Assembly: GCF_030813495.1 (NCBI RefSeq)
Contig: NZ_JAUSUI010000001.1
Span: forward strand, 620,001 to 684,000
Length of the DNA: 64,000 bases
DNA from: Ancylobacter polymorphus
GTDB taxonomy: Bacteria; Pseudomonadota; Alphaproteobacteria; Rhizobiales; Xanthobacteraceae
Direction: 5' to 3'
Of this stretch, positions 1 through 64,000 are shown one piece after another. Numbering within the stretch: the first letter of the stretch is position 1; every line of letters begins with the position of its first letter. A model generated the notes under the pieces. That model saw only the letters and a program-made list of their open reading frames with translations, did no database searches and was not told the origin of the DNA. The position numbers and the translations under genes were made by a program.

Positions 1-749
1 TGCGCGAGCCGCGTCATCATCGGCTCGTCGGTCATGTCGAGGCGCAGCGGCGTGACGGAAATGCAGCCCTCGTCGAGCGCGTGCAGGTCCGAGCCGTTGA
101 CCGTCTCGAAGATACGCTTCTCGAAGGCGATCCAGAAATAGGGGTTTCCCCGACCGTCATTGCGCGCGTCGATGCGCAGCAGATCCTGGTCGCGCCGCCC
201 CTGCGCGGTGACGGCGATGCCGCGCACCTCGTCCACCGGGCGGTTGGGGAAGTTCACATTGACCACGATGCCGCCGGGGATTCCCTCCTCCAGCAGCGTG
301 CGCACCACCTGCGGGCCCCAATGCTCGGCGACATCATAGGGCGGCGCCTTGCGGGTCTCGAAGCCATAGGCCTGCGACAGGGCGATGGAGGGGATGCCGA
401 GCACCGTGCCTTCCATCGCGCCGGCCACCGTGCCGGAATAGCCGACATCCTCGGCGACGTTCTGGCCGCGATTGACGCCGGAGAGCACGAGATCGGGCTT
501 GTGGTCGGCAAGGAGGTGCCGCACCGCCATGATGACGCAGTCGGTGGGCGTGCCCTTCACCGCGAAGCGCTTCTCCTCCACCTGCCGCAGCCGCAGCGGA
601 TCGGAGAGGGAGAGCGAATGCGACACGCCGGACTGGTCGGTCTCCGGCGCCACCACCCACACATCGTCGGACAGCGCCCGGGCGATGCGGGCGCAGGCGT
701 CCAGCCCCGGCGCGTGGATGCCGTCGTCGTTCGTCACCAGGATGCGCAT
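1..749 (-). CDS. surE: 5'-nucleotidase SurE (3' end outside the window)
   Basis: SurE is a metal-dependent phosphatase acting on nucleoside 5'-monophosphates in the cytoplasm. Translation from the ATG at 749 opens MRILVTNDDG, the family's metal-binding N-terminus (tandem Asp). It continues through a SLSDPLRL segment and SGVNRGQNVAEDVGYSGTVA, the Ser/Asn active-site region and the loop that closes over it. About 249 codons are visible, close to the usual 250-260, so only the last few residues are missing at the window edge. It is the last gene of the minus-strand run tatABC-serS-surE, which is a common alphaproteobacterial order. The gap to serS holds a REP-like palindrome rather than a gene. 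Confidence 0.93.
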   Translation of the reverse strand, partial: MRILVTNDDGIHAPGLDACARIARALSDDVWVVAPETDQSGVSHSLSLSDPLRLRQVEEKRFAVKGTPTDCVIMAVRHLLADHKPDLVLSGVNRGQNVAEDVGYSGTVAGAMEGTVLGIPSIALSQAYGFETRKAPPYDVAEHWGPQVVRTLLEEGIPGGIVVNVNFPNRPVDEVRGIAVTAQGRRDQDLLRIDARNDGRGNPYFWIAFEKRIFETVNGSDLHALDEGCISVTPLRLDMTDEPMMTRLA

Positions 750-772
750 CTGTCCTCGCTCTTAAGTTCGAT

Positions 773-863
773 GTCATCCCGGCCGAAGCGAAGCGCAGAG
801 CCGGGATCGCTCTGCATTTTGCACGCGATCCCGGATATCGCCCGACGGCGATTCCGGGATGAC
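773..863. repeat. REP-like intergenic palindromic repeat
   Basis: A 91-bp unit fills the surE–serS gap. It starts GTCATCCCGG and ends CCGGGATGAC, an exact terminal inverted repeat. Inside, GAGCCGGGATCG and GCGATCCCGGAT form a second pair. Relatives lie at about 2290-2400 and 15425-15518. Such elements are common between genes in Xanthobacteraceae and Bradyrhizobiaceae. It may stabilise or terminate the serS transcript. Confidence 0.7.
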
Positions 864-877
864 GGCCCGGCAGCGGC

Positions 878-2173
878 TCAGTTCTTCTCGATCCGCGTCA
901 GCCCGCCCATATAGGGCACCAGCACGTCGGGCACCGTGACGGAACCGTCCTCGTTCTGGTAATTTTCCAGGATCGCCACCATCGCCCGGCCGACCGCGAC
1001 GCCCGAACCGTTGAGCGTGTGCAGGTAGCGCGGCGCCTTGGCGCCCGCCGGGCGGTAGCGCGCATTCATCCGCCGCGCCTGGAAATCGGTGCAGGTGGAG
1101 CAGGAGGAAATCTCGCGGAAGGCGTTCTGACCCGGCAGCCAGACCTCGATGTCATAGGTCTTGGCCGAGGCGAAGCCCATATCGCCGGTGCACAGCGTCA
1201 CCACGCGAAAATGCAGGCCGAGCTTCTTGAGCACCGCCTGCGCGCAGGCGAGCATGCGCTCATGCTCGTCCGCCGACTGTTCCGGCGTGGTGATGGAGAC
1301 CAACTCCACCTTGTTGAACTGGTGCTGGCGGATCATGCCGCGCGTATCCCGCCCCGCCGACCCCGCCTCGGCGCGGAAGCAGGGGGTAAGCGCGGTGAAG
1401 CGCAGCGGCAGCTCTTCCTCGGAGAGGATGGACTGCGCGACGAGATTGGTCAGCGGAACTTCGGCGGTGGGGATGAGCCAGAACTCCTCACCGGCGCGGA
1501 ACTGATCCTCACGGAACTTCGGCAGCTGCGCCGTGCCGAACATCGCCTCGTCCTTGACCAGCACCGGCGGCGCGACTTCCATATAGCCGTGTTCTTCGGT
1601 GTGGGTGTCGATGAAGAACTGGCCGATGGCGCGCTCCAGGCGCGCCAGCTTGTTCTTCAGCACCACGAAGCGGGCGCCGGAGAGTTTCGCCGCCGCCTCG
1701 AAATCCATCTGGCCGAGGCCTTCGCCGATCTCGAAATGCTGCTTCGGCACGAAGGGAAAGCCGATCTTCTGGCCGACAAGGGCGATCTCGACATTGTCGT
1801 GCTCGTCCTTGCCCTCGGGCACCACATCGAGCGGCACGTTGGGAATGGCGGCGAGCCGGTTGTGCAGTTCGGCCTCGGCCGCCTTCACCTGCTCTTCCAG
1901 CGCGGGAATATCGGTCTTCAGCGCCCCGACCTCGGCCATCAGCGCCTCGGCGCGGTCGTTCTCGCCCGCCTTCTTGGCGGCGCCGATCTCCTTGGAGGCG
2001 GCGTTGCGGCGGGCCTGCAGCTCTTCCAGCCGGACGATGCCGGAACGGCGGGTCTCGTCGAGGGCGATCAGCCCCTCGACCAGTGCCTGCGCTTCCGAGG
2101 CATCGGTGCCGCGCCGCACCAGCGCGTTGATGAGCCCGTTCGGCTCTTCGCGGATCCACTTGATGTCGTGCAT
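878..2173 (-). CDS. serS: Seryl-tRNA synthetase
   Basis: SerS charges tRNA-Ser (and tRNA-Sec where present) with serine. The 431-residue product has the standard length. Residues about 1-110 form the N-terminal antiparallel coiled-coil arm that grips the long variable arm of tRNA-Ser. The class II core follows, with motif 2 ([20 protein letters not shown]) and motif 3 ([16 protein letters not shown]). The start [14 protein letters not shown] matches the family N-terminus. It lies 229 bp downstream of tatC on the same strand, with a REP-like repeat in the gap, and precedes surE. Confidence 0.97.
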
Positions 2174-2284
2174 GGCAGTCTCGCCTTCAAACGCCGCTCC
2201 CGGCCTCGCGCCGGAACGGGAGGGACGTAGCCAATCGGGAAGGCGGGGACAAGTGCGGCGTGGCGAAAGCGCGTAGGCGCATGC

Positions 2285-2402
2285 GTGCTTCGAGGCTCGC
2301 TGCGCTCGCGCCTCAGCATGACGAGGGACGGTTCAACAAAAGCCACGCAACGTCATCCTGAGGTGCCCGGCAAAGCCCGGCCTCGCAGGATGCTGCCCAT
2401 GA
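2285..2402. repeat. REP-like intergenic repeat between tatC and serS
   Basis: The segment contains CCTCAGCATGACG (2311-2323) and CGTCATCCTGAGG (2351-2363), an inverted repeat with one mismatch. A GCCCGGCAAAGCCCGGC hairpin stretch and CGCAGGATG follow. It is the GTCATCCTGAGG class of alphaproteobacterial intergenic repeat, different in sequence from the GTCATCCCGG class at 773-863. It ends at the tatC stop and could act as a transcript 3'-end structure. Confidence 0.6.
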
Positions 2403-3194
2403 TTACGTAGCCGCGTCGGCCGCCGCCTCCGCCGCGCGCTTCTTCTTCTCGACCATGCGCACCAGCAAGACCGAGACTTCGTAGAGCAGCAGGGTCGGGA
2501 TGGCGAGGGCGAACTGGCTCACCACGTCCGGCGGGGTCAGCACCGCGGCGGCGACGAACACGCCGACAATGGCGTAGCGCCGCGCCTTCTTCAGCTGGTC
2601 GGACGTCACCACCCCGATCTGCGCCAGCAGCGTGAGGATGACGGGCAGTTGGAAGCAGATGCCGAAGGCGAAGATCAGGGTCATGATGAGCGAGAGATAT
2701 TCGCTCACCTGCGGCAGCATGGAGATTTCCGGCGTGCCCGGCCCGGCCAGCTGCTGCATGGAGAGGAAATAGGTCATCGCCAGCGGCATGGCGACGAAAT
2801 AGACGAAGGCCGCGCCAATGAGGAAGCACACCGGCGTCGCCACCAGATAGGGCCGGAAGGCGTTCTTCTCGTGGCTGTAGAGCCCCGGCGCGACGAACAT
2901 ATAGATTTGCGTCGCCACGATGGGAAAGGAGATGAACGCCGCCCCGAACATGCCGAGCTTGATCTGGGTGAACAGGAATTCCTGCGGCGCGGTGTAGATG
3001 AGCTTGACGTGCTCGGTGCCGCCGGCCGCGAATTCATAGGGCCAGAGCAGGATGTTGTAGATGAACTTGCCCAGCATGAAGCAGCCGAAGAACGCAATGA
3101 AGAACGCGATCAGCGACTTGATCAGGCGGGCGCGCAGCTCGATCAGATGTTCGATCAGCGGCGCCTTGGAGGCGTCGATGTCATCCTGGCTCAT
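2403..3194 (-). CDS. tatC: Sec-independent (Tat) translocase subunit TatC
   Basis: TatC is the polytopic inner-membrane receptor that, with TatB, binds twin-arginine signal peptides and recruits TatA for export of folded proteins. The 263-residue product shows the cytoplasmic N-terminus APLIEHLIELRARLIKSL (the conserved HLxELRxR signature). Six hydrophobic segments follow, and the tail is charged and Lys/Ala-rich. Its ATG overlaps the tatB stop (ATGA), so translation is probably coupled. The window itself contains a likely Tat substrate (the aspartoacylase-like protein at 36.9 kb), and the hydrogenase small subunit expected beyond the hyp genes would be another. Confidence 0.97.
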   Translation of the reverse strand: MSQDDIDASKAPLIEHLIELRARLIKSLIAFFIAFFGCFMLGKFIYNILLWPYEFAAGGTEHVKLIYTAPQEFLFTQIKLGMFGAAFISFPIVATQIYMFVAPGLYSHEKNAFRPYLVATPVCFLIGAAFVYFVAMPLAMTYFLSMQQLAGPGTPEISMLPQVSEYLSLIMTLIFAFGICFQLPVILTLLAQIGVVTSDQLKKARRYAIVGVFVAAAVLTPPDVVSQFALAIPTLLLYEVSVLLVRMVEKKKRAAEAAADAAT

Positions 3195-4219
3195 GTGGCC
3201 GGCCCTTCATCGCCGGAGGCCGGCTTGACCTTGACGCGCGGTTTGGAAGGCCGCTTGGCGGCGGGTGCGGCGGGTGGCTGATCGAGCGAGGAGACGGCCT
3301 CGAACAGTCCCGGCTCGGCCACCTCGACGACGGGGGCGGGCTTGCGCGGGCGGCGGGCGGCAGGTTTCGGCGCCGCTTCCGCAGGTGCCGGCTCCGCAGG
3401 GACCGCGTCCACAGGGGGTGCAACTGCCTTCGCTACCGAGGCGCGCACGCGCTTCGGCTTGGGCGCCGCGGGCACGGCGGCCGGCGCGACCTCGGTGTCC
3501 TTTGCAGGCTCGGCCGCCGTCTGCGGGCGCGGGGCCGAAGGCGTGGTCGCCGATGATGTGGGCGACACCGGCGCGGGCACCGCCGGCGATGCCACCGCAT
3601 TGGCGGCAGGAGCCGGAGCGGCAGGAGCCGGAGCGGCGGGAGCCGGAGTCGGGGCGCCCGCGGCCGGCGTCGCCGTGGGCGGGGTCGCCGCCGGCGCCGC
3701 AGCCGCAGCCGGCGCGGCGGACGCAACCGCAGCGGCGGGCGGTGCGGGAGACGGAGCGGCGGGCACGACGGCCTCAAGCCCGGCCGCTGCGTTGCGCACC
3801 TCGTCCTCCACCGTCTCGAACGGGTGGGGTTCCAGATCGCCGGGCGCCGGCAGCGCCGTCTCGGTCGTGTCGGCGGGCGGCAGGGTGCTGCCGGCTTCCA
3901 CGCTGCCGGTCGGCGCCTTCAGCTCGGTTTCGATGTCCTGCAGCGGATTGGTCGGCAGTGCCTTGGCCAGCGACTCGCGCGCATTGCCGGCGAGGCCGGA
4001 GAGATCGTTGCGCAGCCCGCTAACGCTGTCCTTGAGGTCGGAAAGCTCCGCCTCACGCAGCGCCTCGTTGAACTGCCCCTGGAACTCGCCCGCCATATGG
4101 CGCAGCTTGCGCACGCCCTGCCCCATGGTGCGGAGCACGCGCGGCAGCTCCTTCGGCCCGATCACCACGAGGGCGACCACGCCGATGACGAGAAATTCCG
4201 ACCAGCCGATATCAAGCAT
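3191..4219 (-). CDS. tatB: Sec-independent (Tat) translocase subunit TatB, with a long Ala/Pro tail
   Basis: TatB joins TatC in the signal-peptide recognition complex. Residues about 1-22 (MLDIGWSEFLVIGVVALVVI) are the membrane helix, followed by the GPKELPRVLR hinge and an amphipathic helix to about residue 70, as in all TatB proteins. The remaining 250 or so residues are low-complexity and rich in Ala, Pro, Val and Lys/Arg, making 342 residues against about 170-200 in many relatives. Long disordered tails are known in alphaproteobacterial TatB. It lies 57 bp after tatA and overlaps tatC by 4 bp. The start MLDIGWSE is the family consensus. Confidence 0.94.
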   Translation of the reverse strand: MLDIGWSEFLVIGVVALVVIGPKELPRVLRTMGQGVRKLRHMAGEFQGQFNEALREAELSDLKDSVSGLRNDLSGLAGNARESLAKALPTNPLQDIETELKAPTGSVEAGSTLPPADTTETALPAPGDLEPHPFETVEDEVRNAAAGLEAVVPAAPSPAPPAAAVASAAPAAAAAPAATPPTATPAAGAPTPAPAAPAPAAPAPAANAVASPAVPAPVSPTSSATTPSAPRPQTAAEPAKDTEVAPAAVPAAPKPKRVRASVAKAVAPPVDAVPAEPAPAEAAPKPAARRPRKPAPVVEVAEPGLFEAVSSLDQPPAAPAAKRPSKPRVKVKPASGDEGPAT

Positions 4220-4276
4220 ACATCATGCGGGGCCGCGAAACGCGACCCTCCCCGATCGAGAATCCGAGGCCGGAAA

Positions 4277-4501
4277 TCAGCCGACCTTGGTACGCTCGGC
4301 TTCCACCTTCGGCTGGTGATCGAGCGAACGCGCCGGCTCGCCGGGCTTGGCCGCCGTGTCGTCCTCGTCCGCCATGCCCTTCTTGAACGCCTTGATGCCC
4401 TTTGCGGCATCGCCCATCAGCTCGGACAGCTTGCCGCGACCGAAGAGGAGGAGCACGACCACCAGCACGATGATCCAGTGCCAGATGCTGAGAGAACCCA
4501 T
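4277..4501 (-). CDS. tatA: Sec-independent (Tat) translocase subunit TatA
   Basis: TatA oligomerises to form the protein-conducting element of the Tat pathway. The 74-residue product begins [20 protein letters not shown], the single membrane helix. [23 protein letters not shown] follows as the hinge and amphipathic helix, then a short acidic/basic tail. A longer in-frame extension upstream exists but lacks family similarity. The ATG at 4501 is preceded by a GGGAG Shine-Dalgarno sequence with good spacing, which decides the start. First gene of tatABC. Confidence 0.96.
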
Positions 4502-4568
4502 CACAAAACTCCCTTGCCCGAAGCGCCGCCGGCCCCTTGCAGCCGCGCATCGCAATTCAACCCGGACA

Positions 4569-5672
4569 CTAGGGCCGGCCCGTGGCGAAGACAAGAACCT
4601 CGGCCGGCTCGATGTTCACTCCGACGTCATGCCCACGTAATAGGCCGGCGGTCGGGCGGCGGCGTGCGACCAATGGCCGGTCCAGCCCCTCCACCGCCAC
4701 CTCGTAAAGGTCGAGTTCGCCGAGGAAGCGGTGATGGACGATTCGCCCCCGCACGCCGGAGCCGGGTGCCTTCAGCTCGATGCCCTGCGGGCGGATGGCC
4801 ACTGTGGCCGCCTCCCCCTCGGCCAGGCCGGGAGCGGGGAAGCTGCCGAGCGCGGTGGCCACGCGACCATCGCGAACGACACCCTCAACCTCGTTGATTT
4901 CGCAGAAGAAACGCGCCACTTCGAGATCGGCGGGATGGCGGTAGAGTTCTTCCGGCGCGCCGATTTGAACCAGCTGCCCCTTGCGCATCAGCGCGATGCG
5001 GTCTCCGAGCCGCATCGCCTCTTCCGGGTCGTGGGTGACGATGATGCAGGTGGCGCGGGCATCGCGCAGAACCTTCAGCGTCTCGCTGCGCACACTGCCC
5101 CGCAGCCGACTGTCGAGGCCGGAGAACGGTTCGTCCATAAGGAGAATGCCGGGGCGCGGCACGAGCGCGCGGGCAAGCGCCACGCGCTGCTGCTCGCCGC
5201 CCGACAAAGCATGTGGATAGTTTTCCGCATAGGCGGCAAGGCGCACCCGTTCCAGCGCCCGCATCGCCTCGTCATGCGCCCCCGCCGGCCCGAGACGGCG
5301 CAGGCCGAAGGCGACGTTTTCCACATTGGTGAGGTGGGGGAACAGCGCGTAGTCCTGGAACACCAGCCCGATGGCGCGCTTTTCCGGCGGCACGAACGCG
5401 CCGGGACCGGCCACCACCTGCCGGTCGAGCAGGATTCGCCCGTGGCTCGGCCGCTCGATGCCGGCGATCAGCCGCAGCAACGTGGTCTTGCCGCAGCCCG
5501 ATTGGCCCAGCAGGCAGAGGATTTCGCCCGGCTCCACGGTGAGGCTGACACCACGCACCGCTTCCACCTCGCCATAGCCATGGCGTACCTCCTCCAGCAC
5601 CAGCCGGCTGGCGAGCGAGACCGGCGTGCGGGAGGGCTGGGAGGGCATGGCGCTACCTGATTCTGTCAGCAT
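4569..5672 (-). CDS. Iron(III)-transport-type ABC transporter ATP-binding protein (FbpC/PotA-like), orphan
   Basis: This is a nucleotide-binding subunit of an importer of the CUT1/iron-spermidine type. It shows Walker [10 protein letters not shown], the [12 protein letters not shown] segment typical of FbpC/PotA, signature LSGGEQQR, Walker B ILLMDEP, the H-loop THD, and a C-terminal TOBE-like domain (about residues 280-365). The ATG at 5672 was chosen because the longer in-frame option runs into scpB. The substrate cannot be read from the sequence: ferric iron is the closest family reading, but sugars, polyamines and thiamine are alternatives. No permease or binding protein lies nearby; it is wedged between scpB and tatA, so it must serve partners encoded elsewhere. 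Confidence 0.85.
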
Positions 5673-5682
5673 GGGGGCTCTT

Positions 5683-6399
5683 TCAGTCGTCCGGATCGTC
5701 GTCGCCATCCGGTTCATGCGCGAAGGACAGCTCGAATTCCGGCTCCAGCGGGTCTTCGTCGTCCTTCAGGTCGGGCGCGTCGCTGGGCAGCGGCACGGTA
5801 AGGCCGGCGGCCACGCGCGAATCGATCATCCCGGTGCCGCGCAGTTCATCGAGGCCCGGCAGGTCCTGGATGGTGTCGAGGCCATAATGGACGAGAAAGG
5901 TCTCGGTGGTGCCATAGGTCACCGGACGCCCGGGGCTGCGCCGCCGCCCGCGCAGCCGCACCCAGCCGGCCGCGAGCAGCACGTCGAGCGTGCCCTTGTT
6001 TGTGGACACGCCGCGTATTTCCTCGATCTCGGCGCGGGTGACGGGCTGGTGATAGGCGATGATCGCCAGCGTCTCCAGCGCCGCGCGCGAGAGCCGGCGC
6101 GGCTCCGGCTTGTCGCGGGCGAGCAGGAAACCGAGATCGGGCGCCGTGCGCAGCATCCATTTTCCGGCCACCCGCGCGAGATTGAAGCCACGGTCGGCAT
6201 AGTCGGCCGACAGGGTGGCGAGCAGCGCCCGCACATCGGCGCCATCGGGCAGGCGTGCGGCCATGGCAGCCTCGTCCAGCGGCTCGCCGGCGGCGAACAG
6301 CATGGCTTCGAGCAGGCGCAGATCCGGGTCGCGTCCCGGCGCGCGCGGCGCCTCTTCCCCCGGCTCCGGCAGGGGGCTGCGGGCGGCGTCGGCGCTCAT
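5683..6399 (-). CDS. scpB: Segregation and condensation protein B
   Basis: ScpB is the winged-helix partner that dimerises and bridges ScpA on the SMC condensin, which organises and separates daughter chromosomes. The 238-residue product has the two winged-helix domains, with the recognisable core RLSRAALETLAIIAYHQPVT and EIEEIRGVSTNKGTLDVLL, and an acidic C-terminus (residues 190-238, many Asp/Glu). The start MSADAARS overlaps the scpA stop by 4 bp (ATGA), so coupled translation is likely. Open sequence upstream in this frame lies wholly inside scpA and is rejected. Confidence 0.95.
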   Translation of the reverse strand: MSADAARSPLPEPGEEAPRAPGRDPDLRLLEAMLFAAGEPLDEAAMAARLPDGADVRALLATLSADYADRGFNLARVAGKWMLRTAPDLGFLLARDKPEPRRLSRAALETLAIIAYHQPVTRAEIEEIRGVSTNKGTLDVLLAAGWVRLRGRRRSPGRPVTYGTTETFLVHYGLDTIQDLPGLDELRGTGMIDSRVAAGLTVPLPSDAPDLKDDEDPLEPEFELSFAHEPDGDDDPDD

Positions 6400-7202
6400 G
6401 CGCCCTCCTCCGGAACGTCCCGCCGGCTGCGGATCCAGATCGGTGCGAAGCTCTCCTCCTGCTGCACGTCGATCAGTCCCTCGCGCACCATTTCCAGCGT
6501 CGCCGAGAAGCCGGAGGCGAGCGCGGTCGCCCGCATCTTCGGATCGGCGATCCAGTTGAGCAGGAACCCGTCGAGCCGGGACCATTCGCCATGCAGCGCC
6601 AGCCGCCCCAGCAGCCGCTCCAGCCGCTCGCGCGCCTCGGCCAGCGAGATCACGCTGCGCGGCGGAAAGCGCACCTGCGACAGCGCCATTTTCTGGCGTT
6701 GGGCGCCATAGGCGGCGAGCAGATCGTAGAGCGTCGCCTCATAGACGATGGGACCGGCGGCCTGCAGCGGCTCCGGAGCGCCGCGCGGGAACACTTCATG
6801 CCCGATGCGGTCGCGCGTGGCGAGATGCGCGGCGGCGGCGCGAATCTGCTCCAGCCGGCGCAGCCGCTCGGCGAGATCGGCGGCGAGATCGGATGCGCTC
6901 GGCCCCTCCTCCTTCGGCGGATCGGGCAGCAGCAGGCGCGATTTGAGATAGGCGAGCCACGCCGCCATGACGAGGTAGTCCGCCGCCAGTTCCAGCCGGA
7001 TGCGGCGCGCCTCCTCGACGAAGTGCAGATATTGCTCGGCGAGTTGGAGGATGGAGATGCGGTGAAGGTCCACCTTCTGCGTGCGCGCCAGCGCCAGCAG
7101 CAGGTCGAGCGGCCCTTCGAAGCCGTCGACATCCACCACCAGAGCGGGCTCGCCCGCCTGGCGCGCGCCGTCGGCATCGAAGGTGAACTGGCTTTGAACC
7201 AT
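6396..7202 (-). CDS. scpA: Segregation and condensation protein A
   Basis: ScpA is the kleisin that closes the SMC ring. The 268-residue product contains the family hallmark FEGPLDLLLALARTQKVDL, IAILQLAEQYL-like and LAADYLVMAAWLAYLKSRLL segments at its N-terminal SMC-binding domain. A short C-terminal winged-helix region ends EESFAPIWI. It is placed after nagZ (19 bp gap), as in most alphaproteobacteria, and overlaps scpB by 4 bp. Confidence 0.95.
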   Translation of the reverse strand: MVQSQFTFDADGARQAGEPALVVDVDGFEGPLDLLLALARTQKVDLHRISILQLAEQYLHFVEEARRIRLELAADYLVMAAWLAYLKSRLLLPDPPKEEGPSASDLAADLAERLRRLEQIRAAAAHLATRDRIGHEVFPRGAPEPLQAAGPIVYEATLYDLLAAYGAQRQKMALSQVRFPPRSVISLAEARERLERLLGRLALHGEWSRLDGFLLNWIADPKMRATALASGFSATLEMVREGLIDVQQEESFAPIWIRSRRDVPEEGA

Positions 7203-7221
7203 CAGGAACCGCGAACGACGT

Positions 7222-8250
7222 TCAGGACGCCGCGATCATAGCCGAAAAACGCGTCCGTGCCTCATCCAGGGCGATTTCCTCCGGCACCGCCAGACGTGCG
7301 AGCGCCGCCGCGCAGCGCCGGGCCGCCTCGCCCGCGAGGAGCGGCGTGCGGGACGCCACGTCGGCCATTTCGTTGAGCCGCCCATTGCAGTGAAGCGCGA
7401 GGTCGCAGCCGGCGGCGAAGGACGCCTCGGCGCGGTGCGCGAGCGACCCCGCCAGCGCGCCCATGGACAGATCGTCGCTCATCAGCGCGCCGTCGAAACC
7501 GATATGGCCGCGAATGATCTCGTCGATTACCGTGGGCGAGGTCGTGGCCGGACGGTCGGGATCGACGGCGGTGTAGACGACATGCGCCGTCATGCCGAGC
7601 GGCAGGTCGGCAAGGGCGCGGAACGGGGCGAAATCGGTCGCTTCCAGCTCGGCGCGGGAGGTCTCGACCACCGGCAGACTTTCATGGCTGTCGGCACGGG
7701 CCCGGCCATGGCCGGGAATGTGCTTGAGCACCGGCAGCACGCCGCCGCTCATCAGCCCTTCGGCCGCCGCACGGGCGAGATGCGCCACCTGCGGCGGGGT
7801 CGCCCCATAGGCGCGGTCGCCGATAATGCCATGACCTTCGGGCAGGCGCAGATCGGCGCAGGGTACGCAGTCGACAGTGATGCCGAGCGCCGCGAGATCG
7901 GCCGCCATCAGCCGGGCACCGAGCCGGGCGGCCTCGGCCGCGCCGTTCGTGTCACCCGCCTCGGCGCGGCGCGCGAACACGTCCGCCGGCGGATAGGCCG
8001 GCCAGTGCGGCGGGGCGAGACGCTGAACCCGCCCGCCTTCCTGGTCGATCAGCACCGGCGCGTCGGGGCGGCCAACCGTGGCACGAAAGGCGGCGACAAG
8101 CGCCGCCACCTGGGCGGGGCTCTCGACATTGCGGCGGAACAGGATCAGCCCCCACGGAGCCGCCTCCTCAAGAAAGGCGATCTCATCACGGGTGAGCGCG
8201 GTGCCGGCGCAGCCGGTGATGAAGGCGCGCGGCGCGGGCGAGGTGGTCAT
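7222..8250 (-). CDS. nagZ: Beta-N-acetylhexosaminidase NagZ
   Basis: NagZ removes N-acetylglucosamine from anhydromuropeptides in the cytoplasm during peptidoglycan recycling, producing signals used by AmpR-type regulators. This GH3 enzyme of 342 residues has the diagnostic flexible loop KHIPGHGRARADSH carrying the catalytic His, and ALMSDDLSMGAL carrying the Asp nucleophile. The start MTTSPAPRAFITGCAG was preferred over an upstream option 66 nt away because it fits the family N-terminus. It sits between the SPOR-domain gene (14 bp) and scpA. Confidence 0.95.
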   Translation of the reverse strand: MTTSPAPRAFITGCAGTALTRDEIAFLEEAAPWGLILFRRNVESPAQVAALVAAFRATVGRPDAPVLIDQEGGRVQRLAPPHWPAYPPADVFARRAEAGDTNGAAEAARLGARLMAADLAALGITVDCVPCADLRLPEGHGIIGDRAYGATPPQVAHLARAAAEGLMSGGVLPVLKHIPGHGRARADSHESLPVVETSRAELEATDFAPFRALADLPLGMTAHVVYTAVDPDRPATTSPTVIDEIIRGHIGFDGALMSDDLSMGALAGSLAHRAEASFAAGCDLALHCNGRLNEMADVASRTPLLAGEAARRCAAALARLAVPEEIALDEARTRFSAMIAAS

Positions 8251-8264
8251 GAGACTCCGGCGGC

Positions 8265-10289
8265 TCAGTTGCGGGCGACCATGCAGGTCGTGCCCTGGGC
8301 GCGCAGGGCTTCGCACAGGCTCACCGCACCGTCACGCGAGCTGAAATTGCCCACCTGCGCCCGGTAATAGATGCCCTTGTCGCCGAGATCGGCCCGCTTC
8401 ACGCTGAAAGGCTGGCCACGCAGCAGATCGGCATAGCGGGTCTGGGCGCTGCGCCAGGTCGCCTGCGCCTCCGCTTCGGAGCGGACAGAGGCGATCTGCA
8501 CGACATAGGCGCCCGCCGGAACCGACGAGGCGCTCGACGACGCCGCAGGCGCCGCCGCCGTGCGGGCGGGCGGCGCGGCGGGGGCCGGGGTCGCCGCGCG
8601 TGGGGCGGCCGCCGTGGCGGCGGCCGGTGCCGGCGCGGGGGCCGCGTCAGTGGGCATGTTCTCGACGATGGAGGGCGTCGCGGCGAGCGGCGTGGGCGAG
8701 GTCGGCACAGTGCCGCCCGCGCCCATGTTCAGCGCGACGGGATTGCCGGCGGGGGCAGCCGAAGCGCCGGGGGGCACCGGCGCGGCCGGTGCCGGCACCT
8801 CCACCACCGTGCCATCGGCCCGGACGGTGAGAGTGCGCACGCGCTTGGGCTCGCCGGACCCGGGCTGCGAGGCACTCGACGGCGAGGTCTGGATGACGCG
8901 CGGCTGCGGCTGCGCCGCCTGCGACACGTCGACCGGCTGCTCCTCGCTCGACACAACCTGCTCATTGCCGGTGGTGGCGCCGCCGACGCGGTCATAGATC
9001 AGCTTCTGGCCATCGGCGCCCTGTTCCGCCGCCGCCGGCTGGTTGGGAATCACCTTGTTGGGACCCTGATCGGCGCGAATGACCGGCGGAGCACCAGCGA
9101 CCGTGGATGTCGAGCGGCCGGACATCAGGCCATAGCCGATGGCGGCGGCCCCGATGAACACCACCACAGCCCCGCCGATCATCATCAGGCGCTTGCGGTC
9201 GAGGCCCTTGGGCGCCTGTTCCTCCGGGGCGTAATCGTCATAGGCGTCGGCCTCCGGCGGGTAGTCGCCGGCGGAACGCCCGTAATCATAAGCATCCTCG
9301 TCGAGATCGACCGGCTGCTGGGCGCTCGCGGGACGGCCTGGCGCCGCCGAGCCGGCCGGCGGCGCGGCGGGCGCCGCCGGCGCGTCGACGGCGCGGGCCG
9401 CGGCCGTGGCGCGGGTCATCCAGGCGGGAATACGGCTATCGGCGGCCTCATCGCCGCTGCCCGCCGAAGGTGCCGCTGCAGCATGGGCGGCCGCCTCGCG
9501 ACGGGCACTCTCCTGACGCGCGGCCTGCTGGCGCGCGGCCTCCTGACGGGCCGCATCCTGGCGCGCCGCATCCTGGCGCACGGCTTCCTGCCGCAGCGCC
9601 TCACGGCGCATCGCCTCCTGACGGGCGGCCTCCTGGCGCGCGGCTTCCTGCCGTGCCGCTTCCTGGCGGCCCAGATCCGGGCGGGGAGCTTCCTGACGCA
9701 GAGCCTCCTGGCGCAGAGCCTCCTGGCGCAGAGCCTCCTGACGCGCCATGTCCGCCGCCGTCATCGGTCGCGCCGAGGGAGCACGAGGCGCCTCGGGGCG
9801 GGGAGCTTCCGGCCGGGTCGGCAGCGGCCGCTGCGGCGACGAAGGAGCCGCATTTGGGGCCGGCATGCGGCGCCCCGCCTCGGTCACCTGCGGACGCGGC
9901 GGGACATAGGGCGCGCGCGGATCGGGCCGCTCGCCACGGGCGGGTTCGCGATGGGCGTCGGGTGCCTGATAGTCTGAACCCGGACGCGGCGGCGCTCCGC
10001 GCGACACGCCCTCACCATAGACTTCCGCCGCCAGCGCGGCGAAGGAACCGGGCGCGGGACGCGCTTCATCGGTGGGGCGGCGCGCCGTCAGCGGTGGCCG
10101 GGTGGGCGGGGGAGACATGGGCCGGCCCGAAGGGACGGCCGGGGGCTGAGGCGGGGCGGCCGTCCGCGCGGGCGGCGACTGGCGCAGCAGCTCGGCGAAA
10201 TCGTCCTCCTGGGCCATCAGACGCGCAAGTTCGGCAAGCGGGTCCTCGGCGCCGTTTTCCGGCCGGTCACGCATGTTCTCATTGCCCAT
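8265..10289 (-). CDS. SPOR-domain membrane protein with an Arg-Gln-Glu-Ala repeat region
   Basis: A bitopic protein of about 674 residues, probably involved in cell division or septal peptidoglycan. Residues 1-350 are cytoplasmic and low-complexity: a Pro/Ala/Arg segment, then a run of roughly 16 pentads of the form RQEA(A/L) encoded at about 9490-9750. One hydrophobic helix (MMIGGAVVVFIGAAAIGYGL, near residue 380) crosses the membrane. A Pro/Ala-rich periplasmic linker leads to a C-terminal SPOR domain (last 80 residues) starting GAYVVQIASVRSEAEAQ. SPOR domains bind denuded glycan at division sites. The argS–SPOR–nagZ–scpA order is conserved in alphaproteobacteria. The start is uncertain: ATGs at 10331, 10289 and 10274 are possible, and none has a strong ribosome site. 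Confidence 0.88.
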   Translation of the reverse strand: MGNENMRDRPENGAEDPLAELARLMAQEDDFAELLRQSPPARTAAPPQPPAVPSGRPMSPPPTRPPLTARRPTDEARPAPGSFAALAAEVYGEGVSRGAPPRPGSDYQAPDAHREPARGERPDPRAPYVPPRPQVTEAGRRMPAPNAAPSSPQRPLPTRPEAPRPEAPRAPSARPMTAADMARQEALRQEALRQEALRQEAPRPDLGRQEAARQEAARQEAARQEAMRREALRQEAVRQDAARQDAARQEAARQQAARQESARREAAAHAAAAPSAGSGDEAADSRIPAWMTRATAAARAVDAPAAPAAPPAGSAAPGRPASAQQPVDLDEDAYDYGRSAGDYPPEADAYDDYAPEEQAPKGLDRKRLMMIGGAVVVFIGAAAIGYGLMSGRSTSTVAGAPPVIRADQGPNKVIPNQPAAAEQGADGQKLIYDRVGGATTGNEQVVSSEEQPVDVSQAAQPQPRVIQTSPSSASQPGSGEPKRVRTLTVRADGTVVEVPAPAAPVPPGASAAPAGNPVALNMGAGGTVPTSPTPLAATPSIVENMPTDAAPAPAPAAATAAAPRAATPAPAAPPARTAAAPAASSSASSVPAGAYVVQIASVRSEAEAQATWRSAQTRYADLLRGQPFSVKRADLGDKGIYYRAQVGNFSSRDGAVSLCEALRAQGTTCMVARN

Positions 10290-10380
10290 CTTCAGAACCT
10301 GTTCGCCACGTTCAACACCAGGACCGCCCATCGGGCGGCATCACGGGAGCGGCAGGTCGAACGAACCGTCGCGAACGCGC

Positions 10381-12147
10381 TCACCGCATTTCTTCGGGAG
10401 CATCGACTCCAAGAATGGAAAGTCCTGAAGCGATGATCAGCGCGACGGCGTGCACCAAAGCCAGCCGCGCATAGGTCAACTCTCGATCATCTTCGATAAT
10501 GAAGCGTAAATGAGGCAGATCCTTTCCGCGATTCCACTGTCCGTGCAGGGCGCTGGCGAGATCGTAGAGATAGAAGGCCAGCCGGTGCGGCTCGCGCGCC
10601 GGGGCCGCCTGCTCGATCAGGCGCGGATAATTGGCGATGAGGCGGGCGAGACCCACTTCCCCTTCGTCGTCGAGCCGCGACAGCGCCGCGCCGGCGAAGT
10701 CGGCCGGCGCCGTCGGCAGGTCGGCGAAAGCCTGCGCCGCGTTGCGCAGGATGGAGCAGGCCCGCGCATGCGCGTACTGCACATAGAACACCGGATTGTC
10801 GCGCGACTGCTCGATCACCTTGGCGAGATCGAAGTCGAGCACGGCGTCGTTCTTGCGGTTGATCATCATGAACCGCACCGCGTCGCGGCCGACCTCGTCG
10901 ACCACGTCGCGCAGGGTCACGAAATCGCCGGCGCGCTTCGACATCTTCACCGGTTCGCCATTGCGCAGCAGCCGCACCAGCTGGCACAGCTCGACATCGA
11001 GGCTGGCTTCGCCGTCGGAGGCGGCCTTCACCGCCGCCTGCATGCGCTTGACATAGCCGCCATGGTCGGCGCCCCAGATATCGATCATCCGCTTGAAGCC
11101 GCGATCGAATTTGTCCTTGTGATAGGCGATGTCGGCCGCGAAGTACGTATAGGCACCGTCCGACTTCATCAGCGGGCGGTCGACATCGTCGCCAAACTGC
11201 GTGGCGCGGAACAGCGTCTGCTCCCGATCCTCCCAATCCTCCACCGGCTGCCCCTTGGGCGGCGCCAGGCGCCCCTCATAGACGAGATCGCGCGCCCGCA
11301 GTGTCTCCAGCAGCCGGTCGATGATGCTCGGCGCCCCGTGCGGCCGGGCATGCAGCGTCCGCTCGGAGAAGAAGGTCTCGTGATGGATGTTGAGCGCGGC
11401 AAGATCGGTGCGGATCATCGCCATCATCGCGTCGATGGCGATGGCGCGCACCGCCGGAAGCCATTCCTCTTCCGGCTTGTCGAGCAGCGTGCGGCCGTAC
11501 TTCGTCACCAGAGCCTTGCCGACGGGGACGAGATAGTCGCCGGGATAAAGCCCCTCGGGAATGGTGATCGTCTCGCCCAGTGCCTCGCGGTAGCGCAGGA
11601 AGGCGGAGCGGGCGAGCACATCGACCTGCGCGCCGGCATCGTTGATGTAATATTCCCGCGTCACCTTCCAGCCGGCGAAGGCGAGCAGATTGGCCAGCGC
11701 GTCGCCGAACACGGCGCCACGGCAATGGCCGACATGCATCGGGCCGGTGGGATTGGCCGAGACATATTCGACATTGATCGGCTGACCACCACCCGCCTGC
11801 GAGCGGCCGTAGTCACGGCCCTGAACCAGCACGGCGGCGAGCACCTGCGGCCAGTAGGAACCGTCCAGCGTCAGATTGATGAAGCCGGGACCGGCCACGT
11901 CCACCTTAGCCACACCCGGCAGCGCCGCGAGCTTGGCCGACAGCTTCTCCGCGAGCTCGCGCGGCTTCAATCCGGCTTCCTTGGCGAGCACCATCGCCGC
12001 ATTGGTGGAGAGGTCGCCATGGGAGGCGTCGCGCGGCGGCTCCACCACGACGCGCGCCGTATCGACCCCCGCAGGCACCACCCCTTCACGCGCAAGCTCG
12101 GAAAGCGCGGCGCGGACATGATCGACGAACAGGGCAAAAAGGTTCAT
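10381..12147 (-). CDS. argS: Arginyl-tRNA synthetase
   Basis: ArgS charges tRNA-Arg. At 588 residues it has the usual length. The N-terminal Add-1 domain (about 1-110) is followed by the class I HIGH motif in [18 protein letters not shown], a KMSKRAGDF signature in the catalytic core, and the C-terminal DALR anticodon-binding domain ([14 protein letters not shown] onward). It is the head of the run argS–SPOR–nagZ–scpAB, 45 bp downstream of dgt on the same strand. Confidence 0.97.
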
Positions 12148-12192
12148 GACGGCAAACTCCCGGCGCGGCCAGACCCAAAGGGGCCGCTGCCG

Positions 12193-13365
12193 CTACCGCA
12201 GTTCCGGTGCACTGTCAAAGAGCCGGGCATGCTCGGCGAGGGCGTAACGGTCGGTCTGGCCGGCCAGGAAATCGGCGATCCGCCGGGCGCGCGCCGCCTC
12301 GCTGCGGCCCTCGACGCTGGCCCGCCACTCCTCCGGCAGCGCGGCGGTGTCGGCCATGTAGCGGGCGAACAGGTCGCGCACCACCGCCCCGGCCGCGTCC
12401 ATCGCCGCCATCACCCGCGGGTGGCGGTACATGCGCGGAAACAGGAACGCCTTGATCGCCTTTTCCGCCGCGGCCGTCTCCCCTGAAAATCCCACCACGG
12501 CATGGCCAAGCCGGCGCAGGGCATCGGCATCCTCGGGCTGTGCGAGTGCGATCCGCCGGCGGCTCTCCGCCACCACATCGCCGATCAGTACGGTGATCAT
12601 CCGCCGGCCGAGTTCATGGAACAGCCGGGCGCGGTCGAGATGGGGCCAGTGCCGGCGGATCTCGGTGAGGATCGGTCCAACCAGCGGCAGTTCGGTCAGT
12701 TCGTCGAGGCCGAACAGGCCGGCGCGCAGCCCGTCATCGAGGTCGTGAACGTCATAGGCGATGTCGTCGGCGATTGCGGCGACCTGCGCCTCGGCGGAGG
12801 GCCAGCTCCACAGCCAGAGGTCCTGCCGCTCGGCATGCACCTCGATGGCGTGCGGCAGCGGCGCATGCTGGGGGCCGTTATGCTTGACGATGCCCTCATG
12901 CGTCTCCCAGCACAGGTTCAGCCCGTCGAAATCGAGGTAGCGGTTCTCCAGCCGCGTCACCACGCGCAGGGACTGCGCATTGTGATCGAAGCCGCCATAG
13001 GCCGCCATGCAGGCATCGAGCACGCGCTCACCGGCATGGGCGAAGGGCGGATGGCCAAGATCATGCGCCAGCGCCAGAGCCTCGCTCAGATCCTCGTCGA
13101 GGCCGAGCGCGCGGGCCACCGAGCGCGCCACCTGCACCACCTCCAGCGTGTGGGTGAGCCTTGTGCGGTAATGGTCACCCTCGTGATAGGAGAATACCTG
13201 CGTCTTGTAGGCCAGCCGGCGGAAGGCGCTGGAATGGATGATGCGGTCGGCATCGCGGCGAAAAGCGCTGCGCGCATCGCCGCCGGCCTCGGGGTAGAGG
13301 CGCCCCCGGCTTTCCTCAGCCTTCGACGCCCATGGCGCCCGCGGCTGCGCCCCGGCCACCGCCAT
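12193..13365 (-). CDS. dgt: Deoxyguanosinetriphosphate triphosphohydrolase-like protein
   Basis: This is an HD-superfamily dNTP triphosphohydrolase that cleaves dNTPs to nucleoside and triphosphate. The 390-residue protein shows the HD motif set: YRTRLTHTLEVVQVARS (first His), ALAHDLGHPPFAHAGE (His-Asp pair) and IADDIAYDVHDLDDGL (last Asp). The ATG at 13365 is favoured over an upstream one by an AGGAGA ribosome site. It is the most upstream gene of the minus-strand run and is divergent from erpA, sharing a promoter region of about 100 bp. Confidence 0.94.
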   Translation of the reverse strand: MAVAGAQPRAPWASKAEESRGRLYPEAGGDARSAFRRDADRIIHSSAFRRLAYKTQVFSYHEGDHYRTRLTHTLEVVQVARSVARALGLDEDLSEALALAHDLGHPPFAHAGERVLDACMAAYGGFDHNAQSLRVVTRLENRYLDFDGLNLCWETHEGIVKHNGPQHAPLPHAIEVHAERQDLWLWSWPSAEAQVAAIADDIAYDVHDLDDGLRAGLFGLDELTELPLVGPILTEIRRHWPHLDRARLFHELGRRMITVLIGDVVAESRRRIALAQPEDADALRRLGHAVVGFSGETAAAEKAIKAFLFPRMYRHPRVMAAMDAAGAVVRDLFARYMADTAALPEEWRASVEGRSEAARARRIADFLAGQTDRYALAEHARLFDSAPELR

Positions 13366-13464
13366 GCGCGTCTCTCCTGCCCGTTCTGCGAGAAGCCCCC
13401 TTTGACTCGGGGGCGGCAGCACTTAACTATCCGGGCAGGTCATATTCAACGGGAAGTGTGCGAC

Positions 13465-13821
13465 ATGAGTGCAGGTCCATCGCCCGACATCGCGGCTCCG
13501 TCCGTCGGCGTCACCGCCAGCGCGGCGCGGCGCATCGCCGAAATCCTCAAGGGAGAACCGCCGGAGACTATGCTGCGCGTCAGCGTGGAAGGTGGCGGCT
13601 GCTCGGGCTTCCAGTACAAGTTCGACATCACCCGCGAGCGCGAGGCGGACGACATCGTCATCGCCGAGGGCGGGGCGAGCGTGGTCATCGACCCCGTCTC
13701 GCTGGAATATATGTCCGGCTCGCATATCGACTTCGTCGACGATCTGATCGGCGCCTCGTTCCGCATCGCCAATCCGCACGCCACCGCTTCCTGCGGCTGC
13801 GGCACCAGCTTCGCCCTCTGA
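13465..13821 (+). CDS. erpA: A-type iron-sulfur carrier (ErpA/IscA family)
   Basis: This small carrier hands Fe-S clusters to apo-proteins. The 118-residue product has the three invariant cysteines: one in VEGGGCSGFQYKF and two in the C-terminal CGCGTSF. The start MSAGPSPD gives the family length, and the frame continues open upstream only by chance in the antisense of dgt. The stop overlaps the next gene (TGATG), so it is co-translated with mtnN. ErpA against another A-type carrier cannot be separated by eye. Confidence 0.9.
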   Translation: MSAGPSPDIAAPSVGVTASAARRIAEILKGEPPETMLRVSVEGGGCSGFQYKFDITREREADDIVIAEGGASVVIDPVSLEYMSGSHIDFVDDLIGASFRIANPHATASCGCGTSFAL

Positions 13822-14573
13822 TGCGCCCGATTGGCGTCCTCTGCGCCATTCCGCAGGAATTCGCCTTTCTCGCCGACAATCTGACGGCGACGGAGATCAC
13901 CGAGACCGCCGGCATGGTGTTTCATGCCGGCCGGCTCGACGGCCATCAGGTGGTGCTGGCGCGCGCGGGCATGGGCAAGGTCAACGCCGCCATTGCCGCC
14001 ACCCTGCTGCTGGAGCGGTTCGGCTGCCGTCTGCTGCTGTTCTCCGGCATCGCCGGCGGGCTCGACCCCGCGCTCTCCATCGGCGATGTGGTGATCGCCG
14101 ACCATGTGGTGCAGCACGATGCCGGCTATTACGGCGCGGATGAAGGCTTCGTCGTCTATCAGGCCGGCCATCTGCCGTTCTTCAGCCCGCATGAGGAACT
14201 GGGCCATAGCGCCGATGGCGATCTGATCACGCGGGTGCGTTCGGCGCTGGACGAGATATCGCTCGCCCCGCTCTCTGCCGCCGGCGGCGAGCGCCCGCCG
14301 CGGCTGCTTTATGGGCGAATCCTCACCGGCGACCAGTTCATCAATTCCGAGACGCTGCGCGAGCGGCTGTTCCGCGAACTGGGCGGGGCGGCGGTGGAGA
14401 TGGAAGGCGCGGCGATGGCGCAGGCCGCCGCCGCCTTCGGCGTGCCCTGGCTGGTGGTGCGTACGCTTTCCGATCTCGCCGGCCGCGATTCGCATTTCGA
14501 TTTCCGCCAGTTCGTCGATGAGGTGGCGCTGTCCTCCGCCCTCATCGTGCGCCGGCTGCTGCCGGTGCTGTAG
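13821..14573 (+). CDS. mtnN: 5'-methylthioadenosine/S-adenosylhomocysteine nucleosidase
   Basis: MtnN hydrolyses MTA, SAH and 5'-deoxyadenosine to adenine plus the sugar, clearing by-products of SAM use. The 250-residue product begins RPIGVLCAIPQEF, contains LLLFSGIAGGLDPALSIGDVVIADHVVQHDAG, the purine/ribose residues in AAVEMEGAAMAQAA, and the catalytic Asp in VRTLSDLAG. It starts on the last base of the erpA stop codon. Removing 5'-deoxyadenosine, a by-product of radical-SAM Fe-S enzymes, may explain its pairing with an Fe-S carrier (inference). Confidence 0.93.
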   Translation: MRPIGVLCAIPQEFAFLADNLTATEITETAGMVFHAGRLDGHQVVLARAGMGKVNAAIAATLLLERFGCRLLLFSGIAGGLDPALSIGDVVIADHVVQHDAGYYGADEGFVVYQAGHLPFFSPHEELGHSADGDLITRVRSALDEISLAPLSAAGGERPPRLLYGRILTGDQFINSETLRERLFRELGGAAVEMEGAAMAQAAAAFGVPWLVVRTLSDLAGRDSHFDFRQFVDEVALSSALIVRRLLPVL

Positions 14574-14617
14574 ACTGGCCGCGACTCGCCCTTCCCTTCG
14601 CCTTCCGTGAGACGCCG

Positions 14618-15406
14618 ATGCGCATCGCCACCTGGAACGTCAATTCGATCCGGCAACGCCAGGAGCACGCTGTCGCGTGGCTCACCGAGACCCGCCCGGA
14701 TGTGGTGTGCCTGCAGGAGCTGAAATGCACCGACGAGGCCTTTCCGCGCGAGGCGTTCGAGGCGCTCGGCTATAATGTCGCCGTACATGGCCAGAAGGGC
14801 TTCAATGGCGTGGCCGTGCTGTCCCGCCTGCCCTTCGACGAAGTGACGTCCGGCCTGCCGGGCGACGAGGCGGACGTGCAGTCGCGCTTCATCGAGGTGG
14901 TGGTCTCCACCCCGGAAGGCTCGCTGCGCGTGTGCGGCATCTACCTGCCCAATGGCAATCCGGTGGGCACCGAGAAATATCCCTACAAGCTTTCATGGAT
15001 GCAGCGGCTGAAGGCGCATATCGCGGCAAGGCTGACCTTCGAGGAGCCGCTGGTGGTCTGCGGCGACTACAATGTCATCCCCGAGCCGGAAGACGCCGCC
15101 CATCCCGAGGCTTGGACGGAAGACGCGCTGTTCCTGCCGCAGACGCGGGCCGCGTTTCGCGAAATCCTCAATCTCGGCATGACCGACGCGCTGCGCGCCA
15201 CCACGCAGGACGCCGGCCTCTACAGCTTCTGGGACTATCAGGCCGGCGCCTGGCAGCGGAACAACGGCATCCGCATCGACCATCTGCTGCTGTCGCCGCA
15301 GGCCACGGACCGGCTGAAGGCCGTGGGCATCGACAAGCATGTGCGCGGCTGGGAGAAGCCCTCCGACCATGTGCCTGTGTGGGCGGAGCTGGCCTTCAAG
15401 GCGTAA
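14618..15406 (+). CDS. xth: Exodeoxyribonuclease III
   Basis: This is an AP endonuclease and 3'-exonuclease of base-excision repair. The 262-residue protein begins MRIATWNVNSIRQR, has VVCLQELKCTDEAFP (the metal-binding Glu), the VCGDYNVIPEPEDAAHP Asp/Asn catalytic pair, IRIDHLLLS, and the terminal SDHVPVWAEL with the catalytic Asp-His. It is plus-strand, 44 bp after mtnN, and ends against a REP-like repeat. Confidence 0.95.
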   Translation: MRIATWNVNSIRQRQEHAVAWLTETRPDVVCLQELKCTDEAFPREAFEALGYNVAVHGQKGFNGVAVLSRLPFDEVTSGLPGDEADVQSRFIEVVVSTPEGSLRVCGIYLPNGNPVGTEKYPYKLSWMQRLKAHIAARLTFEEPLVVCGDYNVIPEPEDAAHPEAWTEDALFLPQTRAAFREILNLGMTDALRATTQDAGLYSFWDYQAGAWQRNNGIRIDHLLLSPQATDRLKAVGIDKHVRGWEKPSDHVPVWAELAFKA

Positions 15407-15424
15407 CGGGCCCTCTCGGCCACG

Positions 15425-15518
15425 CCGTCATCCCGGACGGCCGCAGGTCGATCCGGGATCGTCTTATGCATGAGTGCGCTCCCGGCTCTCGCTGCGCTCG
15501 GCCGGGATTGAGCGCGCC
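15425..15518. repeat. REP-like intergenic palindromic repeat
   Basis: Two imperfect hairpins lie side by side between convergent xth and exoR: GTCATCCCGGA with TCCGGGATCG, and CTCCCGGC with GCCGGGAT around a loop CTCGCTGCGCTCG. It is the same family as the unit at 773-863. It probably serves as a bidirectional transcript end. Confidence 0.65.
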
Positions 15519-16382
15519 TCAGCGCGCGGTCTTCATGTATTGTTCGAGATAGACCAGCGCCATGGCGCGCTCATCCGCGCTCGCATTGGCGAAGGCGTCC
15601 TCATAGAGGTCCACCACCCATTTGTCCTGCGGGCCGGCCGCGGCGTCGCGGGCGAGGGTAAGCCACATCAGGCCGCGCGCGGCCTGGCGCGGAATGCCGT
15701 CATCGCCCTTGAACAGCAGCCCGCCCAGCGCCGCCTGCGCCTGGTACTGGCCCTTCTGCGCCGCCAGCCCCAGCCAGCGTGCGGCGAAGCGCGGGTCGCG
15801 GTCGACGCCGTCGCCGTCAATATAGAGCCGCGCCAGATGGTACTGCGCGCCGGGATCGCCGAAATAGGAGGCGGCATAGGCGAACATGTCGCGCGCCCGC
15901 GTGGCGTCGCGGCGCACCTTGGTGTTGGGGATGCCGACGAGATAATAGGCCCCGAGCGCCACAAAGGCGTCCGCCACGAAGCGCGCCTCCGGCGTCGCCG
16001 GGTTGTCGTCGGCGTGCATGTTGGCGATCTGGCTGAAATACTCGAACGCCTTGATGTCGTTGCGCTCGACGCCCTCGCCTTCCGCATACATGCGGCCAAG
16101 CTTCCACTGCGCGCCGGCATGGCCCTGTTCGGCGGCATAGCGCAGGGAATCGATGCCCTGCTCCGTCTGGCCGGAGCGCAACGCCTGCGCGCCGAAGCGC
16201 ACGGATTCCTCGATGGTGCGCGGCTTGCCGGGCGTCGCCGGTGCGGGCGCGTCCCCACCGGGCGTGCCGTCGAAGGCATGCGAGGTCGGTGCGGCCAGCA
16301 GCGCGGCCAATAGCGCCGCGCAGAGGAGCGCGGTGCGCGGGAGGGGGAGCGGGCAAGCGCCCGTGAGGTCAGATATCCGCAT
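15519..16382 (-). CDS. exoR: Sel1-repeat periplasmic protein, ExoR homologue
   Basis: In rhizobia ExoR is a periplasmic Sel1-repeat inhibitor of the ExoS/ChvG-ExoR-ChvI pathway that controls exopolysaccharide, motility and acid response. The 287-residue product starts with a signal peptide (hydrophobic TALLCAALLAALLAA, cleavage after SHA). Sel1 units follow, resembling rhizobial ExoR in order and spacing: SLRYAAEQGHAGAQWKLGRM, YYLVGIPNTKVRRD, YAASYFGDPGAQYHLARLY. The ATG at 16382 overlaps the last 14 bases of ilvD in another frame. A longer upstream extension would lie inside ilvD and is rejected. ExoR identity is from motif memory, not a search. Confidence 0.75.
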   Translation of the reverse strand: MRISDLTGACPLPLPRTALLCAALLAALLAAPTSHAFDGTPGGDAPAPATPGKPRTIEESVRFGAQALRSGQTEQGIDSLRYAAEQGHAGAQWKLGRMYAEGEGVERNDIKAFEYFSQIANMHADDNPATPEARFVADAFVALGAYYLVGIPNTKVRRDATRARDMFAYAASYFGDPGAQYHLARLYIDGDGVDRDPRFAARWLGLAAQKGQYQAQAALGGLLFKGDDGIPRQAARGLMWLTLARDAAAGPQDKWVVDLYEDAFANASADERAMALVYLEQYMKTAR

Positions 16383-18105
16383 AGCACGCCGTCTCGGCCG
16401 CGCCGCCGGGGTGAGTGACCGCGCCATCACGGGCGGGTCCCACGGCCTGCGCGAACTTCCAGATGGCCCCCGAGCCGACGGGCGACGGACGCGGCTTCCA
16501 CTCCGCCCGGCGGGCGGCGAGTTCCTCGTCCGAAAGCGCCACGTCAAGCGTGCCCTCGATCGCGTCGATGGTGATGATGTCGCCGTCGCGGATCAGCCCG
16601 ATCGGGCCGCCGACCGCCGCCTCCGGCCCGACATGGCCGATGCAGAAGCCGCGCGTCGCGCCGGAAAAGCGTCCGTCGGTGATCAGCGCCACCTTGTCGC
16701 CCGCCCCCTGCCCGTAAAGAGCGGCCGTGGTCGACAGCATTTCCCGCATGCCGGGACCGCCCTTCGGCCCCTCATAGCGGATGACCAGCACGTCGCCTTC
16801 ATTATAGGCGCGCTGCGTCACTGCCTCGAAGCAGGCTTCCTCGCCATCGAAGCAGCGGGCCGGGCCGGTGAATTTCTGATTCTTCAGCCCCGCCACCTTC
16901 ACGATGGCGCCTTCGGGGGCGAGATTGCCCTGCAGGCCGACCACGCCGCCGGTGACGGTGATCGGGTCATTGGCCGGGCGCACCACGTCCTGGTGCGGGT
17001 TCCACTTCACCGAAGCGAGGTTCTCGGCCACGGTGCGGCCCGTAACGGTGAGGCAGTCGCCATGCAGGAAGCCGTGGTCGAGCAGCGTCTTCATCAGCAG
17101 CGGAATGCCGCCGGCCTCGAACATGTCCTTGGCGACATAGCGCCCGCCGGGCTTGAGATCGGCGATATAGGGCGTGCGCTTGAAGATCTCGGCAACATCG
17201 AACAGGTCGAACTTGATGCCGGCTTCGTGCGCCATCGCCGGCAAATGCAGCGCGGCATTGGTCGAACCGCCCGAGGCGGCGACGACGGTGGCGGCGTTCT
17301 CCAGCGCCTTCAGCGTGACGATGTCGCGCGGGCGGATATTGCGGGCGACGAGATCCATGATCTGCTCGCCGGCGGCCATGCAGAACCGGTCGCGGATTTC
17401 ATACGGCGCCGGCGCGCCGGCCGAATAGGGCAGCGCAAGGCCGATCGCCTCGGAGACGGTCGCCATGGTGTTGGCGGTGAACTGCGCGCCGCAGGCGCCG
17501 GCGGAGGGGCAGGCGACCTGTTCGAGCTCGTCGAGGTCATCGTCGGACATCAGCCCGACCGAGTGCTTGCCGACCGCCTCGAACATGTCCTGCACCGTGA
17601 CCGGCTGGCCGCGGAAGGAGCCCGGCAGGATCGAGCCGCCATAGATGAAGATCGACGGCACGTTGAGGCGCAGCATCGCCATCATCATGCCCGGCAGCGA
17701 CTTGTCGCAGCCGGCCAGGCCGACCAGCGCGTCATAGGAATGGCCGCGAATGGTGAGTTCGACCGAGTCGGCAATGACCTCGCGCGAGGCCAGCGAGGCC
17801 TTCATGCCGTCATGGCCCATGGCGATGCCATCGGTGACGGTGATGGTGCAGAATTCGCGCGGCGTGCCATTGGCACTGGCGACGCCCTTCTTCACCGCCT
17901 GCGCCTGGCGCATCAGCGAGATGTTGCAGGGAGCCGCCTCATTCCAGCACGAGGCGACGCCGACCAGCGGCTGGTGAATCTGCTCGCGGGTCAGGCCCAT
18001 GGCGTAGAGATAGGACCGGTGCGGCGCACGCGCCGGGCCTTCCGTCACATGGCGGCTCGGCAGGTTCCGCTTGTCGATGATCGTCCTGACGTCCATTTTC
18101 TTCAC
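16369..18105 (-). CDS. ilvD: Dihydroxy-acid dehydratase
   Basis: IlvD dehydrates 2,3-dihydroxy-isovalerate and -methylvalerate in valine and isoleucine synthesis. The 578-residue protein carries the Fe-S cysteines in [33 protein letters not shown] and [16 protein letters not shown], the last two being the classic family signatures. The start [11 protein letters not shown] fits the family. The 3' end overlaps exoR by 14 bp, so the two are probably on one message. Confidence 0.96.
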
Positions 18106-18343
18106 GCATCCCGGCGCGGGGGCTCTTTATCTTGGCACCGCATCCGGCACCTTTATCCCCCGTCTATCCGTCGGATTTCGTGCCGGTTTGTGGCGGCTTC
18201 GCGGCGTCGGCGCTGTGGCCTTCCGTTATGGTTGCGAATGCGTGACACTGTTGCCGGTCAGTCACAAAAACGCGATAGCCAGACGGCTGGAAAAGCGGCC
18301 CCCGCGCAGAGCCCGGGGCCGCCGGAAAACGAGGGAGAGCAAC

Positions 18344-18541
18344 GTGCCGAGCGGGAATATCGTGGAGCGTCTGCGGGCGATGGCGGCGGATCTGGACCAG
18401 TTCCGCCGCGACAAGGTCGAGGACGAGCTGTCGGAGGCTGCCGACGTCATCGAACGGCTGCGCGCCGAGCTCGACCGGATGGAGGCGCGGCTGGCGGGGA
18501 CGCAGACAGCCGCGGCCGATTCTTCGGCCGCCTCGCAGTAG
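18344..18541 (+). CDS. Small coiled-coil protein of unknown function
   Basis: A 65-residue reading frame starts at GTG 18344 after a good GAGGGAGAG ribosome site. The predicted product is charged and heptad-like (IVERLRAMAADLDQFRRD, VIERLRAELDRMEARL), consistent with a short coiled coil, then a Ser/Ala tail. It lies alone on the plus strand, divergent from ilvD (238 bp) and convergent with the mgtC-type gene (11 bp). I do not recognise a family. The frame is open further upstream, but that part has no codon character of a gene. Confidence 0.55.
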   Translation: MPSGNIVERLRAMAADLDQFRRDKVEDELSEAADVIERLRAELDRMEARLAGTQTAAADSSAASQ

Positions 18542-18552
18542 CGGCCCCAACC

Positions 18553-19269
18553 TCAATCGGCGGCCGAGCGGGTCCAGTCGGCCGAGGTCACACCCGGCAG
18601 GTGGCGCAGCCGCGCCACCGCGGCATTGAGCTCGGCCACCCGCACGGAGGTGTTGACCAGCGTCGCGCGCAGCTCCGCCGTGCCGTCCGGCCGGTCCTGG
18701 ATCTCGACCTCGTCGATCGGGAACTTCGCGGCTTCCAGCAGGCTTGACACCTTGCTGCGCAGTTCCGCCGCCACTGTCGCGCCGGTGATGACACTGACGC
18801 CATAGGTCGCCTCGGTCGATTCCTCGTCGCGCGGCAGGCGCTCCAGCGCGCCCACCAGGGGGCGCAGCAGGGTGTTGCCGGCCAGCACGAAGCCGGTGAG
18901 CAGCACGGACTGGGCGACCAGGTCCGCCCCGGCGCAGGCCCCCACCGCCGCCGAGCACCACAGCGTCGCCGCCGTGTTCAGGCCACGAATATTGGTGCCT
19001 TCCTTCATGATGACGCCGGCGCCGAGAAAGCCGATGCCGGAGACGACATAGGCGACCACCCGCACCGCCCCCTCAGGCCCGGCCAGGTGCATCGCCATGT
19101 CGACGAACTGGCAGGCGCCGATCGCCACCAGCACATTGGTACGCAGCCCGGCGGTGCGCTGGCGGTATTGCCGCTCGGCGCCGATCAGCGTGCCCATGGC
19201 GAAGGCGACCAGCAGGCTCACGATGGTGGAGAGGAAATCGCCCGGCTGGAACGATTCGATGAACGCCAT
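18553..19269 (-). CDS. MgtC/SapB family membrane protein
   Basis: A 238-residue inner-membrane protein. Residues 1-140 are the MgtC domain, with hydrophobic helices and the signature GTLIGAERQYRQRTAGLRTN followed by GIGFLGAGVIMKEG and GLNTAATLWCSAAVGACAG. The C-terminal 90 residues resemble the ACT-like domain seen in MgtC proteins. MgtC proteins support survival in low magnesium and can inhibit the F-type ATP synthase. No magnesium-responsive leader is evident. It stands alone between the small coiled-coil gene and valS. Confidence 0.9.
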   Translation of the reverse strand: MAFIESFQPGDFLSTIVSLLVAFAMGTLIGAERQYRQRTAGLRTNVLVAIGACQFVDMAMHLAGPEGAVRVVAYVVSGIGFLGAGVIMKEGTNIRGLNTAATLWCSAAVGACAGADLVAQSVLLTGFVLAGNTLLRPLVGALERLPRDEESTEATYGVSVITGATVAAELRSKVSSLLEAAKFPIDEVEIQDRPDGTAELRATLVNTSVRVAELNAAVARLRHLPGVTSADWTRSAAD

Positions 19270-19327
19270 GCCGCTTCCCTGCCCGCTCCTGCCTTACGCC
19301 TTCGCCTACCGGTCTCGCGGCCTTGTC

Positions 19328-22159
19328 TCAGCCGGCGCGGCCGAGCCGGGTCAAAGCCTCGCCGATCTTGGCGGCGCGCTCCGCCGCCGCCTCGCGGCGC
19401 TCACGCTGCTCCTCGATAACTTCCTCGGGTGCACGTTTGATGAAATCGGCATTGCCGAGCTTGGCATCGACCTTGGCGATGTCGTCCCGCGCCTTGGCCA
19501 GTTCCTTGGCGAGGCGCGCGCCTTCCGCGTCCATGTCGATAATGCCGACAAGCGGCAGCGCCGCCGTCTCGCCGCGCACCACGATCTGTACCGAGCCCGC
19601 CGGGGCTTCCGCCTCGAAGGAGATGCCGGACAGGCGGGCGAGGCGCGTCAGCGTGTCGAGCCACACCACCACGCGCGCGCGCACCTCCTCCGGCACGCCG
19701 ACCAGCACCAGCGGAATCTGCGCGCCCGCCGGCACGTTCATCTCGGCGCGGACCGAGCGGATCTCGGTGATGAGATCGACCAGCCAGCCGATTTCCGCCT
19801 CCGCCTCGGGCGCTTCCAGCCCCGTCAGCGCCGGCCATTCGGCGAGGGTGAGCAGGCTGGCGCGCGGTGCGCCGGTCTCGGCCGTGCGCGCCCACAGCTC
19901 CTCGGTGAGGAAGGGCATGAACGGGTGCAACAGCTTGAGGATTTCGTCGAGCACATAGGCGGTGGTGGCGCGCGTCTCGTCCTTCCAGCCGCCATTGCCA
20001 TTGAACACCGGCTTGGCGAGTTCGAGATACCAGTCGCAGAAGATGTTCCAGACGAAGCGATAGGCCGCGCCGGCCGCTTCGTTGAACTTGTAGGCTTCCA
20101 GCGCCTGGGTGATCTCGGTCCCGGCCTTCTGCAGCTCGGAGAGAATCCAGCGGTTGAGCCGGGATTCCGCGTTGCGCGGCACGAAGGCGGGATCGCGCCC
20201 GCAGCCATTCATCTCGGCGAAGCGGGCGGCGTTCCACAGCTTGGTCGCGAAATTGCGGTAGCCCTCGACACGCGAGGTGGCGAGCTTGATGTCGCGCCCC
20301 TGCGCCGCCATCGCCGCCAGCGTGAAGCGCAGTGCGTCCGCTCCGTACTTACCCACGAGGTCGAGCGGGTCGATGACGTTGCCCTTGGACTTCGACATCT
20401 TCGCGCCCTTCTCGTCGCGGACGAGGGCGTGGATGTAGACATCCCGGAACGGCACGTCGGGCATGAAGTGCAGGCCCATCATCATCATCCGGGCGACCCA
20501 GAAGAAGATGATGTCGAAGCCGGTGATGAGCACCGTGGTCGGGTAGAAGCGGGCGACCTCCCCCGTCTCGTCCGGCCAGCCGAGCGTGGAGAACGGCCAC
20601 AAAGCGGAGGAGAACCAGGTGTCGAGCACGTCCTCGTCGCGGGTGATCAGCGCCGCGCGCTTTTCCGGATCGGCGGCGAGTTCCTGCGCCTCGGCATCGG
20701 TGATGATGCCGTTCTGCACGCAATGGGCGAGCGCGGCGGCAACGGCGGCCTCTTCCGTCTCCTCGACGAAGACCGAGCCGTCCGGCCCGTACCAGGCCGG
20801 GATCTGGTGGCCCCACCAGAGCTGGCGCGAGACGCACCAGGGCTGGATGTTCTCCAGCCACTCGAAATAGGTCTTCTCCCAGTTCTTCGGCACGAAGTTC
20901 GTCCGCCCCTCGCGCACGGCGGCCAGCGCCGGCTGGGCGAGGGTGTGGGCGTCGACATACCACTGGTCGGTGAGCCAGGGCTCGATGACCACATTGGAAC
21001 GGTCGCCATGCGGCACCATATGGGTGTGCGGCTCGATCCGGTCGAGCACGCCGCGCTCTTCCAGCAGCGCGACGATGGCCTTGCGCGCCGCCTCGCGCGA
21101 CAGCCCGTCGAGCGCCAGCGCGGCGGCGAGTTCGGCGCCCGGCTGGGCCCCGGCGAGGAAATCCTCATTGCCGGCCAGCGTGATCCGCGCCTCGGCGTCG
21201 AGCACATTGATCATCGGCAGGCTGTGCCGGCGGCCGACCTCGAAATCGTTGAAGTCGTGCGCCGGGGTGATCTTCACCGCGCCGGTGCCCTTGGTCGGGT
21301 CGGAATAGTCGTCCGCCACGATGGGGATCAGCCGGCCGACCAGCGGCAGGCGCACCTTGGCGCCCGCGGCGACGAGGCCCTGATAGCGCGGGTCCTCCGG
21401 GTGCACCGCGACCGCCGTATCGCCGAGCATGGTCTCAGGCCGGGTGGTGGCGACGACGATATAGTCGCGCGTCTCGAACTCGTAGGGCTGGTCGTTCTCG
21501 TCGAAGGCGATGGGGTGCTGGTAGGTCACGCCGTCGGCCAAGGGGTAGCGCAGGTGCCAGAGATGGCCCTTCACCTCGACCTGAAGCACTTCAAGGTCGG
21601 AAATGGCGGACTGGAACTTCGGGTCCCAGTTCACCAGCCTCTTGTCCTTGTAGATCAGCCCTTCCTTGTAGAGCCGCACAAACACCTTGAGAACGGCGCG
21701 CGAGAGGCCCTCATCCATGGTGAAGCGTTCGCGCGACCAGTCGCAGGAGGCGCCGAGCTTCTTCAGCTGGTTGATGATGGTGCCGCCGGATTCTTCCTTC
21801 CACGCCCAGATGCGCTCGACGAAGGCGGCGCGGCCCATGTCGCGGCGGCCGGGCAGCTGGCGCTCGGCGAGCTGGCGCTCCACCACCATCTGGGTGGCGA
21901 TGCCCGCATGGTCGGTGCCGACCTGCCACAGCACATCCTTGCCGCGCATGCGCTCGAAGCGGCAGAGAATGTCCTGCAGCGTGTTGTTGAGCGCGTGCCC
22001 CATATGGAGCGAGCCGGTGACGTTGGGCGGCGGAATGACGATGCAATAGGGCTCGGCCCCTGCCCGCTCTGGACGCCCGGCCTTGAAGGCGCCCGCCTCC
22101 ATCCAGCCCTGGTAGATGCGGTCTTCGACGGCGGCGGGATCGAACCTGTTGTCGAGCAT
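19328..22159 (-). CDS. valS: Valyl-tRNA synthetase
   Basis: ValS charges tRNA-Val and edits mischarged threonine. The 943-residue protein shows [21 protein letters not shown] (HIGH), the CP1 editing domain, [16 protein letters not shown] (KMSKS), the anticodon-binding domain, and the C-terminal coiled-coil arm (about the last 70 residues, charged heptads) typical of ValS. It is 131 bp downstream of popZ, in the alphaproteobacterial order pcm–tolC–popZ–valS. Confidence 0.97.
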
Positions 22160-22290
22160 GATGGCTCCGGCACCTCAATTGAACAGGCGCGAGAGAAAGC
22201 GGAGCCGATGCGCCAAGTCAACTGCGCCGGGTCAACTCGCGTAAGGCAATGCCCGGCGCAAAGCCCGGAATCGCGCCGATTGTGCCCGGC

Positions 22291-24054
22291 CTAATGGCCG
22301 TGCCGCGCGACGCGCTCGATTTCCGCCCGCACCAGCCGCTCGACCAGCGCCGGCAGGTTCTCGTCCAGCCATTCCTTGAGCATCGGCCGCAGCGCGTCGG
22401 TCACGAGATCGTCGATCGAGCGCGGCGGAAGGCTGCTCATGGTGCGCTGCAGAGAGCTGAAGGCGGCGGATACCGCGCTGCTCGCCGGCCCCGATACCAG
22501 CCGCTCGCGCATGGCCTCGGCGGTTTCCGTCGAAGGCGCCGGCCGGCTGCCGGCGACCGGACGCGCTTCCGCCAGCCGGCTTTCCGCCTGCGCAGCGTCG
22601 CTGCGCCGGGCATCGGCCCCGCCGCTGCCGAAAACGCGCGGCTCGGAAAGGCGAGGCTCGGAAGCGCGAGGCTCGGAAGCGCGAGGCTCATGGGACCGGC
22701 CCTCATAAGCACGCGGCTCGTAGGACCGTGTCTCCTGCAGGCGGGCTTCTTGAAGACGGGCCTCCAGCGGGCGCGGCTCGGCGGCACGCGTCGCGGGCGC
22801 CTCACTCACCGGCGCAGCGCTGCGGGGCCGCGCGTCGCGGGCCGGCTCCACGGAAGCCGGCTCAGCAGGCGTGAGCGGCGCGGGCATCGGCAGTTCGTTC
22901 GGCTCGGCCACCGGATGCGACGCGGCGACCAGCGCCGCTGGCTCAGCCGCCGGGGTGACGGGCGCCGCGGTCATCGCTTCAGGCTCGGCAGTGAAGGTCA
23001 CAGGGCCCGACGGGGCGAGCACAGACGGTCCAACCGGAGCCGGCGCGGGCGCCTCAGGCACAGCGGCGACGGACGGTGCCGGCACATAAGGTGCCCGCTC
23101 CGGCTCGACCCTGGCGGGCTCGGAAAGGGCGGGCTTCGCCTCGGGGGTGCGCGCAGCCGGCGAGGCCGCCCGCTCCGGCGGGGTGGCCGGCTCGGTCAGC
23201 GCCACATTCGCCAGTTCCGCCTGAACCGCCTGCTCCACCAGCGCCAGGTCGAGCAGCGCCGCCGCCAGCGGCTTGTCGAGATCGCTGTCGAGCGGCGCCG
23301 ACGGCTTCAGCATCGAGGGGCGGGAATAGGAGGGACGCAGGGGCGGCAGCGCGCTCATGCCGGAAGTGGATCCCGCCGCTGCGGCCGGTGTCGGCGCCGG
23401 CCGGGGCACCGCAGGGGCGGCCGCCGCGCGCGGTTCCGCCGCCGGCACCGGGCTGCGCGGCTCGACCAGACGCGGCTCGCCACGCGGGCGCACCTCCGGC
23501 AAGGGCCGCAGATCGGGCATGGGCCGGGAATCGGGGAACAGCCGCGGCTCGGTGCGGCGCGGTTCGGGCGGGCGATTCTCGCTCGCCACCGGCGCGGGGG
23601 CCGGCATGTCCAGCGCGCGGGCGGCGGAGCCGCCGGAATAGACCGGCCCTGCCGGCGCGCGGCTCACAACGGAGGGCGGCGAGAAGGGTGCGGCCGCCAG
23701 CGCGGCAGCCGCAACGGTCACCGGACGCGAGGCAAAGGGATCGGCGGCAGGCGCCCGACCGCGCGGGGCATAGTCCACCGGGCTCTCCACCCGCTCGCGA
23801 AAGGGGGGCGGCGCATAGGACAGGGCTTCCGGATCGGCCGGAGCCGGCTGCGGGCGCGGCGGGACAGGAGCGGCGGGGCGCGGCGCGGCCTCACGGGTCG
23901 GCGAAGCCGCACGGGCGGCGGGCGCCTCGCGCCCGGAACGCGACGCCTCATTGCGCGCGGCCGCCGGCTCGCCGGCCACCTCGTCGGAAATGATGCGGCG
24001 GATGGAGGCCAGGATCTCCTCCATCGACGGCTCACTGCCTCTCGCATTCGGCAT
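22291..24054 (-). CDS. popZ: PopZ-like polar organizing protein (DUF2497), strongly enlarged
   Basis: PopZ forms a condensate at the cell pole that anchors ParB/parS and signalling proteins. The N-terminus SEPSMEEILASIRRIISDE is the conserved client-binding helix. The last 75 residues (from PRSIDDLVTDALRPMLKEWL through LPALVERLVRAEIERVARHG) are the oligomerisation helices. Between them lie about 480 residues of Pro/Ala/Glu-rich disordered linker, including short repeats of the type SEPR and SHEPR encoded near 22640-22750. At 587 residues it is over three times Caulobacter PopZ (177). Position next to valS and tolC supports the assignment. Confidence 0.88.
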   Translation of the reverse strand: MPNARGSEPSMEEILASIRRIISDEVAGEPAAARNEASRSGREAPAARAASPTREAAPRPAAPVPPRPQPAPADPEALSYAPPPFRERVESPVDYAPRGRAPAADPFASRPVTVAAAALAAAPFSPPSVVSRAPAGPVYSGGSAARALDMPAPAPVASENRPPEPRRTEPRLFPDSRPMPDLRPLPEVRPRGEPRLVEPRSPVPAAEPRAAAAPAVPRPAPTPAAAAGSTSGMSALPPLRPSYSRPSMLKPSAPLDSDLDKPLAAALLDLALVEQAVQAELANVALTEPATPPERAASPAARTPEAKPALSEPARVEPERAPYVPAPSVAAVPEAPAPAPVGPSVLAPSGPVTFTAEPEAMTAAPVTPAAEPAALVAASHPVAEPNELPMPAPLTPAEPASVEPARDARPRSAAPVSEAPATRAAEPRPLEARLQEARLQETRSYEPRAYEGRSHEPRASEPRASEPRLSEPRVFGSGGADARRSDAAQAESRLAEARPVAGSRPAPSTETAEAMRERLVSGPASSAVSAAFSSLQRTMSSLPPRSIDDLVTDALRPMLKEWLDENLPALVERLVRAEIERVARHGH

Positions 24055-24283
24055 GCGCTGCTTTCCGATCCCGGGGCTGAGGCGCTCGGCCGAAGCGCAC
24101 GTTTCAACCCGTTAACACTTCATGAAGTCTGGACCGCCGGGGGCGGCACGCCAAGATGCAACCCGAGAGGATGAACAAGGTTCGCAATCTAAGGTTAACG
24201 GCGTGCGCGCCTACTGCAAGCTGCCTCTCGCCTTCATCACCGCCAAGGCGACCGCCGAAGGCGCTCGACGGCGGCGGAGGCCC

Positions 24284-25696
24284 TTACTGCCCGCCGGGAG
24301 TGCGCACGCCGATCCAGGCGTCGCGGACCTGATCGTAGTGGATCTGCGGGTTGTAGATCGGAACCTTGAGCCCGAGCGTGGTGGCGCTGAGACGTCCCGA
24401 CGCCGACAGCACGGCGTAGGAGGCGACAACGCGGTCGCGCTGGGCGATGACGAGGCTGGCGCGGGCGTTGAACAGCGCCGTCTGCGCGTTCAGCACGTCG
24501 AGCGTGGTGCGCTGACCGACACGCCATTCCTCACGCACGCCGCGCAGCGCGATCTCGTTGGCCGCAACCGAAGCCTGCGCCGATTCGATGGCCGCCTTGG
24601 CCGCTTCCAGCGAGCCCCAGTACTGCACCGCATTGGCGCGGACCTGCTCGCGGTTCACGTCGACTTCGATCCGCAACTGGCCGAGCGTTTCCTTGGCCTG
24701 CCGGATCGTCGCGTACTCGCCACCGCCCTGATAGATCGGCACGGTAAGGTTCAGCGTCGCCGAAGCCGAGGTCTGGCGCTCGACATTCAGCGTGCTGTTG
24801 TAATCGGACGAGGCCGCGCCGTTGAGGGTCAGCGTCGGCGACAGAGCCGCCTCGGCCACCTTCACATTCGACACGCCGGCATCGACGGCGTACTCGGCCG
24901 ACTTCACCGCCGGATGGCTGGTGATGCCGGATTCGACGGCGAGCTTCTCGCTCTTGGGCAGCAGGCGATCGATCGGCCGGCCCGGGCTCAGCTTGGTCGG
25001 GCGCAGGCCGATCACCTGGTAGAACACGGCATTGGCCGTGTTGAGGTTCGATTCGGCGAGCGCGAGTTCGCTCTGCGCATTGGCAACGCTGGCTTCCGCC
25101 TGGGCGACGTCGGTGCGGGTGATCTCGCCGACCGAGAAGCGGTCGCGGGCGGCGCGCAGTTCTTCCTTCAGCGCTTCGAGATTCTGCTTCTGCAGTTCCA
25201 CCAGCGCCGCGTTCTGCAGCACGTTCATATAGGCGGTGGCGGCATCGAGCAGCACGAGCTGCTCGGTATTGCGCAGCAATTCGCGCTGGCCGCGCACCTG
25301 CGACTCGGCGCTGCGCACGGAATTGGCGGTCTTCAGGCCATTATAGATGGTCTGACTGATGGTGATGCCGACGCCCGTGGGATAGGTCTTGGCAACGGAG
25401 AGCGAACCTGTCCCCGTCGTCACGCTGCCGGGATCGACCCGCGTCTCGGCCCATTGCGCTCCGGCATAGGCGGTGCCGAAGATCTGGGGGCGATAGCCGG
25501 AAAGGGCGATCGGCACATACTCGTCCGTCGCGCGGGTGGCGGCGCGCTGCGAGTTCAATGTGGGATTGTTGCGATAGGCCGCCACAAGCGCTTGTTCGAG
25601 GGTCTGAGCCTGTGCCGGCACCGAAATGCCAACGACAAACGCGACCGCCGCCCACGCGACGACCTTACCCCCGGTAGCCGACAGCCACATGTCCAA
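24284..25696 (-). CDS. tolC: TolC family outer-membrane efflux protein
   Basis: This is an outer-membrane channel for type I secretion and multidrug efflux. The 470-residue precursor has a signal peptide (cleavage after AQA, about residue 30), then two tandem OEP repeats of the TolC fold, each with long heptad-rich helices. Segment TYPTGVGITISQTIYNGLKT and the NPTLNSQRA N-terminus are typical. No HlyD- or RND-type partner is in the window. It lies 174 bp downstream of pcm and 229 bp upstream of popZ. Confidence 0.95.
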   Translation of the reverse strand: MDMWLSATGGKVVAWAAVAFVVGISVPAQAQTLEQALVAAYRNNPTLNSQRAATRATDEYVPIALSGYRPQIFGTAYAGAQWAETRVDPGSVTTGTGSLSVAKTYPTGVGITISQTIYNGLKTANSVRSAESQVRGQRELLRNTEQLVLLDAATAYMNVLQNAALVELQKQNLEALKEELRAARDRFSVGEITRTDVAQAEASVANAQSELALAESNLNTANAVFYQVIGLRPTKLSPGRPIDRLLPKSEKLAVESGITSHPAVKSAEYAVDAGVSNVKVAEAALSPTLTLNGAASSDYNSTLNVERQTSASATLNLTVPIYQGGGEYATIRQAKETLGQLRIEVDVNREQVRANAVQYWGSLEAAKAAIESAQASVAANEIALRGVREEWRVGQRTTLDVLNAQTALFNARASLVIAQRDRVVASYAVLSASGRLSATTLGLKVPIYNPQIHYDQVRDAWIGVRTPGGQ

Positions 25697-25870
25697 CCTC
25701 TGCGAACGCTAATCTGATGGGAATCACCTGCCCCCGGGCGACTCTCTCACTCTCTTACTGACGCGAACGCAGGATAGGTGCTCGAAGATGGACTGTGAAC
25801 CGCTCGGTTTGGTGCGGCGGACGATTTCGTCGCACACGCGGCAGATGGGCCACAGGGGCGCAAAAAACCG

Positions 25871-26533
25871 TTAGAACACAAAGCCCGGACGCGCCTCGAA
25901 GCCTGGCAGGGTCGGCACGGCGGCGTCGAACACCACGCGCGAACCGATGCCGCCTGAGGTATGAGTGTACACCGTCGCCCGCCCGGCGCGCCCGCGCCCG
26001 ACGACGGCGACAAGGCGTCCGCCGGGCTTCAGCTGAGCGAGCAGCGATTCGGGAGCCTCGTCGACGCCGCCATTGACCAGAATCACATCATAGGGCGCCT
26101 CGCCGGGCCAGCCGGCGGCCATCGGGCCCTGCACATAGGCGGCATTGAGCAAGCCGAGTTCGACCAGCAACGACGAGCCCTGCGCGGCGAGTTCGGCATC
26201 TTCCTCCAGCGCGACCACCTGGCCCGCGAGCTTGGCCAGCACCGCAGTGGAATAGCCGCTCGCCGCCCCGACATCGAGCACCAGCGCGTCCGGGCCGATC
26301 TCGGCCGCCTGCAGCAGCTTGGCCAGCACCATGGGCTCCATCAGGTAGCGCGCCGGCGCACCTTCCTTCACCAGCACGTCGTCATCGATATAGGCGAAGT
26401 TGCGCAGGCTGGCCGGAACAAAGCGCTCGCGCGGCGTCTCCAGCATGGCGGCGACGATGCGCAGGTCGGTGACGTCGTTGGCACGCACCTGGGCGTCCAC
26501 CATGGCGCGGCGCAGTTCGGCGAAATCGATCAT
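25871..26533 (-). CDS. pcm: Protein-L-isoaspartate O-methyltransferase family protein
   Basis: This is a SAM-dependent methyltransferase that repairs isoaspartyl residues. The 220-residue product starts MIDFAELRRAMVDAQVRAND, with SAM motif I LDVGAASGYSTAVLAKLAG and a post-I acidic residue in VVALEEDAELAA. The PIMT active-site Ser/Thr segment is less clean (LVNGGVDEAPESLLAQLKPGG), as in the alphaproteobacterial subgroup found beside tolC, so repair activity is not certain. The start at 26533 was chosen over one 30 nt upstream to match the family. Confidence 0.88.
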   Translation of the reverse strand: MIDFAELRRAMVDAQVRANDVTDLRIVAAMLETPRERFVPASLRNFAYIDDDVLVKEGAPARYLMEPMVLAKLLQAAEIGPDALVLDVGAASGYSTAVLAKLAGQVVALEEDAELAAQGSSLLVELGLLNAAYVQGPMAAGWPGEAPYDVILVNGGVDEAPESLLAQLKPGGRLVAVVGRGRAGRATVYTHTSGGIGSRVVFDAAVPTLPGFEARPGFVF

Positions 26534-26934
26534 TCGGCGACAACCTCGAAAGCAGACAGGCAAGGTCGCGCGCGGGCCGCGCGACGGGCGCGCACCCGGG
26601 AGGCGCGAGCGAACGGCGTCAGAATTGCGGCAGCGGCGCCCTCATTGCAAGCGTTCTCGGCGCGCAGGCTCGAAGATTTCCAGTCTGGCATGCCAGTGCG
26701 CCGCCAAGTCGCACACAGTGCCCGCACTTAGAGGCCCGGAACCGCCTGCGGGCGCCGGAGACCCGCGTGATGGCGCGGCGGAATGCCGCTTCACGGGGCG
26801 GGACAGCCCTCCTCCCCGGCACTTGCGCGCCTCAATCATCCCCACCTTCTGCCCCCGTGCGCGTTGCTCATCGGCCCGAGCTCTGTTATGAGGCGCGCCG
26901 GCCCTGTCAGGCGCCCCATGGGTAGCCTGGGTCG
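26534..26934. other. Gap without a recognisable gene
   Basis: About 400 bp separate pcm from tRNA-Cys. Short open frames exist on both strands, but none has a ribosome site plus recognisable similarity. It should hold the promoters for pcm (minus) and tRNA-Cys (plus). Confidence 0.6.
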
Positions 26935-27008
26935 GGCCACGTGGCGGAGTGGTTACGCAGCGGACTGCAAATCCGTGCACCCCGGTTCGATTCCGGGCGT
27001 GGCCTCCA
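26935..27008 (+). tRNA. tRNA-Cys (GCA)
   Basis: The acceptor stem GGCCACG pairs exactly with CGTGGCC. The D-arm is GGCGGAGTGGTTACGCAGC, the anticodon loop CTGCAAA gives GCA, and the T-arm CCCGGTTCGATTCCGGG is perfect. The discriminator base is T (U73), the main cysteine identity element, and CCA is encoded at 27006-27008. Confidence 0.97.
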
Positions 27009-27015
27009 GTTCACG

Positions 27016-27054
27016 CACCCGCCGCCGGCCTTGAGAAAGCGCCGGCGGCGGGTG
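27016..27054 (+). terminator. Strong hairpin after tRNA-Cys, likely terminator
   Basis: CACCCGCCGCCGGC and GCCGGCGGCGGGTG form a perfect 14-bp stem with an 11-nt loop, 8 bp past the tRNA. There is no clear T-tract, so it may be a transcript end processed or pausing without a classical U-run. Confidence 0.6.
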
Positions 27055-27205
27055 TCGTCACCGCCTTATCGGTCGCCGGCGCAGCCGCCGTCATGGGTTT
27101 GACAACAAGCCATGATCGTCGTTGATGATCCGCGCTCCGTCACAGGAGAGGCGGAGCGAAGGGCGACGCCCGATCCGGCCGGGCCCGTGCAGAGGATTCT
27201 CGACC

Positions 27206-29005
27206 ATGCTGCCTCCGAAGATGGCAAATGCGTTCCGCAACATTATCAGCGCGGAGACGCGTGACACGGTCAGCCGGCTGTTCATCCAGGACGGGCGGCG
27301 CCACTGGAAGGGATACGCCATCTCCTTCCTCTTCATGGGCATCATGGCCGGCACGACCTCGGGTCTCGCCTATCTCATGGGCGATGTGATCAACCGCATC
27401 TTCGTCGAGCAGAATTCCAACGCGATCTGGATTCTCTCCGGGGCTGTGGTCGCGCTGTCGGTCATCAAGGGCTTTTCCGCCTATGGGCAGGCGGTGGCGC
27501 TGGCCAAAGTTGGCAATCGGATCGTCGCCGACAACCAGAAGCGCGTGCTCGACCGCCTGCTGATGCAGGACGTGACCTATTTCTCCGGCAGCCACACCGC
27601 CGAAATCATGATGCGGTTCAACACCGGCGCGCAGGCCGCGCGCAACGTGCTGAACCTCATCATCACCAGCCTCGGACGCGACCTGCTCTCGGTCATCGGC
27701 CTTACATTGGTGATGATCATCCAGGATCCGTTCATGGCGATGATCGGCTTCGTGGTGATGCCGATCGCAATCGGTGGCGTGCGCTCGCTCATTCGCAAGG
27801 TGCAGAAGATCTTCAGTCGCGAATTCCACAGCGCGATCCAGATCATGACGGAATCGATCGACGCCTTCCAGGGCATCCGCACCATCAAATCCTTCACGCT
27901 GGAAGACGTGCAGCGCGAGCGCATTTTTGAGCGCATCGACAAGATGGAGAAGGCCTCGAACCGCATGATGCGGGCACAGTCTCAGTCCGGGCCGCTCATG
28001 GAAGCGCTCGGCGGCGTCGCCATCGGCCTCGTCGTCATGTATGCCGGCTGGGGCGTTCTGCATGGCGGGCGCACGCCGGGCGAGTTCTTCTCCGTCATCA
28101 CCGCGCTGCTGCTCTGCTACGAGCCGGCCAAACGCCTTGCCCGCCTCAACATCGATCTCACCACCCATCTCATGGGCGCGCGGATGCTGTTCGCCATCCT
28201 TGACCGACCCGCGACGGAAGCCGACGCGCCGGGCACGCCGGAACTCGCGATCAAGGGCGGAGGCGTCGTGTTCGACGAGGTGGTGTTCAGCTATCGCGAG
28301 GGCGAGCCGGTGCTGCGCGGCCTCAGTTTCGTTGCCGAACCCGGCCAGACGACCGCGCTGGTCGGCCCCTCGGGCGGCGGCAAGAGCACGGTGATGAACC
28401 TGCTGGAGCGCTTCTACGAAGTCGAATCCGGCGTCATCACCATTGACGGCCAGAACATCGACAGCGTGACGCGCCACTCGCTGCGCAAGGCCATCGGCTT
28501 TGTCAGCCAGGACGTCTTCCTGTTCACGGGCACGGTACGCGAGAACATCGCCGCCGGCCGTCCCGGCGCCACCGAGGAAGAGATCATCGCCGCCGCCCGC
28601 TCGGCGCACGCGCATGACTTCATCATGGGATTCGAAGGCGGCTATGACAGCCGCGTCGGCGAGCGCGGCACGCAGCTTTCGGGCGGCCAGCGCCAGCGCA
28701 TCGCCATTGCCCGCGCCTTCCTCAAGGACGCGCCGATTCTGCTGCTCGACGAAGCCACGGCCGCGCTCGACAGCGAATCCGAGGCCGAAGTGCAGAAGGC
28801 GCTCAACGAATTGCAGCGCAACCGGACCACGCTGGTCATCGCCCATCGCCTGCAGACAGTGATCAACGCCGACAAGATTTGCGTGATCGAGAAGGGCCGC
28901 GTGGTCGAAAGCGGCCGCCATGACGAGCTCGTGGCTAAGCGTGGACGCTACTTCACCTTCCACCAGCTGCAGTTCGCCGGGCAGCAGGAACGCCTCAGCG
29001 CCTGA
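27206..29005 (+). CDS. ABC exporter, MsbA/multidrug type (fused membrane and ATPase domains)
   Basis: A half-transporter of 599 residues. Residues about 20-320 hold six membrane helices (ABC type I exporter), and 340-599 hold the ATPase with GPSGGGKST (Walker A), FVSQDVFLFTGTVRENI (Q-loop region), LSGGQRQR (signature), ILLLDEATAALDSESE (Walker B/D-loop) and the IAHRLQT H-loop. Lipid A/phospholipid flippase (MsbA-like) is the best general reading; multidrug export is an alternative. The ATG at 27206 has an AGAGGA ribosome site, and 84 nt more of open frame upstream lack one. It is single and followed by a terminator-like hairpin and tRNA-Asn. Confidence 0.9.
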   Translation: MLPPKMANAFRNIISAETRDTVSRLFIQDGRRHWKGYAISFLFMGIMAGTTSGLAYLMGDVINRIFVEQNSNAIWILSGAVVALSVIKGFSAYGQAVALAKVGNRIVADNQKRVLDRLLMQDVTYFSGSHTAEIMMRFNTGAQAARNVLNLIITSLGRDLLSVIGLTLVMIIQDPFMAMIGFVVMPIAIGGVRSLIRKVQKIFSREFHSAIQIMTESIDAFQGIRTIKSFTLEDVQRERIFERIDKMEKASNRMMRAQSQSGPLMEALGGVAIGLVVMYAGWGVLHGGRTPGEFFSVITALLLCYEPAKRLARLNIDLTTHLMGARMLFAILDRPATEADAPGTPELAIKGGGVVFDEVVFSYREGEPVLRGLSFVAEPGQTTALVGPSGGGKSTVMNLLERFYEVESGVITIDGQNIDSVTRHSLRKAIGFVSQDVFLFTGTVRENIAAGRPGATEEEIIAAARSAHAHDFIMGFEGGYDSRVGERGTQLSGGQRQRIAIARAFLKDAPILLLDEATAALDSESEAEVQKALNELQRNRTTLVIAHRLQTVINADKICVIEKGRVVESGRHDELVAKRGRYFTFHQLQFAGQQERLSA

Positions 29006-29019
29006 GGATATCCACATGC

Positions 29020-29054
29020 TGCGGGATGGAAGGGGTTCACAAACCCATCCCGCA
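29020..29054 (+). terminator. Terminator-like hairpin after the ABC exporter gene
   Basis: TGCGGGATGG and CCATCCCGCA pair as a 10-bp stem, with GGTT/AACC able to extend it inside. It starts 14 bp after the stop codon and is followed by TTGCTATAT. Confidence 0.6.
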
Positions 29055-29095
29055 TTGCTATATCGCCGGCCTCCGAGACGCCACGGCGTCCCCGG

Positions 29096-29171
29096 TCCCT
29101 GATAGCTCAGTTGGTAGAGCGTTCGACTGTTAATCGAATGGTCGCAGGTTCGAGTCCTGCTCAGGGAGCCA
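29096..29171 (+). tRNA. tRNA-Asn (GTT), integration target of the island
   Basis: Acceptor TCCCTGA pairs with TCAGGGA. The D-arm is AGCTCAGTTGGTAGAGC, the anticodon arm TTCGACTGTTAATCGAA gives GTT, the T-arm is GCAGGTTCGAGTCCTGC, discriminator G, and CCA is encoded. Its last 14 bases are repeated with one mismatch at 53326-53339, which marks it as the attachment site of the mobile element that begins here. Confidence 0.97.
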
Positions 29172-29201
29172 CTCCCCCGTTTCCGGGGCGGCTCAGCTTT
29201 T
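29158..29201 (+). terminator. attL: tRNA-Asn 3' end plus its intrinsic terminator
   Basis: Directly at the tRNA end, GAGCC (29166-29170) pairs with GGCTC (29190-29194) and CCCC with GGGG, then AGCTTTT, a rho-independent terminator that overlaps the CCA end. The same block recurs at 53326-53366, so recombination at this site restores both the tRNA end and the terminator. Confidence 0.8.
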
Positions 29202-29372
29202 CCCAAATCAGTCTCCTACCCATTGAAATTGCTGGATAATTTGATTTCCAGCCTCCGCTCGCTGTCCCAACCGGGATCAGCCAGAGCCACCCCATCCCGC
29301 GAATTTGTTGGCCTTGTTGTTGGCCTACAGGCCGTGTTTTCGTGATTCCAGCAATCAGCAGGGATGGCGAAC

Positions 29373-30646
29373 ATGGCCTTGTCAGATGCAGCCTGCCGGA
29401 CGGCCAAGGGCTGGGAAGGCGAATACAAACTCTCCGACGGTAGCGGCCTCTATCTTTTCGTGAAGCCCAACGGCGCCCGGGTCTGGCAGCAGGCCGACAG
29501 ATTCGCGGGCAAACAGAAGAAACTCACCCATGGGCCTATCCGCTCATTTCGCTGGCCGGTGCGCGGCGGCTTCGGGACGAAGCCAAGAGGTTGTTGGCCT
29601 CGGGAGTAGACCCCGGAGCCAACAAACGAGCCAACAAGGCCGCCGTCGCGGCGTCTGTCGCAGCCGCGACGAGCACCTTCGGAGTCATTGCTACGGAGTT
29701 CATCGACAAGATGACGAAGGAAGGGCGAGCCGAGGCCACCCTCCTGAAAGCGCACTGGCTGCTGGAGGAAATCGCAGCCCCTCTTCGCAACCGCCCCATC
29801 GCCGAGATCACACCGCCGGAGATTCTTGCCGTCCTGCGGGTGGTGGAGGTCAAGGGGCACTACGAGACAGCGCGCCGCTCCCGCAGCATCACCGGTCAGG
29901 TCTTCCGTTACGCGATCGCAACCAGTCGCGCCGCACGGGATGTGACGGCCGATCTGCGAGGTGCGCTTATCGCGCCTACGACCAAGCACCGCGCCGCCAT
30001 CACCCGCCCGAAGCGGCTGGGTGAGCTTATGGCGGCCATCTATGGCTGGACGAAGGGTCAGGAGACGACGGTCGCAGGCCTGAAGCTGTTTGCCCTGCTG
30101 GCGCTCCGTCCCGGCGAACTCCGCGCCGCCACATGGGACGAGATCGACCTTGAAGCGGGAGTCTGGACCGTTCCAGCCAGCCGAACCAAGATGCGCCGAC
30201 CACACCGCACGCCCCTCCCCTTACAGGCCGTAGCCACCTTGGAAGAATTGCGCGGCGCCACCCGAAGCGGGATCAGTTCCTTCGTGTTTCCGGCGACCGC
30301 CTCGGTTAGGAAGCCGATGAGTGAGAACACTCTGAACTTCGCGCTACGCCGCCTGGATATAGGGGCGGAGGAAATGACCGCCCACGGTTTTCGGGCAGCA
30401 TTTGCCACGCTCGCCAATGAGAGCCGACGCTGGCATCCCGATGCGATTGAGCGGCAGCTCGCCCATGTTGAGGGCAATAATGTACGCCGTGCATATACCC
30501 GCGGCGAGCATTGGGACGAACGTGTGTTGATGATGCAGTGGTGGGCAGACGAGTTGGATCGGCTTCGAGAGGCGGCTATCGCGGAAGCCCGCATCCAAGC
30601 CCATCCCCAGGGCAGGCCCGCAAAGTTTCAATCAGTTCGCCAGTAA
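29373..30646 (+). pseudogene. Tyrosine-recombinase island integrase, frameshifted
   Basis: The reading MALSDAACRTAKGWEGEYKL starts a P4-type integrase with the N-terminal DUF4102 arm-binding domain. At 29532-29535 one G appears to be missing (CATGGGCC where CATGGGGCC would keep frame). The frame then continues as AYPLISLAGARRLRDEAKRL to the stop at 30646. The catalytic residues are all present: Arg in LRPGELRAATW, HGFR, the second His in QLAHVEGN and the Tyr in RRAYTRG. About 423 residues would be intact. An internal TTG at 29591 could start only the C-terminal part. Either the gene is broken, the base call is wrong, or it is read by frameshifting. The same defect occurs in the copy at 53.5 kb. 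Confidence 0.85.
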
Positions 30647-30846
30647 CGGCCGTCGACGGCGCTTCCCCTCATTGGTGGGGGAGGCTTGGGTGCGGGTATC
30701 CTGCGGCGCCTCTACCGGGCCTCTGCTAGCGGAGGTGAAAACTGTCGATCCGCCGCGCCGCTCGAAACGACCGTTCTTGAGTGGCGCCGAGAACTGTCGG
30801 TCACTCGCCGCACGTCTAGGCGCAAATTTCAGATAAGGCGCGATTC

Positions 30847-30886
30847 AGTTACCATTTTTCATGGATAGTTACGATTTTTCAGGATA
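30847..30886 (+). promoter_or_regulatory. Tandem 20-bp motif upstream of fic, possible operator
   Basis: AGTTACCATTTTTCATGGAT and AGTTACGATTTTTCAGGATA follow each other at 20-bp spacing, two helical turns, and a third looser copy (CGTTACGGTTTTTCAGGACC) lies at 30963-30982 inside the fic coding region. The surroundings are AT-rich compared with neighbours. An 11-codon open frame, ATG 30896 to TGA 30931, overlaps the fic ATG and could be a leader peptide. Binding protein unknown; AlpA or an Xre regulator are guesses. Confidence 0.45.
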
Positions 30887-30927
30887 GTTTAAGCCATGCT
30901 ATCCGCGACGCGCCAGAACGCTTTTTC

Positions 30928-32487
30928 ATGAACGACGGCACGACATACGATTTCTCAGGGCCCGTTACGGTTTTTCAGGACCGGTCACTGCCTGAAGACG
31001 CGACACCCGCCGGCTACGCCGCACTCGTCGGCGCATTGCGCCTCGCCGTGCCGTTACCGCGGACACTGTGCGCTATCGGAGCTCATCACCGTCTCTATGA
31101 ACGGGATGGCTGGCGCATATACACGCCGCGCCACGCGCCTGCGGCAGATCTTGAGGGCCACCTCACCTTCGCCCTGAAATATGAGGGGCTCGATCTTCTC
31201 GTCCTCAAGAGACTTTTTCGCGCCACGGGTCCGGCGCCAATCGAAGCGCTGGTGCGCGCAACGCCGACCGGCTCCTACGCAAGGCGCGTCTGGTTTCTGT
31301 ATGAATGGCTGCTCGGCGAGACGCTCGATCTTCCGGCGGCCGAAAAGGGAGCCTATGCCCTCGTCGTCGATCCCGACCTGCAATGGGCGGCGTCCGGAAC
31401 CACATCGCCCCGCCATCGGGTCAAAAACAACCTGCCTGGCACGCCAGCCTTCTGCCCCATGGTGTTCGCGACCGAAGCCCTGAAAGCCTTCCACGACGCG
31501 AATCTTGCCGAACGGGCACGCGCTGCTATTGCCGACGTGCCGCGTGACCTGCTCGCCCGCACCGCAGCTTTCCTGCTGCTGAAGGATTCCCGCTCCAGCT
31601 TCGCCATCGAGGGGGAGCATCCGCCGCAGGATCGTATCCAGCGCTGGGGCCGCGCAATCGGTGAGGCAGGCCGACGCTCCTTCGACCTTGACGAGCTCTT
31701 AAGGCTTCAGCGCATCGTCATCGGCGATGCGCGCTTCGTCCAGCTTGGACTACGCACGGAGGGCGGGTTCGTCGGCGAGCATGACCGCGACACCCGTATG
31801 CCACTGCCCGATCATATCAGTGCCCGGCATGAGGACCTGCATGATCTCATCGGCGGGTCGGTTGCCTTCGACCGCACGGCAGCGGAGCGCCAACTCGATC
31901 CGGTGATCGCAGCTTCCGCACTGGCCTTCGGCTTTGTCTACATCCATCCCTTCGAAGACGGGAACGGGCGCCTGCACCGCTACCTGATCCATCACGTCCT
32001 TGCTGAACGCGGGTTCAATCCGCCGGGGGTCGTTTTTCCCATCTCCGCGGCGATCCTCGATCGGATCGATGATTATCGGTGGACGCTGGAAAGTTGGTCT
32101 GCGCGCCTTCTCCCCTTCATCCAATGGGAGCCGACGTCGACCGGTAACGTCCGGGTGCTGAATGAGACGGCGGATTTCTACCGCTATTTCGATGCGACAC
32201 CTCACGCGGAATTCCTCTACGCATGCGTGGAGCGCACGATCGAGATCGACATGCCGGCCGAGACGCGCTTCCTGCGGGCGTATGACGCGTTCCGCGTCGC
32301 GATCGGACAGATTGTCGACATGCCGGATCGCACCGTCGATCTCCTCTTCCGCTTCCTGCGCCAGAATGAAGGAGTTCTCTCAAAGCGTGCCCGGGAGCAG
32401 GAGTTCCAAGAGCTGAGGGCCGAGGAGATCGAGCGGGTCGAAGGCGCCTACGCGGCGGCATTCGCCTCTGTTCGCGATGGGGAGTAG
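30928..32487 (+). CDS. Fic-domain protein (probable AMP transferase, class II self-inhibited)
   Basis: Fic proteins attach AMP or other nucleotide groups to hydroxyl side chains of target proteins. The 519-residue product has the complete motif HPFEDGNGRLHR near residue 340 and an upstream inhibitory helix of the (S/T)xxxEG type, SSFAIEGE, near residue 222, which places it in the class carrying its own N-terminal inhibitor. The first 200 residues and last 100 have no clear domain. The start MNDGTTYDFSG has no good ribosome site but overlaps the stop of an 11-codon open frame (ATGA). Position next to the integrase suggests an accessory toxin, regulator or defence-type gene; the target is unknown. 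Confidence 0.88.
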   Translation: MNDGTTYDFSGPVTVFQDRSLPEDATPAGYAALVGALRLAVPLPRTLCAIGAHHRLYERDGWRIYTPRHAPAADLEGHLTFALKYEGLDLLVLKRLFRATGPAPIEALVRATPTGSYARRVWFLYEWLLGETLDLPAAEKGAYALVVDPDLQWAASGTTSPRHRVKNNLPGTPAFCPMVFATEALKAFHDANLAERARAAIADVPRDLLARTAAFLLLKDSRSSFAIEGEHPPQDRIQRWGRAIGEAGRRSFDLDELLRLQRIVIGDARFVQLGLRTEGGFVGEHDRDTRMPLPDHISARHEDLHDLIGGSVAFDRTAAERQLDPVIAASALAFGFVYIHPFEDGNGRLHRYLIHHVLAERGFNPPGVVFPISAAILDRIDDYRWTLESWSARLLPFIQWEPTSTGNVRVLNETADFYRYFDATPHAEFLYACVERTIEIDMPAETRFLRAYDAFRVAIGQIVDMPDRTVDLLFRFLRQNEGVLSKRAREQEFQELRAEEIERVEGAYAAAFASVRDGE

Positions 32488-32597
32488 AGGCGGCCGCGCA
32501 CAGCGATCTGCCTTCAATCGATGAAAACGAGCCGCCCCTATCGGAAGCTTGGCAAGCGACAACATCGGCGCTGTTTCGCCGAATGGTCGGCCCGCTA

Positions 32598-32816
32598 TCA
32601 AAACCTATCGACTGCCGTCTCGTCCGGTGTCCGCCAACGGGGCGGATCGGCAACCCACCGGTTGATGTCGGATTCCCGCCAGCCGGCACCGTTTGTGCTG
32701 ATCTTGAGCTGGGCGGGGAAGGTCCTCTCGGCGATCTTGCGATAGATGGTCGAGCGGGACAGCCCGGTTCGGGCGAGGACGGTCTTCAGGCGGATGATAC
32801 GCTCTGGTGTGTGCAT
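32598..32816 (-). CDS. AlpA-family helix-turn-helix regulator
   Basis: A 72-residue MerR-like DNA-binding protein with the AlpA signature: RIIRLKTVLARTGLSRSTIY followed by RKIAERTFPAQLKIS and WRESDINRWV. AlpA proteins regulate excision and integrase genes of P4-like islands, so its place near a P4-type integrase fits. It is oriented with traA on the minus strand, 129 bp beyond the traA stop. Confidence 0.88.
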   Translation of the reverse strand: MHTPERIIRLKTVLARTGLSRSTIYRKIAERTFPAQLKISTNGAGWRESDINRWVADPPRWRTPDETAVDRF

Positions 32817-32945
32817 GGCGGTGCTGCCTCCTGCTGGATGCGCCTGAGGGCGACTGCTCCAGACAAGGCACGGAGCCGCCGACCGGCAAGAGGATGAACC
32901 GCGCCGGTGTATTCTGGCGGATCAGCGGCGGCACATCGGATGGGT

Positions 32946-35903
32946 CTAGAGTCCAAGACCACGGCTGCGGTCAAAGTCGATGCCGTGGCTGTGGGCCAGT
33001 TCGCGACCAAGACTGCGGCCTGTGTTGAGGCTGATGCCGAGTTCCTTCCTATGAGCGGCGAGCAAGGATTCGAGTTGCGGGTCGCGCTCCAAGCTCCGCG
33101 CCATCTCGCCCATCTGGACGCGGGTTGCCTTGTAGCCGGCGTAGTCGCCTTGCGCGTACTGGTGCTGGTGCTGCCGGTCCAGCTTCTGCCAGCGCTCGAC
33201 AAATTGACCGGCGCGGCGCTCCGGATCGGCCCGGATTTCCGTTTCAAGCTGGAGGGCACGGATGGTGCGATTGAGCTTGCCGCCGGCCGCCTCATGCACC
33301 AGCTCCGGGTTCTTCTCATAGGCCGCTTCCGCATCCTGCCAGCCATGAGGGCGTACCTCGTCGAAGGCCTTGCGGGCCTCAGAGAGTTCGCGAACCTGCT
33401 CGGGCGTCCCCTGGCCGGTCGCGTCGGCCGTAGAGAGGATCGCGTCCCACGCACGGACATGCCGGACGAGCGCACGGCTTCGCGCCCGCCGCAGCACTGC
33501 TTCCGGATCGTCGGGAGGCTCCTGGGCGAGCGGCGCGGTCTTAGCTCCCACCTCTTCGCGCAGGACTGGCGCTTCCCGTGCCGTGTCCACGGACGGCTTT
33601 AGGGTGTCGACAAGGTCGCGCAACTTCTCCGGAACGTTGCGCACCATCTCCACGACGCGCTGGCGGAAGGTGATGCCGCGCCGCTCGGCAAAGTCCTGGG
33701 TGGGATCGGACCGCTCGTAATCCGACGCCATGTCCTTGGCCCGGTCACGCGACAGGATGCGCACCAGCCGGTCCCCATCGGCGAAGTCGTCGCGGCCATA
33801 GTGCAACTCCATGCCGTCGCGGTGGCGCGAGAGCGCGACATAGCTGGAATGGGCATCCATGCCGGGCGTGGCCAGCACATGGGTGCGGTCGACCGTCATG
33901 CCCTGCGCCTTGTGGATGGTGGCGGCATAGCCATGGTCGATGCGGTCGTAGTCCTTCAAGTCGAAGGCGACGGATCGGCCATCATCAATACGCACGGACA
34001 TGGACTGCGCGCTGACCTGCTCGATGGTGCCGAGCGTGCCGTTCTTCACCCCGAGCCCGCGCTCATTCTGCAGGAACATGACACGGTCGCCGCGGGCGAA
34101 GGAGCGTTCCCCGCGCTCCACGGTGACGCGCACCTCCTCGCCGAGATCACCGGCCTCCCGCATGCGTTCGCGGGAGGCCTGGTTGAGGGCGCGCACCTCG
34201 TCATTGGTGTGGGTGAGGATGATGCGGCTGCGGTCTGGTGCGGCCTGCCTGTCGCTATCCCAGCGATCGATCAGCTCGCCACGTGCCTGCTCGCGCGTTC
34301 GCGCGGCATGGACCATGCCGCCCCTGTCATAGGCCTGGATGGCCTCGCCGATCCGGCCGGTCGCCAGATCCCGCGTGGCGTCGCGCTGCCAGTCCTCGCG
34401 CTGGCGGCGTACCTCGCTGATCTCCGCACTGCCATGACGCTCAACGAGTGAACGGAACGCGGCACCCGCCTCGATCGATTGCAACTGCTGCGGATCGCCA
34501 ACCAGCACCACCTTGGCGCCAACTTCAGCGGCATGGGAGAGCACGCGCTCCAGCTGGCGCGTGCCGACCATGCCGGCCTCGTCGATCACCAGAACATCGC
34601 GTGAGGTGAGCAGATCCCGACCCTGCCCCCAGCCATGTTCGAGGCTGGCGATCGTTCGGGACGTGATGCCCGATCCGCTCTCCAGATTCTCCGCCGCGAT
34701 GCCGGACAGCGCGACGCCGCGAACCTCCAGGCCCGCCGCCTCCCAGGCCTCGCGCGCGACACCCAGCATGGCGCTCTTCCCCGTCCCGGCATAGCCGACG
34801 ACGATGCCGAGATCGCGCGTGCCGGTGATGTGCGCCAGCGCGTCTGACTGCTCGCCGGAGAGAACAAGCCCGTGCTCCTCGGCACCCGCCAGCGCCGCGT
34901 TCCTGTCAGCATCCTTCACCACATGGCGTTCGCGCTCGGCCATCAGCTCGGCGGCCCGGTGCAGGCGCTGCTCAGCCTCGATCATCTGCCGCGTGGTGAA
35001 GCGATCTTCGCCGCGTCTATCCTTGCCCAGCTCGACGAGATCGGGAGCACGACCCATCGCGCCCATCACCTCGTTGAACTGCTCGATCCCGTCTCTGTGG
35101 CGATGCGCGAAGCGCGTCATGTCGCGCCGGGTGAAGGTCGATTGCTGCTGAGTGATGGCATCCAGTGCCATCGACGGATCGGCGATGATGCGCGCGCCAT
35201 TGCCGCGCGCGATCTCCCGATGAACCTCCGCGCGATCGGCCGCCTCGATCCCCTCCGCTTCAATGCGCTGGGCGGGCGCGCCAATCTTGCTCTGCGGCTC
35301 CAGCGCGATGCCCTGAGCCTCCAGGCTGCGATGATCAATCCGCGCGTCGATATCGAGCTCGGCCAGACGCTCATTGGCAAGCTCCGCCCAGCGTGCGCGC
35401 CAGCGCTCCACCATCTGGGTCGCATTCCATTCCCGCACCTTCGGGCCGAAACCGTCCTCGTCAACCGAGCGCATGGTGAGCATGACTTGGGCATGGGGTT
35501 TGGCCATGCCGTCCTCACCCATATCCCAATGCACATTGAGATCGGCGACCATCCCCTGATCGACGAACTCCGCCTCAACGAAGTCGCGGGCGAGCGCTAT
35601 GCCCTGCGCCTGGCTCATCTCGCATGGCAGGGCGAACTCGACTTCGCGGGCGAGTTGCGCGTCCTTGCGCAGCTCGAAGGCTTCGACATCGTTCCAGAGC
35701 CGCTCGCGGTCGTGCCACGCCTCAGTCGCTCCGTCCGGCAGCAGCACCTCGGAATGCACGACGCCGCGCTTGCCGGAGAAGTCCTGGACGCGATCGATCC
35801 GCGTATCTCGCAGCCTTGAGGCCGAGCGATAAGCGGCGGACGCCACCGCGCTGGAGCCGGCCTTGCGGCCGATGATTTTGACGTGAAGATGATAGATCGC
35901 CAT
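32946..35903 (-). CDS. traA: Ti-type conjugative relaxase TraA (MobA/MobL nuclease fused to helicase)
   Basis: TraA nicks oriT and unwinds the transferred strand. The 985-residue protein starts MAIYHLHVKIIGRKAG, as in the MOBQ family. The HUH metal site is visible in DLNVHWDMGEDGMAKPHAQV (near residues 122-141). The helicase half has Walker A VGYAGTGKSAMLG, LVIDEAGMVGTRQLE (Walker B) and further superfamily I motifs such as YAATIHKAQGMTVDR. It is divergent from traC, with the presumed oriT between them, the Ti-plasmid arrangement. Agrobacterium TraA is about 1,100 residues, so the C-terminus is somewhat shorter. Confidence 0.93.
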   Translation of the reverse strand: MAIYHLHVKIIGRKAGSSAVASAAYRSASRLRDTRIDRVQDFSGKRGVVHSEVLLPDGATEAWHDRERLWNDVEAFELRKDAQLAREVEFALPCEMSQAQGIALARDFVEAEFVDQGMVADLNVHWDMGEDGMAKPHAQVMLTMRSVDEDGFGPKVREWNATQMVERWRARWAELANERLAELDIDARIDHRSLEAQGIALEPQSKIGAPAQRIEAEGIEAADRAEVHREIARGNGARIIADPSMALDAITQQQSTFTRRDMTRFAHRHRDGIEQFNEVMGAMGRAPDLVELGKDRRGEDRFTTRQMIEAEQRLHRAAELMAERERHVVKDADRNAALAGAEEHGLVLSGEQSDALAHITGTRDLGIVVGYAGTGKSAMLGVAREAWEAAGLEVRGVALSGIAAENLESGSGITSRTIASLEHGWGQGRDLLTSRDVLVIDEAGMVGTRQLERVLSHAAEVGAKVVLVGDPQQLQSIEAGAAFRSLVERHGSAEISEVRRQREDWQRDATRDLATGRIGEAIQAYDRGGMVHAARTREQARGELIDRWDSDRQAAPDRSRIILTHTNDEVRALNQASRERMREAGDLGEEVRVTVERGERSFARGDRVMFLQNERGLGVKNGTLGTIEQVSAQSMSVRIDDGRSVAFDLKDYDRIDHGYAATIHKAQGMTVDRTHVLATPGMDAHSSYVALSRHRDGMELHYGRDDFADGDRLVRILSRDRAKDMASDYERSDPTQDFAERRGITFRQRVVEMVRNVPEKLRDLVDTLKPSVDTAREAPVLREEVGAKTAPLAQEPPDDPEAVLRRARSRALVRHVRAWDAILSTADATGQGTPEQVRELSEARKAFDEVRPHGWQDAEAAYEKNPELVHEAAGGKLNRTIRALQLETEIRADPERRAGQFVERWQKLDRQHQHQYAQGDYAGYKATRVQMGEMARSLERDPQLESLLAAHRKELGISLNTGRSLGRELAHSHGIDFDRSRGLGL

Positions 35904-35929
35904 CGCGATCCGAACATCACCACGGCGAA

Positions 35930-35966
35930 GCGAACGTCGGAACGACGTATAAGCGCGCCCTCCCTC
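35930..35966 (+). other. Candidate origin of transfer (oriT, RSF1010/Ti-type nic region)
   Basis: A short dyad ACGTCG-GAA-CGACGT (35934-35948) runs directly into ATAAGCGCGCCCTCC (35949-35963). This matches the RSF1010/Ti-plasmid nic consensus TAAGTGCGCCCT at all but one base, and sits between divergent traA and traC as in Ti plasmids. The nick would lie just 5' of CCCT by analogy. Inference from motif and position. Confidence 0.75.
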
Positions 35967-36075
35967 GAAAAAATCTCGGGAGCGACGAGCCCATCCCAGT
36001 CGGTCCCGGCAACATTACAGCCACGGAGAACGCGCTCAACTATCATCGCTCTATCGACTGCTGATGGAGAGGACG

Positions 36076-36402
36076 ATGCGCAAGCCACGGGACTTCGACG
36101 CGGAGCTGAAGGCACTCGAAGACAAGGCGCGAGAGCTCAAGACCCGCAAGCTACAGCAGCTCGGCGATCTGGTGATCGCCATTGGCGCGGACACGCTCAC
36201 TGCGGAGGAATTGGCCGGCGCGCTACTTGTGCTCGCCGAAACCAAGGACCCTGGACGGAGGGAGGCGTGGGCGCGACGGGGCGCCGCGTTCTTTCAAGGA
36301 CGGGCACGCCAATCTGCACCGGCATCTGAACGCGACCCGGTCAGCACAGCGGCGCAACCAGTCGGCGCGCAACCGCCATCAGGCGGCACGGGCGCGGCAT
36401 GA
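36076..36402 (+). CDS. traC: Conjugal transfer protein TraC (relaxosome accessory)
   Basis: A 108-residue protein, MRKPRDFDAELKALEDKARE followed by LKTRKLQQLGDLVIAIGADT, a coiled-coil plus short helical domain like TraC of Ti-plasmid systems, where it assists relaxosome formation at oriT. The tail (from about residue 85) is Ser/Pro/Ala-rich. The second ATG (36076) follows GGAGAGG and matches the family start; ATG 36064 is the alternative. traD begins one base after its stop. Confidence 0.8.
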   Translation: MRKPRDFDAELKALEDKARELKTRKLQQLGDLVIAIGADTLTAEELAGALLVLAETKDPGRREAWARRGAAFFQGRARQSAPASERDPVSTAAQPVGAQPPSGGTGAA

Positions 36403-36403
36403 C

Positions 36404-36628
36404 ATGCGGGACTGGCAGGTCGAGCGTCGCAGGCGCACCCGGCATCTGATCGAACTCGGCGGCCTCGTCGTCAAGTCGGGCGTCGTCGACCTGACCGGTG
36501 ACGACCGCGCCATGATCTATGGGGCGCTGCTCTGGATGGCGGACAAGCTCCAAGGTGAGCAGGGAGAACAGGCGCGCAGCCTTTGGGAGGTGAAAGCAAA
36601 GCAGGCGTTCGAAGAAGACAGCCACTAG
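36404..36628 (+). CDS. traD: Conjugal transfer protein TraD
   Basis: A 74-residue protein beginning MRDWQVERRRRTRHLIELGG and continuing LVVKSGVVDLTGDDRAMIYG, matching the short TraD of Ti-type Dtr regions (not the F-plasmid coupling protein of the same name). In Ti plasmids traG, the coupling protein, follows; here the next 300 bp contain no gene, so the operon is cut off. The upstream open frame inside traC is not used. Confidence 0.85.
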   Translation: MRDWQVERRRRTRHLIELGGLVVKSGVVDLTGDDRAMIYGALLWMADKLQGEQGEQARSLWEVKAKQAFEEDSH

Positions 36629-36938
36629 TGAAATTGTGGCGGTCCTGATCCATAGCTGCCGCTCTTCCGCGCTTTCAGAGACGTCCGCTTTGCGCCGCCA
36701 TTTCGGCCGTACAGATCGGATTGGCGATTTCTTGAAAGCAGAAGTTGCCGTTTACCGCTCCAGGTCATGGTTGCGCCAGCAGTCGATATTGCGCGAGCTC
36801 CAGCTTTCGGACGGCCAGCGGCCGGTCGTACGAGAGCGAGTCACCCGGCTATGCCGCTCGCGGCTGCATTGCACTCAGCGTCGCCGAGCGTAACCTTGCG
36901 TGGGGAACGGCGGGCAATTCACAGGAAGGATCCACGCC
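36629..36938. other. Gap after traD, no recognisable gene
   Basis: traG would be expected here. Short frames exist on both strands, none with a convincing start or similarity. It probably marks the deletion junction between the transfer genes and the following cargo. The last 40 bp contain the AGGAAGGA ribosome site of the next gene. Confidence 0.55.
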
Positions 36939-38135
36939 ATGTCGAATAAGCCGGACGAGCGCCTCGATCGCCGCGATTTCATGATCGCGTCCGTTGCAAC
37001 GATCGGCGCATCGGCCGGGCTCGTCGCCAACGCTGCCTCCGCCAGCGCCGAGGCATCGACGCAAAATGCTGCCGACCCTGCATCCGCAACGGTCTATACC
37101 GGCGATGTCATCCAGGGAAGAAAGGTTGTCAGCGCGCTCGACGTCCAGGACCTGGAACCGGGAAAGAAGCATCACCTGTACTTTCAGGGCGTCGAAATGC
37201 CCACCGGACAGCACTGGTATGTGTCCGTGACCGTCGCCAAGGGCGCGCGGCCGGGCAAGCGCGTTGTTCTCGTCAGCGGCGTGCATGGCGACGAGATGAG
37301 CTCCGTTCATACGGTCCAGACCCTTATGAATAGCCTTGATCCCGCGCAGATGTCGGGCGCGGTCATGGCCGTCACCGATGTGTCCCGCCCGGCCATGGAG
37401 GGCATGCAGCGCCGATGGCCCAATGCCGGCAGGGGTGCCGATCTGATCGACATGAACCGGGAATGGCCGGGCAATGAAAACGGCCTCACCGCCCCCAGCC
37501 GACATGCCGGCCTGCTGTTCAACCGACTGCTGCGGCCGAACGCCGATGCCGCCATCGACTTCCATACGGGAACAACCGGGTTCGAGGTCACCGCCTTCAA
37601 TATCGGCGGCATGGACGTGCCCGAGGTCAAGGCGATGGTGGAGCTCTACCCCGTCGGTCAGGTCTTCGACAATCACGTCTATCCGGGCGTGCTGCACAAC
37701 GCCTTCATGGACGTGGGCATCCCCGCCTTCACGCCGGAGATCGGCGCCGCCCGCGTGCTCGATCGCGGGATGATCGCGCTGTTCGTGGAGGGTACGATGA
37801 ACGTCCTCAAGCATCACGGCATCGTCGCCGGACCCATGGGACGGACGGGCAAGGATGTGAGCGTGTTCATCGGCAACAGCGCGTTCCCGATCGTGGCGAC
37901 GGAGGGCGGGCTCGTCGAGCATCTGGTCAGGCTCAACGACAAGGTCGAGCCCGGACAGAAGGTTGCCATCCAGCGAAACAGCTTCGGCGAGGTGGTGGCA
38001 GAATACATCAGCGGGGTGGCCGGAGAGGTGACCGGCCAGCGCAGCGACGCAATGGCCGAGCCCGGCAACCCCCTGGTGTTCATCCTGTTCCACAAGGATG
38101 ATGGTCCGGATCGGGCTGAGACTTATCCTGAGTGA
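36939..38135 (+). CDS. Tat-exported succinylglutamate desuccinylase/aspartoacylase family protein
   Basis: A zinc carboxypeptidase-fold hydrolase of 398 residues. The N-terminus has a twin-arginine signal, DRRDFMIASVATIGASAGLV, ending near ASA, so it should be exported folded by the tatABC system. The zinc site of the AstE/AspA family is visible: VSGVHGDEMSSVH (His and Glu) and AAIDFHTGTTGFE (second His). The natural substrate, an N-acyl or amide compound, cannot be told. It has a good AGGAAGGA ribosome site at its ATG. The convergent neighbour is a broken amidohydrolase, suggesting a former degradation module. Confidence 0.85.
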   Translation: MSNKPDERLDRRDFMIASVATIGASAGLVANAASASAEASTQNAADPASATVYTGDVIQGRKVVSALDVQDLEPGKKHHLYFQGVEMPTGQHWYVSVTVAKGARPGKRVVLVSGVHGDEMSSVHTVQTLMNSLDPAQMSGAVMAVTDVSRPAMEGMQRRWPNAGRGADLIDMNREWPGNENGLTAPSRHAGLLFNRLLRPNADAAIDFHTGTTGFEVTAFNIGGMDVPEVKAMVELYPVGQVFDNHVYPGVLHNAFMDVGIPAFTPEIGAARVLDRGMIALFVEGTMNVLKHHGIVAGPMGRTGKDVSVFIGNSAFPIVATEGGLVEHLVRLNDKVEPGQKVAIQRNSFGEVVAEYISGVAGEVTGQRSDAMAEPGNPLVFILFHKDDGPDRAETYPE

Positions 38136-38319
38136 CGGCCCCGCATTGGCAGTGTGGTCGGTAAAGGGCTCGATGCGGGGTGCTTGGTCCGCCAGTGCTG
38201 CACGCGCCAGGAGCGATCGTCGTCGCGCCAGGCACGCGATGTCCGATCGAGAGCTTCCGTCCATTGCGGCATTCGTCGATGAAACTGGTTCATGTCGATC
38301 GAACTTGGTCCGGGCCAAT

Positions 38320-39269
38320 CTAAAGGCGCAGCAGCCTTTCCGCATTGCCGTGGCAGACCTTCGCGCGGACGTCCTCTCCGATCGCGCGGATTCGATGAAG
38401 TCGGAGGCGACCTGCGGATCCTCATAGGGGTAGTCGACCGAGAACATCACATTGTCTTCGCCCAACGCCTGAAGCGTCGCGATCAGTGCTCCCGGGTCAC
38501 ATACGCCCGAGGTGGTGACGGCGATGTTGCGTTTGATGATCGCCGAGGGAAGGGCGTCCGGCGCGAGCGTCTCGCCGAGATCGAATTCCCTTCTGCTGTC
38601 GAGGCGCCAGAGCAGGAAGGGCAGTGTCTCGCCCATATGGCCGAGAATGATCTTCGCCTTGGGAAAGCGGGTGAGTGTTCCGCCGAAGACAAGCCGCAGT
38701 GCATGGGTTGCGGTCTCGGCCGTCCAGGCCCAGATCGGACCACCGATTTCGGGGCGATGGGCGAACATGGCCGGATGGTCGGCCATGGCGCCGGGATGCA
38801 GATAGACCGGGACGTCCAGTTCCTCGACACGCTCCCAGAAGGGCAGATAGCGGTCCTCGTCGAGATAATGCCCGTTGGTCTGGCCGTTGATGAGCGCTCC
38901 CCGGAGACCGAGTTGCCGGACGGCACGTTCGAGTTCGGCCGCAGCGGCCTCGGCATCCTGCAGGGCGAGATGAGCAAAGCCGGCATAGCGATCGGGCCGC
39001 TTCTGAACCTCGCGCGCAAGGAAATCATTGGCGCTGTGGGCGAGCCGGATGGCTTCCTGCGTATCGCCCATGCCCTGGACCCCCGGCGTGGTGACCGAGA
39101 GCACCATCAAATCAATGCCGGTTCGGTCCATCATCTCAAGCCGCACCTCGTCGAAGTCGGACAGGCGACGTTCGACATCCGCAAAAAGCGCGTCGCTCCG
39201 GGTCGGTCTTGCCACGTATTTCCCGAGCTCAGGGGTAGTGAAATGCTCTTCAAGCGCGATCTTGCGCAT
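38320..39269 (-). pseudogene. Amidohydrolase/gamma-resorcylate decarboxylase-like, frameshifted near its end
   Basis: The translation MRKIALEEHFTTPELGKYVA resembles 2,6-dihydroxybenzoate decarboxylases of the ACMSD clan. Metal ligands are recognisable in ALEEHF, VYLHPGAM, ILGHMGETLPFLLWR and SVDYPYEDP. At about 38385 one base is missing (CGCGCGG where CGCCGCGG would keep frame). The intended end, AAIGEDVRAKVCHGNAERLL then RL and TAG at 38320, is read in the next frame. Only about the last 24 residues are affected, so it may be a sequencing error or a recent mutation. A GAGGAGCGG ribosome site precedes ATG 39269. Confidence 0.8.
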
Positions 39270-39316
39270 GTGCCGCTCCTCTATGATTGCCGCTGTCGAA
39301 TGGCGCCGCCATCCGA

Positions 39317-39886
39317 TTATGGCTTGGGAGCGGGGCACGCCTCGGCGGGCGATTTGGTGATCTTGAGCTGATCCATCATGAAATCGGCGTTGCTTCTGGA
39401 GTCGGCCAGGAGGGCACCCGACCAGTATGCTGTCTTGCAGGTTGCGGCGTCGCAATCGCCGCCCGCGGTCTGCCATTCGCCCGTGCGGACCACGTCGCAC
39501 GCGCAGATCGCCTTGTCAGGGTTGGCGGGATCCACGGTGCAGATCTTGTTGAGACACTGCGACCAGGGCGTGCCGCTTTCGCATTTCAGCCCCTTCTTGC
39601 CCTGTTCGAACTGGGTGAGAGCGAACTGCGAATAGACCGTACGAACACCCTCCGCGTCCGTGCTTGGCTTGACCGTGTCACAGGCGACCGTCGCAAGGTT
39701 CGGCCCTTCCTGCACGTCGCAGACGCAGATCGAGATGTCGGGGTTCCCCGGCTGCGGAATGCAGGGCGCCGAGGTGCACAGGGCGAATTGCTGATTGCAG
39801 AGATAGTTCTTCGCCGCCGCAGGCTGCGCGAGGCCAAGGGCCATTCCCAGAATGGCGAGCCCGAAGCCCAAAATCATTGAGCGCAT
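39317..39886 (-). CDS. Secreted Cys-rich protein with an internal duplication
   Basis: A 189-residue precursor with a signal peptide (MRSMILGFGLAILGMALGLA, cleavage after AAA). The mature part contains two related halves, each with a run of cysteines ending in CxC: around CIPQPGNPDISICVCDVQEG and around CTVDPANPDKAICACDVVRT. In total it has about 14 Cys, which in the periplasm would form disulfides. I do not recognise the family or function. The start at 39886 follows a G-rich ribosome site containing nine consecutive G residues, a likely spot for slippage. Confidence 0.7.
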   Translation of the reverse strand: MRSMILGFGLAILGMALGLAQPAAAKNYLCNQQFALCTSAPCIPQPGNPDISICVCDVQEGPNLATVACDTVKPSTDAEGVRTVYSQFALTQFEQGKKGLKCESGTPWSQCLNKICTVDPANPDKAICACDVVRTGEWQTAGGDCDAATCKTAYWSGALLADSRSNADFMMDQLKITKSPAEACPAPKP

Positions 39887-40244
39887 TACAATTCCCCCCC
39901 CCTCAATTCTGTGATCTTACTCGTCACCGTGGATCTCTGTCCCATTGTGAGCATGTGTAACATGAAAACTCGCAGCGATCCGCCGCCCAACCCGCTGAAG
40001 TGTAGGGACTGCTTGTTGCGGATGTCGGTCGCGCAGCCGACACATTGAGACCGGAGCATCAGTTGCTCGGCGTGCTCCATCAACGCCCCGAGAAGTAGGC
40101 GCTCCCAAGTTACGCTTTGGGGCCGGGTCCAGAAGGGAAGCTATGTGCATAGCGTCAGCCAGTACCGGCCAGTCTGCCGCCGACCCCTGAACGGTTGCGA
40201 GTGGCGCGTTTCATACTCGGAGAATCAAGGCCGAGGAGAACTCA
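39887..40244. other. Gap without an intact gene
   Basis: About 360 bp between the Cys-rich gene and a broken integrase. No frame with a start, ribosome site and similarity. The end (AGGAGAACTCACATG) is the ribosome site of the integrase remnant. Confidence 0.5.
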
Positions 40245-40635
40245 CATGGGCCACTTTCAATATGATGATGTCAGCCGCGAGCGCGCAGCTTGGAACGCCG
40301 GCAAGAACGTGGGAACGAAACGTGCGCTCACGCAGAAGCAGTCCGGGCCGTTCGCTTCTTTCTCGATCGTGAGCGCCGCATTCGTGACCGTGCTTTGTTC
40401 GACCATGCGCTAGACAGCCAGCTTCGCGGTTGCGACCTGGTCAAGATCACGATCGTAATGTCGTCGCCGGATCGGAGGTCAGAACCCGAGCGATCGTCAT
40501 TCAGCAGAAGACCGGTCGTCCCATCCAATTCGGCGGTTCTGCCATGGCTTCAGCCTTTGCGTGACATCCGGACGAACATCTTCCCTGCCTGCCGCATCGG
40601 CGCCCTTGGTGAACGGCGCCCACAATCGAGCGGCT
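40245..40635 (+). pseudogene. Second tyrosine recombinase, multiply frameshifted remnant
   Basis: Three frames read in succession recall a short (about 200 aa) alphaproteobacterial phage-type integrase: NVGTKRALTQKQ (frame of ATG 40245), then AVRFFLDRERRIRDRALFDH and ALDSQLRGCDLVKI, then VVAGSEVRTRAIVIQQKTGR and PIQFGGS. At least two frameshifts separate the pieces and the catalytic C-terminal half is missing. It abuts the arcC stop codon and may mark an older junction inside the island. Confidence 0.75.
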
Positions 40636-41539
40636 AAGTCAGTGCAACCACCGTTCCGGCTCGTTCGCGCACGATGTCGGCGAGCATGTCGAGCCGGCCG
40701 ATGGCGGCACGCTGGCCGGTGGCGCGGACGAAGCGGCGCGCCGCCTCGATCTTCGGCGCCATCGACCCGGCGGCGAAGGAACGGCGGTCGAGTTCGTCCG
40801 GCGTGGCGCGGGCGAGCGGACGGGCGTCCGGCGTGCCGAAACCGTCATAGACCGCGTCGACATCGGTCAGCATGACCAGCCAGTCGGCGCGTAGAAGCTG
40901 CGCCAGCAGGCCACTGACCAGATCCTTGTCGATCACCGCCTCGACGCCGGCCAGGCTGCCATCCTCGCGCCGGACCACCGGGATGCCGCCGCCGCCGGCG
41001 CAGATGACGGTGACGTCGTTGTTGACCAGCAGCGAGATGACGCGCGCCTCCATTATGTCCACCGGCTCCGGCGAGGCGACCACGCGCCGCCAGCGCTCCC
41101 CGTCGCGAGCGATCTTCCAGCCGGGGCCAGCCGTACGGGCCGCTTCCTCGCTGTCATAGACCGCACCGATCGGCTTGCTCGGATGGTGGAAGGCGGGATC
41201 GCGCGAATCCACCCGCACCTGGGTCAGCACAGTGGCCACCAGGAAATCGTCGGGGAGCACATTCATCAGCTCGCGCTCGATGAGATAGCCGATCATCCCC
41301 TCGCTCTCGGCATCCAGCACGTCGAGCGGCGTGGGTGTCCTGGGCGTCGCCGCCGCCTGCAGCGCCAGCTGGCCGACCTGCGGTCCGTTGCCATGGGTGA
41401 GGATCACCTGGTGCCCGGCACGGCGCAGCGGCGCGATCGCCGCCACAGCGGTGGCGACGCGACGTGTCTGGGTCTCGATGGAGGGCGCCTCGCCCCGTTC
41501 CAGCAGCGCGTTGCCACCCAGCGCGACGACGATGCGCAT
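40634..41539 (-). CDS. arcC: Carbamate kinase
   Basis: ArcC transfers phosphate from carbamoyl phosphate to ADP, the ATP-yielding last step of the arginine deiminase pathway. The 301-residue protein begins MRIVVALGGNALLERGEAP, with VILTHGNGPQVGQLALQA and CAGGGGIPVVRREDG, all family signatures. It is 3 bp after arcB and the last gene of arcDABC. Its stop lies against a broken integrase. Confidence 0.95.
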   Translation of the reverse strand: MRIVVALGGNALLERGEAPSIETQTRRVATAVAAIAPLRRAGHQVILTHGNGPQVGQLALQAAATPRTPTPLDVLDAESEGMIGYLIERELMNVLPDDFLVATVLTQVRVDSRDPAFHHPSKPIGAVYDSEEAARTAGPGWKIARDGERWRRVVASPEPVDIMEARVISLLVNNDVTVICAGGGGIPVVRREDGSLAGVEAVIDKDLVSGLLAQLLRADWLVMLTDVDAVYDGFGTPDARPLARATPDELDRRSFAAGSMAPKIEAARRFVRATGQRAAIGRLDMLADIVRERAGTVVALT

Positions 41540-41542
41540 GGC

Positions 41543-42544
41543 TCAGCTCCCGATGGTGGCGACGAGAAGCGCCTTGATGGTGTGCATGCGGTTCTCGGCC
41601 TGGTCGAACACGATGGAGGCCGGGCTCTCGAACACCTCGTCCGTCACCTCCATGCAATCGAGGCCGAATTTGGCCTTGATCTGCGCCCCCACCTCGGTTT
41701 TGTCGTCGTGGAAAGCGGGCAGGCAGTGCATGAACTTGGCGTAGGGATTGCCCGTCTTAGCCATCGCCGCCGCATTGACCTGGTAGGGCTGCAAAAGGGC
41801 GATGCGCTCGGCCCAGCGCGCTTCCGGCTCGCCCATGGAGAGCCAGACGTCGGTGTAGACGAAATCGGCGCCACGGCAGCCGACATCGACGCTTTCGGTC
41901 ACTGTTAGCGTGCCGCCCGTCGCGGCGCCGATCGCGGCGATATGGGCGCGAAATCCCTCGTCGGGATGCAGGGCGGCCGGCCCGCACAGCCGCACGTCCA
42001 TCCCCATCTTCACGCCACCCAGCGCCAGCGAACGGGCGACGTTGTTGCGCGTGTCGCCCATGAACACCACGGCCATGTCGGAGAGGTGCTTGTGGGTGAA
42101 TTCGCGCATGGTGAGGAAGTCCGCCAGCGTCTGCGTCGGGTGGAACTCGTCGGTCAGGCCGTTATAGACCGGCACCCCGGCGAAGGCGGCGAGTTCTTCG
42201 ACGATCGACTGGCCGAAGCCGCGATATTCGATGGCGTCATAGATCCGGCCGAGCACGCGGGCGGTGTCCTTCATGCTCTCCTTGTGGCCGATCTGGCTGC
42301 CCGAGGGGCCGAGATAGGTAACGTGCGCCCCCTGGTCATAGGCGGCGACCTCGAAGCCGGTGCGGGTGCGGGTGGAATCCTTTTCGAAAATCAGGGCGAT
42401 GTTCTTGCGCAGCAGATGCGGCACCTCGGTGCCGGCGAGCTTGGCCGCCTTCAGCTCGGCCGAAAGCCGCAGCAGATGGCGGATCTCGGCCGGCGTGAAG
42501 GGCTCCAGGCTGAGCACGCTGCGTCCGCGGAAATTGATCGGCAT
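41543..42544 (-). CDS. arcB: Ornithine carbamoyltransferase, catabolic
   Basis: ArcB splits citrulline with phosphate into ornithine and carbamoyl phosphate. The 333-residue product shows the carbamoyl-phosphate motif [27 protein letters not shown] and the ornithine-binding MHCLPAFHD. Its length and FEKDSTRTR sequence fit the catabolic ArcB/OTC type rather than short anabolic ArgF. Gene order (arcD-arcA-arcB-arcC) sets the catabolic direction. Confidence 0.95.
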
Positions 42545-42554
42545 GGCACTCTCC

Positions 42555-43802
42555 TCAAAGCGGGTCGCGCTGGATCGGGCAGGTCATGCAGTGGCCGCCG
42601 CCGCGCCCGCGGCCGAGCTCCGAGCCTTCGATGGTGATGACCTCGACCCCCGCCCGGCGCAGCCGGGTGTTGGTGTAGACATTGCGGTCATAGGCGATGA
42701 CCACGCCGGGCTCGATGGCGACGACATTGTTGCCGTCGTCCCACTGCTCGCGCTCGGCCTCGAACTCGTCGCCGCCGGTATCGATCACGCGCAGTGCGTT
42801 GAGCCCCAGTGCGTCGCGCACCACGTCGAGGAAGCCCGCCCGCTCCTCGGTGATGGCGATATCGCCGTTCTGGCTGCCCGGCGTCACCGTGAAGGTGCGC
42901 AGGCGGCTTACCACTGGCGGATAGGCGGTGGCGATGTCCGGCCCGCACAGGGTGAAGACCGTGTCGAGATGCATGAAGCTGCGGTCGCGCGGCATCAGCG
43001 CGGCGATGACCCGCTCCACCGCTCCGGTCGCCAACAGCCGCCGTACCAAATGGGACACCGCTTGCGGCGTGGTGCGCTCGCCCATGCCGATCAGCACCGT
43101 GCCGCCGCCGACCGGCATCACGTCGCCGCCTTCGAGCGTGGAGAGGCCGGGAGCGAGGCCCCCGCCATCGCCTTCGCCGTCAACGGCGTCGTCGGGCCGG
43201 ACCTCGAAGGCCTTCTCGGCGAAAAGGCCATGGAAGCGGTAGATCGCCTCCATGTGGATCGTCTCCGGCCGCCGTGCCGGCCAGTACATGGCGCCAAGAC
43301 ACAGGCCGCCATAGATCCAGCAGGAGCTGTCGCGGGTGAACAGGTGGTTGGGCAGGGGCGGCAGCACGAAATCGGACGGTTCCAGGCTGGCGGCGAGAAG
43401 GCCCGCCGACATAAAGGGCAGTTCGGCCTTGGCGATGCCGCCGATGAGCAACTCGGCCAGCTGGCGCGAAGGCATTTCGGAAAGCCAGGCGCGCAGATCG
43501 GCTAGCATTTCGGCGTCGAAATCCGACACCGGCAGGCGATGGTCGAGGATCCAGAGGCGGCCGATCGGATCGTCAAGCACCTCGGCCAGCAATTCGGTCA
43601 GCTCCAGCACCTCGACGCCGCGATCCCGCATCGTGTCGACAAAGGCGTCGTGTTCCTGCCGGGCCTTCTTTACCCACAGCACATCGTCGAACAGCAGGGT
43701 GCGGCAGTTGGACGGGGTGAGGCGACGCAGTGCCAGATCGGGCCGGTTGACCAGGACGCGGCGCAGCCGTCCGGCCTCGGAGTGAACGCCAAGGGGGGCC
43801 AT
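42555..43802 (-). CDS. arcA: Arginine deiminase
   Basis: ArcA hydrolyses arginine to citrulline and ammonia. The 415-residue enzyme ends [19 protein letters not shown] with the catalytic Cys in [21 protein letters not shown] and MHLDTVFTL supply other guanidinase-family active-site residues. It is 10 bp from arcB and 19 bp from arcD, so the operon is tight. Confidence 0.96.
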
Positions 43803-43821
43803 TTGTCTGTTCTCCTGCCGA

Positions 43822-45297
43822 TCAAAGCGGGCTGATGACGCCGGTGGCGATCAGATAGGCGGCGAGCCCGCCGGCGGTGACGATGGCGAGGGCCAGCACC
43901 ACCTCCAGCGGGGTGAACACGCGCTTGTCCTGCTCGCGGCGGGCCCAGATGTAGACCAGGATACCGGGCGCATAGAGCATGGCGCACATGAACAGGAAGG
44001 TCGGGCCGGCCGCGTAGACCAGCCAGGCGCCATAGATCGTCGCCACCGCGCCGGTGAAGATGTCGCGCCCCGTGGTTTCGCCGGCGCCGTAGCCGTCGCG
44101 GGTCAGGGCGATCTTCAGCGCATAGGCGCCCGAGAGCACATAGGGCACGAGGATCGCGGCCGAGGCGATGAGGAATAGCGCCTGATAGGTCGAGTTGGCG
44201 AAATAGGTGATGATGAGGAAGAGCTGGACCAGCCCGTTGGTGAGCCACAGCGAGACCGAGGGTGAGCCCTTATCGTTCTCGGTGGCAAGCAGCTTCGGCA
44301 TGGTGCCGTCGCGCGCCGCCATCATCGGGATCTCGGCGGCCAGCAGCGTCCAGGACAGGAAGGCGCCGAGCACCGACACCACCACGGCAAGGTTGATGAG
44401 CGCGCCGCCCCAGGGGCCGACCACATGCTCCATCACCACCGCCATGGACGGGTTCTTCAGCCCGGCGAGCTCGGGCTGCGTCATGATGCCGAGCGAGAGC
44501 AGGGACACCAGCGCATAGAGCCCGAGGCAGATGAGGAAGCCGGACACCGTGGCGAAGCCGATATCGGACCGCTTGTTCGCACGCGCCGAGACGACGCTCG
44601 CCCCCTCCACGCCGATGAACACCCACAGCGTCACCAGCATGGTGCTCTTCACCTGCGCCAGCAGGCTGCCGAGTTCGGGATTGCTGACGCCCGAGAAGTC
44701 GAGCGTGAAGACGTCGAGATTGAACGCCAGCGCGGCGACGACGATGAACAGGACGATGGGGGCGATCTTGGCGATGGTGGTGATGAAATTGGTGATCGCC
44801 GCCTCGCGCACGCCCATCAGGATCAGCGCATGCACCGCCCACAGCATGAGCGAGGCGCCGACGATGGCAGCAATGGTGTTGCCCTCGCCGAAGGCCGGCG
44901 CGAAATAGGAAAGCGCTGAGAACACGATCACCGCATAGGAGACGTTTCCGATCCAGGCCGAGAGCCAGTAGCCCCAGGCCGAATTGAATCCGACGAAGTC
45001 GCCGAACCCGGCCTTGGCATAGGCATAGGGGCCGGAATCGAGCCCCGGCTTGCGGATCGCGAGACGCTGATAGACGAAAGCCAGTGCAATCATCCCGATG
45101 CCGGTGATGACCCAGCCGATGAGGATCGCCAACGGGCCGGCCCCGGCCGCCATGTTCTGCGGCAGGCTGAACACGCCTGCACCGACCATCGAGCCGATGA
45201 CAAGGGCGGTGAGCAGGCTGCGGCTGAGCTTTGCCGACTGGGTTGTACTGGTCGTCGTCGCGGATTTGATCTGGCTGCCGTGGTCGATGGACGTCAT
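43822..45297 (-). CDS. arcD: Arginine:ornithine antiporter (APC family)
   Basis: ArcD imports arginine in exchange for ornithine, so the pathway runs without spending energy on uptake. The 491-residue membrane protein has about 12-13 hydrophobic helices and the basic-amino-acid antiporter start [20 protein letters not shown], then [15 protein letters not shown]. It is the first gene of arcDABC, with a GGGAGGG ribosome site. An FNR/FixK-type palindrome is centred 69 bp upstream of the ATG. Confidence 0.92.
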
Positions 45298-45359
45298 GCC
45301 GCCCTCCCTGATTGGCCTTGGCCTGGAGGAGACAATGGGCCGTGGCGGGCAGCCCCGCC

Positions 45360-45373
45360 TTGTGCTGGATCAA
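45360..45373. promoter_or_regulatory. FNR/FixK-type site upstream of arcD
   Basis: TTGTGCTGGATCAA keeps TTG and ATCAA of the TTGAT-N4-ATCAA consensus. It is centred about 69 bp before the arcD ATG. A class II promoter would start transcription near 45325, leaving a leader of roughly 28 nt. Anaerobic activation of arc operons by FNR-type regulators (Anr in Pseudomonas) is established elsewhere. Confidence 0.7.
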
Positions 45374-45505
45374 GCAGAATAGTTCCCGGGACGGCAATCT
45401 CCCGCCTTCCTGAACCCAAGTTAATAGAAACACACTGACAACTTGAATAAGGTCAGTATTCATTCCTCATTTAATTGCCGATTTGGCTCTCCCGCTCGCC
45501 GTCGA

Positions 45506-45519
45506 TTGCGCCAGATCAA
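45506..45519. promoter_or_regulatory. FNR/FixK-type site upstream of hsp20
   Basis: TTGCGCCAGATCAA is centred about 140 bp before the hsp20 ATG and 215 bp before arcD. It resembles the first arc-side box closely (TTG-G-C--GATCAA in common). A start site about 41 bp downstream, near 45554, would give a leader of roughly 100 nt. Confidence 0.6.
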
Positions 45520-45651
45520 AGCGCCATCAGAGGGATGTGTTTGTCTTCATGCGTGTCATCCAGGCGCCAGTTCCGTGGAGTGGCGACGCCCCGTTGTTTT
45601 GCAGGGATTTAACACTTCCACTGCTTGCGCGGTATTGAAGAGGAGAGTGTC

Positions 45652-46179
45652 ATGGCAGAGGCGACCAAGCTTCCTGTGAAGACCGAATCCAAGGCGCCCG
45701 TCCCCGCCTTTGGCGGCGCGTGGGCGCCATTCGATGCGCTGCGTCGCGAGATCGACCAGGTGTTCGAGACATTCGGCCTCGGCGCGCTGCGCCCGCCGCT
45801 GGCTCGCTCCGTCGAGGCGGCCTGGCCGCGCGAGACCGGCTGGAGCCTGGCCCCGGCGGTCGACGTCGCGGAAAAGCCGGGTGAGTACGAGATCACGGCC
45901 GAACTTCCCGGCCTCGATGAAAAGGATGTCGAGGTCCGGCTGGCGAACGGCACCCTCACCATCAAGGGCGAGAAGAAGGAAGAAAAGGAGCAGCGCGAGA
46001 AGGACTACTATGTCTCCGAGCGCCGCTACGGTTCCTTCGTCAGGTCCTTCCGTGTGCCCGAGGGGGTCGATGCCGAGCAGATCGAGGCGAGCTTCGCCAA
46101 GGGCGTGCTCACCGTGAAACTGCCGAAAACCGCGCAGGCGCAGCAGGCTGAGAAGACGATCGCCGTAAAGGCCGCGTGA
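45652..46179 (+). CDS. Small heat-shock protein, Hsp20/alpha-crystallin family
   Basis: This ATP-independent holdase binds unfolding proteins. The 175-residue product has an alpha-crystallin domain from about residue 65 (PAVDVAEKPGEYEITAELPG) to the conserved FAKGVLTVKLPK (A-x-x-x-G-V-L motif), then a short C-terminal tail. ATG 45652 has a GAGGAGAG ribosome site and was preferred over one 27 nt upstream. Divergent from arcD with two FNR-type boxes between; followed by a hairpin and the CBS gene. Confidence 0.94.
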   Translation: MAEATKLPVKTESKAPVPAFGGAWAPFDALRREIDQVFETFGLGALRPPLARSVEAAWPRETGWSLAPAVDVAEKPGEYEITAELPGLDEKDVEVRLANGTLTIKGEKKEEKEQREKDYYVSERRYGSFVRSFRVPEGVDAEQIEASFAKGVLTVKLPKTAQAQQAEKTIAVKAA

Positions 46180-46188
46180 CGCCGCTTG

Positions 46189-46224
46189 CCGCAGGCCGGG
46201 TCGCCGAGGCAACCCGGCCTGCGG
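46189..46224 (+). terminator. Hairpin between hsp20 and the CBS gene
   Basis: CCGCAGGCCGGGT and ACCCGGCCTGCGG form a perfect 13-bp stem with a 10-nt loop, 9 bp after the hsp20 stop. Without a T-tract it could be a partial terminator or an mRNA-stabilising structure in a longer transcript. Confidence 0.6.
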
Positions 46225-46299
46225 CCCGGCTGGCCGCATCGACCGGCGGCTTCGCCGCTCATTGCATATGGCACCATACGCGCCCGCAGGGAGGAAGCT

Positions 46300-46986
46300 A
46301 TGAAGGCATGTGATGTCATGACATCGCCGGTGATAACGGCGAAGCCGACCGATCTCGTGGTGCAGATCGCCCGGATTCTGCTCGAGCGGCGCATCAGCGC
46401 CGTGCCGATCGTAGACAACGAGGGGCATCTGGTCGGCATCGTCAGCGAGGGCGACCTGATCCATCGCGTGGAAGCCGGCACCGAGCGCCGCCGCTCCTGG
46501 TGGCTGGAGGCCTTCGCCGATGATGGCACGCTGGCGGCCGAATATGTGAAGACGCATGGCCGCACCGCCGCCGATGTGATGCACAAGGACCCGGTGAGCG
46601 CCGGGCCGGACACGCCGCTGCATGAGATCGCCGCGCTGATGGAGAAGCACGGCGTCAAGCGCATCCCCATCGTCGAGAAGGATCGCCTGGTGGGGATCGT
46701 CAGCCGCTCCAACCTCATCCAGGCGGTCGCCCGCACCAATATGGGATTGGAGATTCCGCTTTCCGACAGCGCCATACGCGACAAAGTGATGGAGCGCCTG
46801 CGCCAGCAGCCCTGGACGCAGACCTGGCGGCTGAACGTCACCGTGGACGACGGCGTGGTGAGCCTCTGGGGCATCGCCAATGCCGATGCCGAGCGCCACG
46901 CGCTTCGGGTCGTCGCCGAGACGACGCCGGGCGTGCGGGCAGTCAACGACCATCTGATGCGGGAACCGATGGGAAGCTGGGCCTGA
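46300..46986 (+). CDS. CBS-domain pair plus BON domain protein
   Basis: A 228-residue cytoplasmic protein. Residues 1-60 (MKACDVMTSPVITAKPTDLV then ISAVPIVDNEGHLVGIVSEGDL) and about 90-150 (TAADVMHKDPVSAGPDTPLH, KRIPIVEKDRLVGIVSRSNL) are two CBS domains that usually bind adenine nucleotides as energy sensors. Residues about 160-225 form a BON domain (WRLNVTVDDGVVSLWGIANA). ATG 46300 follows GGGAGGAAG. Its position in the stress block suggests nucleotide-responsive control of a neighbour, but the partner is unknown. Confidence 0.9.
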   Translation: MKACDVMTSPVITAKPTDLVVQIARILLERRISAVPIVDNEGHLVGIVSEGDLIHRVEAGTERRRSWWLEAFADDGTLAAEYVKTHGRTAADVMHKDPVSAGPDTPLHEIAALMEKHGVKRIPIVEKDRLVGIVSRSNLIQAVARTNMGLEIPLSDSAIRDKVMERLRQQPWTQTWRLNVTVDDGVVSLWGIANADAERHALRVVAETTPGVRAVNDHLMREPMGSWA

Positions 46987-47077
46987 GCCTGTCCGCTCCC
47001 TCTTCGCTCGTGCCAACCCACGGTGTTGTGGCCAACGCTGCGCAGCCTGCGTCGAGCGAGGCCTGTCCGATCAGGAG

Positions 47078-47521
47078 ATGACGATGTTCAGCCATGTTCT
47101 CATACCCACCGACGGGTCGCCTCTCTCGACCGTTGCCCTGCAGTCGGCCATGGCCTTCGCCCGCGATGCCGGGGCGAAGGTGACGGTGCTGACCGTGATC
47201 GAGCCCTTTCACGTGCTCACGGTTTCGCCCGAGCAGCTTGAAAGCACGCGCGATGACTACCTGCGAACGGCCGGGGCCCACGCGGGCGAACACCTGAGCG
47301 CGGCCGAGCAGCAGGCGCGGCAGATTGGCGTGCCGTGCGACGTGCTGCAGGTCCAGAATGACGAGCCCTACCTCGCCATCATCGAAACGGCGGCGGCGCG
47401 CGGCTGCGACCTGATCGCCATGGCCTCGCACGGCCGGCGCGGCATCGCGGCGCTGGTGCTCGGCAGCGTGACGCAGAAGGTGCTGACCCACTCGAAAGTG
47501 CCTGTGCTCGTCTATCGTTGA
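47078..47521 (+). CDS. Universal stress protein, UspA family
   Basis: A 147-residue single-domain Usp. It begins MFSHVLIPTDGSPLSTVALQ, with the usual first strand and Asp, and ends MASHGRRGIAALVLGSVTQK, the glycine-rich ATP-binding pattern of the nucleotide-binding subclass. Usp proteins promote survival under energy or oxygen limitation and are frequent in FNR-type regulons. Starts at ATG 47078 or 47084; a CAGGAG site lies in front. No separate FNR box is seen before it, so it may be read from the hsp20 promoter. Confidence 0.92.
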   Translation: MTMFSHVLIPTDGSPLSTVALQSAMAFARDAGAKVTVLTVIEPFHVLTVSPEQLESTRDDYLRTAGAHAGEHLSAAEQQARQIGVPCDVLQVQNDEPYLAIIETAAARGCDLIAMASHGRRGIAALVLGSVTQKVLTHSKVPVLVYR

Positions 47522-47552
47522 GGGCCCGGCAGCGGGAGACAGGTGAGGAACG

Positions 47553-48578
47553 ATGCCGGCCGCCCCCCTGACGCCGCGCTACGCGGCGACCGCCGCTTTT
47601 GCACCGATGGTGCTCTTCGCGCTGGCCGGAAGCGACGCGATCGGCCGCGCGGTTGCCGGCCATCTGGGAATCGACCTTGCGGCGCATGAGGAGCGGGAAT
47701 TCGAGGATGGCGAACACAAGGCCCGGCCGCTCGCTCGCGTAGCGGGAGCCGACGTCTATGTGCTGCACAGCCTGCATGGCGGCCCGCAGGCCAGCACCGA
47801 CGACAAGCTGTGCCGCCTTCTGTTCTTCCTTGCCGCGGTCAAGGATGCCGGCGCGGCACGGGTTGCGGCGGTCCTGCCATACCTATGCTACGCACGGAAG
47901 GACCGCCGCACCAAGCCCAACGATCCGGTCACGACACGCTATGTCGCGGCCTTGTTTGAAGCCGTTGGCACGGACACCGTGGTCGCGCTGGAAGTGCACA
48001 ATGAGAGCGCCTTCGAGAATGCATTCCGCTGCCGTTCGGTGGCGCTGAGCGCGGCGCCACCGCTTGTCCAGAAGGTTCTGCCGCTGCTCGGCGACGAACC
48101 GCTCTGTGTCGTGTCGCCCGACCTCGGCGGCGGCAAGCGGGCCGACCTTTTTCGCGAGGCGCTGCAAGCGGTCATTGGCCGGCCGGTCGGCAACGCCTTC
48201 GCCGAGAAGCACCGCAGCGCCGGCGTCGTGTCCGGCGAGCTTTTCGTCGGCGACGTGCAAGGCGCCACCTGCATCATTGTCGATGACCTCATCAGCACCG
48301 GCGGGACGCTGGTGCGCGCCGCACGGGCGGCGCGCGAGGCTGGTGGCCGGCGGGTGATCGCCTGCGTTGCGCACGGGCTGTTCATGGCCGGCGCCGCCGA
48401 AGCACTCGTCGATCCGGCGATCGAGCGGATCATCACCACCGACAGCGTGCCGCCCTTCCGTCTGCCCGTCGGTGCCGTGCGCGAGAAGCTCGACACGGCC
48501 GACGCGGCACCGCTCCTCGGCGAAGCGATCCGGCGCCTGCATGCGGGTGAAGCGCTGACCGACCTCATGGCATTCTAA
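47553..48578 (+). CDS. Ribose-phosphate pyrophosphokinase-like protein
   Basis: The PRPP synthetase family makes 5-phosphoribosyl diphosphate from ribose 5-phosphate and ATP. The 341-residue protein has the ATP-loop-like AAVLPYLCYARKDRRTKPND, the VVSPDLGGGKRADLF segment and the PRPP-binding loop CIIVDDLISTGGTLVRA. It is longer and more divergent than housekeeping Prs, and the N-terminal 18 residues may be untranslated if ATG 47607 is used. It lies 31 bp after usp and is convergent with the phosphotransferase gene (14-bp overlap at the ends). A specialised, possibly hypoxia-linked paralogue is inferred from context. Confidence 0.88.
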   Translation: MPAAPLTPRYAATAAFAPMVLFALAGSDAIGRAVAGHLGIDLAAHEEREFEDGEHKARPLARVAGADVYVLHSLHGGPQASTDDKLCRLLFFLAAVKDAGAARVAAVLPYLCYARKDRRTKPNDPVTTRYVAALFEAVGTDTVVALEVHNESAFENAFRCRSVALSAAPPLVQKVLPLLGDEPLCVVSPDLGGGKRADLFREALQAVIGRPVGNAFAEKHRSAGVVSGELFVGDVQGATCIIVDDLISTGGTLVRAARAAREAGGRRVIACVAHGLFMAGAAEALVDPAIERIITTDSVPPFRLPVGAVREKLDTADAAPLLGEAIRRLHAGEALTDLMAF

Positions 48579-49629
48579 GCCCACGCTCCAGCTGGGCCGC
48601 ATCGCGGGCGGCGAGCCTCAGATAGGCGCGCGCCTGGCGCGGCCACTTATCGGGCATACGGGGCGTCGGGTCGTAGAGATGGGCGATGGAGAGCCGCGCG
48701 CGCAGCAGGGCGCGCTGGCTGCGGTAGAACAGGAACAACAGGCCGCGGCGGTCCTCACCGAGCCGCGCCGCGAGGCGCCGGCGGATCGCTTCGCCGGCCC
48801 AGCGGGCGCCCAGCTGCTCACATTCGAGGTGCAGGAACGCTATCTCGTCGAGCGGATCGAGGGCGCGCAGGTGGTCATCGAACTCAAGGCAATCGATGAT
48901 GCTCACCGGGTGGCCGGGCCAGATGTGCTCGGGGCGCAGGTCGCCATGGGCTTCGACGATGCGTCCCTGCCGGACCCGCGCGGCCAGCTGCGCGCCATGA
49001 AGGGTGAGAAAGCGCTCCTGCACGCCGAGGATCCGTCCGATGGGGCCCAGCGGCAGCTTGAAGCGCGGATTGCTCAGCACGTGCCGGTTCATGCGGGAAG
49101 CGCGGCCCCAATCGTTCAGATAGCGCTCCGACGATGTCGGCGCCGGGCGGGCGCGTCGATAGAACGCCCGGAGGGCGGCGGCGATGCGCGCGACATGGTC
49201 CATCCGCAAATCGTGTCCGAGCAACAACGCCTGAAGGCTCTCCGCCTCATTAAGCCGGCGCATCACGACCAGCCAGTCGACGGGAGGTCCTTCGCCGCCG
49301 AGGGCGAGCCCGCTCGGCCCCGCCGTCAACGGCAGCACGCCAAGATAGATGTCGGGGGCGAGGCGGCGGTTCAGCCGATCCTCGGCGCGGCAAACGGCGG
49401 CGCGGTGCTCGGCCGTGGAGAAATCCAGATAGGGAAAACGGACGGGCTTCTTCAGCTTGTAAACCCGGTCCGGGGTGAGAAAGACCCAGGACATATGGGT
49501 CTCACGCGCCTCGACGCTGGCGGGATAGCCGGGAAGATTCCGGCCGTCGGCGAGAAAGGCGAGCTTATCCTCCAGCCGGAACGCCGGTCCGGTCGCTTTG
49601 GCAAGGCTGGCGCGGGCCATCTGAACCAT
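48565..49629 (-). CDS. Phosphotransferase-fold kinase (COG2187 type)
   Basis: A 354-residue protein of the aminoglycoside-phosphotransferase-like fold. The nucleotide/Lys region is HMSWVFLTPDRVYKLKKPVR. The catalytic loop is EAHGDLRPEHIWPGHPVSII (HGDxxPxH, with the His-Gly-Asp), and the metal Asp is in IIDCLEFDDHLRALD. Members are found with PRPP-synthetase or Usp-type genes in stress clusters; the substrate is unknown, and sugars or nucleosides are more likely than antibiotics in this context (inference). It ends 14 bp inside the 3' end of the PRPP-synthetase-like gene. Confidence 0.82.
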   Translation of the reverse strand: MVQMARASLAKATGPAFRLEDKLAFLADGRNLPGYPASVEARETHMSWVFLTPDRVYKLKKPVRFPYLDFSTAEHRAAVCRAEDRLNRRLAPDIYLGVLPLTAGPSGLALGGEGPPVDWLVVMRRLNEAESLQALLLGHDLRMDHVARIAAALRAFYRRARPAPTSSERYLNDWGRASRMNRHVLSNPRFKLPLGPIGRILGVQERFLTLHGAQLAARVRQGRIVEAHGDLRPEHIWPGHPVSIIDCLEFDDHLRALDPLDEIAFLHLECEQLGARWAGEAIRRRLAARLGEDRRGLLFLFYRSQRALLRARLSIAHLYDPTPRMPDKWPRQARAYLRLAARDAAQLERGLRMP

Positions 49630-49662
49630 CGCTCGACCTTAGACGCGTGGCGCACCTTGCCG

Positions 49663-49676
49663 TTGACGCCGGTCAA
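49663..49676. promoter_or_regulatory. FNR/FixK-type palindrome before the phosphoribosyltransferase gene
   Basis: TTGACGCCGGTCAA is a perfect TTGA-N6-TCAA dyad. A possible -10 element TCTAAT lies at 49696-49701, so a start near 49708-49711 would place the box at about -40, the class II position, with a leader of roughly 50 nt. It lies in the divergent gap and could also affect the minus-strand kinase gene. Confidence 0.75.
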
Positions 49677-49760
49677 TGTTCGACGTGGCCCGCGCTCTAA
49701 TGATACGAGCCGGGCACCACTCCGGCCGGCCTGGCGGCCTCGGGCTCGGAGGGATGGTCG

Positions 49761-50423
49761 ATGATCTTCGCGGACCGTATCGATGCAGGGCGCCGGCTGG
49801 CGGCGGCGCTCGCCGCCTATCGCCCACGCCGTCCCGTGGTGCTGGCGCTGCCGCGCGGCGGCGTGCCGGTGGCGGCGGAAATCGCACAGGCCCTCGCCGC
49901 GCCGCTCGATCTCGTTCTCGTGCGCAAGATCGGCCTGCCCTGCCAGCCCGAACTCGCCATCGGCGCCGTGGTGGATGGTGCCGAGCCGCTCATCGTCCGC
50001 AATGAGGCGATCCTCGCGCGCGCCGGCGTCGACGAGGCGGATTTCCAGCGCGTGTGCCGGCAGGAGCTTGCCGAGATCGAGCGCCGAAAGGCCCGCTATA
50101 TCGGCCAGCGCTCCCGCGCGGAACTGGCCGGAAGGACCGTCATCGTCGTCGATGACGGCATTGCCACGGGTGCCACCATGAAGGCGGCGCTGCAGGCGGT
50201 TCGCCAGCGCGGCCCGGCGGAACTGGTGCTGGCGGTCCCTGTCGCCCCCGCCGAGGCGATTGCCGACCTGCGGCCCGAAGTGGACGATCTCATCTGCCTC
50301 GACGTGCCGGAACCATTCGGAGCGATCGGCTGCTTCTACCGCGATTTCAGCCAGGTGAGTGATGAGGAAGTCGTCGCGACGCTGGCGCGCTTTCCGTCGG
50401 GCGCGGGCTCTGCCGACATGTGA
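49761..50423 (+). CDS. Phosphoribosyltransferase (COG1926 type)
   Basis: A 220-residue type I phosphoribosyltransferase-fold protein. RRPVVLALPRGGVPVAAEIA near the N-terminus and the PRPP loop VIVVDDGIATGATMKAAL (near residues 129-146) are typical of the predicted-PRTase family. The acceptor base or other substrate is unknown. It follows an FNR-type palindrome and lies near a PRPP-synthetase-like gene, so the two could form a salvage route. ATG 49761 has GGAGGGATGG in front. Confidence 0.9.
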   Translation: MIFADRIDAGRRLAAALAAYRPRRPVVLALPRGGVPVAAEIAQALAAPLDLVLVRKIGLPCQPELAIGAVVDGAEPLIVRNEAILARAGVDEADFQRVCRQELAEIERRKARYIGQRSRAELAGRTVIVVDDGIATGATMKAALQAVRQRGPAELVLAVPVAPAEAIADLRPEVDDLICLDVPEPFGAIGCFYRDFSQVSDEEVVATLARFPSGAGSADM

Positions 50424-50452
50424 GCGGCCAGGGACAGAATTATCCGCCTCCG

Positions 50453-50466
50453 TTGATCCCCATCAA
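50453..50466. promoter_or_regulatory. Consensus FNR/FixK site before the thiolase gene
   Basis: TTGATCCCCATCAA matches TTGAT-N4-ATCAA exactly. It is centred 142 bp before the ATG at 50602, giving an expected start near 50501 and a leader of about 100 nt. This is the best match of the four boxes. Confidence 0.82.
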
Positions 50467-50601
50467 CACCGGCCGGGGCGAAAGGCGTCCCATTCCGGTG
50501 GGCTGCAGGAGCGGCGCATAACACGGCGTGGCCGATTTCCCCGACAGCTCGGCGCTCCCCCTCCGGGGTGCGCCCAACGGGTGAACGAAAGGACCTCCGC
50601 C

Positions 50602-51885
50602 ATGAGGTAAAGCAAGCTTAGGGAGCGTGTGGCCATTTCCGGCGTCGGCTGTTCGCGGTTCGGCGACCTGCTGGAAACGCCGGAACTCAAGGGGCTCAGC
50701 CTCCAGGAACTGACTGCCCGTGCGGTCAAGGAGGCGCTGGACGACGCCGGGCTCACCGGTCAGGATGTCGATGCGGTTTTCGCCGGCAACGCCATGGTGC
50801 ACAGCTCGCAGGTGCCGGGCACCTATTCGCAGCTGGCGAAATGGACCGGCACCCAGTTCAAGGCCGGCGTTCACTTCGAGGCCCAGTGCTCGACCACCAA
50901 TGTGGGCGCCTCGCTGGCGGCCATGTCGATCGCCGCCGGCGTCTATGACACCGTGCTCGTCTAAGGGCTGGAGACGACCCGGACCAAGGTCAAAGGCTTC
51001 AGCCCTTATGAGCGCGAGCCCATTTCCCATCAGCAGACATGGCTGTGGACCGACATGGCGGTCAACCAGGCCTATGGCGTGCCGCAGGGCTACGACATCT
51101 TCTCGACCTATAACGGGCTCGTCGCGCTGGGCTACTGCCGCAAATACGGAATCTCGATCGAGGACTACGACCGCGGCATGTTCGAGCTCTGCCGCACCCG
51201 GCGCCTGCACGGCTCGCTGAACCCGAAGGCCAACATTCAGGAGACGCTGGAAGACCGGGCGGCGGCCAAGGGCTTCACCGATGCCTTCGATTACTGGCGC
51301 TCGGATGCGCACAACCCGTTCGTCGCCTGGCCATCGCGCCTGCTCAGCCTCGTGACCACCGCCGACGGCGCCTCCGCCATGGTGCTGACGCGCGCGGATC
51401 TCGCCAGGGGCGGCAAGTCGCAGCCGGTGGAGTTCAAGGGCTTCGGCATCAGCTACAGCGATCTTCCCTGGTACGGCGAGGATCCCACCCATTGGGAATT
51501 CGACCGGCGGGCCATCGATGCCGCCTTCGGCATGGCCAGCATCGGGCCGGCGGATATCGACTATCTCCACACCCATGACTGCTCCCACATCTCCGGCCTG
51601 TGCACGGCGGAGACGATCGGCTACCTGCCGCCGGGCGGCGGCCTCGACGCGGCACGCGCCGGGCGGCTGCGCTTCGACGGCGACCGGCCGATGTCGACCC
51701 ATGGCGGCCGCCATGCCTTCGGCCATGCCTGGGGCGCCAGCGCCGGCAGCGATACCTATGAGGCCGTGCTGCAGATGCGCGGCAAGGCCGGTGCCCGGCA
51801 GATCCCGAGCCCGCCGGAGATTTCCGTCATCCACACCCACGGCTACGCTATGATCGGCACCGTGGTCGTTCTGGGAGGGCTGTGA
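50602..51885 (+). pseudogene. Thiolase-like acyl-CoA acyltransferase (SCP-x/lipid-transfer type) with two in-frame TAA codons
   Basis: From ATG 50602 (AAAGGA ribosome site 5') the frame reads MR, TAA at 50608-50610, SKLRERVAISGVGCSRFGDL, the nucleophile Cys in FEAQCSTTNVGASLAAMSIA (residue 96), then TAA at 50962-50964 directly after DTVLV. It continues GLETTRTKVKG to THGGRHAFGHAWGASAGSD, IHTHGYAMIGTVVVLGGL and the stop at 51885. Without the TAAs it would be about 427 residues, normal for non-condensing SCP2-type thiolases. A GTG at 50629 could restart before the second stop, but the product would be cut after the Cys. It is 1 bp from the DUF35 gene. Confidence 0.8.
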
Positions 51886-51886
51886 C

Positions 51887-52306
51887 ATGCAGGATGTCGC
51901 CGAGCAGCCAAGCGCCATTCGCTGGTATTACGAAGGACTGGGGCAGAACGTGTTCCGGGCGGTGAGCTGCCGCTCCTGCGGCAAGCTGACCTTCCCGCCG
52001 ACCGGGTGCTGCGAGCATTGCGGCAGCTGGGAGGTCGAGGGCGTCGAGTTGAGCGGCGAGGCGACGCTGCTCTATGCGACGCACAACATCACGCCCGCCT
52101 GCCATCCCCGCTTCGAGACGATCGCCCCCTATGTCTACGGCCATCTCCGGCTCCGAGAAGGGCCGATCGTGCAGGCCATCATCCTTGGCGTGGAGGCCCG
52201 GCCGGAGTCGTTGCGCGCCCTGTTCGAGCGGGGGCCGGTGCCGGTAAAAGCGGAGACGCTGACGATGGAAGACCTGCCGGTGATCGCCTTCCGTCTTGCC
52301 GGCTGA
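51887..52306 (+). CDS. DUF35 OB-fold/Zn-ribbon protein, thiolase partner
   Basis: A 139-residue protein with an N-terminal zinc ribbon (CRSCGK and CCEHCGS, four Cys) and an OB-fold (ELSGEATLLYATHNITPACH and following). Such proteins form complexes with SCP2-type thiolases or HMG-CoA synthases and bring acyl-CoA substrates together. It starts one base after the thiolase stop, so both would be co-translated. With the thiolase interrupted, it may now be without its partner. Confidence 0.88.
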   Translation: MQDVAEQPSAIRWYYEGLGQNVFRAVSCRSCGKLTFPPTGCCEHCGSWEVEGVELSGEATLLYATHNITPACHPRFETIAPYVYGHLRLREGPIVQAIILGVEARPESLRALFERGPVPVKAETLTMEDLPVIAFRLAG

Positions 52307-52853
52307 GTCCGCCCAATAGTTATCAGCACTTCGTGGCCGGATCCCCCCGGCCACGAAGTGAGGGCGTCGCGCACCTCGCTCGCCGCGTGCCGAAAGGTCA
52401 CCCTGGAGACGCATCGCTACACGCTACGACCGATGCGCCCACACCTTCTTCTCTGCCATCTGCATCGCAGCAGTTGGCCTGCTGCCGGTTTCGTGGACAC
52501 CGAGATTGGGTGTTTCATGAAGCCGGCAGCAGGCCAATGCGCCACGCTTTCCATGCAATGATAGCGGCATCTGTCGTGCCGCCATCACGCGGCGCGGCCG
52601 CAGACGAACTGTCAAAGGAAGCGCCGCCGACCGTCAGCAGGGCGGCGGAGAGAATGTCTCTCCGCTAGGGCCGGGACAGAGTCATGCTGATCTCAGAATC
52701 AGCCATGATCCGAGTTCCAGACAGCTTGGGTTGTGGTCAGGCCGTTCTGAGCGGGCCAACGCTCTGAACGGCCGCCTAAACGATAATCGTAACCTTGGTA
52801 CGATAACTCTCGCGACGGCAGCCTTCAATGAATAATCGTATCACCGTTACGAA
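52307..52853. other. Gap of about 550 bp, no gene; long hairpin inside
   Basis: No frame with a credible start and similarity. It includes the hairpin at 52474-52537, and near its end repeated TAATCGTA motifs (52783-52790, 52832-52839) with TACGAT/GTTACGA that may form an operator of the following regulator. It is AT-richer than neighbours at the 3' end. Confidence 0.5.
52474..52537. repeat. 64-nt imperfect inverted repeat
   Basis: TTGGCCTGCTGCCGG (52474-52488) and CCGGCAGCAGGCCAA (52523-52537) pair exactly. The arms continue inward as TTTCGTG against CATGAAG and ACACC against GGTGT around a short loop GAGATTG. It could be an IS end, a solo MITE-like remnant or a transcript end for the DUF35 gene. 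Confidence 0.6.
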
Positions 52854-53090
52854 ATGACACCCATCCAGTCGAAAATGGCACGTGTGGCGCTCGGCTGGGG
52901 TACCCGCGACTTGGCGCAAAAGGCAAACGTTTCGCCTGACACCATCGCGCGTTTGGAGCGCGGTGAGCGTCTTCGGACTGGTACGATGGCAACCATCCGT
53001 GCCGCCTTTGAGGCCGCCGGCATCGAGTTTATTCCGGAGAATGGGGGCGGCGCTGGCGTGCGCTTCCGGAAGCCCCTCGAGTCGAACTGA
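52854..53090 (+). CDS. Small Xre-family helix-turn-helix regulator
   Basis: A 78-residue protein with a Cro/CI helix-turn-helix: MARVALGWGTRDLAQKANVS followed by PDTIARLERGERLRTGTMAT and a short C-terminus ending with IEFIPENGGG, a tail common in island regulators of this size. The ATG at 52854 lacks a strong ribosome site; ATG 52875 is possible. TAATCGTA motifs just upstream could be its own operator. Confidence 0.75.
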   Translation: MTPIQSKMARVALGWGTRDLAQKANVSPDTIARLERGERLRTGTMATIRAAFEAAGIEFIPENGGGAGVRFRKPLESN

Positions 53091-53325
53091 CGGCGCCTTC
53101 GCCGACCCAGTAGGTCGACGGGGCAATCATTACGGCCGCTGCCGAATAACGGGCCAGCCGCCCGAATTAATCCTTGCCTTCCGCCCAAGATCGCATAGCG
53201 TCTCACTGATGCTCAGCCCAACTCATATAGCGCCTTGAAATTGTTGGCCTATTTGTTGGCCCCACCTATTCTGAAATAATACTTATCACATACATTTGAA
53301 TGCTCTGCTGAAGGTATTTTTTGCT

Positions 53326-53366
53326 TGCTCAAGGAGCCACTCCCCCGTTTCGGGGACGGCTCAGCT
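53326..53366 (+). repeat. attR: repeat of the tRNA-Asn 3' end and terminator
   Basis: TGCTCAAGGAGCCACTCCCC and CGTTTC repeat 29158-29183 with one mismatch. GAGCC with GGCTC and CCCC with GGGG again form the terminator hairpin. Similarity with the left end continues, less exactly, for about 400 bp through the integrase start, so two related elements seem to have entered the same tRNA gene in turn. Confidence 0.8.
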
Positions 53367-53539
53367 CTTGCCAGATCGCCTGGCTAGCCCTCGAATTTGC
53401 TGGATAGTTTTTTCTTCAGCCTCCGCTCGCTGTCCGAGCCGGGTTCGGCCAGAGCCACCCCATCCCGCGAATTGGTGGCCTTTTTGTTGGCCTGCAGCCG
53501 GTGTTTTCATGATCCCAGCGTTCAGCAGGGAGGGCGAAC

Positions 53540-53781
53540 ATGGCCTTGTCAGATGCGGCGCGCCGGACAGCCAAGGGCCGGGAAGGCGAATACGAACTTT
53601 CCGACGGTGGTGGCCTTTATCTTTTCGTGAAGCCCAACGGCGCCCGGGTCTGGCAGCAGGCCGACAGATTCGCGGGCAAACAGAAGAAACTCACCCATGG
53701 GCCTATCCGCTCATTTCGCTGGCCGATGCGCGGCGGCTTCGGGACGAGGCCATGCTCGGTGACCAGCAAATGCCGGTTTGA
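53540..53781 (+). pseudogene. 5' remnant of a second island integrase
   Basis: MALSDAARRTAKGREGEYEL and SDGGGLYLFVKPNGARVWQQ match the left integrase almost residue for residue. The same single-base deficit follows KKLTHG (CATGGGCC at 53697-53704). The frame then reads AYPLISLADARRLRDEA and ends in MLGDQQMPV and TGA. Only the DUF4102 part remains; the catalytic domain is gone. Confidence 0.85.
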
Positions 53782-53915
53782 CTCAAACCAAATGGCCTCC
53801 GGTCAATCCGGGGAGGTCCATTTTCACCACGCTAGACCGGACTGGAATGGGTTCGCTACCGTGGCGTCGGACCCAATCGCCGGTGCCAAACGTGCCCTGC
53901 CCGCCGTTCAGCGCG

Positions 53916-54395
53916 TCAGGGTGCGTTCTCGTTGACGCAATCGGTCAGGCGGATCATCGCCTTTTGCGCGTCGCGGAGGTTCCACTTGAGCTCACGGTTG
54001 CCGATCCAGACTTCGATTGTGCGGGCCGTTTCGAAAAGCTGCGACATGTCCCAGCTCATCGTCATCCAGGCGCGGTCCCGATCGGATGAGAAGCGGAAAT
54101 ATTCCGGCTGTTCGTCATTGAAGCCGACGGTCACGTCGTCGCCATTCCTGTGACCCTGGGCCGGGACCGAGAGGCTGAAATCCGGCCCCTTGCCGTTATG
54201 GGCGACCCGCAGCACCTTGCCGTTCTGGTTGGTCTCGATGATGCAACGGTTGAAACTGTTGTCATTGTTGCGGTTCAAAATCACGCGCCAGCCCCCGATG
54301 GTGGCCAATACGCGCTCGCCCGCCAGGGATGGCACAGGCGCCATGTGAAGACTGAATGCGGCAAGCGCCAGCAGCAAATGGGCAGGTCTTTTCAT
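53916..54395 (-). CDS. Secreted protein of unknown function
   Basis: A 159-residue precursor with a signal peptide (MKRPAHLLLALAAFSLHMAP, cleavage after SLA). The mature domain is about 135 residues and beta-rich (RVLATIGGWRVILNRNNDNS, FRFSSDRDRAWMTMSWDMSQ) with two Cys, one near each end, that may form a disulfide. Family not recognised. Start at 54395 chosen for the signal peptide; ATG 54437 is upstream and unlikely. Confidence 0.65.
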   Translation of the reverse strand: MKRPAHLLLALAAFSLHMAPVPSLAGERVLATIGGWRVILNRNNDNSFNRCIIETNQNGKVLRVAHNGKGPDFSLSVPAQGHRNGDDVTVGFNDEQPEYFRFSSDRDRAWMTMSWDMSQLFETARTIEVWIGNRELKWNLRDAQKAMIRLTDCVNENAP

Positions 54396-54764
54396 GATCT
54401 CTCTCGCAGAAAGGGGCGCGCGCAGAAGGCTGGTCACTCAAAGCGGCTTGTTCAATTATTAACTACTAGGGTACCGTGAACAAAGCCACGGTCAAGCGGT
54501 TCAGGCGCCCGGTGTCTCACCGGAACAGCGCATCGCAGCCCCCCTTGCCGACCTCACTCTCCTCCGTCGGCGCGTGGCGTCGATTCCCGGCAGAACCGCC
54601 CTTGAACGGTATCAGGGAACGTGCAAGATCGGTGCTCAGTGCCCCCGTAGCCAAAGCTGACGACAGATCCGTCCCCCTTCGGGTCGGCGAGGTCTATCGA
54701 TGCCCAGGCCGCGTCGGAATGCCGTCCACGCACGCTCCCTCCCTCCCCTTTGCCCGGTCAGTCC
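54396..54764. other. Gap between divergent genes, no feature recognised
   Basis: About 370 bp. Short frames on both strands have no support. It should carry both promoters; a low-GC patch (CAATTATTAACTACTAGGG) lies close to the minus-strand gene. Confidence 0.5.
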
Positions 54765-55529
54765 ATGAACACACGCCTGGTCAAAATCCTTCTTGCCATG
54801 GTCGCCGTTGTGGCCGCTGCTGGAACAGCGCGGGCCGAGGGCGAGCTTCTCTACAAATGCGGCGGCGATCTCGGCTTTGTCGTCGAGACCCATCCCGAGA
54901 ACAGCAGTGGTAACTTTCATGGCACCTTCAGCGCGCCGCTCGTGCCCGATGGCAAGGGCGCCTGGGTGAATCCCGGCCGTGAATTGCAGTTCTGGCCGGA
55001 AGGCGACGGGCCGAAGCTTTTCGTTGGTGTCGAGGAGTTCTCCTGCGAGCCCGTCGCCGACGAGCCCGGCATGAAGGCCGGCGCCGAGCCGGCCGACACA
55101 GCCTCGCCGACCACCGCCGATCTGGAGATGGTGCCCTATGGCTCCACGCGCGGATGGGAAGTCGTCTCGCTGATTGCGGGGCCGGATTTTGTCGGCTGCG
55201 CCGGGTCGATCAGCCATCCCGCCGGCTTCCTGATCCTGCAGAAAAAGACGCATGGCTGGGAACTGCGCGTCCCTGCGGACCAGACGGAAGGGTTTGAGGG
55301 GGGCATCATCACGCTCGACGGACGCCGCGTGGATGCCCAGTTCGGCTTTACCCCTGAAGGCGCGGGCGAGGCGGGGTTGGACGATCGCTTCGTCGCCGCC
55401 CTCCGGAACGGCAAATTGCTGACCACCCAGATCAACGGCGCGAGGCCGGTCAAATGGCAGCTGACAGGTTCGGCAGCCGTCGTGACCAAGATCGAAGAAT
55501 GCTTCAAGCGCCAGGGCCTGCTTCCCTGA
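54765..55529 (+). CDS. Secreted protein of unknown function
   Basis: A 254-residue precursor with a signal peptide (MNTRLVKILLAMVAVVAAAG, cleavage after ARA). The mature part opens EGELLYKCGGDLGFVVETHP and has four Cys spread as two likely pairs. No recognised domain. The start MNTRLV is chosen over an ATG 15 nt upstream because it begins the signal peptide. Likely periplasmic. Confidence 0.65.
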   Translation: MNTRLVKILLAMVAVVAAAGTARAEGELLYKCGGDLGFVVETHPENSSGNFHGTFSAPLVPDGKGAWVNPGRELQFWPEGDGPKLFVGVEEFSCEPVADEPGMKAGAEPADTASPTTADLEMVPYGSTRGWEVVSLIAGPDFVGCAGSISHPAGFLILQKKTHGWELRVPADQTEGFEGGIITLDGRRVDAQFGFTPEGAGEAGLDDRFVAALRNGKLLTTQINGARPVKWQLTGSAAVVTKIEECFKRQGLLP

Positions 55530-55649
55530 TCGCCATCGGCCCGGCAGGCGGATGATCGCCGAAAAAGACGGCCATCCGGCGAGCCGCCACGGCTGCGCCG
55601 GGTGATGGCCCACTGCGTTGGGCTCCTCGCGGCGCGACAGCAGCCTGAT

Positions 55650-55965
55650 GGGCGGACGAGCAGAAGTGCGGCCGCCCTCCGAGCGGCTCGGCAAGGACGT
55701 GGCGAGGTTCGGAATTCGGGTAACCGCGCCCGCAGCCGGCCAATTCCTCACCGATTGGGCCGGAGGCTCGATGGAGCGCACGCCCCGCGCCATTGCCGGC
55801 GATGACGCGGTATTGGATCCGCTCACGCGCGGCGTGGCACGCCAAGAGCGGCAGTCAGCACGGGCAATCCGACCAAGGCCGCGCAGGCATTGCCAGCTCT
55901 GGTCGATACCGAGAACCCGCCGGTGCCGCTGTCCCTGAGCCAGACGCCCTGGGGCTGGGCTGGCG
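55650..55965 (+). pseudogene. C-terminal remnant of a short-chain dehydrogenase/reductase
   Basis: In one frame SERLGKDVARFGIRVTAPAA then GQFLTDWAGGSMERTPRAIA resembles the SDR region after the active site (typically FGIRVTAVEPGQFRTDWAG). After about 55855 the next frame gives GNPTKAAQALPALVDTENPP, the usual SDR C-terminal helix. The catalytic YxxxK part is absent and at least one frameshift is present, so the gene is dead. Confidence 0.7.
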
Positions 55966-56018
55966 GAACCTTCCCGTTCACCAATTGTTAACGAGTGTTG
56001 CAACGGGAGACTGCCCCC

Positions 56019-56237
56019 ATGCTCGCGCGCAAATTCGACGTGGACTCGTCCAGCATCGCCTTCGACCGGCAGCGCGGTCATCTCGCGATGACCCTGCGCC
56101 CGCTGATTCCTGCCTATGACGAAGCCGCCGCCCTCGCCCATGGCTGGGGCGTCATGGCCGGGTGCCCCGATGTCCGCCGGCTCGTGGTCAATCTTGAGGT
56201 CGATGCACGGCTCGCTCCCGTTCGGCACATGGCCTGA
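56019..56237 (+). CDS. Small protein of unknown function
   Basis: A 72-residue frame starting MLARKFDVDSSSIAFDRQRG with GGGAG about 8 nt upstream. No signal peptide or membrane helix, no recognised family. It lies 54 bp before the DUF883 gene and may be co-transcribed. Moderate doubt remains because it is short. Confidence 0.4.
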   Translation: MLARKFDVDSSSIAFDRQRGHLAMTLRPLIPAYDEAAALAHGWGVMAGCPDVRRLVVNLEVDARLAPVRHMA

Positions 56238-56291
56238 AGCGGAACCCGCTCCGCCGCCGCGCGTTTGTCCATCTCCCATCAGGAGTGAAAC

Positions 56292-56621
56292 ATGGCCACG
56301 TCCACCGAACTCGCCGCCCTCTCTAAGGATCTCGAAGCCCTGCGCCGCGATGTCGCGAAGCTCGCCGGCTCGCTGGCAAGCCAGGGTGGCGCCAGTGTGA
56401 GCCGCTATGCCCGCGAATATGCCCGCCGGGGTGCCTCGCGGGCCGGGGCCGCGCTGGATTATGCCGCCGATGGCAGTGCAGATTTCCTTGAAGACGCCAG
56501 CGAGCGGGCGCGCCACGCGGCTGACGAGGTCGCCGCGCAGGTGCGCCGTCATCCCGCCATCGCCTTTGCCGGCCTGCTCACCATCGGCCTGGTCGCCTAT
56601 CTGATGTCCGGCCGCCGGTGA
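56292..56621 (+). CDS. DUF883 (ElaB/YqjD-like) membrane-anchored protein
   Basis: A 109-residue protein: charged N-terminal coiled coil (LAALSKDLEALRRDVAKLAG), an Ala/Arg helix, and a C-terminal membrane helix with the family ending HPAIAFAGLLTIGLVAYLMS GRR. E. coli relatives bind ribosomes and sit at the inner membrane in stationary phase. The ATG has a CAGGAGTG ribosome site. No operon partner with a known link. Confidence 0.88.
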   Translation: MATSTELAALSKDLEALRRDVAKLAGSLASQGGASVSRYAREYARRGASRAGAALDYAADGSADFLEDASERARHAADEVAAQVRRHPAIAFAGLLTIGLVAYLMSGRR

Positions 56622-56849
56622 GGCGCTGTGACGCCCGCGTGGCAGCGCTCGCGCCGCCAGCCGGGCGTCACCTCGCGGGCGCCGCCTAAGGGTCGAGCGC
56701 TGAACCTCCTGCGGAAACGGTCGCGTGCCGCACCGCAGCGCGCGCAAGCCTGCCACAAGCCTCCCCCGCCAGATGTTGGCACGCTTCCAATATGAGGAGC
56801 GAGCAGGCTCCAGGCGCCGCCCTGTGCCTCACAGACGCCGGGGTGCCGC

Positions 56850-57263
56850 ATGACGCTCAACTGGAAACTCAAGGCAGCTGCCGCCGCCGCAATCGTCATC
56901 GGCGGCGGTCTGTTTTTGCGCGGCGAGGATGCGACAACGAAGGCGCAACTGACCTGCGAGCGCCATATCGAAACGACGACGAACCACGACCTGAGCGAGG
57001 ACGAAGTCGCCTCGCTGCGGGTCCATGCGGATGCCACGAATGGTAAGGTCCAGGGCGCTTTTTTCCGTGCGGGTGTCCTGCGCTATGCCATCTGCGAATT
57101 TGAGGATGGCCAGCCCAAGCGCGTCAGCGTGGACGGCAGTGCATGGCCCGATGTCGATCAAACGCTGATCCGCCGGCTGAACATCTCCAATGTGCCGCGT
57201 GGCGCCACAGACGACGCCCCCGCGTCTCCGAGCCCGGCGCCGGCGCCGGCGCCGCATGGCTGA
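56850..57263 (+). CDS. Small membrane-anchored or secreted protein, unknown
   Basis: A 137-residue protein with an N-terminal hydrophobic helix (LKAAAAAAIVIGGGLFL) acting as anchor or signal, a globular part with two Cys (LTCERHIETTTNHDLSED, LRYAICEFEDGQPKRVSVDG), and a Pro/Ala tail with PAPAPAPHG. Start MTLNWKLK. Family not recognised. Convergent with the small basic protein gene 6 bp away. Confidence 0.6.
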   Translation: MTLNWKLKAAAAAAIVIGGGLFLRGEDATTKAQLTCERHIETTTNHDLSEDEVASLRVHADATNGKVQGAFFRAGVLRYAICEFEDGQPKRVSVDGSAWPDVDQTLIRRLNISNVPRGATDDAPASPSPAPAPAPHG

Positions 57264-57269
57264 CGCCTT

Positions 57270-57446
57270 TTAACGCTTGCGGTCGCCGCGATTGCCCTCG
57301 CCGGGCTTGGCCTCGTGCTCGGCCTGCTTGCGCCGATCCTGGCTCAGCGAGCGGCCGACATCGACGGATTCCTTGAATCGCCCCGCTTCGTCACGGCGGA
57401 CATAACGCTTGTCGGTCCCGGTATCGATCAGTTCGCGCTTGGTCAT
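57270..57446 (-). CDS. Small basic conserved protein
   Basis: A 58-residue hydrophilic protein, MTKRELIDTGTDKRYVRRDE then AGRFKESVDVGRSLSQDRRK, with a Lys/Arg/Gly tail. I have seen this pattern as a conserved small protein of unknown role in rhizobia and relatives. A GGGAGG ribosome site stands in front of ATG 57446. It lies 87 bp downstream of hypE on the same strand. Confidence 0.72.
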   Translation of the reverse strand: MTKRELIDTGTDKRYVRRDEAGRFKESVDVGRSLSQDRRKQAEHEAKPGEGNRGDRKR

Positions 57447-57533
57447 TTCTGGCCTCCCTGAGAGGCGACACATGCCGCCTCTGAGGGCCAACGGGCGAAT
57501 CGCCCCGCAGGTTCCGCGCCACCCCACGCGGCA

Positions 57534-58595
57534 TCAGCAGATGCGTGGCAGCTGGTCGCCGACCAGCATGTCGACGATGCGCTCGCCGCCGAAGCGGGTC
57601 TCCATCACCACGCGGCCGGGCCGGGTGTCGGTGATACGCCCGATGGCGGCAGCACCGCCCCCCAGCGGATGCGCGCGCAGCGCCTGCAAGGCCGCACCCT
57701 CCTGCTCGGGCGGCACCACGGCGACGATCTTGCCCTCATTGGCGAGATAGAGCGGATCGAGCCCCAGAATCTCGCAAAAGCCCTGCACATCCGCGCGAAT
57801 CGGCGTGTCGCTCTCGCGCAGGCGCACGCCGACGCCGCTCGCCGCCGCCAATTCGTTGAGCACGGCGGCGACGCCGCCGCGCGTGGCGTCGCGCATCATC
57901 CGCACGCCGGGTGCGGCGTCGATGAGCCTGTCGATCAACCCGTGCAGCGCGGCGCAGTCGCTGGCGATGTCGCTTTCCAGCGCCAGATCGCCGCGCGCAT
58001 TCAGGATCGCCGCGCCGTGGTCGCCGAGCTGGCCGTTCACCAGCACGACATCGCCGGGCCGGGCGCGCGCGATGCCGACCTCGACCCCGGTGCGGACCAC
58101 GCCGATGCCTGTCGTGGTGATGAACAGCTTGTCGCAGGCGCCGCGCGCCACGACCTTGGTATCGCCGGTGACGATCGGCACGCCTGCCGCCCCGGCGGTC
58201 TCGGCCATGGAGCGCGCCACCGCACGCAGCGTGTCGAGCGCCAGCCCCTCCTCGATGATGACGGCGCAGGACAGCGCCACCGGCCGCGCCCCGCCGACCG
58301 CGAGATCGTTGATGGTGCCGCAGACCGCGAGCTTTCCGATATCCCCGCCGGGAAAGAACAGCGGGTCGACGACGAACCCGTCGGTGGTGAAGGCGAGCCG
58401 GTCGCCCTGTGCCATCAACGCGGCGAGATCGAAGCGGGCCTGATCCTCCGGAGCGCCTTTCGTGCCCTTGAACGTCTCGATGAACACCTCGTCGATGAGG
58501 TCGCGCATGGCGCTGCCGCCGCCGCCATGCGCCAGCGTGACCGCTTTCGGCAGGTTGCGCCGGGGCGCGGTAAGGACGGGAATGGGCGGGTTCAT
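57534..58595 (-). CDS. hypE: Hydrogenase maturation protein HypE
   Basis: HypE dehydrates the carbamoyl group on its C-terminal Cys to thiocyanate, the source of the CN ligands of the [NiFe] site. The 353-residue protein has AHGGGGSAMRDLI, FTTDGFVVDPLFFPGGDIGKL, GDTKVVARGACD (ATP-binding PurM-like fold) and ends PRIC with the required terminal Cys. The start MNPPIPVLTAP overlaps the hypD stop by 4 bp. It is the last gene of the hup/hyp run in this window. Confidence 0.96.
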   Translation of the reverse strand: MNPPIPVLTAPRRNLPKAVTLAHGGGGSAMRDLIDEVFIETFKGTKGAPEDQARFDLAALMAQGDRLAFTTDGFVVDPLFFPGGDIGKLAVCGTINDLAVGGARPVALSCAVIIEEGLALDTLRAVARSMAETAGAAGVPIVTGDTKVVARGACDKLFITTTGIGVVRTGVEVGIARARPGDVVLVNGQLGDHGAAILNARGDLALESDIASDCAALHGLIDRLIDAAPGVRMMRDATRGGVAAVLNELAAASGVGVRLRESDTPIRADVQGFCEILGLDPLYLANEGKIVAVVPPEQEGAALQALRAHPLGGGAAAIGRITDTRPGRVVMETRFGGERIVDMLVGDQLPRIC

Positions 58596-59728
58596 GCCGC
58601 GCCCTCCAGCTGCGGCGGGCGCAGCCCGCCATATTGATAATAGGCGGCGCAGGCCCCCTCGGAGGAGACCATGAGCGCTCCCAGCGGCATGTCCGGCGTG
58701 CAGCCGGTACCGAACACCGGGCACGCCCACGGCTTCATCTGCCCGGTCAGCACCTCGCCGCAACGGCAGGCGGCGGGATCGGCCACCTGCACCTCCTTCA
58801 CGGCGAAGCGCCGCTCGGCGTCGAAGCCGGCATAGGCCTCGCGCAGCCTTACGCCGGAATGGGCGATGGAGCCGAGACCGCGCCACTCGAAGGTCGGCCG
58901 CAGCTCATACACCTCCTCAACTGCACCCATGGCGCGCGGATTGCCGGCGTCCGGCACCACCCGGGCATACTGGTTCTCGATAGCGGCGCGCCCTTCCTCC
59001 AGCTGGCGCAGCACCATCAGCAGGGACTGCAGCAGGTCGATCGGCTCGAAGCCGGCGACGACCATCGGCTTGGCGAACTCCTCGGCGATGAAGCGGTAGG
59101 GCTCGGTGCCGATGACCATCGAGACGTGCCCCGGCCCGATGAAGCCGTCTATGCCGAGATCGGGCATCTCCAGCAGGGCGCGAAGCGTCGGGATGATGGT
59201 GATGTGGTTGCAGAAGATCGAGAAATTCGTAATCCCCTCACGCGCCGCCCGCAGCACGGTGAGCGCGGTGGACGGCATGGTGGTCTCGAAACCGAGGCCG
59301 AAGAACACCACCTCGCGCTCCAGGTTGCGCCGGGCCAGCGCCAGAGCGTCCAGCGGCGAATAGACCATGCGCACATCGGCGCCGTCCGCCTTGGCGGCGA
59401 GCAGGCTCTTGCGTGAGCCCGGCACGCGCATGGCGTCGCCGAAGGTGGCGAAGATCACTTCCGGCCGTTCGGCGATGGCGACACAATCATCGACCCGCCC
59501 CATGGGCAGCACGCAGACCGGGCAGCCGGGGCCGTGGACGAACTCGATGATGTCGGGCAGCAGCCCCTCCAGCCCATAGCGGAAAATCGCGTGGGTGTGG
59601 CCGCCGCAGACTTCCATGATGGAAAAGGGCCGGTCGCGCCCGCGCTCCAGCCGCGCCGCCAGGGTCTCGATCTCGCGGATCAGACCGCGCGCCAAAGCCG
59701 GATCGCGAAATTCATCGACATAGCGCAT
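58592..59728 (-). CDS. hypD: Hydrogenase maturation protein HypD
   Basis: HypD is the [4Fe-4S] scaffold that with HypC assembles Fe(CN)2CO. The 378-residue product contains VCGGHTHAIFRYGLEGLLP, HGPGCPVCVLP (redox Cys pair), PGHVSMVIGTEPY and the C-terminal cluster ligands in CRCGEVLTGQMKPWACPVFG TGC. ATG 59728 has GGAG at 8 nt; a GTG one codon upstream is possible. 13 bp after hypC; ATGA overlap with hypE. Confidence 0.96.
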   Translation of the reverse strand: MRYVDEFRDPALARGLIREIETLAARLERGRDRPFSIMEVCGGHTHAIFRYGLEGLLPDIIEFVHGPGCPVCVLPMGRVDDCVAIAERPEVIFATFGDAMRVPGSRKSLLAAKADGADVRMVYSPLDALALARRNLEREVVFFGLGFETTMPSTALTVLRAAREGITNFSIFCNHITIIPTLRALLEMPDLGIDGFIGPGHVSMVIGTEPYRFIAEEFAKPMVVAGFEPIDLLQSLLMVLRQLEEGRAAIENQYARVVPDAGNPRAMGAVEEVYELRPTFEWRGLGSIAHSGVRLREAYAGFDAERRFAVKEVQVADPAACRCGEVLTGQMKPWACPVFGTGCTPDMPLGALMVSSEGACAAYYQYGGLRPPQLEGAA

Positions 59729-59741
59729 CACGCAACTCCGC

Positions 59742-60056
59742 TCACGACGCCCGCAGCGCGGGGGATGGATGGAAAGGCTCGACGCTGCCGGAGCGCATCG
59801 CCTCGATCTCGCCTTCCGCCTCGCCGATCTCGGTCAGCACCTTCAGCGTGGCGGCGGCTTCTTCCTCGTCGATGACGCTCATGGCGAAACCCACATGCAC
59901 CAGCACCCAGGCGCCGATCAGTTCAGCGAGCGGGCGGCCGGGCTCGGCGACGCAGACGACATCGACCGTGCGGCGCACGCCGGACACATCGACGCTGGCG
60001 AGCATCGCCTCTTCATCGACAAGGGCGACGATGCGGCCGGGAATGCCGAGACACAT
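59742..60056 (-). CDS. hypC: Hydrogenase maturation chaperone HypC
   Basis: HypC carries the Fe(CN)2CO unit from HypD to the large subunit through its N-terminal Cys. The 104-residue protein starts MCLGIPGRIVAL, the invariant motif with Cys2, and has VGAWVLVHVGFAMSVIDEEE-like sequence (here IGAWVLVHVGFAMSVIDEEE). The C-terminus is about 15-20 residues longer than the shortest relatives. It is 12 bp after hoxA. Confidence 0.95.
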   Translation of the reverse strand: MCLGIPGRIVALVDEEAMLASVDVSGVRRTVDVVCVAEPGRPLAELIGAWVLVHVGFAMSVIDEEEAAATLKVLTEIGEAEGEIEAMRSGSVEPFHPSPALRAS

Positions 60057-60068
60057 GGCGTTTTCTCC

Positions 60069-61541
60069 TCAATGGCTGCGGCCGAACGTGCCGTCGCGGG
60101 CGATTCCGTAGCGGTCGAGCTTGGCCCGCAGGCCGACGCGGGACAGGCCGAGTTCTTCCGCCGCGCGGCTCTTGTTCCAGCGGCAGCGCAGCAGCGTTTC
60201 CATCAAGATCAGCGCTTCCATGCGCTCGATGCGGTCCTTGAGCGGGCCGGTATCCTTGACCGCGAGATCGGCCGCCGTCGCGTTGGCGCTGGAGGCGGCG
60301 GCCCCGCGCAGCACATGCGGCGACAGCAGGTCCGCCCCGAGCGGGCCGCCCCCGGCCAGCACCAGCATGCGGGTGAGTTCGTTCTGCAATTCCCGCACAT
60401 TACCCGGCCAGTCATAGGCCTCGATGCAGGCCAGAGCTTCCTCGGTGAAGCCCTGGGTGCGCTTGCCATGGGCGCTGGACAGGCTGTCGAGGATGCGCGG
60501 CGCCAGCACGCGCAGATCGCCCCGGCGCTCGCGCAGCGGCGGCAGGGTCAGCACCATCGCGGCAAGGCGGTAATACAGGTCCTCGCGGAACCGTCCGGCC
60601 TTCACCTCGCCGGCAAGGTCGCGATGTGTGGCGGCGAGGATGCGCACATCCACACGCCGCGTCTCGTTGGAGCCGACCGGACGGATTTCGCCTTCCTGAA
60701 GAAAACGCAGCAGCTTGACCTGAAAGGCCGGCGACACGTCGCCGATCTCATCCAGCAGGATCGTGCCGCCATCGGCCTGGTCGAGAAGGCCGATGCGCGT
60801 TGTGTAGGCGCCGGTGAAGGAGCCCTTCTTGTGGCCGAACAGCTCAGATTCCAGCAATTCGTCCGGGATCGCCCCGCAATTGACGGCGAAGAACGGGCGC
60901 TCGGAGCGCAGGCTCGCATAATGGATGGCGCGCGCCAGCAGCTCCTTGCCGGTGCCGGTCTCGCCCAGCACCAGCACCGGTATGTCAAAGGCGGCGACCT
61001 GCGCCGCGCGCCGGCAGACCTCGTTCAGCGGGCTGGCGGGGGTACGCACCAGCGCGTCGAAATGGAAGTTGCGCAGCACCCGCTCATGCTGCTCGGCAAA
61101 GCGCACCTCGGCGGCGGGCGCGGCGAGCTTGAGTTCGAGCGACAGCCGGTCATGTTCGCGCTGGAGATGGTAGAGCCGCGCCGCCCCCTGTGCGGCCAAG
61201 AGAAGCTGGTCCGGGTGCCAGGGCTTGGTGATGAACTGGTAGATGCCGGCTTCGTTGATGGCGCCGATCATGTCCTGCGGGTCGGTGTAGCCGGTGACGA
61301 TGATGCGCACCACATCCGGCCAGCGCCGGCGGACCTCGGTCAGCAAATCCACGCCCGAGCGGCCGGGCATGCGCTGGTCGCAGAACACGACCTGCACCCA
61401 CTCATTCTCCAGAACCTCCAGCGCGCGCATGGCGTCCAGCGCTGTGAACACCTCGAATTCCTCGCCGAGCACGCGGGCGATCACCTCGACCGAACGTGGC
61501 TCGTCATCGACGATGAGGATGCCGGGGCGGGTCTGGGTCAC
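60069..61541 (-). CDS. hoxA: Sigma-54-dependent response regulator HoxA/HupR
   Basis: HoxA/HupR activates transcription of the hydrogenase structural genes. The 490-residue protein has a receiver domain ([20 protein letters not shown], phospho-acceptor Asp in [13 protein letters not shown]), an AAA+ domain with [22 protein letters not shown] (the GAFTGA sigma-54 contact loop with Ser), and a Fis-type HTH ([20 protein letters not shown]). It starts at GTG 61541, overlapping the hypB stop (GTGA), so the ATG option further up inside hypB is rejected. In Rhodobacter capsulatus hupR occupies the same place between hypB and hypC, and the partner kinase is HupT. No kinase is in the window. Confidence 0.92.
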
Positions 61542-62473
61542 GGCAGTGCCTCCGCCGCTGCGCGCAGCGCCCGCGCCCTGACCTCCGCTTCCGCCGCCAG
61601 TTCGGCCAGACGCTGGCGCCGGAGTTCCCCCAGCCAGTTGAGCCACGCAGCGAGGCCACCGGACGACTTGGCATTCACATGCAGGATCGAGGCGACCGGA
61701 TTGACGCGCTGGATATTACGCTCGATGGCGTCCACATCGACATTGAGATGGGGCAGCAAATCGGTCTTGGTGAGCAGAACCAGATCGGCGGTTTGGAAGA
61801 TATCCGGGTATTTCAGCGGCTTGTCCTCGCCCTCGGTCACGGAGAGCAGCGTCACCCGCTTGTCCTCGCCGAGATCGAATGCGGCGGGGCAGACGAGGTT
61901 GCCGACATTCTCGATGAACAGCAGCCCGCCCGGCGGCAGCGGCAGTTCCTCCAGCGCATGGCCAACCATATGCGCGTCGAGATGACAGCCCTTGCCGGTG
62001 TTAATCTGCACGGCAGGCGTGCCGGTGGCGCGGATGCGCTCAGCGTCGTTGGCTGTCTGCTGGTCGCCCTCGATCACCGCCGCCGGCACCCGCGCGCCTA
62101 AAGCCCGCAGCGTCTCGACCAGCAGCGTGGTTTTCCCGGCGCCGGGTGCGGCGAGAAGATTGAACGAGACGATGCCGCCTGCCTTCAGCCGGGCGCGATT
62201 TTCCGCAGCGAAAGCGTCGTTCTTGGCGAGGATGCCCCGCTCGATCTCCACCAGCCGGCTTTCCGCTGCGGCGGCCGGATGATGCTCGTGGTGATGGTCG
62301 TGGTGATGGTCGTGGGCGTGGTCGTGATGGTGGTCATGCCCGTGGTGATGAGCGTGCCCGTGGTCATGGCCGTGGTCATGGCCGTGGTCATGGCCATGCC
62401 CATGCCCGCGCGCCTCGCCCTGGGCGCCCGAAATGGTGACGTTGTCCGATCCGCAACCGCAAGTCACACACAT
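61538..62473 (-). CDS. hypB: Hydrogenase nickel incorporation protein HypB, with His-rich nickel-binding segment
   Basis: HypB is the GTPase that delivers Ni to the large subunit with HypA. The 311-residue protein starts [10 protein letters not shown] with the N-terminal Cys site. Residues about 25-72 form an extremely His/Asp-rich stretch of HGHDHGHD type, followed by the G-domain: [14 protein letters not shown] (P-loop), [15 protein letters not shown], and [10 protein letters not shown]. His-rich HypB proteins (Bradyrhizobium, Rhizobium) store nickel. It shares one base (TGATG) with hypA and 4 bp with hoxA. Confidence 0.96.
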
Positions 62474-62814
62474 CACACCACCTCCAGATCCTTGATACGC
62501 ATATCGGTGCCGCCATTGGGCCTCAGCCTTTCGCCGCCACATCGGGGGCATGGGGAAAGCCGGTCGGCGAGCGCCACGGTATCGGAGCAGTCGAAGCACC
62601 AGGCGGTGCCGGGCTCGTCGAGAATGTCGAGCTGGGCCGCTTCCGCCAGCGAGCCGCGCATCACCACGTCGAAACCGAACCGCAGCGCCTCCACCTCGAC
62701 CCCGGCAAAGGGACCGACCACCAGCCGCACCTTCGTCACCTTGGCGAAGCCATGGGTGCGGGCGGCATCCTTCAGCGAGTCCAGCAGGCTCTCGCACAGC
62801 GCCATCTCATGCAT
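62473..62814 (-). CDS. hypA: Hydrogenase nickel metallochaperone HypA
   Basis: HypA binds Ni through its N-terminal Met-His and passes it with HypB. The 113-residue protein begins [20 protein letters not shown] and has a zinc site with CFDC and CPRCGGE. ATG 62814 gives the invariant MHE start; an upstream ATG is rejected for that reason. It overlaps hupK by 8 bp and hypB by 1 bp. Confidence 0.95.
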
Positions 62815-63790
62815 GGGCGACCTCCCTCGGCTCAATCCGCAGCGTCACCGGCACACAGGGATTGACGCAGGAGACGACGAGACGGGCCAGCATCGGCGTC
62901 TGCCCGCTCATCGGCAAGGCTGCGAGCATGCGCGACAGCAATCCGCCGGGTGCGAGATTCCACGCGCTGGGGGACAGCACGCGGTAATCGGCGACAAGAC
63001 CGCCGACGACACGCGCGCGATGCGCCAGCAGGCCGCGCGCGGCGCGGGCGAGGCCGATACCGGGGGCCGGAGACGCGAGAACGGGAGCCTCCGGCGCTCC
63101 GTCGAGACACGCGACAAGGTCCAGCAGCCGGGCCAGCAGGCGCAGAAACAGGCTCGCCCCTTCGCGCGCGTGCAGATCGCGCAGCAGCGGCGCGGCGCGC
63201 CAGGGATCGGCGGCGGTGGTCTCGCGCAGGCGTGCCGGTTCCCCGGCCTCCAGCGCGGCGGCGATGTCGGACCCGTCGGGCATGGCGAGTTCCGCCCGCC
63301 CCCAGGGAGGGTCGAGCGTGGCGCGGAGATGCGCCAGCAGGCGGACCGTCGGGCTGCGGCCAGCCTCCAGCCAGTGTTCCATCGCCTTTATCGAACCGCC
63401 GGCGAGGTCGATATCGCCGCCCAACACAGCATCGCGCAGCCGGCGCATCGACCCCTCCGAGCCGTTCGCCAGCCCGGCCAGCGCCGCGCGGTCGGGACTG
63501 CGGCCCATCAGCGACGGCCAGTCGCACAGCAGGGCGACCGCATGGTCGCGCGCCCGCTCCCGCCGGGCGGCGCGCGTGGCGGCCTCGTCCGCCGGCAGGC
63601 CGAGCGCCGCCCGCGCGGCCTGCGCATGGGCGCCGGAGCAGAGGTTGAAAATGCGCGGCATCAGCGCCGCCACCTCTTCCGCGCGGCGGCCGATGGCCCA
63701 GCCGGTGCCGAGCCCCCCGCCGGTCGGCGTCAGACGCCAGCGCGGCGCGCCCTCGGCGCTGTCGAGCGCGATGTCGAGCCCGCCGATCAT
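62807..63790 (-). CDS. hupK: Hydrogenase expression/formation protein HupK
   Basis: HupK is related to the [NiFe] large subunit but lacks a complete CxxC pair set, and is thought to be a scaffold in active-site assembly. The 327-residue product shows the degenerate N-terminal motif [20 protein letters not shown] and the C-terminal [19 protein letters not shown], which mirror L1 and L2 of large subunits. It overlaps hupJ at its start (ATGA) and hypA at its end. In this order hupJK-hypAB is typical of uptake hydrogenases in rhizobia and R. capsulatus. Confidence 0.88.
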
Positions 63791-64000
63791 GCGCCGCTGC
63801 CCTCCCCGGCGGCAGGGGCGGAGGCAAGGCCCGCACCGAAGATCAGCGCGCGGCGGGTCGGCACGGCGGGCACTTTCGCGGCCTCAGTGGGGCTCGCCTC
63901 CTCGTCCCTCACGTCCATGCCCGCAGTCCGCGCCGCCTCGGCATCGACGGCTTCCTGCCGCGCCCGGCGGATCTCGTCGGAACGGTCGCCCTCCTCTCGG
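63787..64000 (-). CDS. hupJ: HupJ/HybE-family hydrogenase assembly chaperone (C-terminal part)
   Basis: Only the last 71 codons are visible. The translation ends VPTRRALIFGAGLASAPAAG and a short Gly/Ser tail, close to the E. coli HybE ending (GRRALLFGRRSG). It is preceded by a charged linker (REEGDRSDEIRRARQEAVDA) that is longer than in HybE. The stop overlaps the hupK start (ATGA). HupJ/HybE assists small-subunit maturation and Tat proof-reading. Assignment rests on the short C-terminal match plus gene order. Confidence 0.7.
   Translation of the reverse strand, partial: REEGDRSDEIRRARQEAVDAEAARTAGMDVRDEEASPTEAAKVPAVPTRRALIFGAGLASAPAAGEGSGA

Follow-up and report, generated by a model that had tools for sequence, protein, structure and literature searches.

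A one-base deletion shared by an island integrase gene and an older integrase remnant at tRNA-Asn of Ancylobacter polymorphus, probably spread by gene conversion

A genomic island adjoining a tRNA-Asn gene in Ancylobacter polymorphus carries a tyrosine integrase gene whose reading frame is broken by the loss of a single base, and the same loss is present in a 5′ integrase fragment located 24167 nucleotides further along the chromosome. The two sites lie within tracts of 108 bp that are identical to each other, and none of the 11 relatives of the genus whose sequences span the site has the shortened form. Most probably, a private and recent inactivating deletion in the island integrase has been spread between this gene and an older remnant by a short gene conversion. 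The outcome looks like ordinary gene decay rather than a programmed frameshift. The window analysed here is a stretch of 64,000 nucleotides (contig NZ_JAUSUI010000001.1, positions 620,001 to 684,000), whose numbering is used throughout; related genomes and loci are cited by their G and L numbers where they must be told apart.

The island measures about 24 kb between two exact 19-bp direct repeats that begin at 29165 and 53333 (Table 1), a match for which the chance expectation is a mean of 0.02 occurrences. On its sequence features it is a putative integrative mobilizable element (IME) at tRNA-Asn. An integrase gene, now out of frame, adjoins the tRNA target, the repeats bound the element, a relaxase of the MobA_MobL family (32946-35903) is predicted to serve in mobilization, and an empty site is represented in the congeneric genome G219, which is free of the island and carries a remnant. 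A scan covering part of the island open reading frames revealed no conjugation genes among those scanned.

Table 1. Positions of the tRNA-Asn target, the island features and the two integrase copies in the window.
Feature	Start	End	Strand	Basis or remark
tRNA-Asn (GTT)	29096	29171	+	ARAGORN; integration target, 3′ end within direct repeat
Direct repeat, left copy (attL-like), 19 bp	29165	29183	+	Exact; spans the tRNA-Asn 3′ end and just past it
Left tyrosine integrase, frame broken	29364	30646	+	Pfam Arm-DNA-bind_3, Phage_int_M, Phage_integrase
108-bp left/right-identical tract, putative gene-conversion tract, left side	29451	29558	+	0 differences
Second rare change in tract, conserved Tyr codon to Asp (G)	29496	29496	+	Alignment columns
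Frameshift site, GGGCC versus GGGCCC in relatives	29532	29536	+	Alignment, frame check, pattern search
Fic/DOC-family protein, island backbone	30928	32487	+	Pfam Fic, E 4.7e-13
MobA/MobL-type relaxase with helicase domain, backbone	32946	35903	-	Pfam MobA_MobL, E 9.8e-68; AAA_30, E 1.1e-58
Conserved island right end	52538	53339	n/a	91.5% / 94.0% identity to the right end of G211 / G264
Direct repeat, right copy (attR-like), 19 bp	53333	53351	+	Same exact match
Right copy, probable 5′ remnant of older integrase	53540	53752	+	No homology to left beyond 53752; G219 has the orthologous remnant with its flanking chromosome
108-bp tract, right side	53618	53725	+	Left tract shifted by the spacing of 24167

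The Fic-family gene and the MobA/MobL relaxase both reside on the left side of the island. This left part also occurs in related genomes. In G211 and G186 it can be followed without interruption, at about 90% identity, from a point upstream of tRNA-Asn as far as about 36.5 kb, whereas G264 has it as two blocks meeting near 29 kb and G195 as pieces. Between the common left part and the right end lies cargo that includes genes for an amidohydrolase (36849-39500), and for an arginine deiminase and an ornithine carbamoyltransferase, which form a cluster with an amino-acid permease gene (41543-45297). The cargo also holds a ribose-phosphate pyrophosphokinase-like gene (47553-48578), and a tRNA-Ser (GCT) is located within the island at 40463-40535.

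The tRNA-Asn locus (29096-29186) is a recurrent target in the genus, with intact, truncated or mutated integrases following it in L004-L009, L011 and L016. A second remnant (L138) is found in G186 at a distance of about 20 kb. In G195 (L007) the integrase match stops early, at the equivalent of window position 30592, and about 15 kb further on the backbone of the element starts again, which suggests a second insertion there.

At the DNA level, the whole genome contains exactly two matches to the left integrase gene, the left and right copies themselves. A preliminary description of this DNA had spoken of two integrase copies, which is accurate for the left one, full-length though broken in frame; the right one is only a 5′ fragment, its homology ending at 53752. 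Pfam places the arm-domain match of the left gene at 29364-29609 and the remaining integrase in a different frame up to 30646. The gene is 93-94% identical to those of four genus relatives over about 1250-1306 bp, one of these relatives having a cut 3′ end. Downstream of the site, the changes private to the left branch comprise 20 synonymous and 8 non-synonymous substitutions and no stop, yielding a pN/pS of 0.14. Intact relatives exhibit values of 0.12 (L004), 0.17 (L005) and 0.12 (L006), a comparison from which L007 was excluded (pN/pS 3.13, one stop), its match ending near 30592 and its last codons probably being non-homologous. Because this ratio resembles those of intact relatives and no further stop is present, the left gene evolved under constraint through most of the time since its branch separated, and it was probably broken recently. 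As the frame is lost inside the arm domain, the product is presumably inactive.

The claim that the same frameshift occurs in both places proved correct: both copies read CATGGGCCTATCC, the right one at 53699-53703, and both break the integrase frame. The missing base, however, is not the G that had been reported. Five genus relatives read GGGCCCTATCC, the difference between the window and these relatives lies in the C run, and the protein of intact relatives reads HGPYPLISLA, not HGAYPLISLA. An alignment of homologues, which the preliminary description had recommended, shows an extra base in close homologues, which is half of what that description had named as refuting its claim, but this base is a C.

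A 551-bp query around the site matched 24 of the 30 genomes of the genus, a set that includes the window's own. Nineteen loci entered the frame check, among which two are the window's own and 11, from 11 other genus genomes, pass the site in one frame, the G219 remnant being one of them. The remaining six (L120, L121, L122, L124, L138 and L142) do not reliably span the site; where L120-L122 seem to cross it, the alignments are gapped or due to chance. One weak additional match, in the other frame of the right copy, was left aside. Upstream of the site, L118 is interrupted by an in-frame stop and L125 by a break in the frame. The G272 integrase (L118 / L008), with its in-frame stop in the arm domain and about 255 bp missing, represents independent decay of the same gene.

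A search of the 30 genus genomes with the exact pattern gave the window genome (G000) as the sole carrier of the shortened form, in two places, while the longer form was found in five of the other 29 and no exact match in the remaining 24. Among 80 distant relatives, a set that overlaps the genus set by one (L033 is the G186 locus), 77 have an uninterrupted frame of 40 codons or more that begins at a start codon upstream of the equivalent of window position 29537. The other three (L049, L100 and L103) are broken elsewhere, by an A run a few codons upstream or, in two cases, by in-frame stops. Plasmid and phage searches returned weak matches alone (3 and 4 records, respectively), which fall in the 3′ part of the gene and leave the site uncovered, and the exact pattern had no match in viral contigs. 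An order-wide scan of 397 genomes recovered the pattern in the window genome alone, a result that is little informative since the sample held no other genome of its genus. Because the deletion is absent from the 11 genus relatives that span the site, it is most likely private to this lineage and arose after both copies existed.

The history of the right copy is illuminated by G219, in which an integrase remnant directly follows tRNA-Asn and is itself followed by chromosome, the island being absent. This remnant is 87.8% identical to the right copy, and the chromosome after it matches window positions 53740-60000 at 90.4%. Pairwise alignment reveals that both genomes continue beyond the integrase part with a common downstream sequence, although about 97 bases that are kept by G219 are missing from the window copy. 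In a tree of the flanks, the right copy pairs with the G219 locus (L009; bootstrap 90) and not with the left copy. Most simply, the right copy is the orthologue of the G219 remnant, and since G219 has the remnant without the island, the island probably landed later, between the tRNA gene and the old remnant.

The left and right copies had been described as differing at many nearby positions. This holds for the flanks, where differences are present at 44 of 285 positions upstream (24/139 plus 20/146) and 2 of 27 downstream, but not at the site itself, where none is found among 108. Overall the copies differ at 47 of 421 columns, and random placing of these differences produced a clean run of at least 108 in about 1 in 10,000 trials (p = 1e-4); for the coding part alone, with 13 differences in 222 columns, p = 0.0016. 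Both probabilities presume even variability along the sequence.

The tract also contains a second rare change, the conversion of a conserved Tyr codon to Asp. Among the aligned sequences, the Asp codon is common to the left copy, the right copy and the G219 remnant only. Tyr occupies the matching position in 76 of 80 distant relatives when read at a fixed offset, the exceptions being L049 (E), L060 (R), L073 (I, where the offset is wrong because the match starts later) and L098 (F). States that are common to left and right and lacking in all of L004-L007 occur at two tract sites, the deletion and 29496, and at one flank site, 29408, whose state is present also in L008, L009 and L011.

Low divergence within the tract is not peculiar to the left/right pair. 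The right copy differs from intact L005 and from L007 by one substitution plus the indel per 108 positions, and from the G219 remnant (L009) by nine differences, and an earlier exchange could account for part of the tract identity. Left and right pair in the tract tree only, where supports are weak (30-67), and outside the tract they group with different relatives. An identity tract with diverged flanks and a switch in phylogeny, even with weak tract supports, fits the earlier suggestion that gene conversion spread the defect.

We propose the following course of events. An older element would have left a decayed 5′ integrase fragment at tRNA-Asn, after which a newer element, whose integrase was then intact, would have inserted between the tRNA gene and the fragment, as the arrangement in G219 indicates. 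Later, a one-base deletion would have arisen in one of the two copies, and a short homologous exchange, a gene conversion of at most about 108 bp, would have carried it together with the Tyr-to-Asp change into the second copy. Transfer from the remnant to the island integrase appears somewhat more likely than the reverse, a weak lean, because the Tyr-to-Asp change also exists in the G219 remnant and in no other aligned relative. This direction requires that the remnant tract was free of private substitutions. Transfer from the integrase to the remnant would explain a remnant tract without private substitutions, but requires an independent Tyr-to-Asp change in G219.

An assembly artefact is an unlikely alternative. 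Only one copy might truly carry the deletion, the unconstrained remnant being the easiest candidate, with the assembler having merged near-identical 108-bp stretches and so entered the deletion in both. Such merging would be consistent with a tract about as long as a short read, with a genome that is a draft of 22 contigs, and with a left gene that looks constrained apart from its break. However, both copies are situated inside one 851-kb contig with distinct flanking variants on each side, and no join is marked in the sequence itself.

It is very improbable that two independent one-base deletions struck the same short C run. Integrase decay is indeed common at tRNA-Asn, as illustrated by damaged or cut genes in G272, G195, G203, G253 and G151 (C15) and by the second copy in G186, but none of these copies owes its damage to this one-base loss. 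Moreover, the C run comprises only three bases in relatives, and the second rare change is also common to both tracts.

Programmed frameshifting relies on a slippery heptamer of the form X XXY YYZ, usually accompanied by a stimulatory structure. That a programmed shift or an internal start still permits a full or core integrase to be made here is scarcely credible, despite a downstream frame without further break, a catalytic domain that matches Pfam, the left-branch pN/pS of 0.14, and the precedent of programmed frameshifting in the excision control of a Mesorhizobium ICE (in the available part of PMC5882170). A frame break at the site occurs in none of the 11 genus and none of the 80 distant relatives, no such heptamer is present in the 0 frame (CAT GGG CCT), the downstream RNA fold is ordinary (z -1.57), and the truncated right copy has almost no downstream gene to fuse to. 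The first listed start in the new frame, TTG at 29591, would sacrifice the arm-domain part. On these grounds both a programmed frameshift and an internal start were rejected. A literature search found no paper on a programmed frameshift in a tyrosine recombinase or integrase of genomic islands, and PMC5506516 was set aside as an integrase precedent, the frameshift in its available text being in tail genes.

That the defect is older than the divergence of the two copies, an idea from which the preliminary description derived a functional shift, is largely refuted. On this view the island would have arrived already broken and been moved by another integrase, for which the genome offers three further loci whose Arm-DNA-bind_3 matches are near full-length and whose open frames span 484-516 codons, but this is hardly tenable given that the short form is absent from the orthologous G219 remnant and from the 93-94% identical integrases of four genomes, so that several restorations would be needed, and that the left and right flanks are not sisters in the tree.

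The preferred reading, a private deletion spread by short gene conversion, removes a false lead toward programmed frameshifting in an integrase. It also provides a small, clean case of possible mobility loss, with an intact-type integrase, a remnant that has an orthologue, and a break limited to a short tract. One might speculate further, though we consider it rather improbable, that old integrase remnants at tRNA genes serve as a permanent template from which gene conversion inactivates the integrase of any related island that arrives later, thereby fixing the island. If true, this would constitute a passive route to island domestication, and conversion from resident remnants, should it happen often, would offer a general mechanism for the fixation of accreted islands.

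Several known systems resemble this case in part. In the Mesorhizobium symbiosis ICE, a programmed frameshift fuses two frames of a regulator to give FseA, according to the available part of PMC5882170. As far as that text describes it, FseA shares with our case a frameshift in an alphaproteobacterial mobile-element gene that bears on excision; here, in contrast, the integrase itself is broken, privately, and a slippery site is absent. Redundant gene fragments also exist in an Azorhizobium ICE, which the accessible portion of PMC9601964 does not describe as integrase copies. Accretion of IMEs and CIMEs next to resident remnants at tRNA genes (PMC5704250, as excerpted) is a closer parallel. The common features are a tyrosine integrase at a tRNA 3′ end, a MobA/MobL-type relaxase and integration next to a remnant that occupies the same tRNA site. 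Our case differs in its resident remnant, which amounts to no more than a 5′ piece of an integrase gene, and in the inactivating change that this remnant has in common with the incoming integrase. Finally, interlocus (ectopic) gene conversion leaves copies that have otherwise diverged with a short stretch of identity (PMC3924818, in the part available), and just such a stretch is observed here. That system concerns diverged duplicates, whereas here the putative partners are the integrase of an island and a remnant older than it, and the integrase ends up out of frame. The kind of event is an ordinary one.
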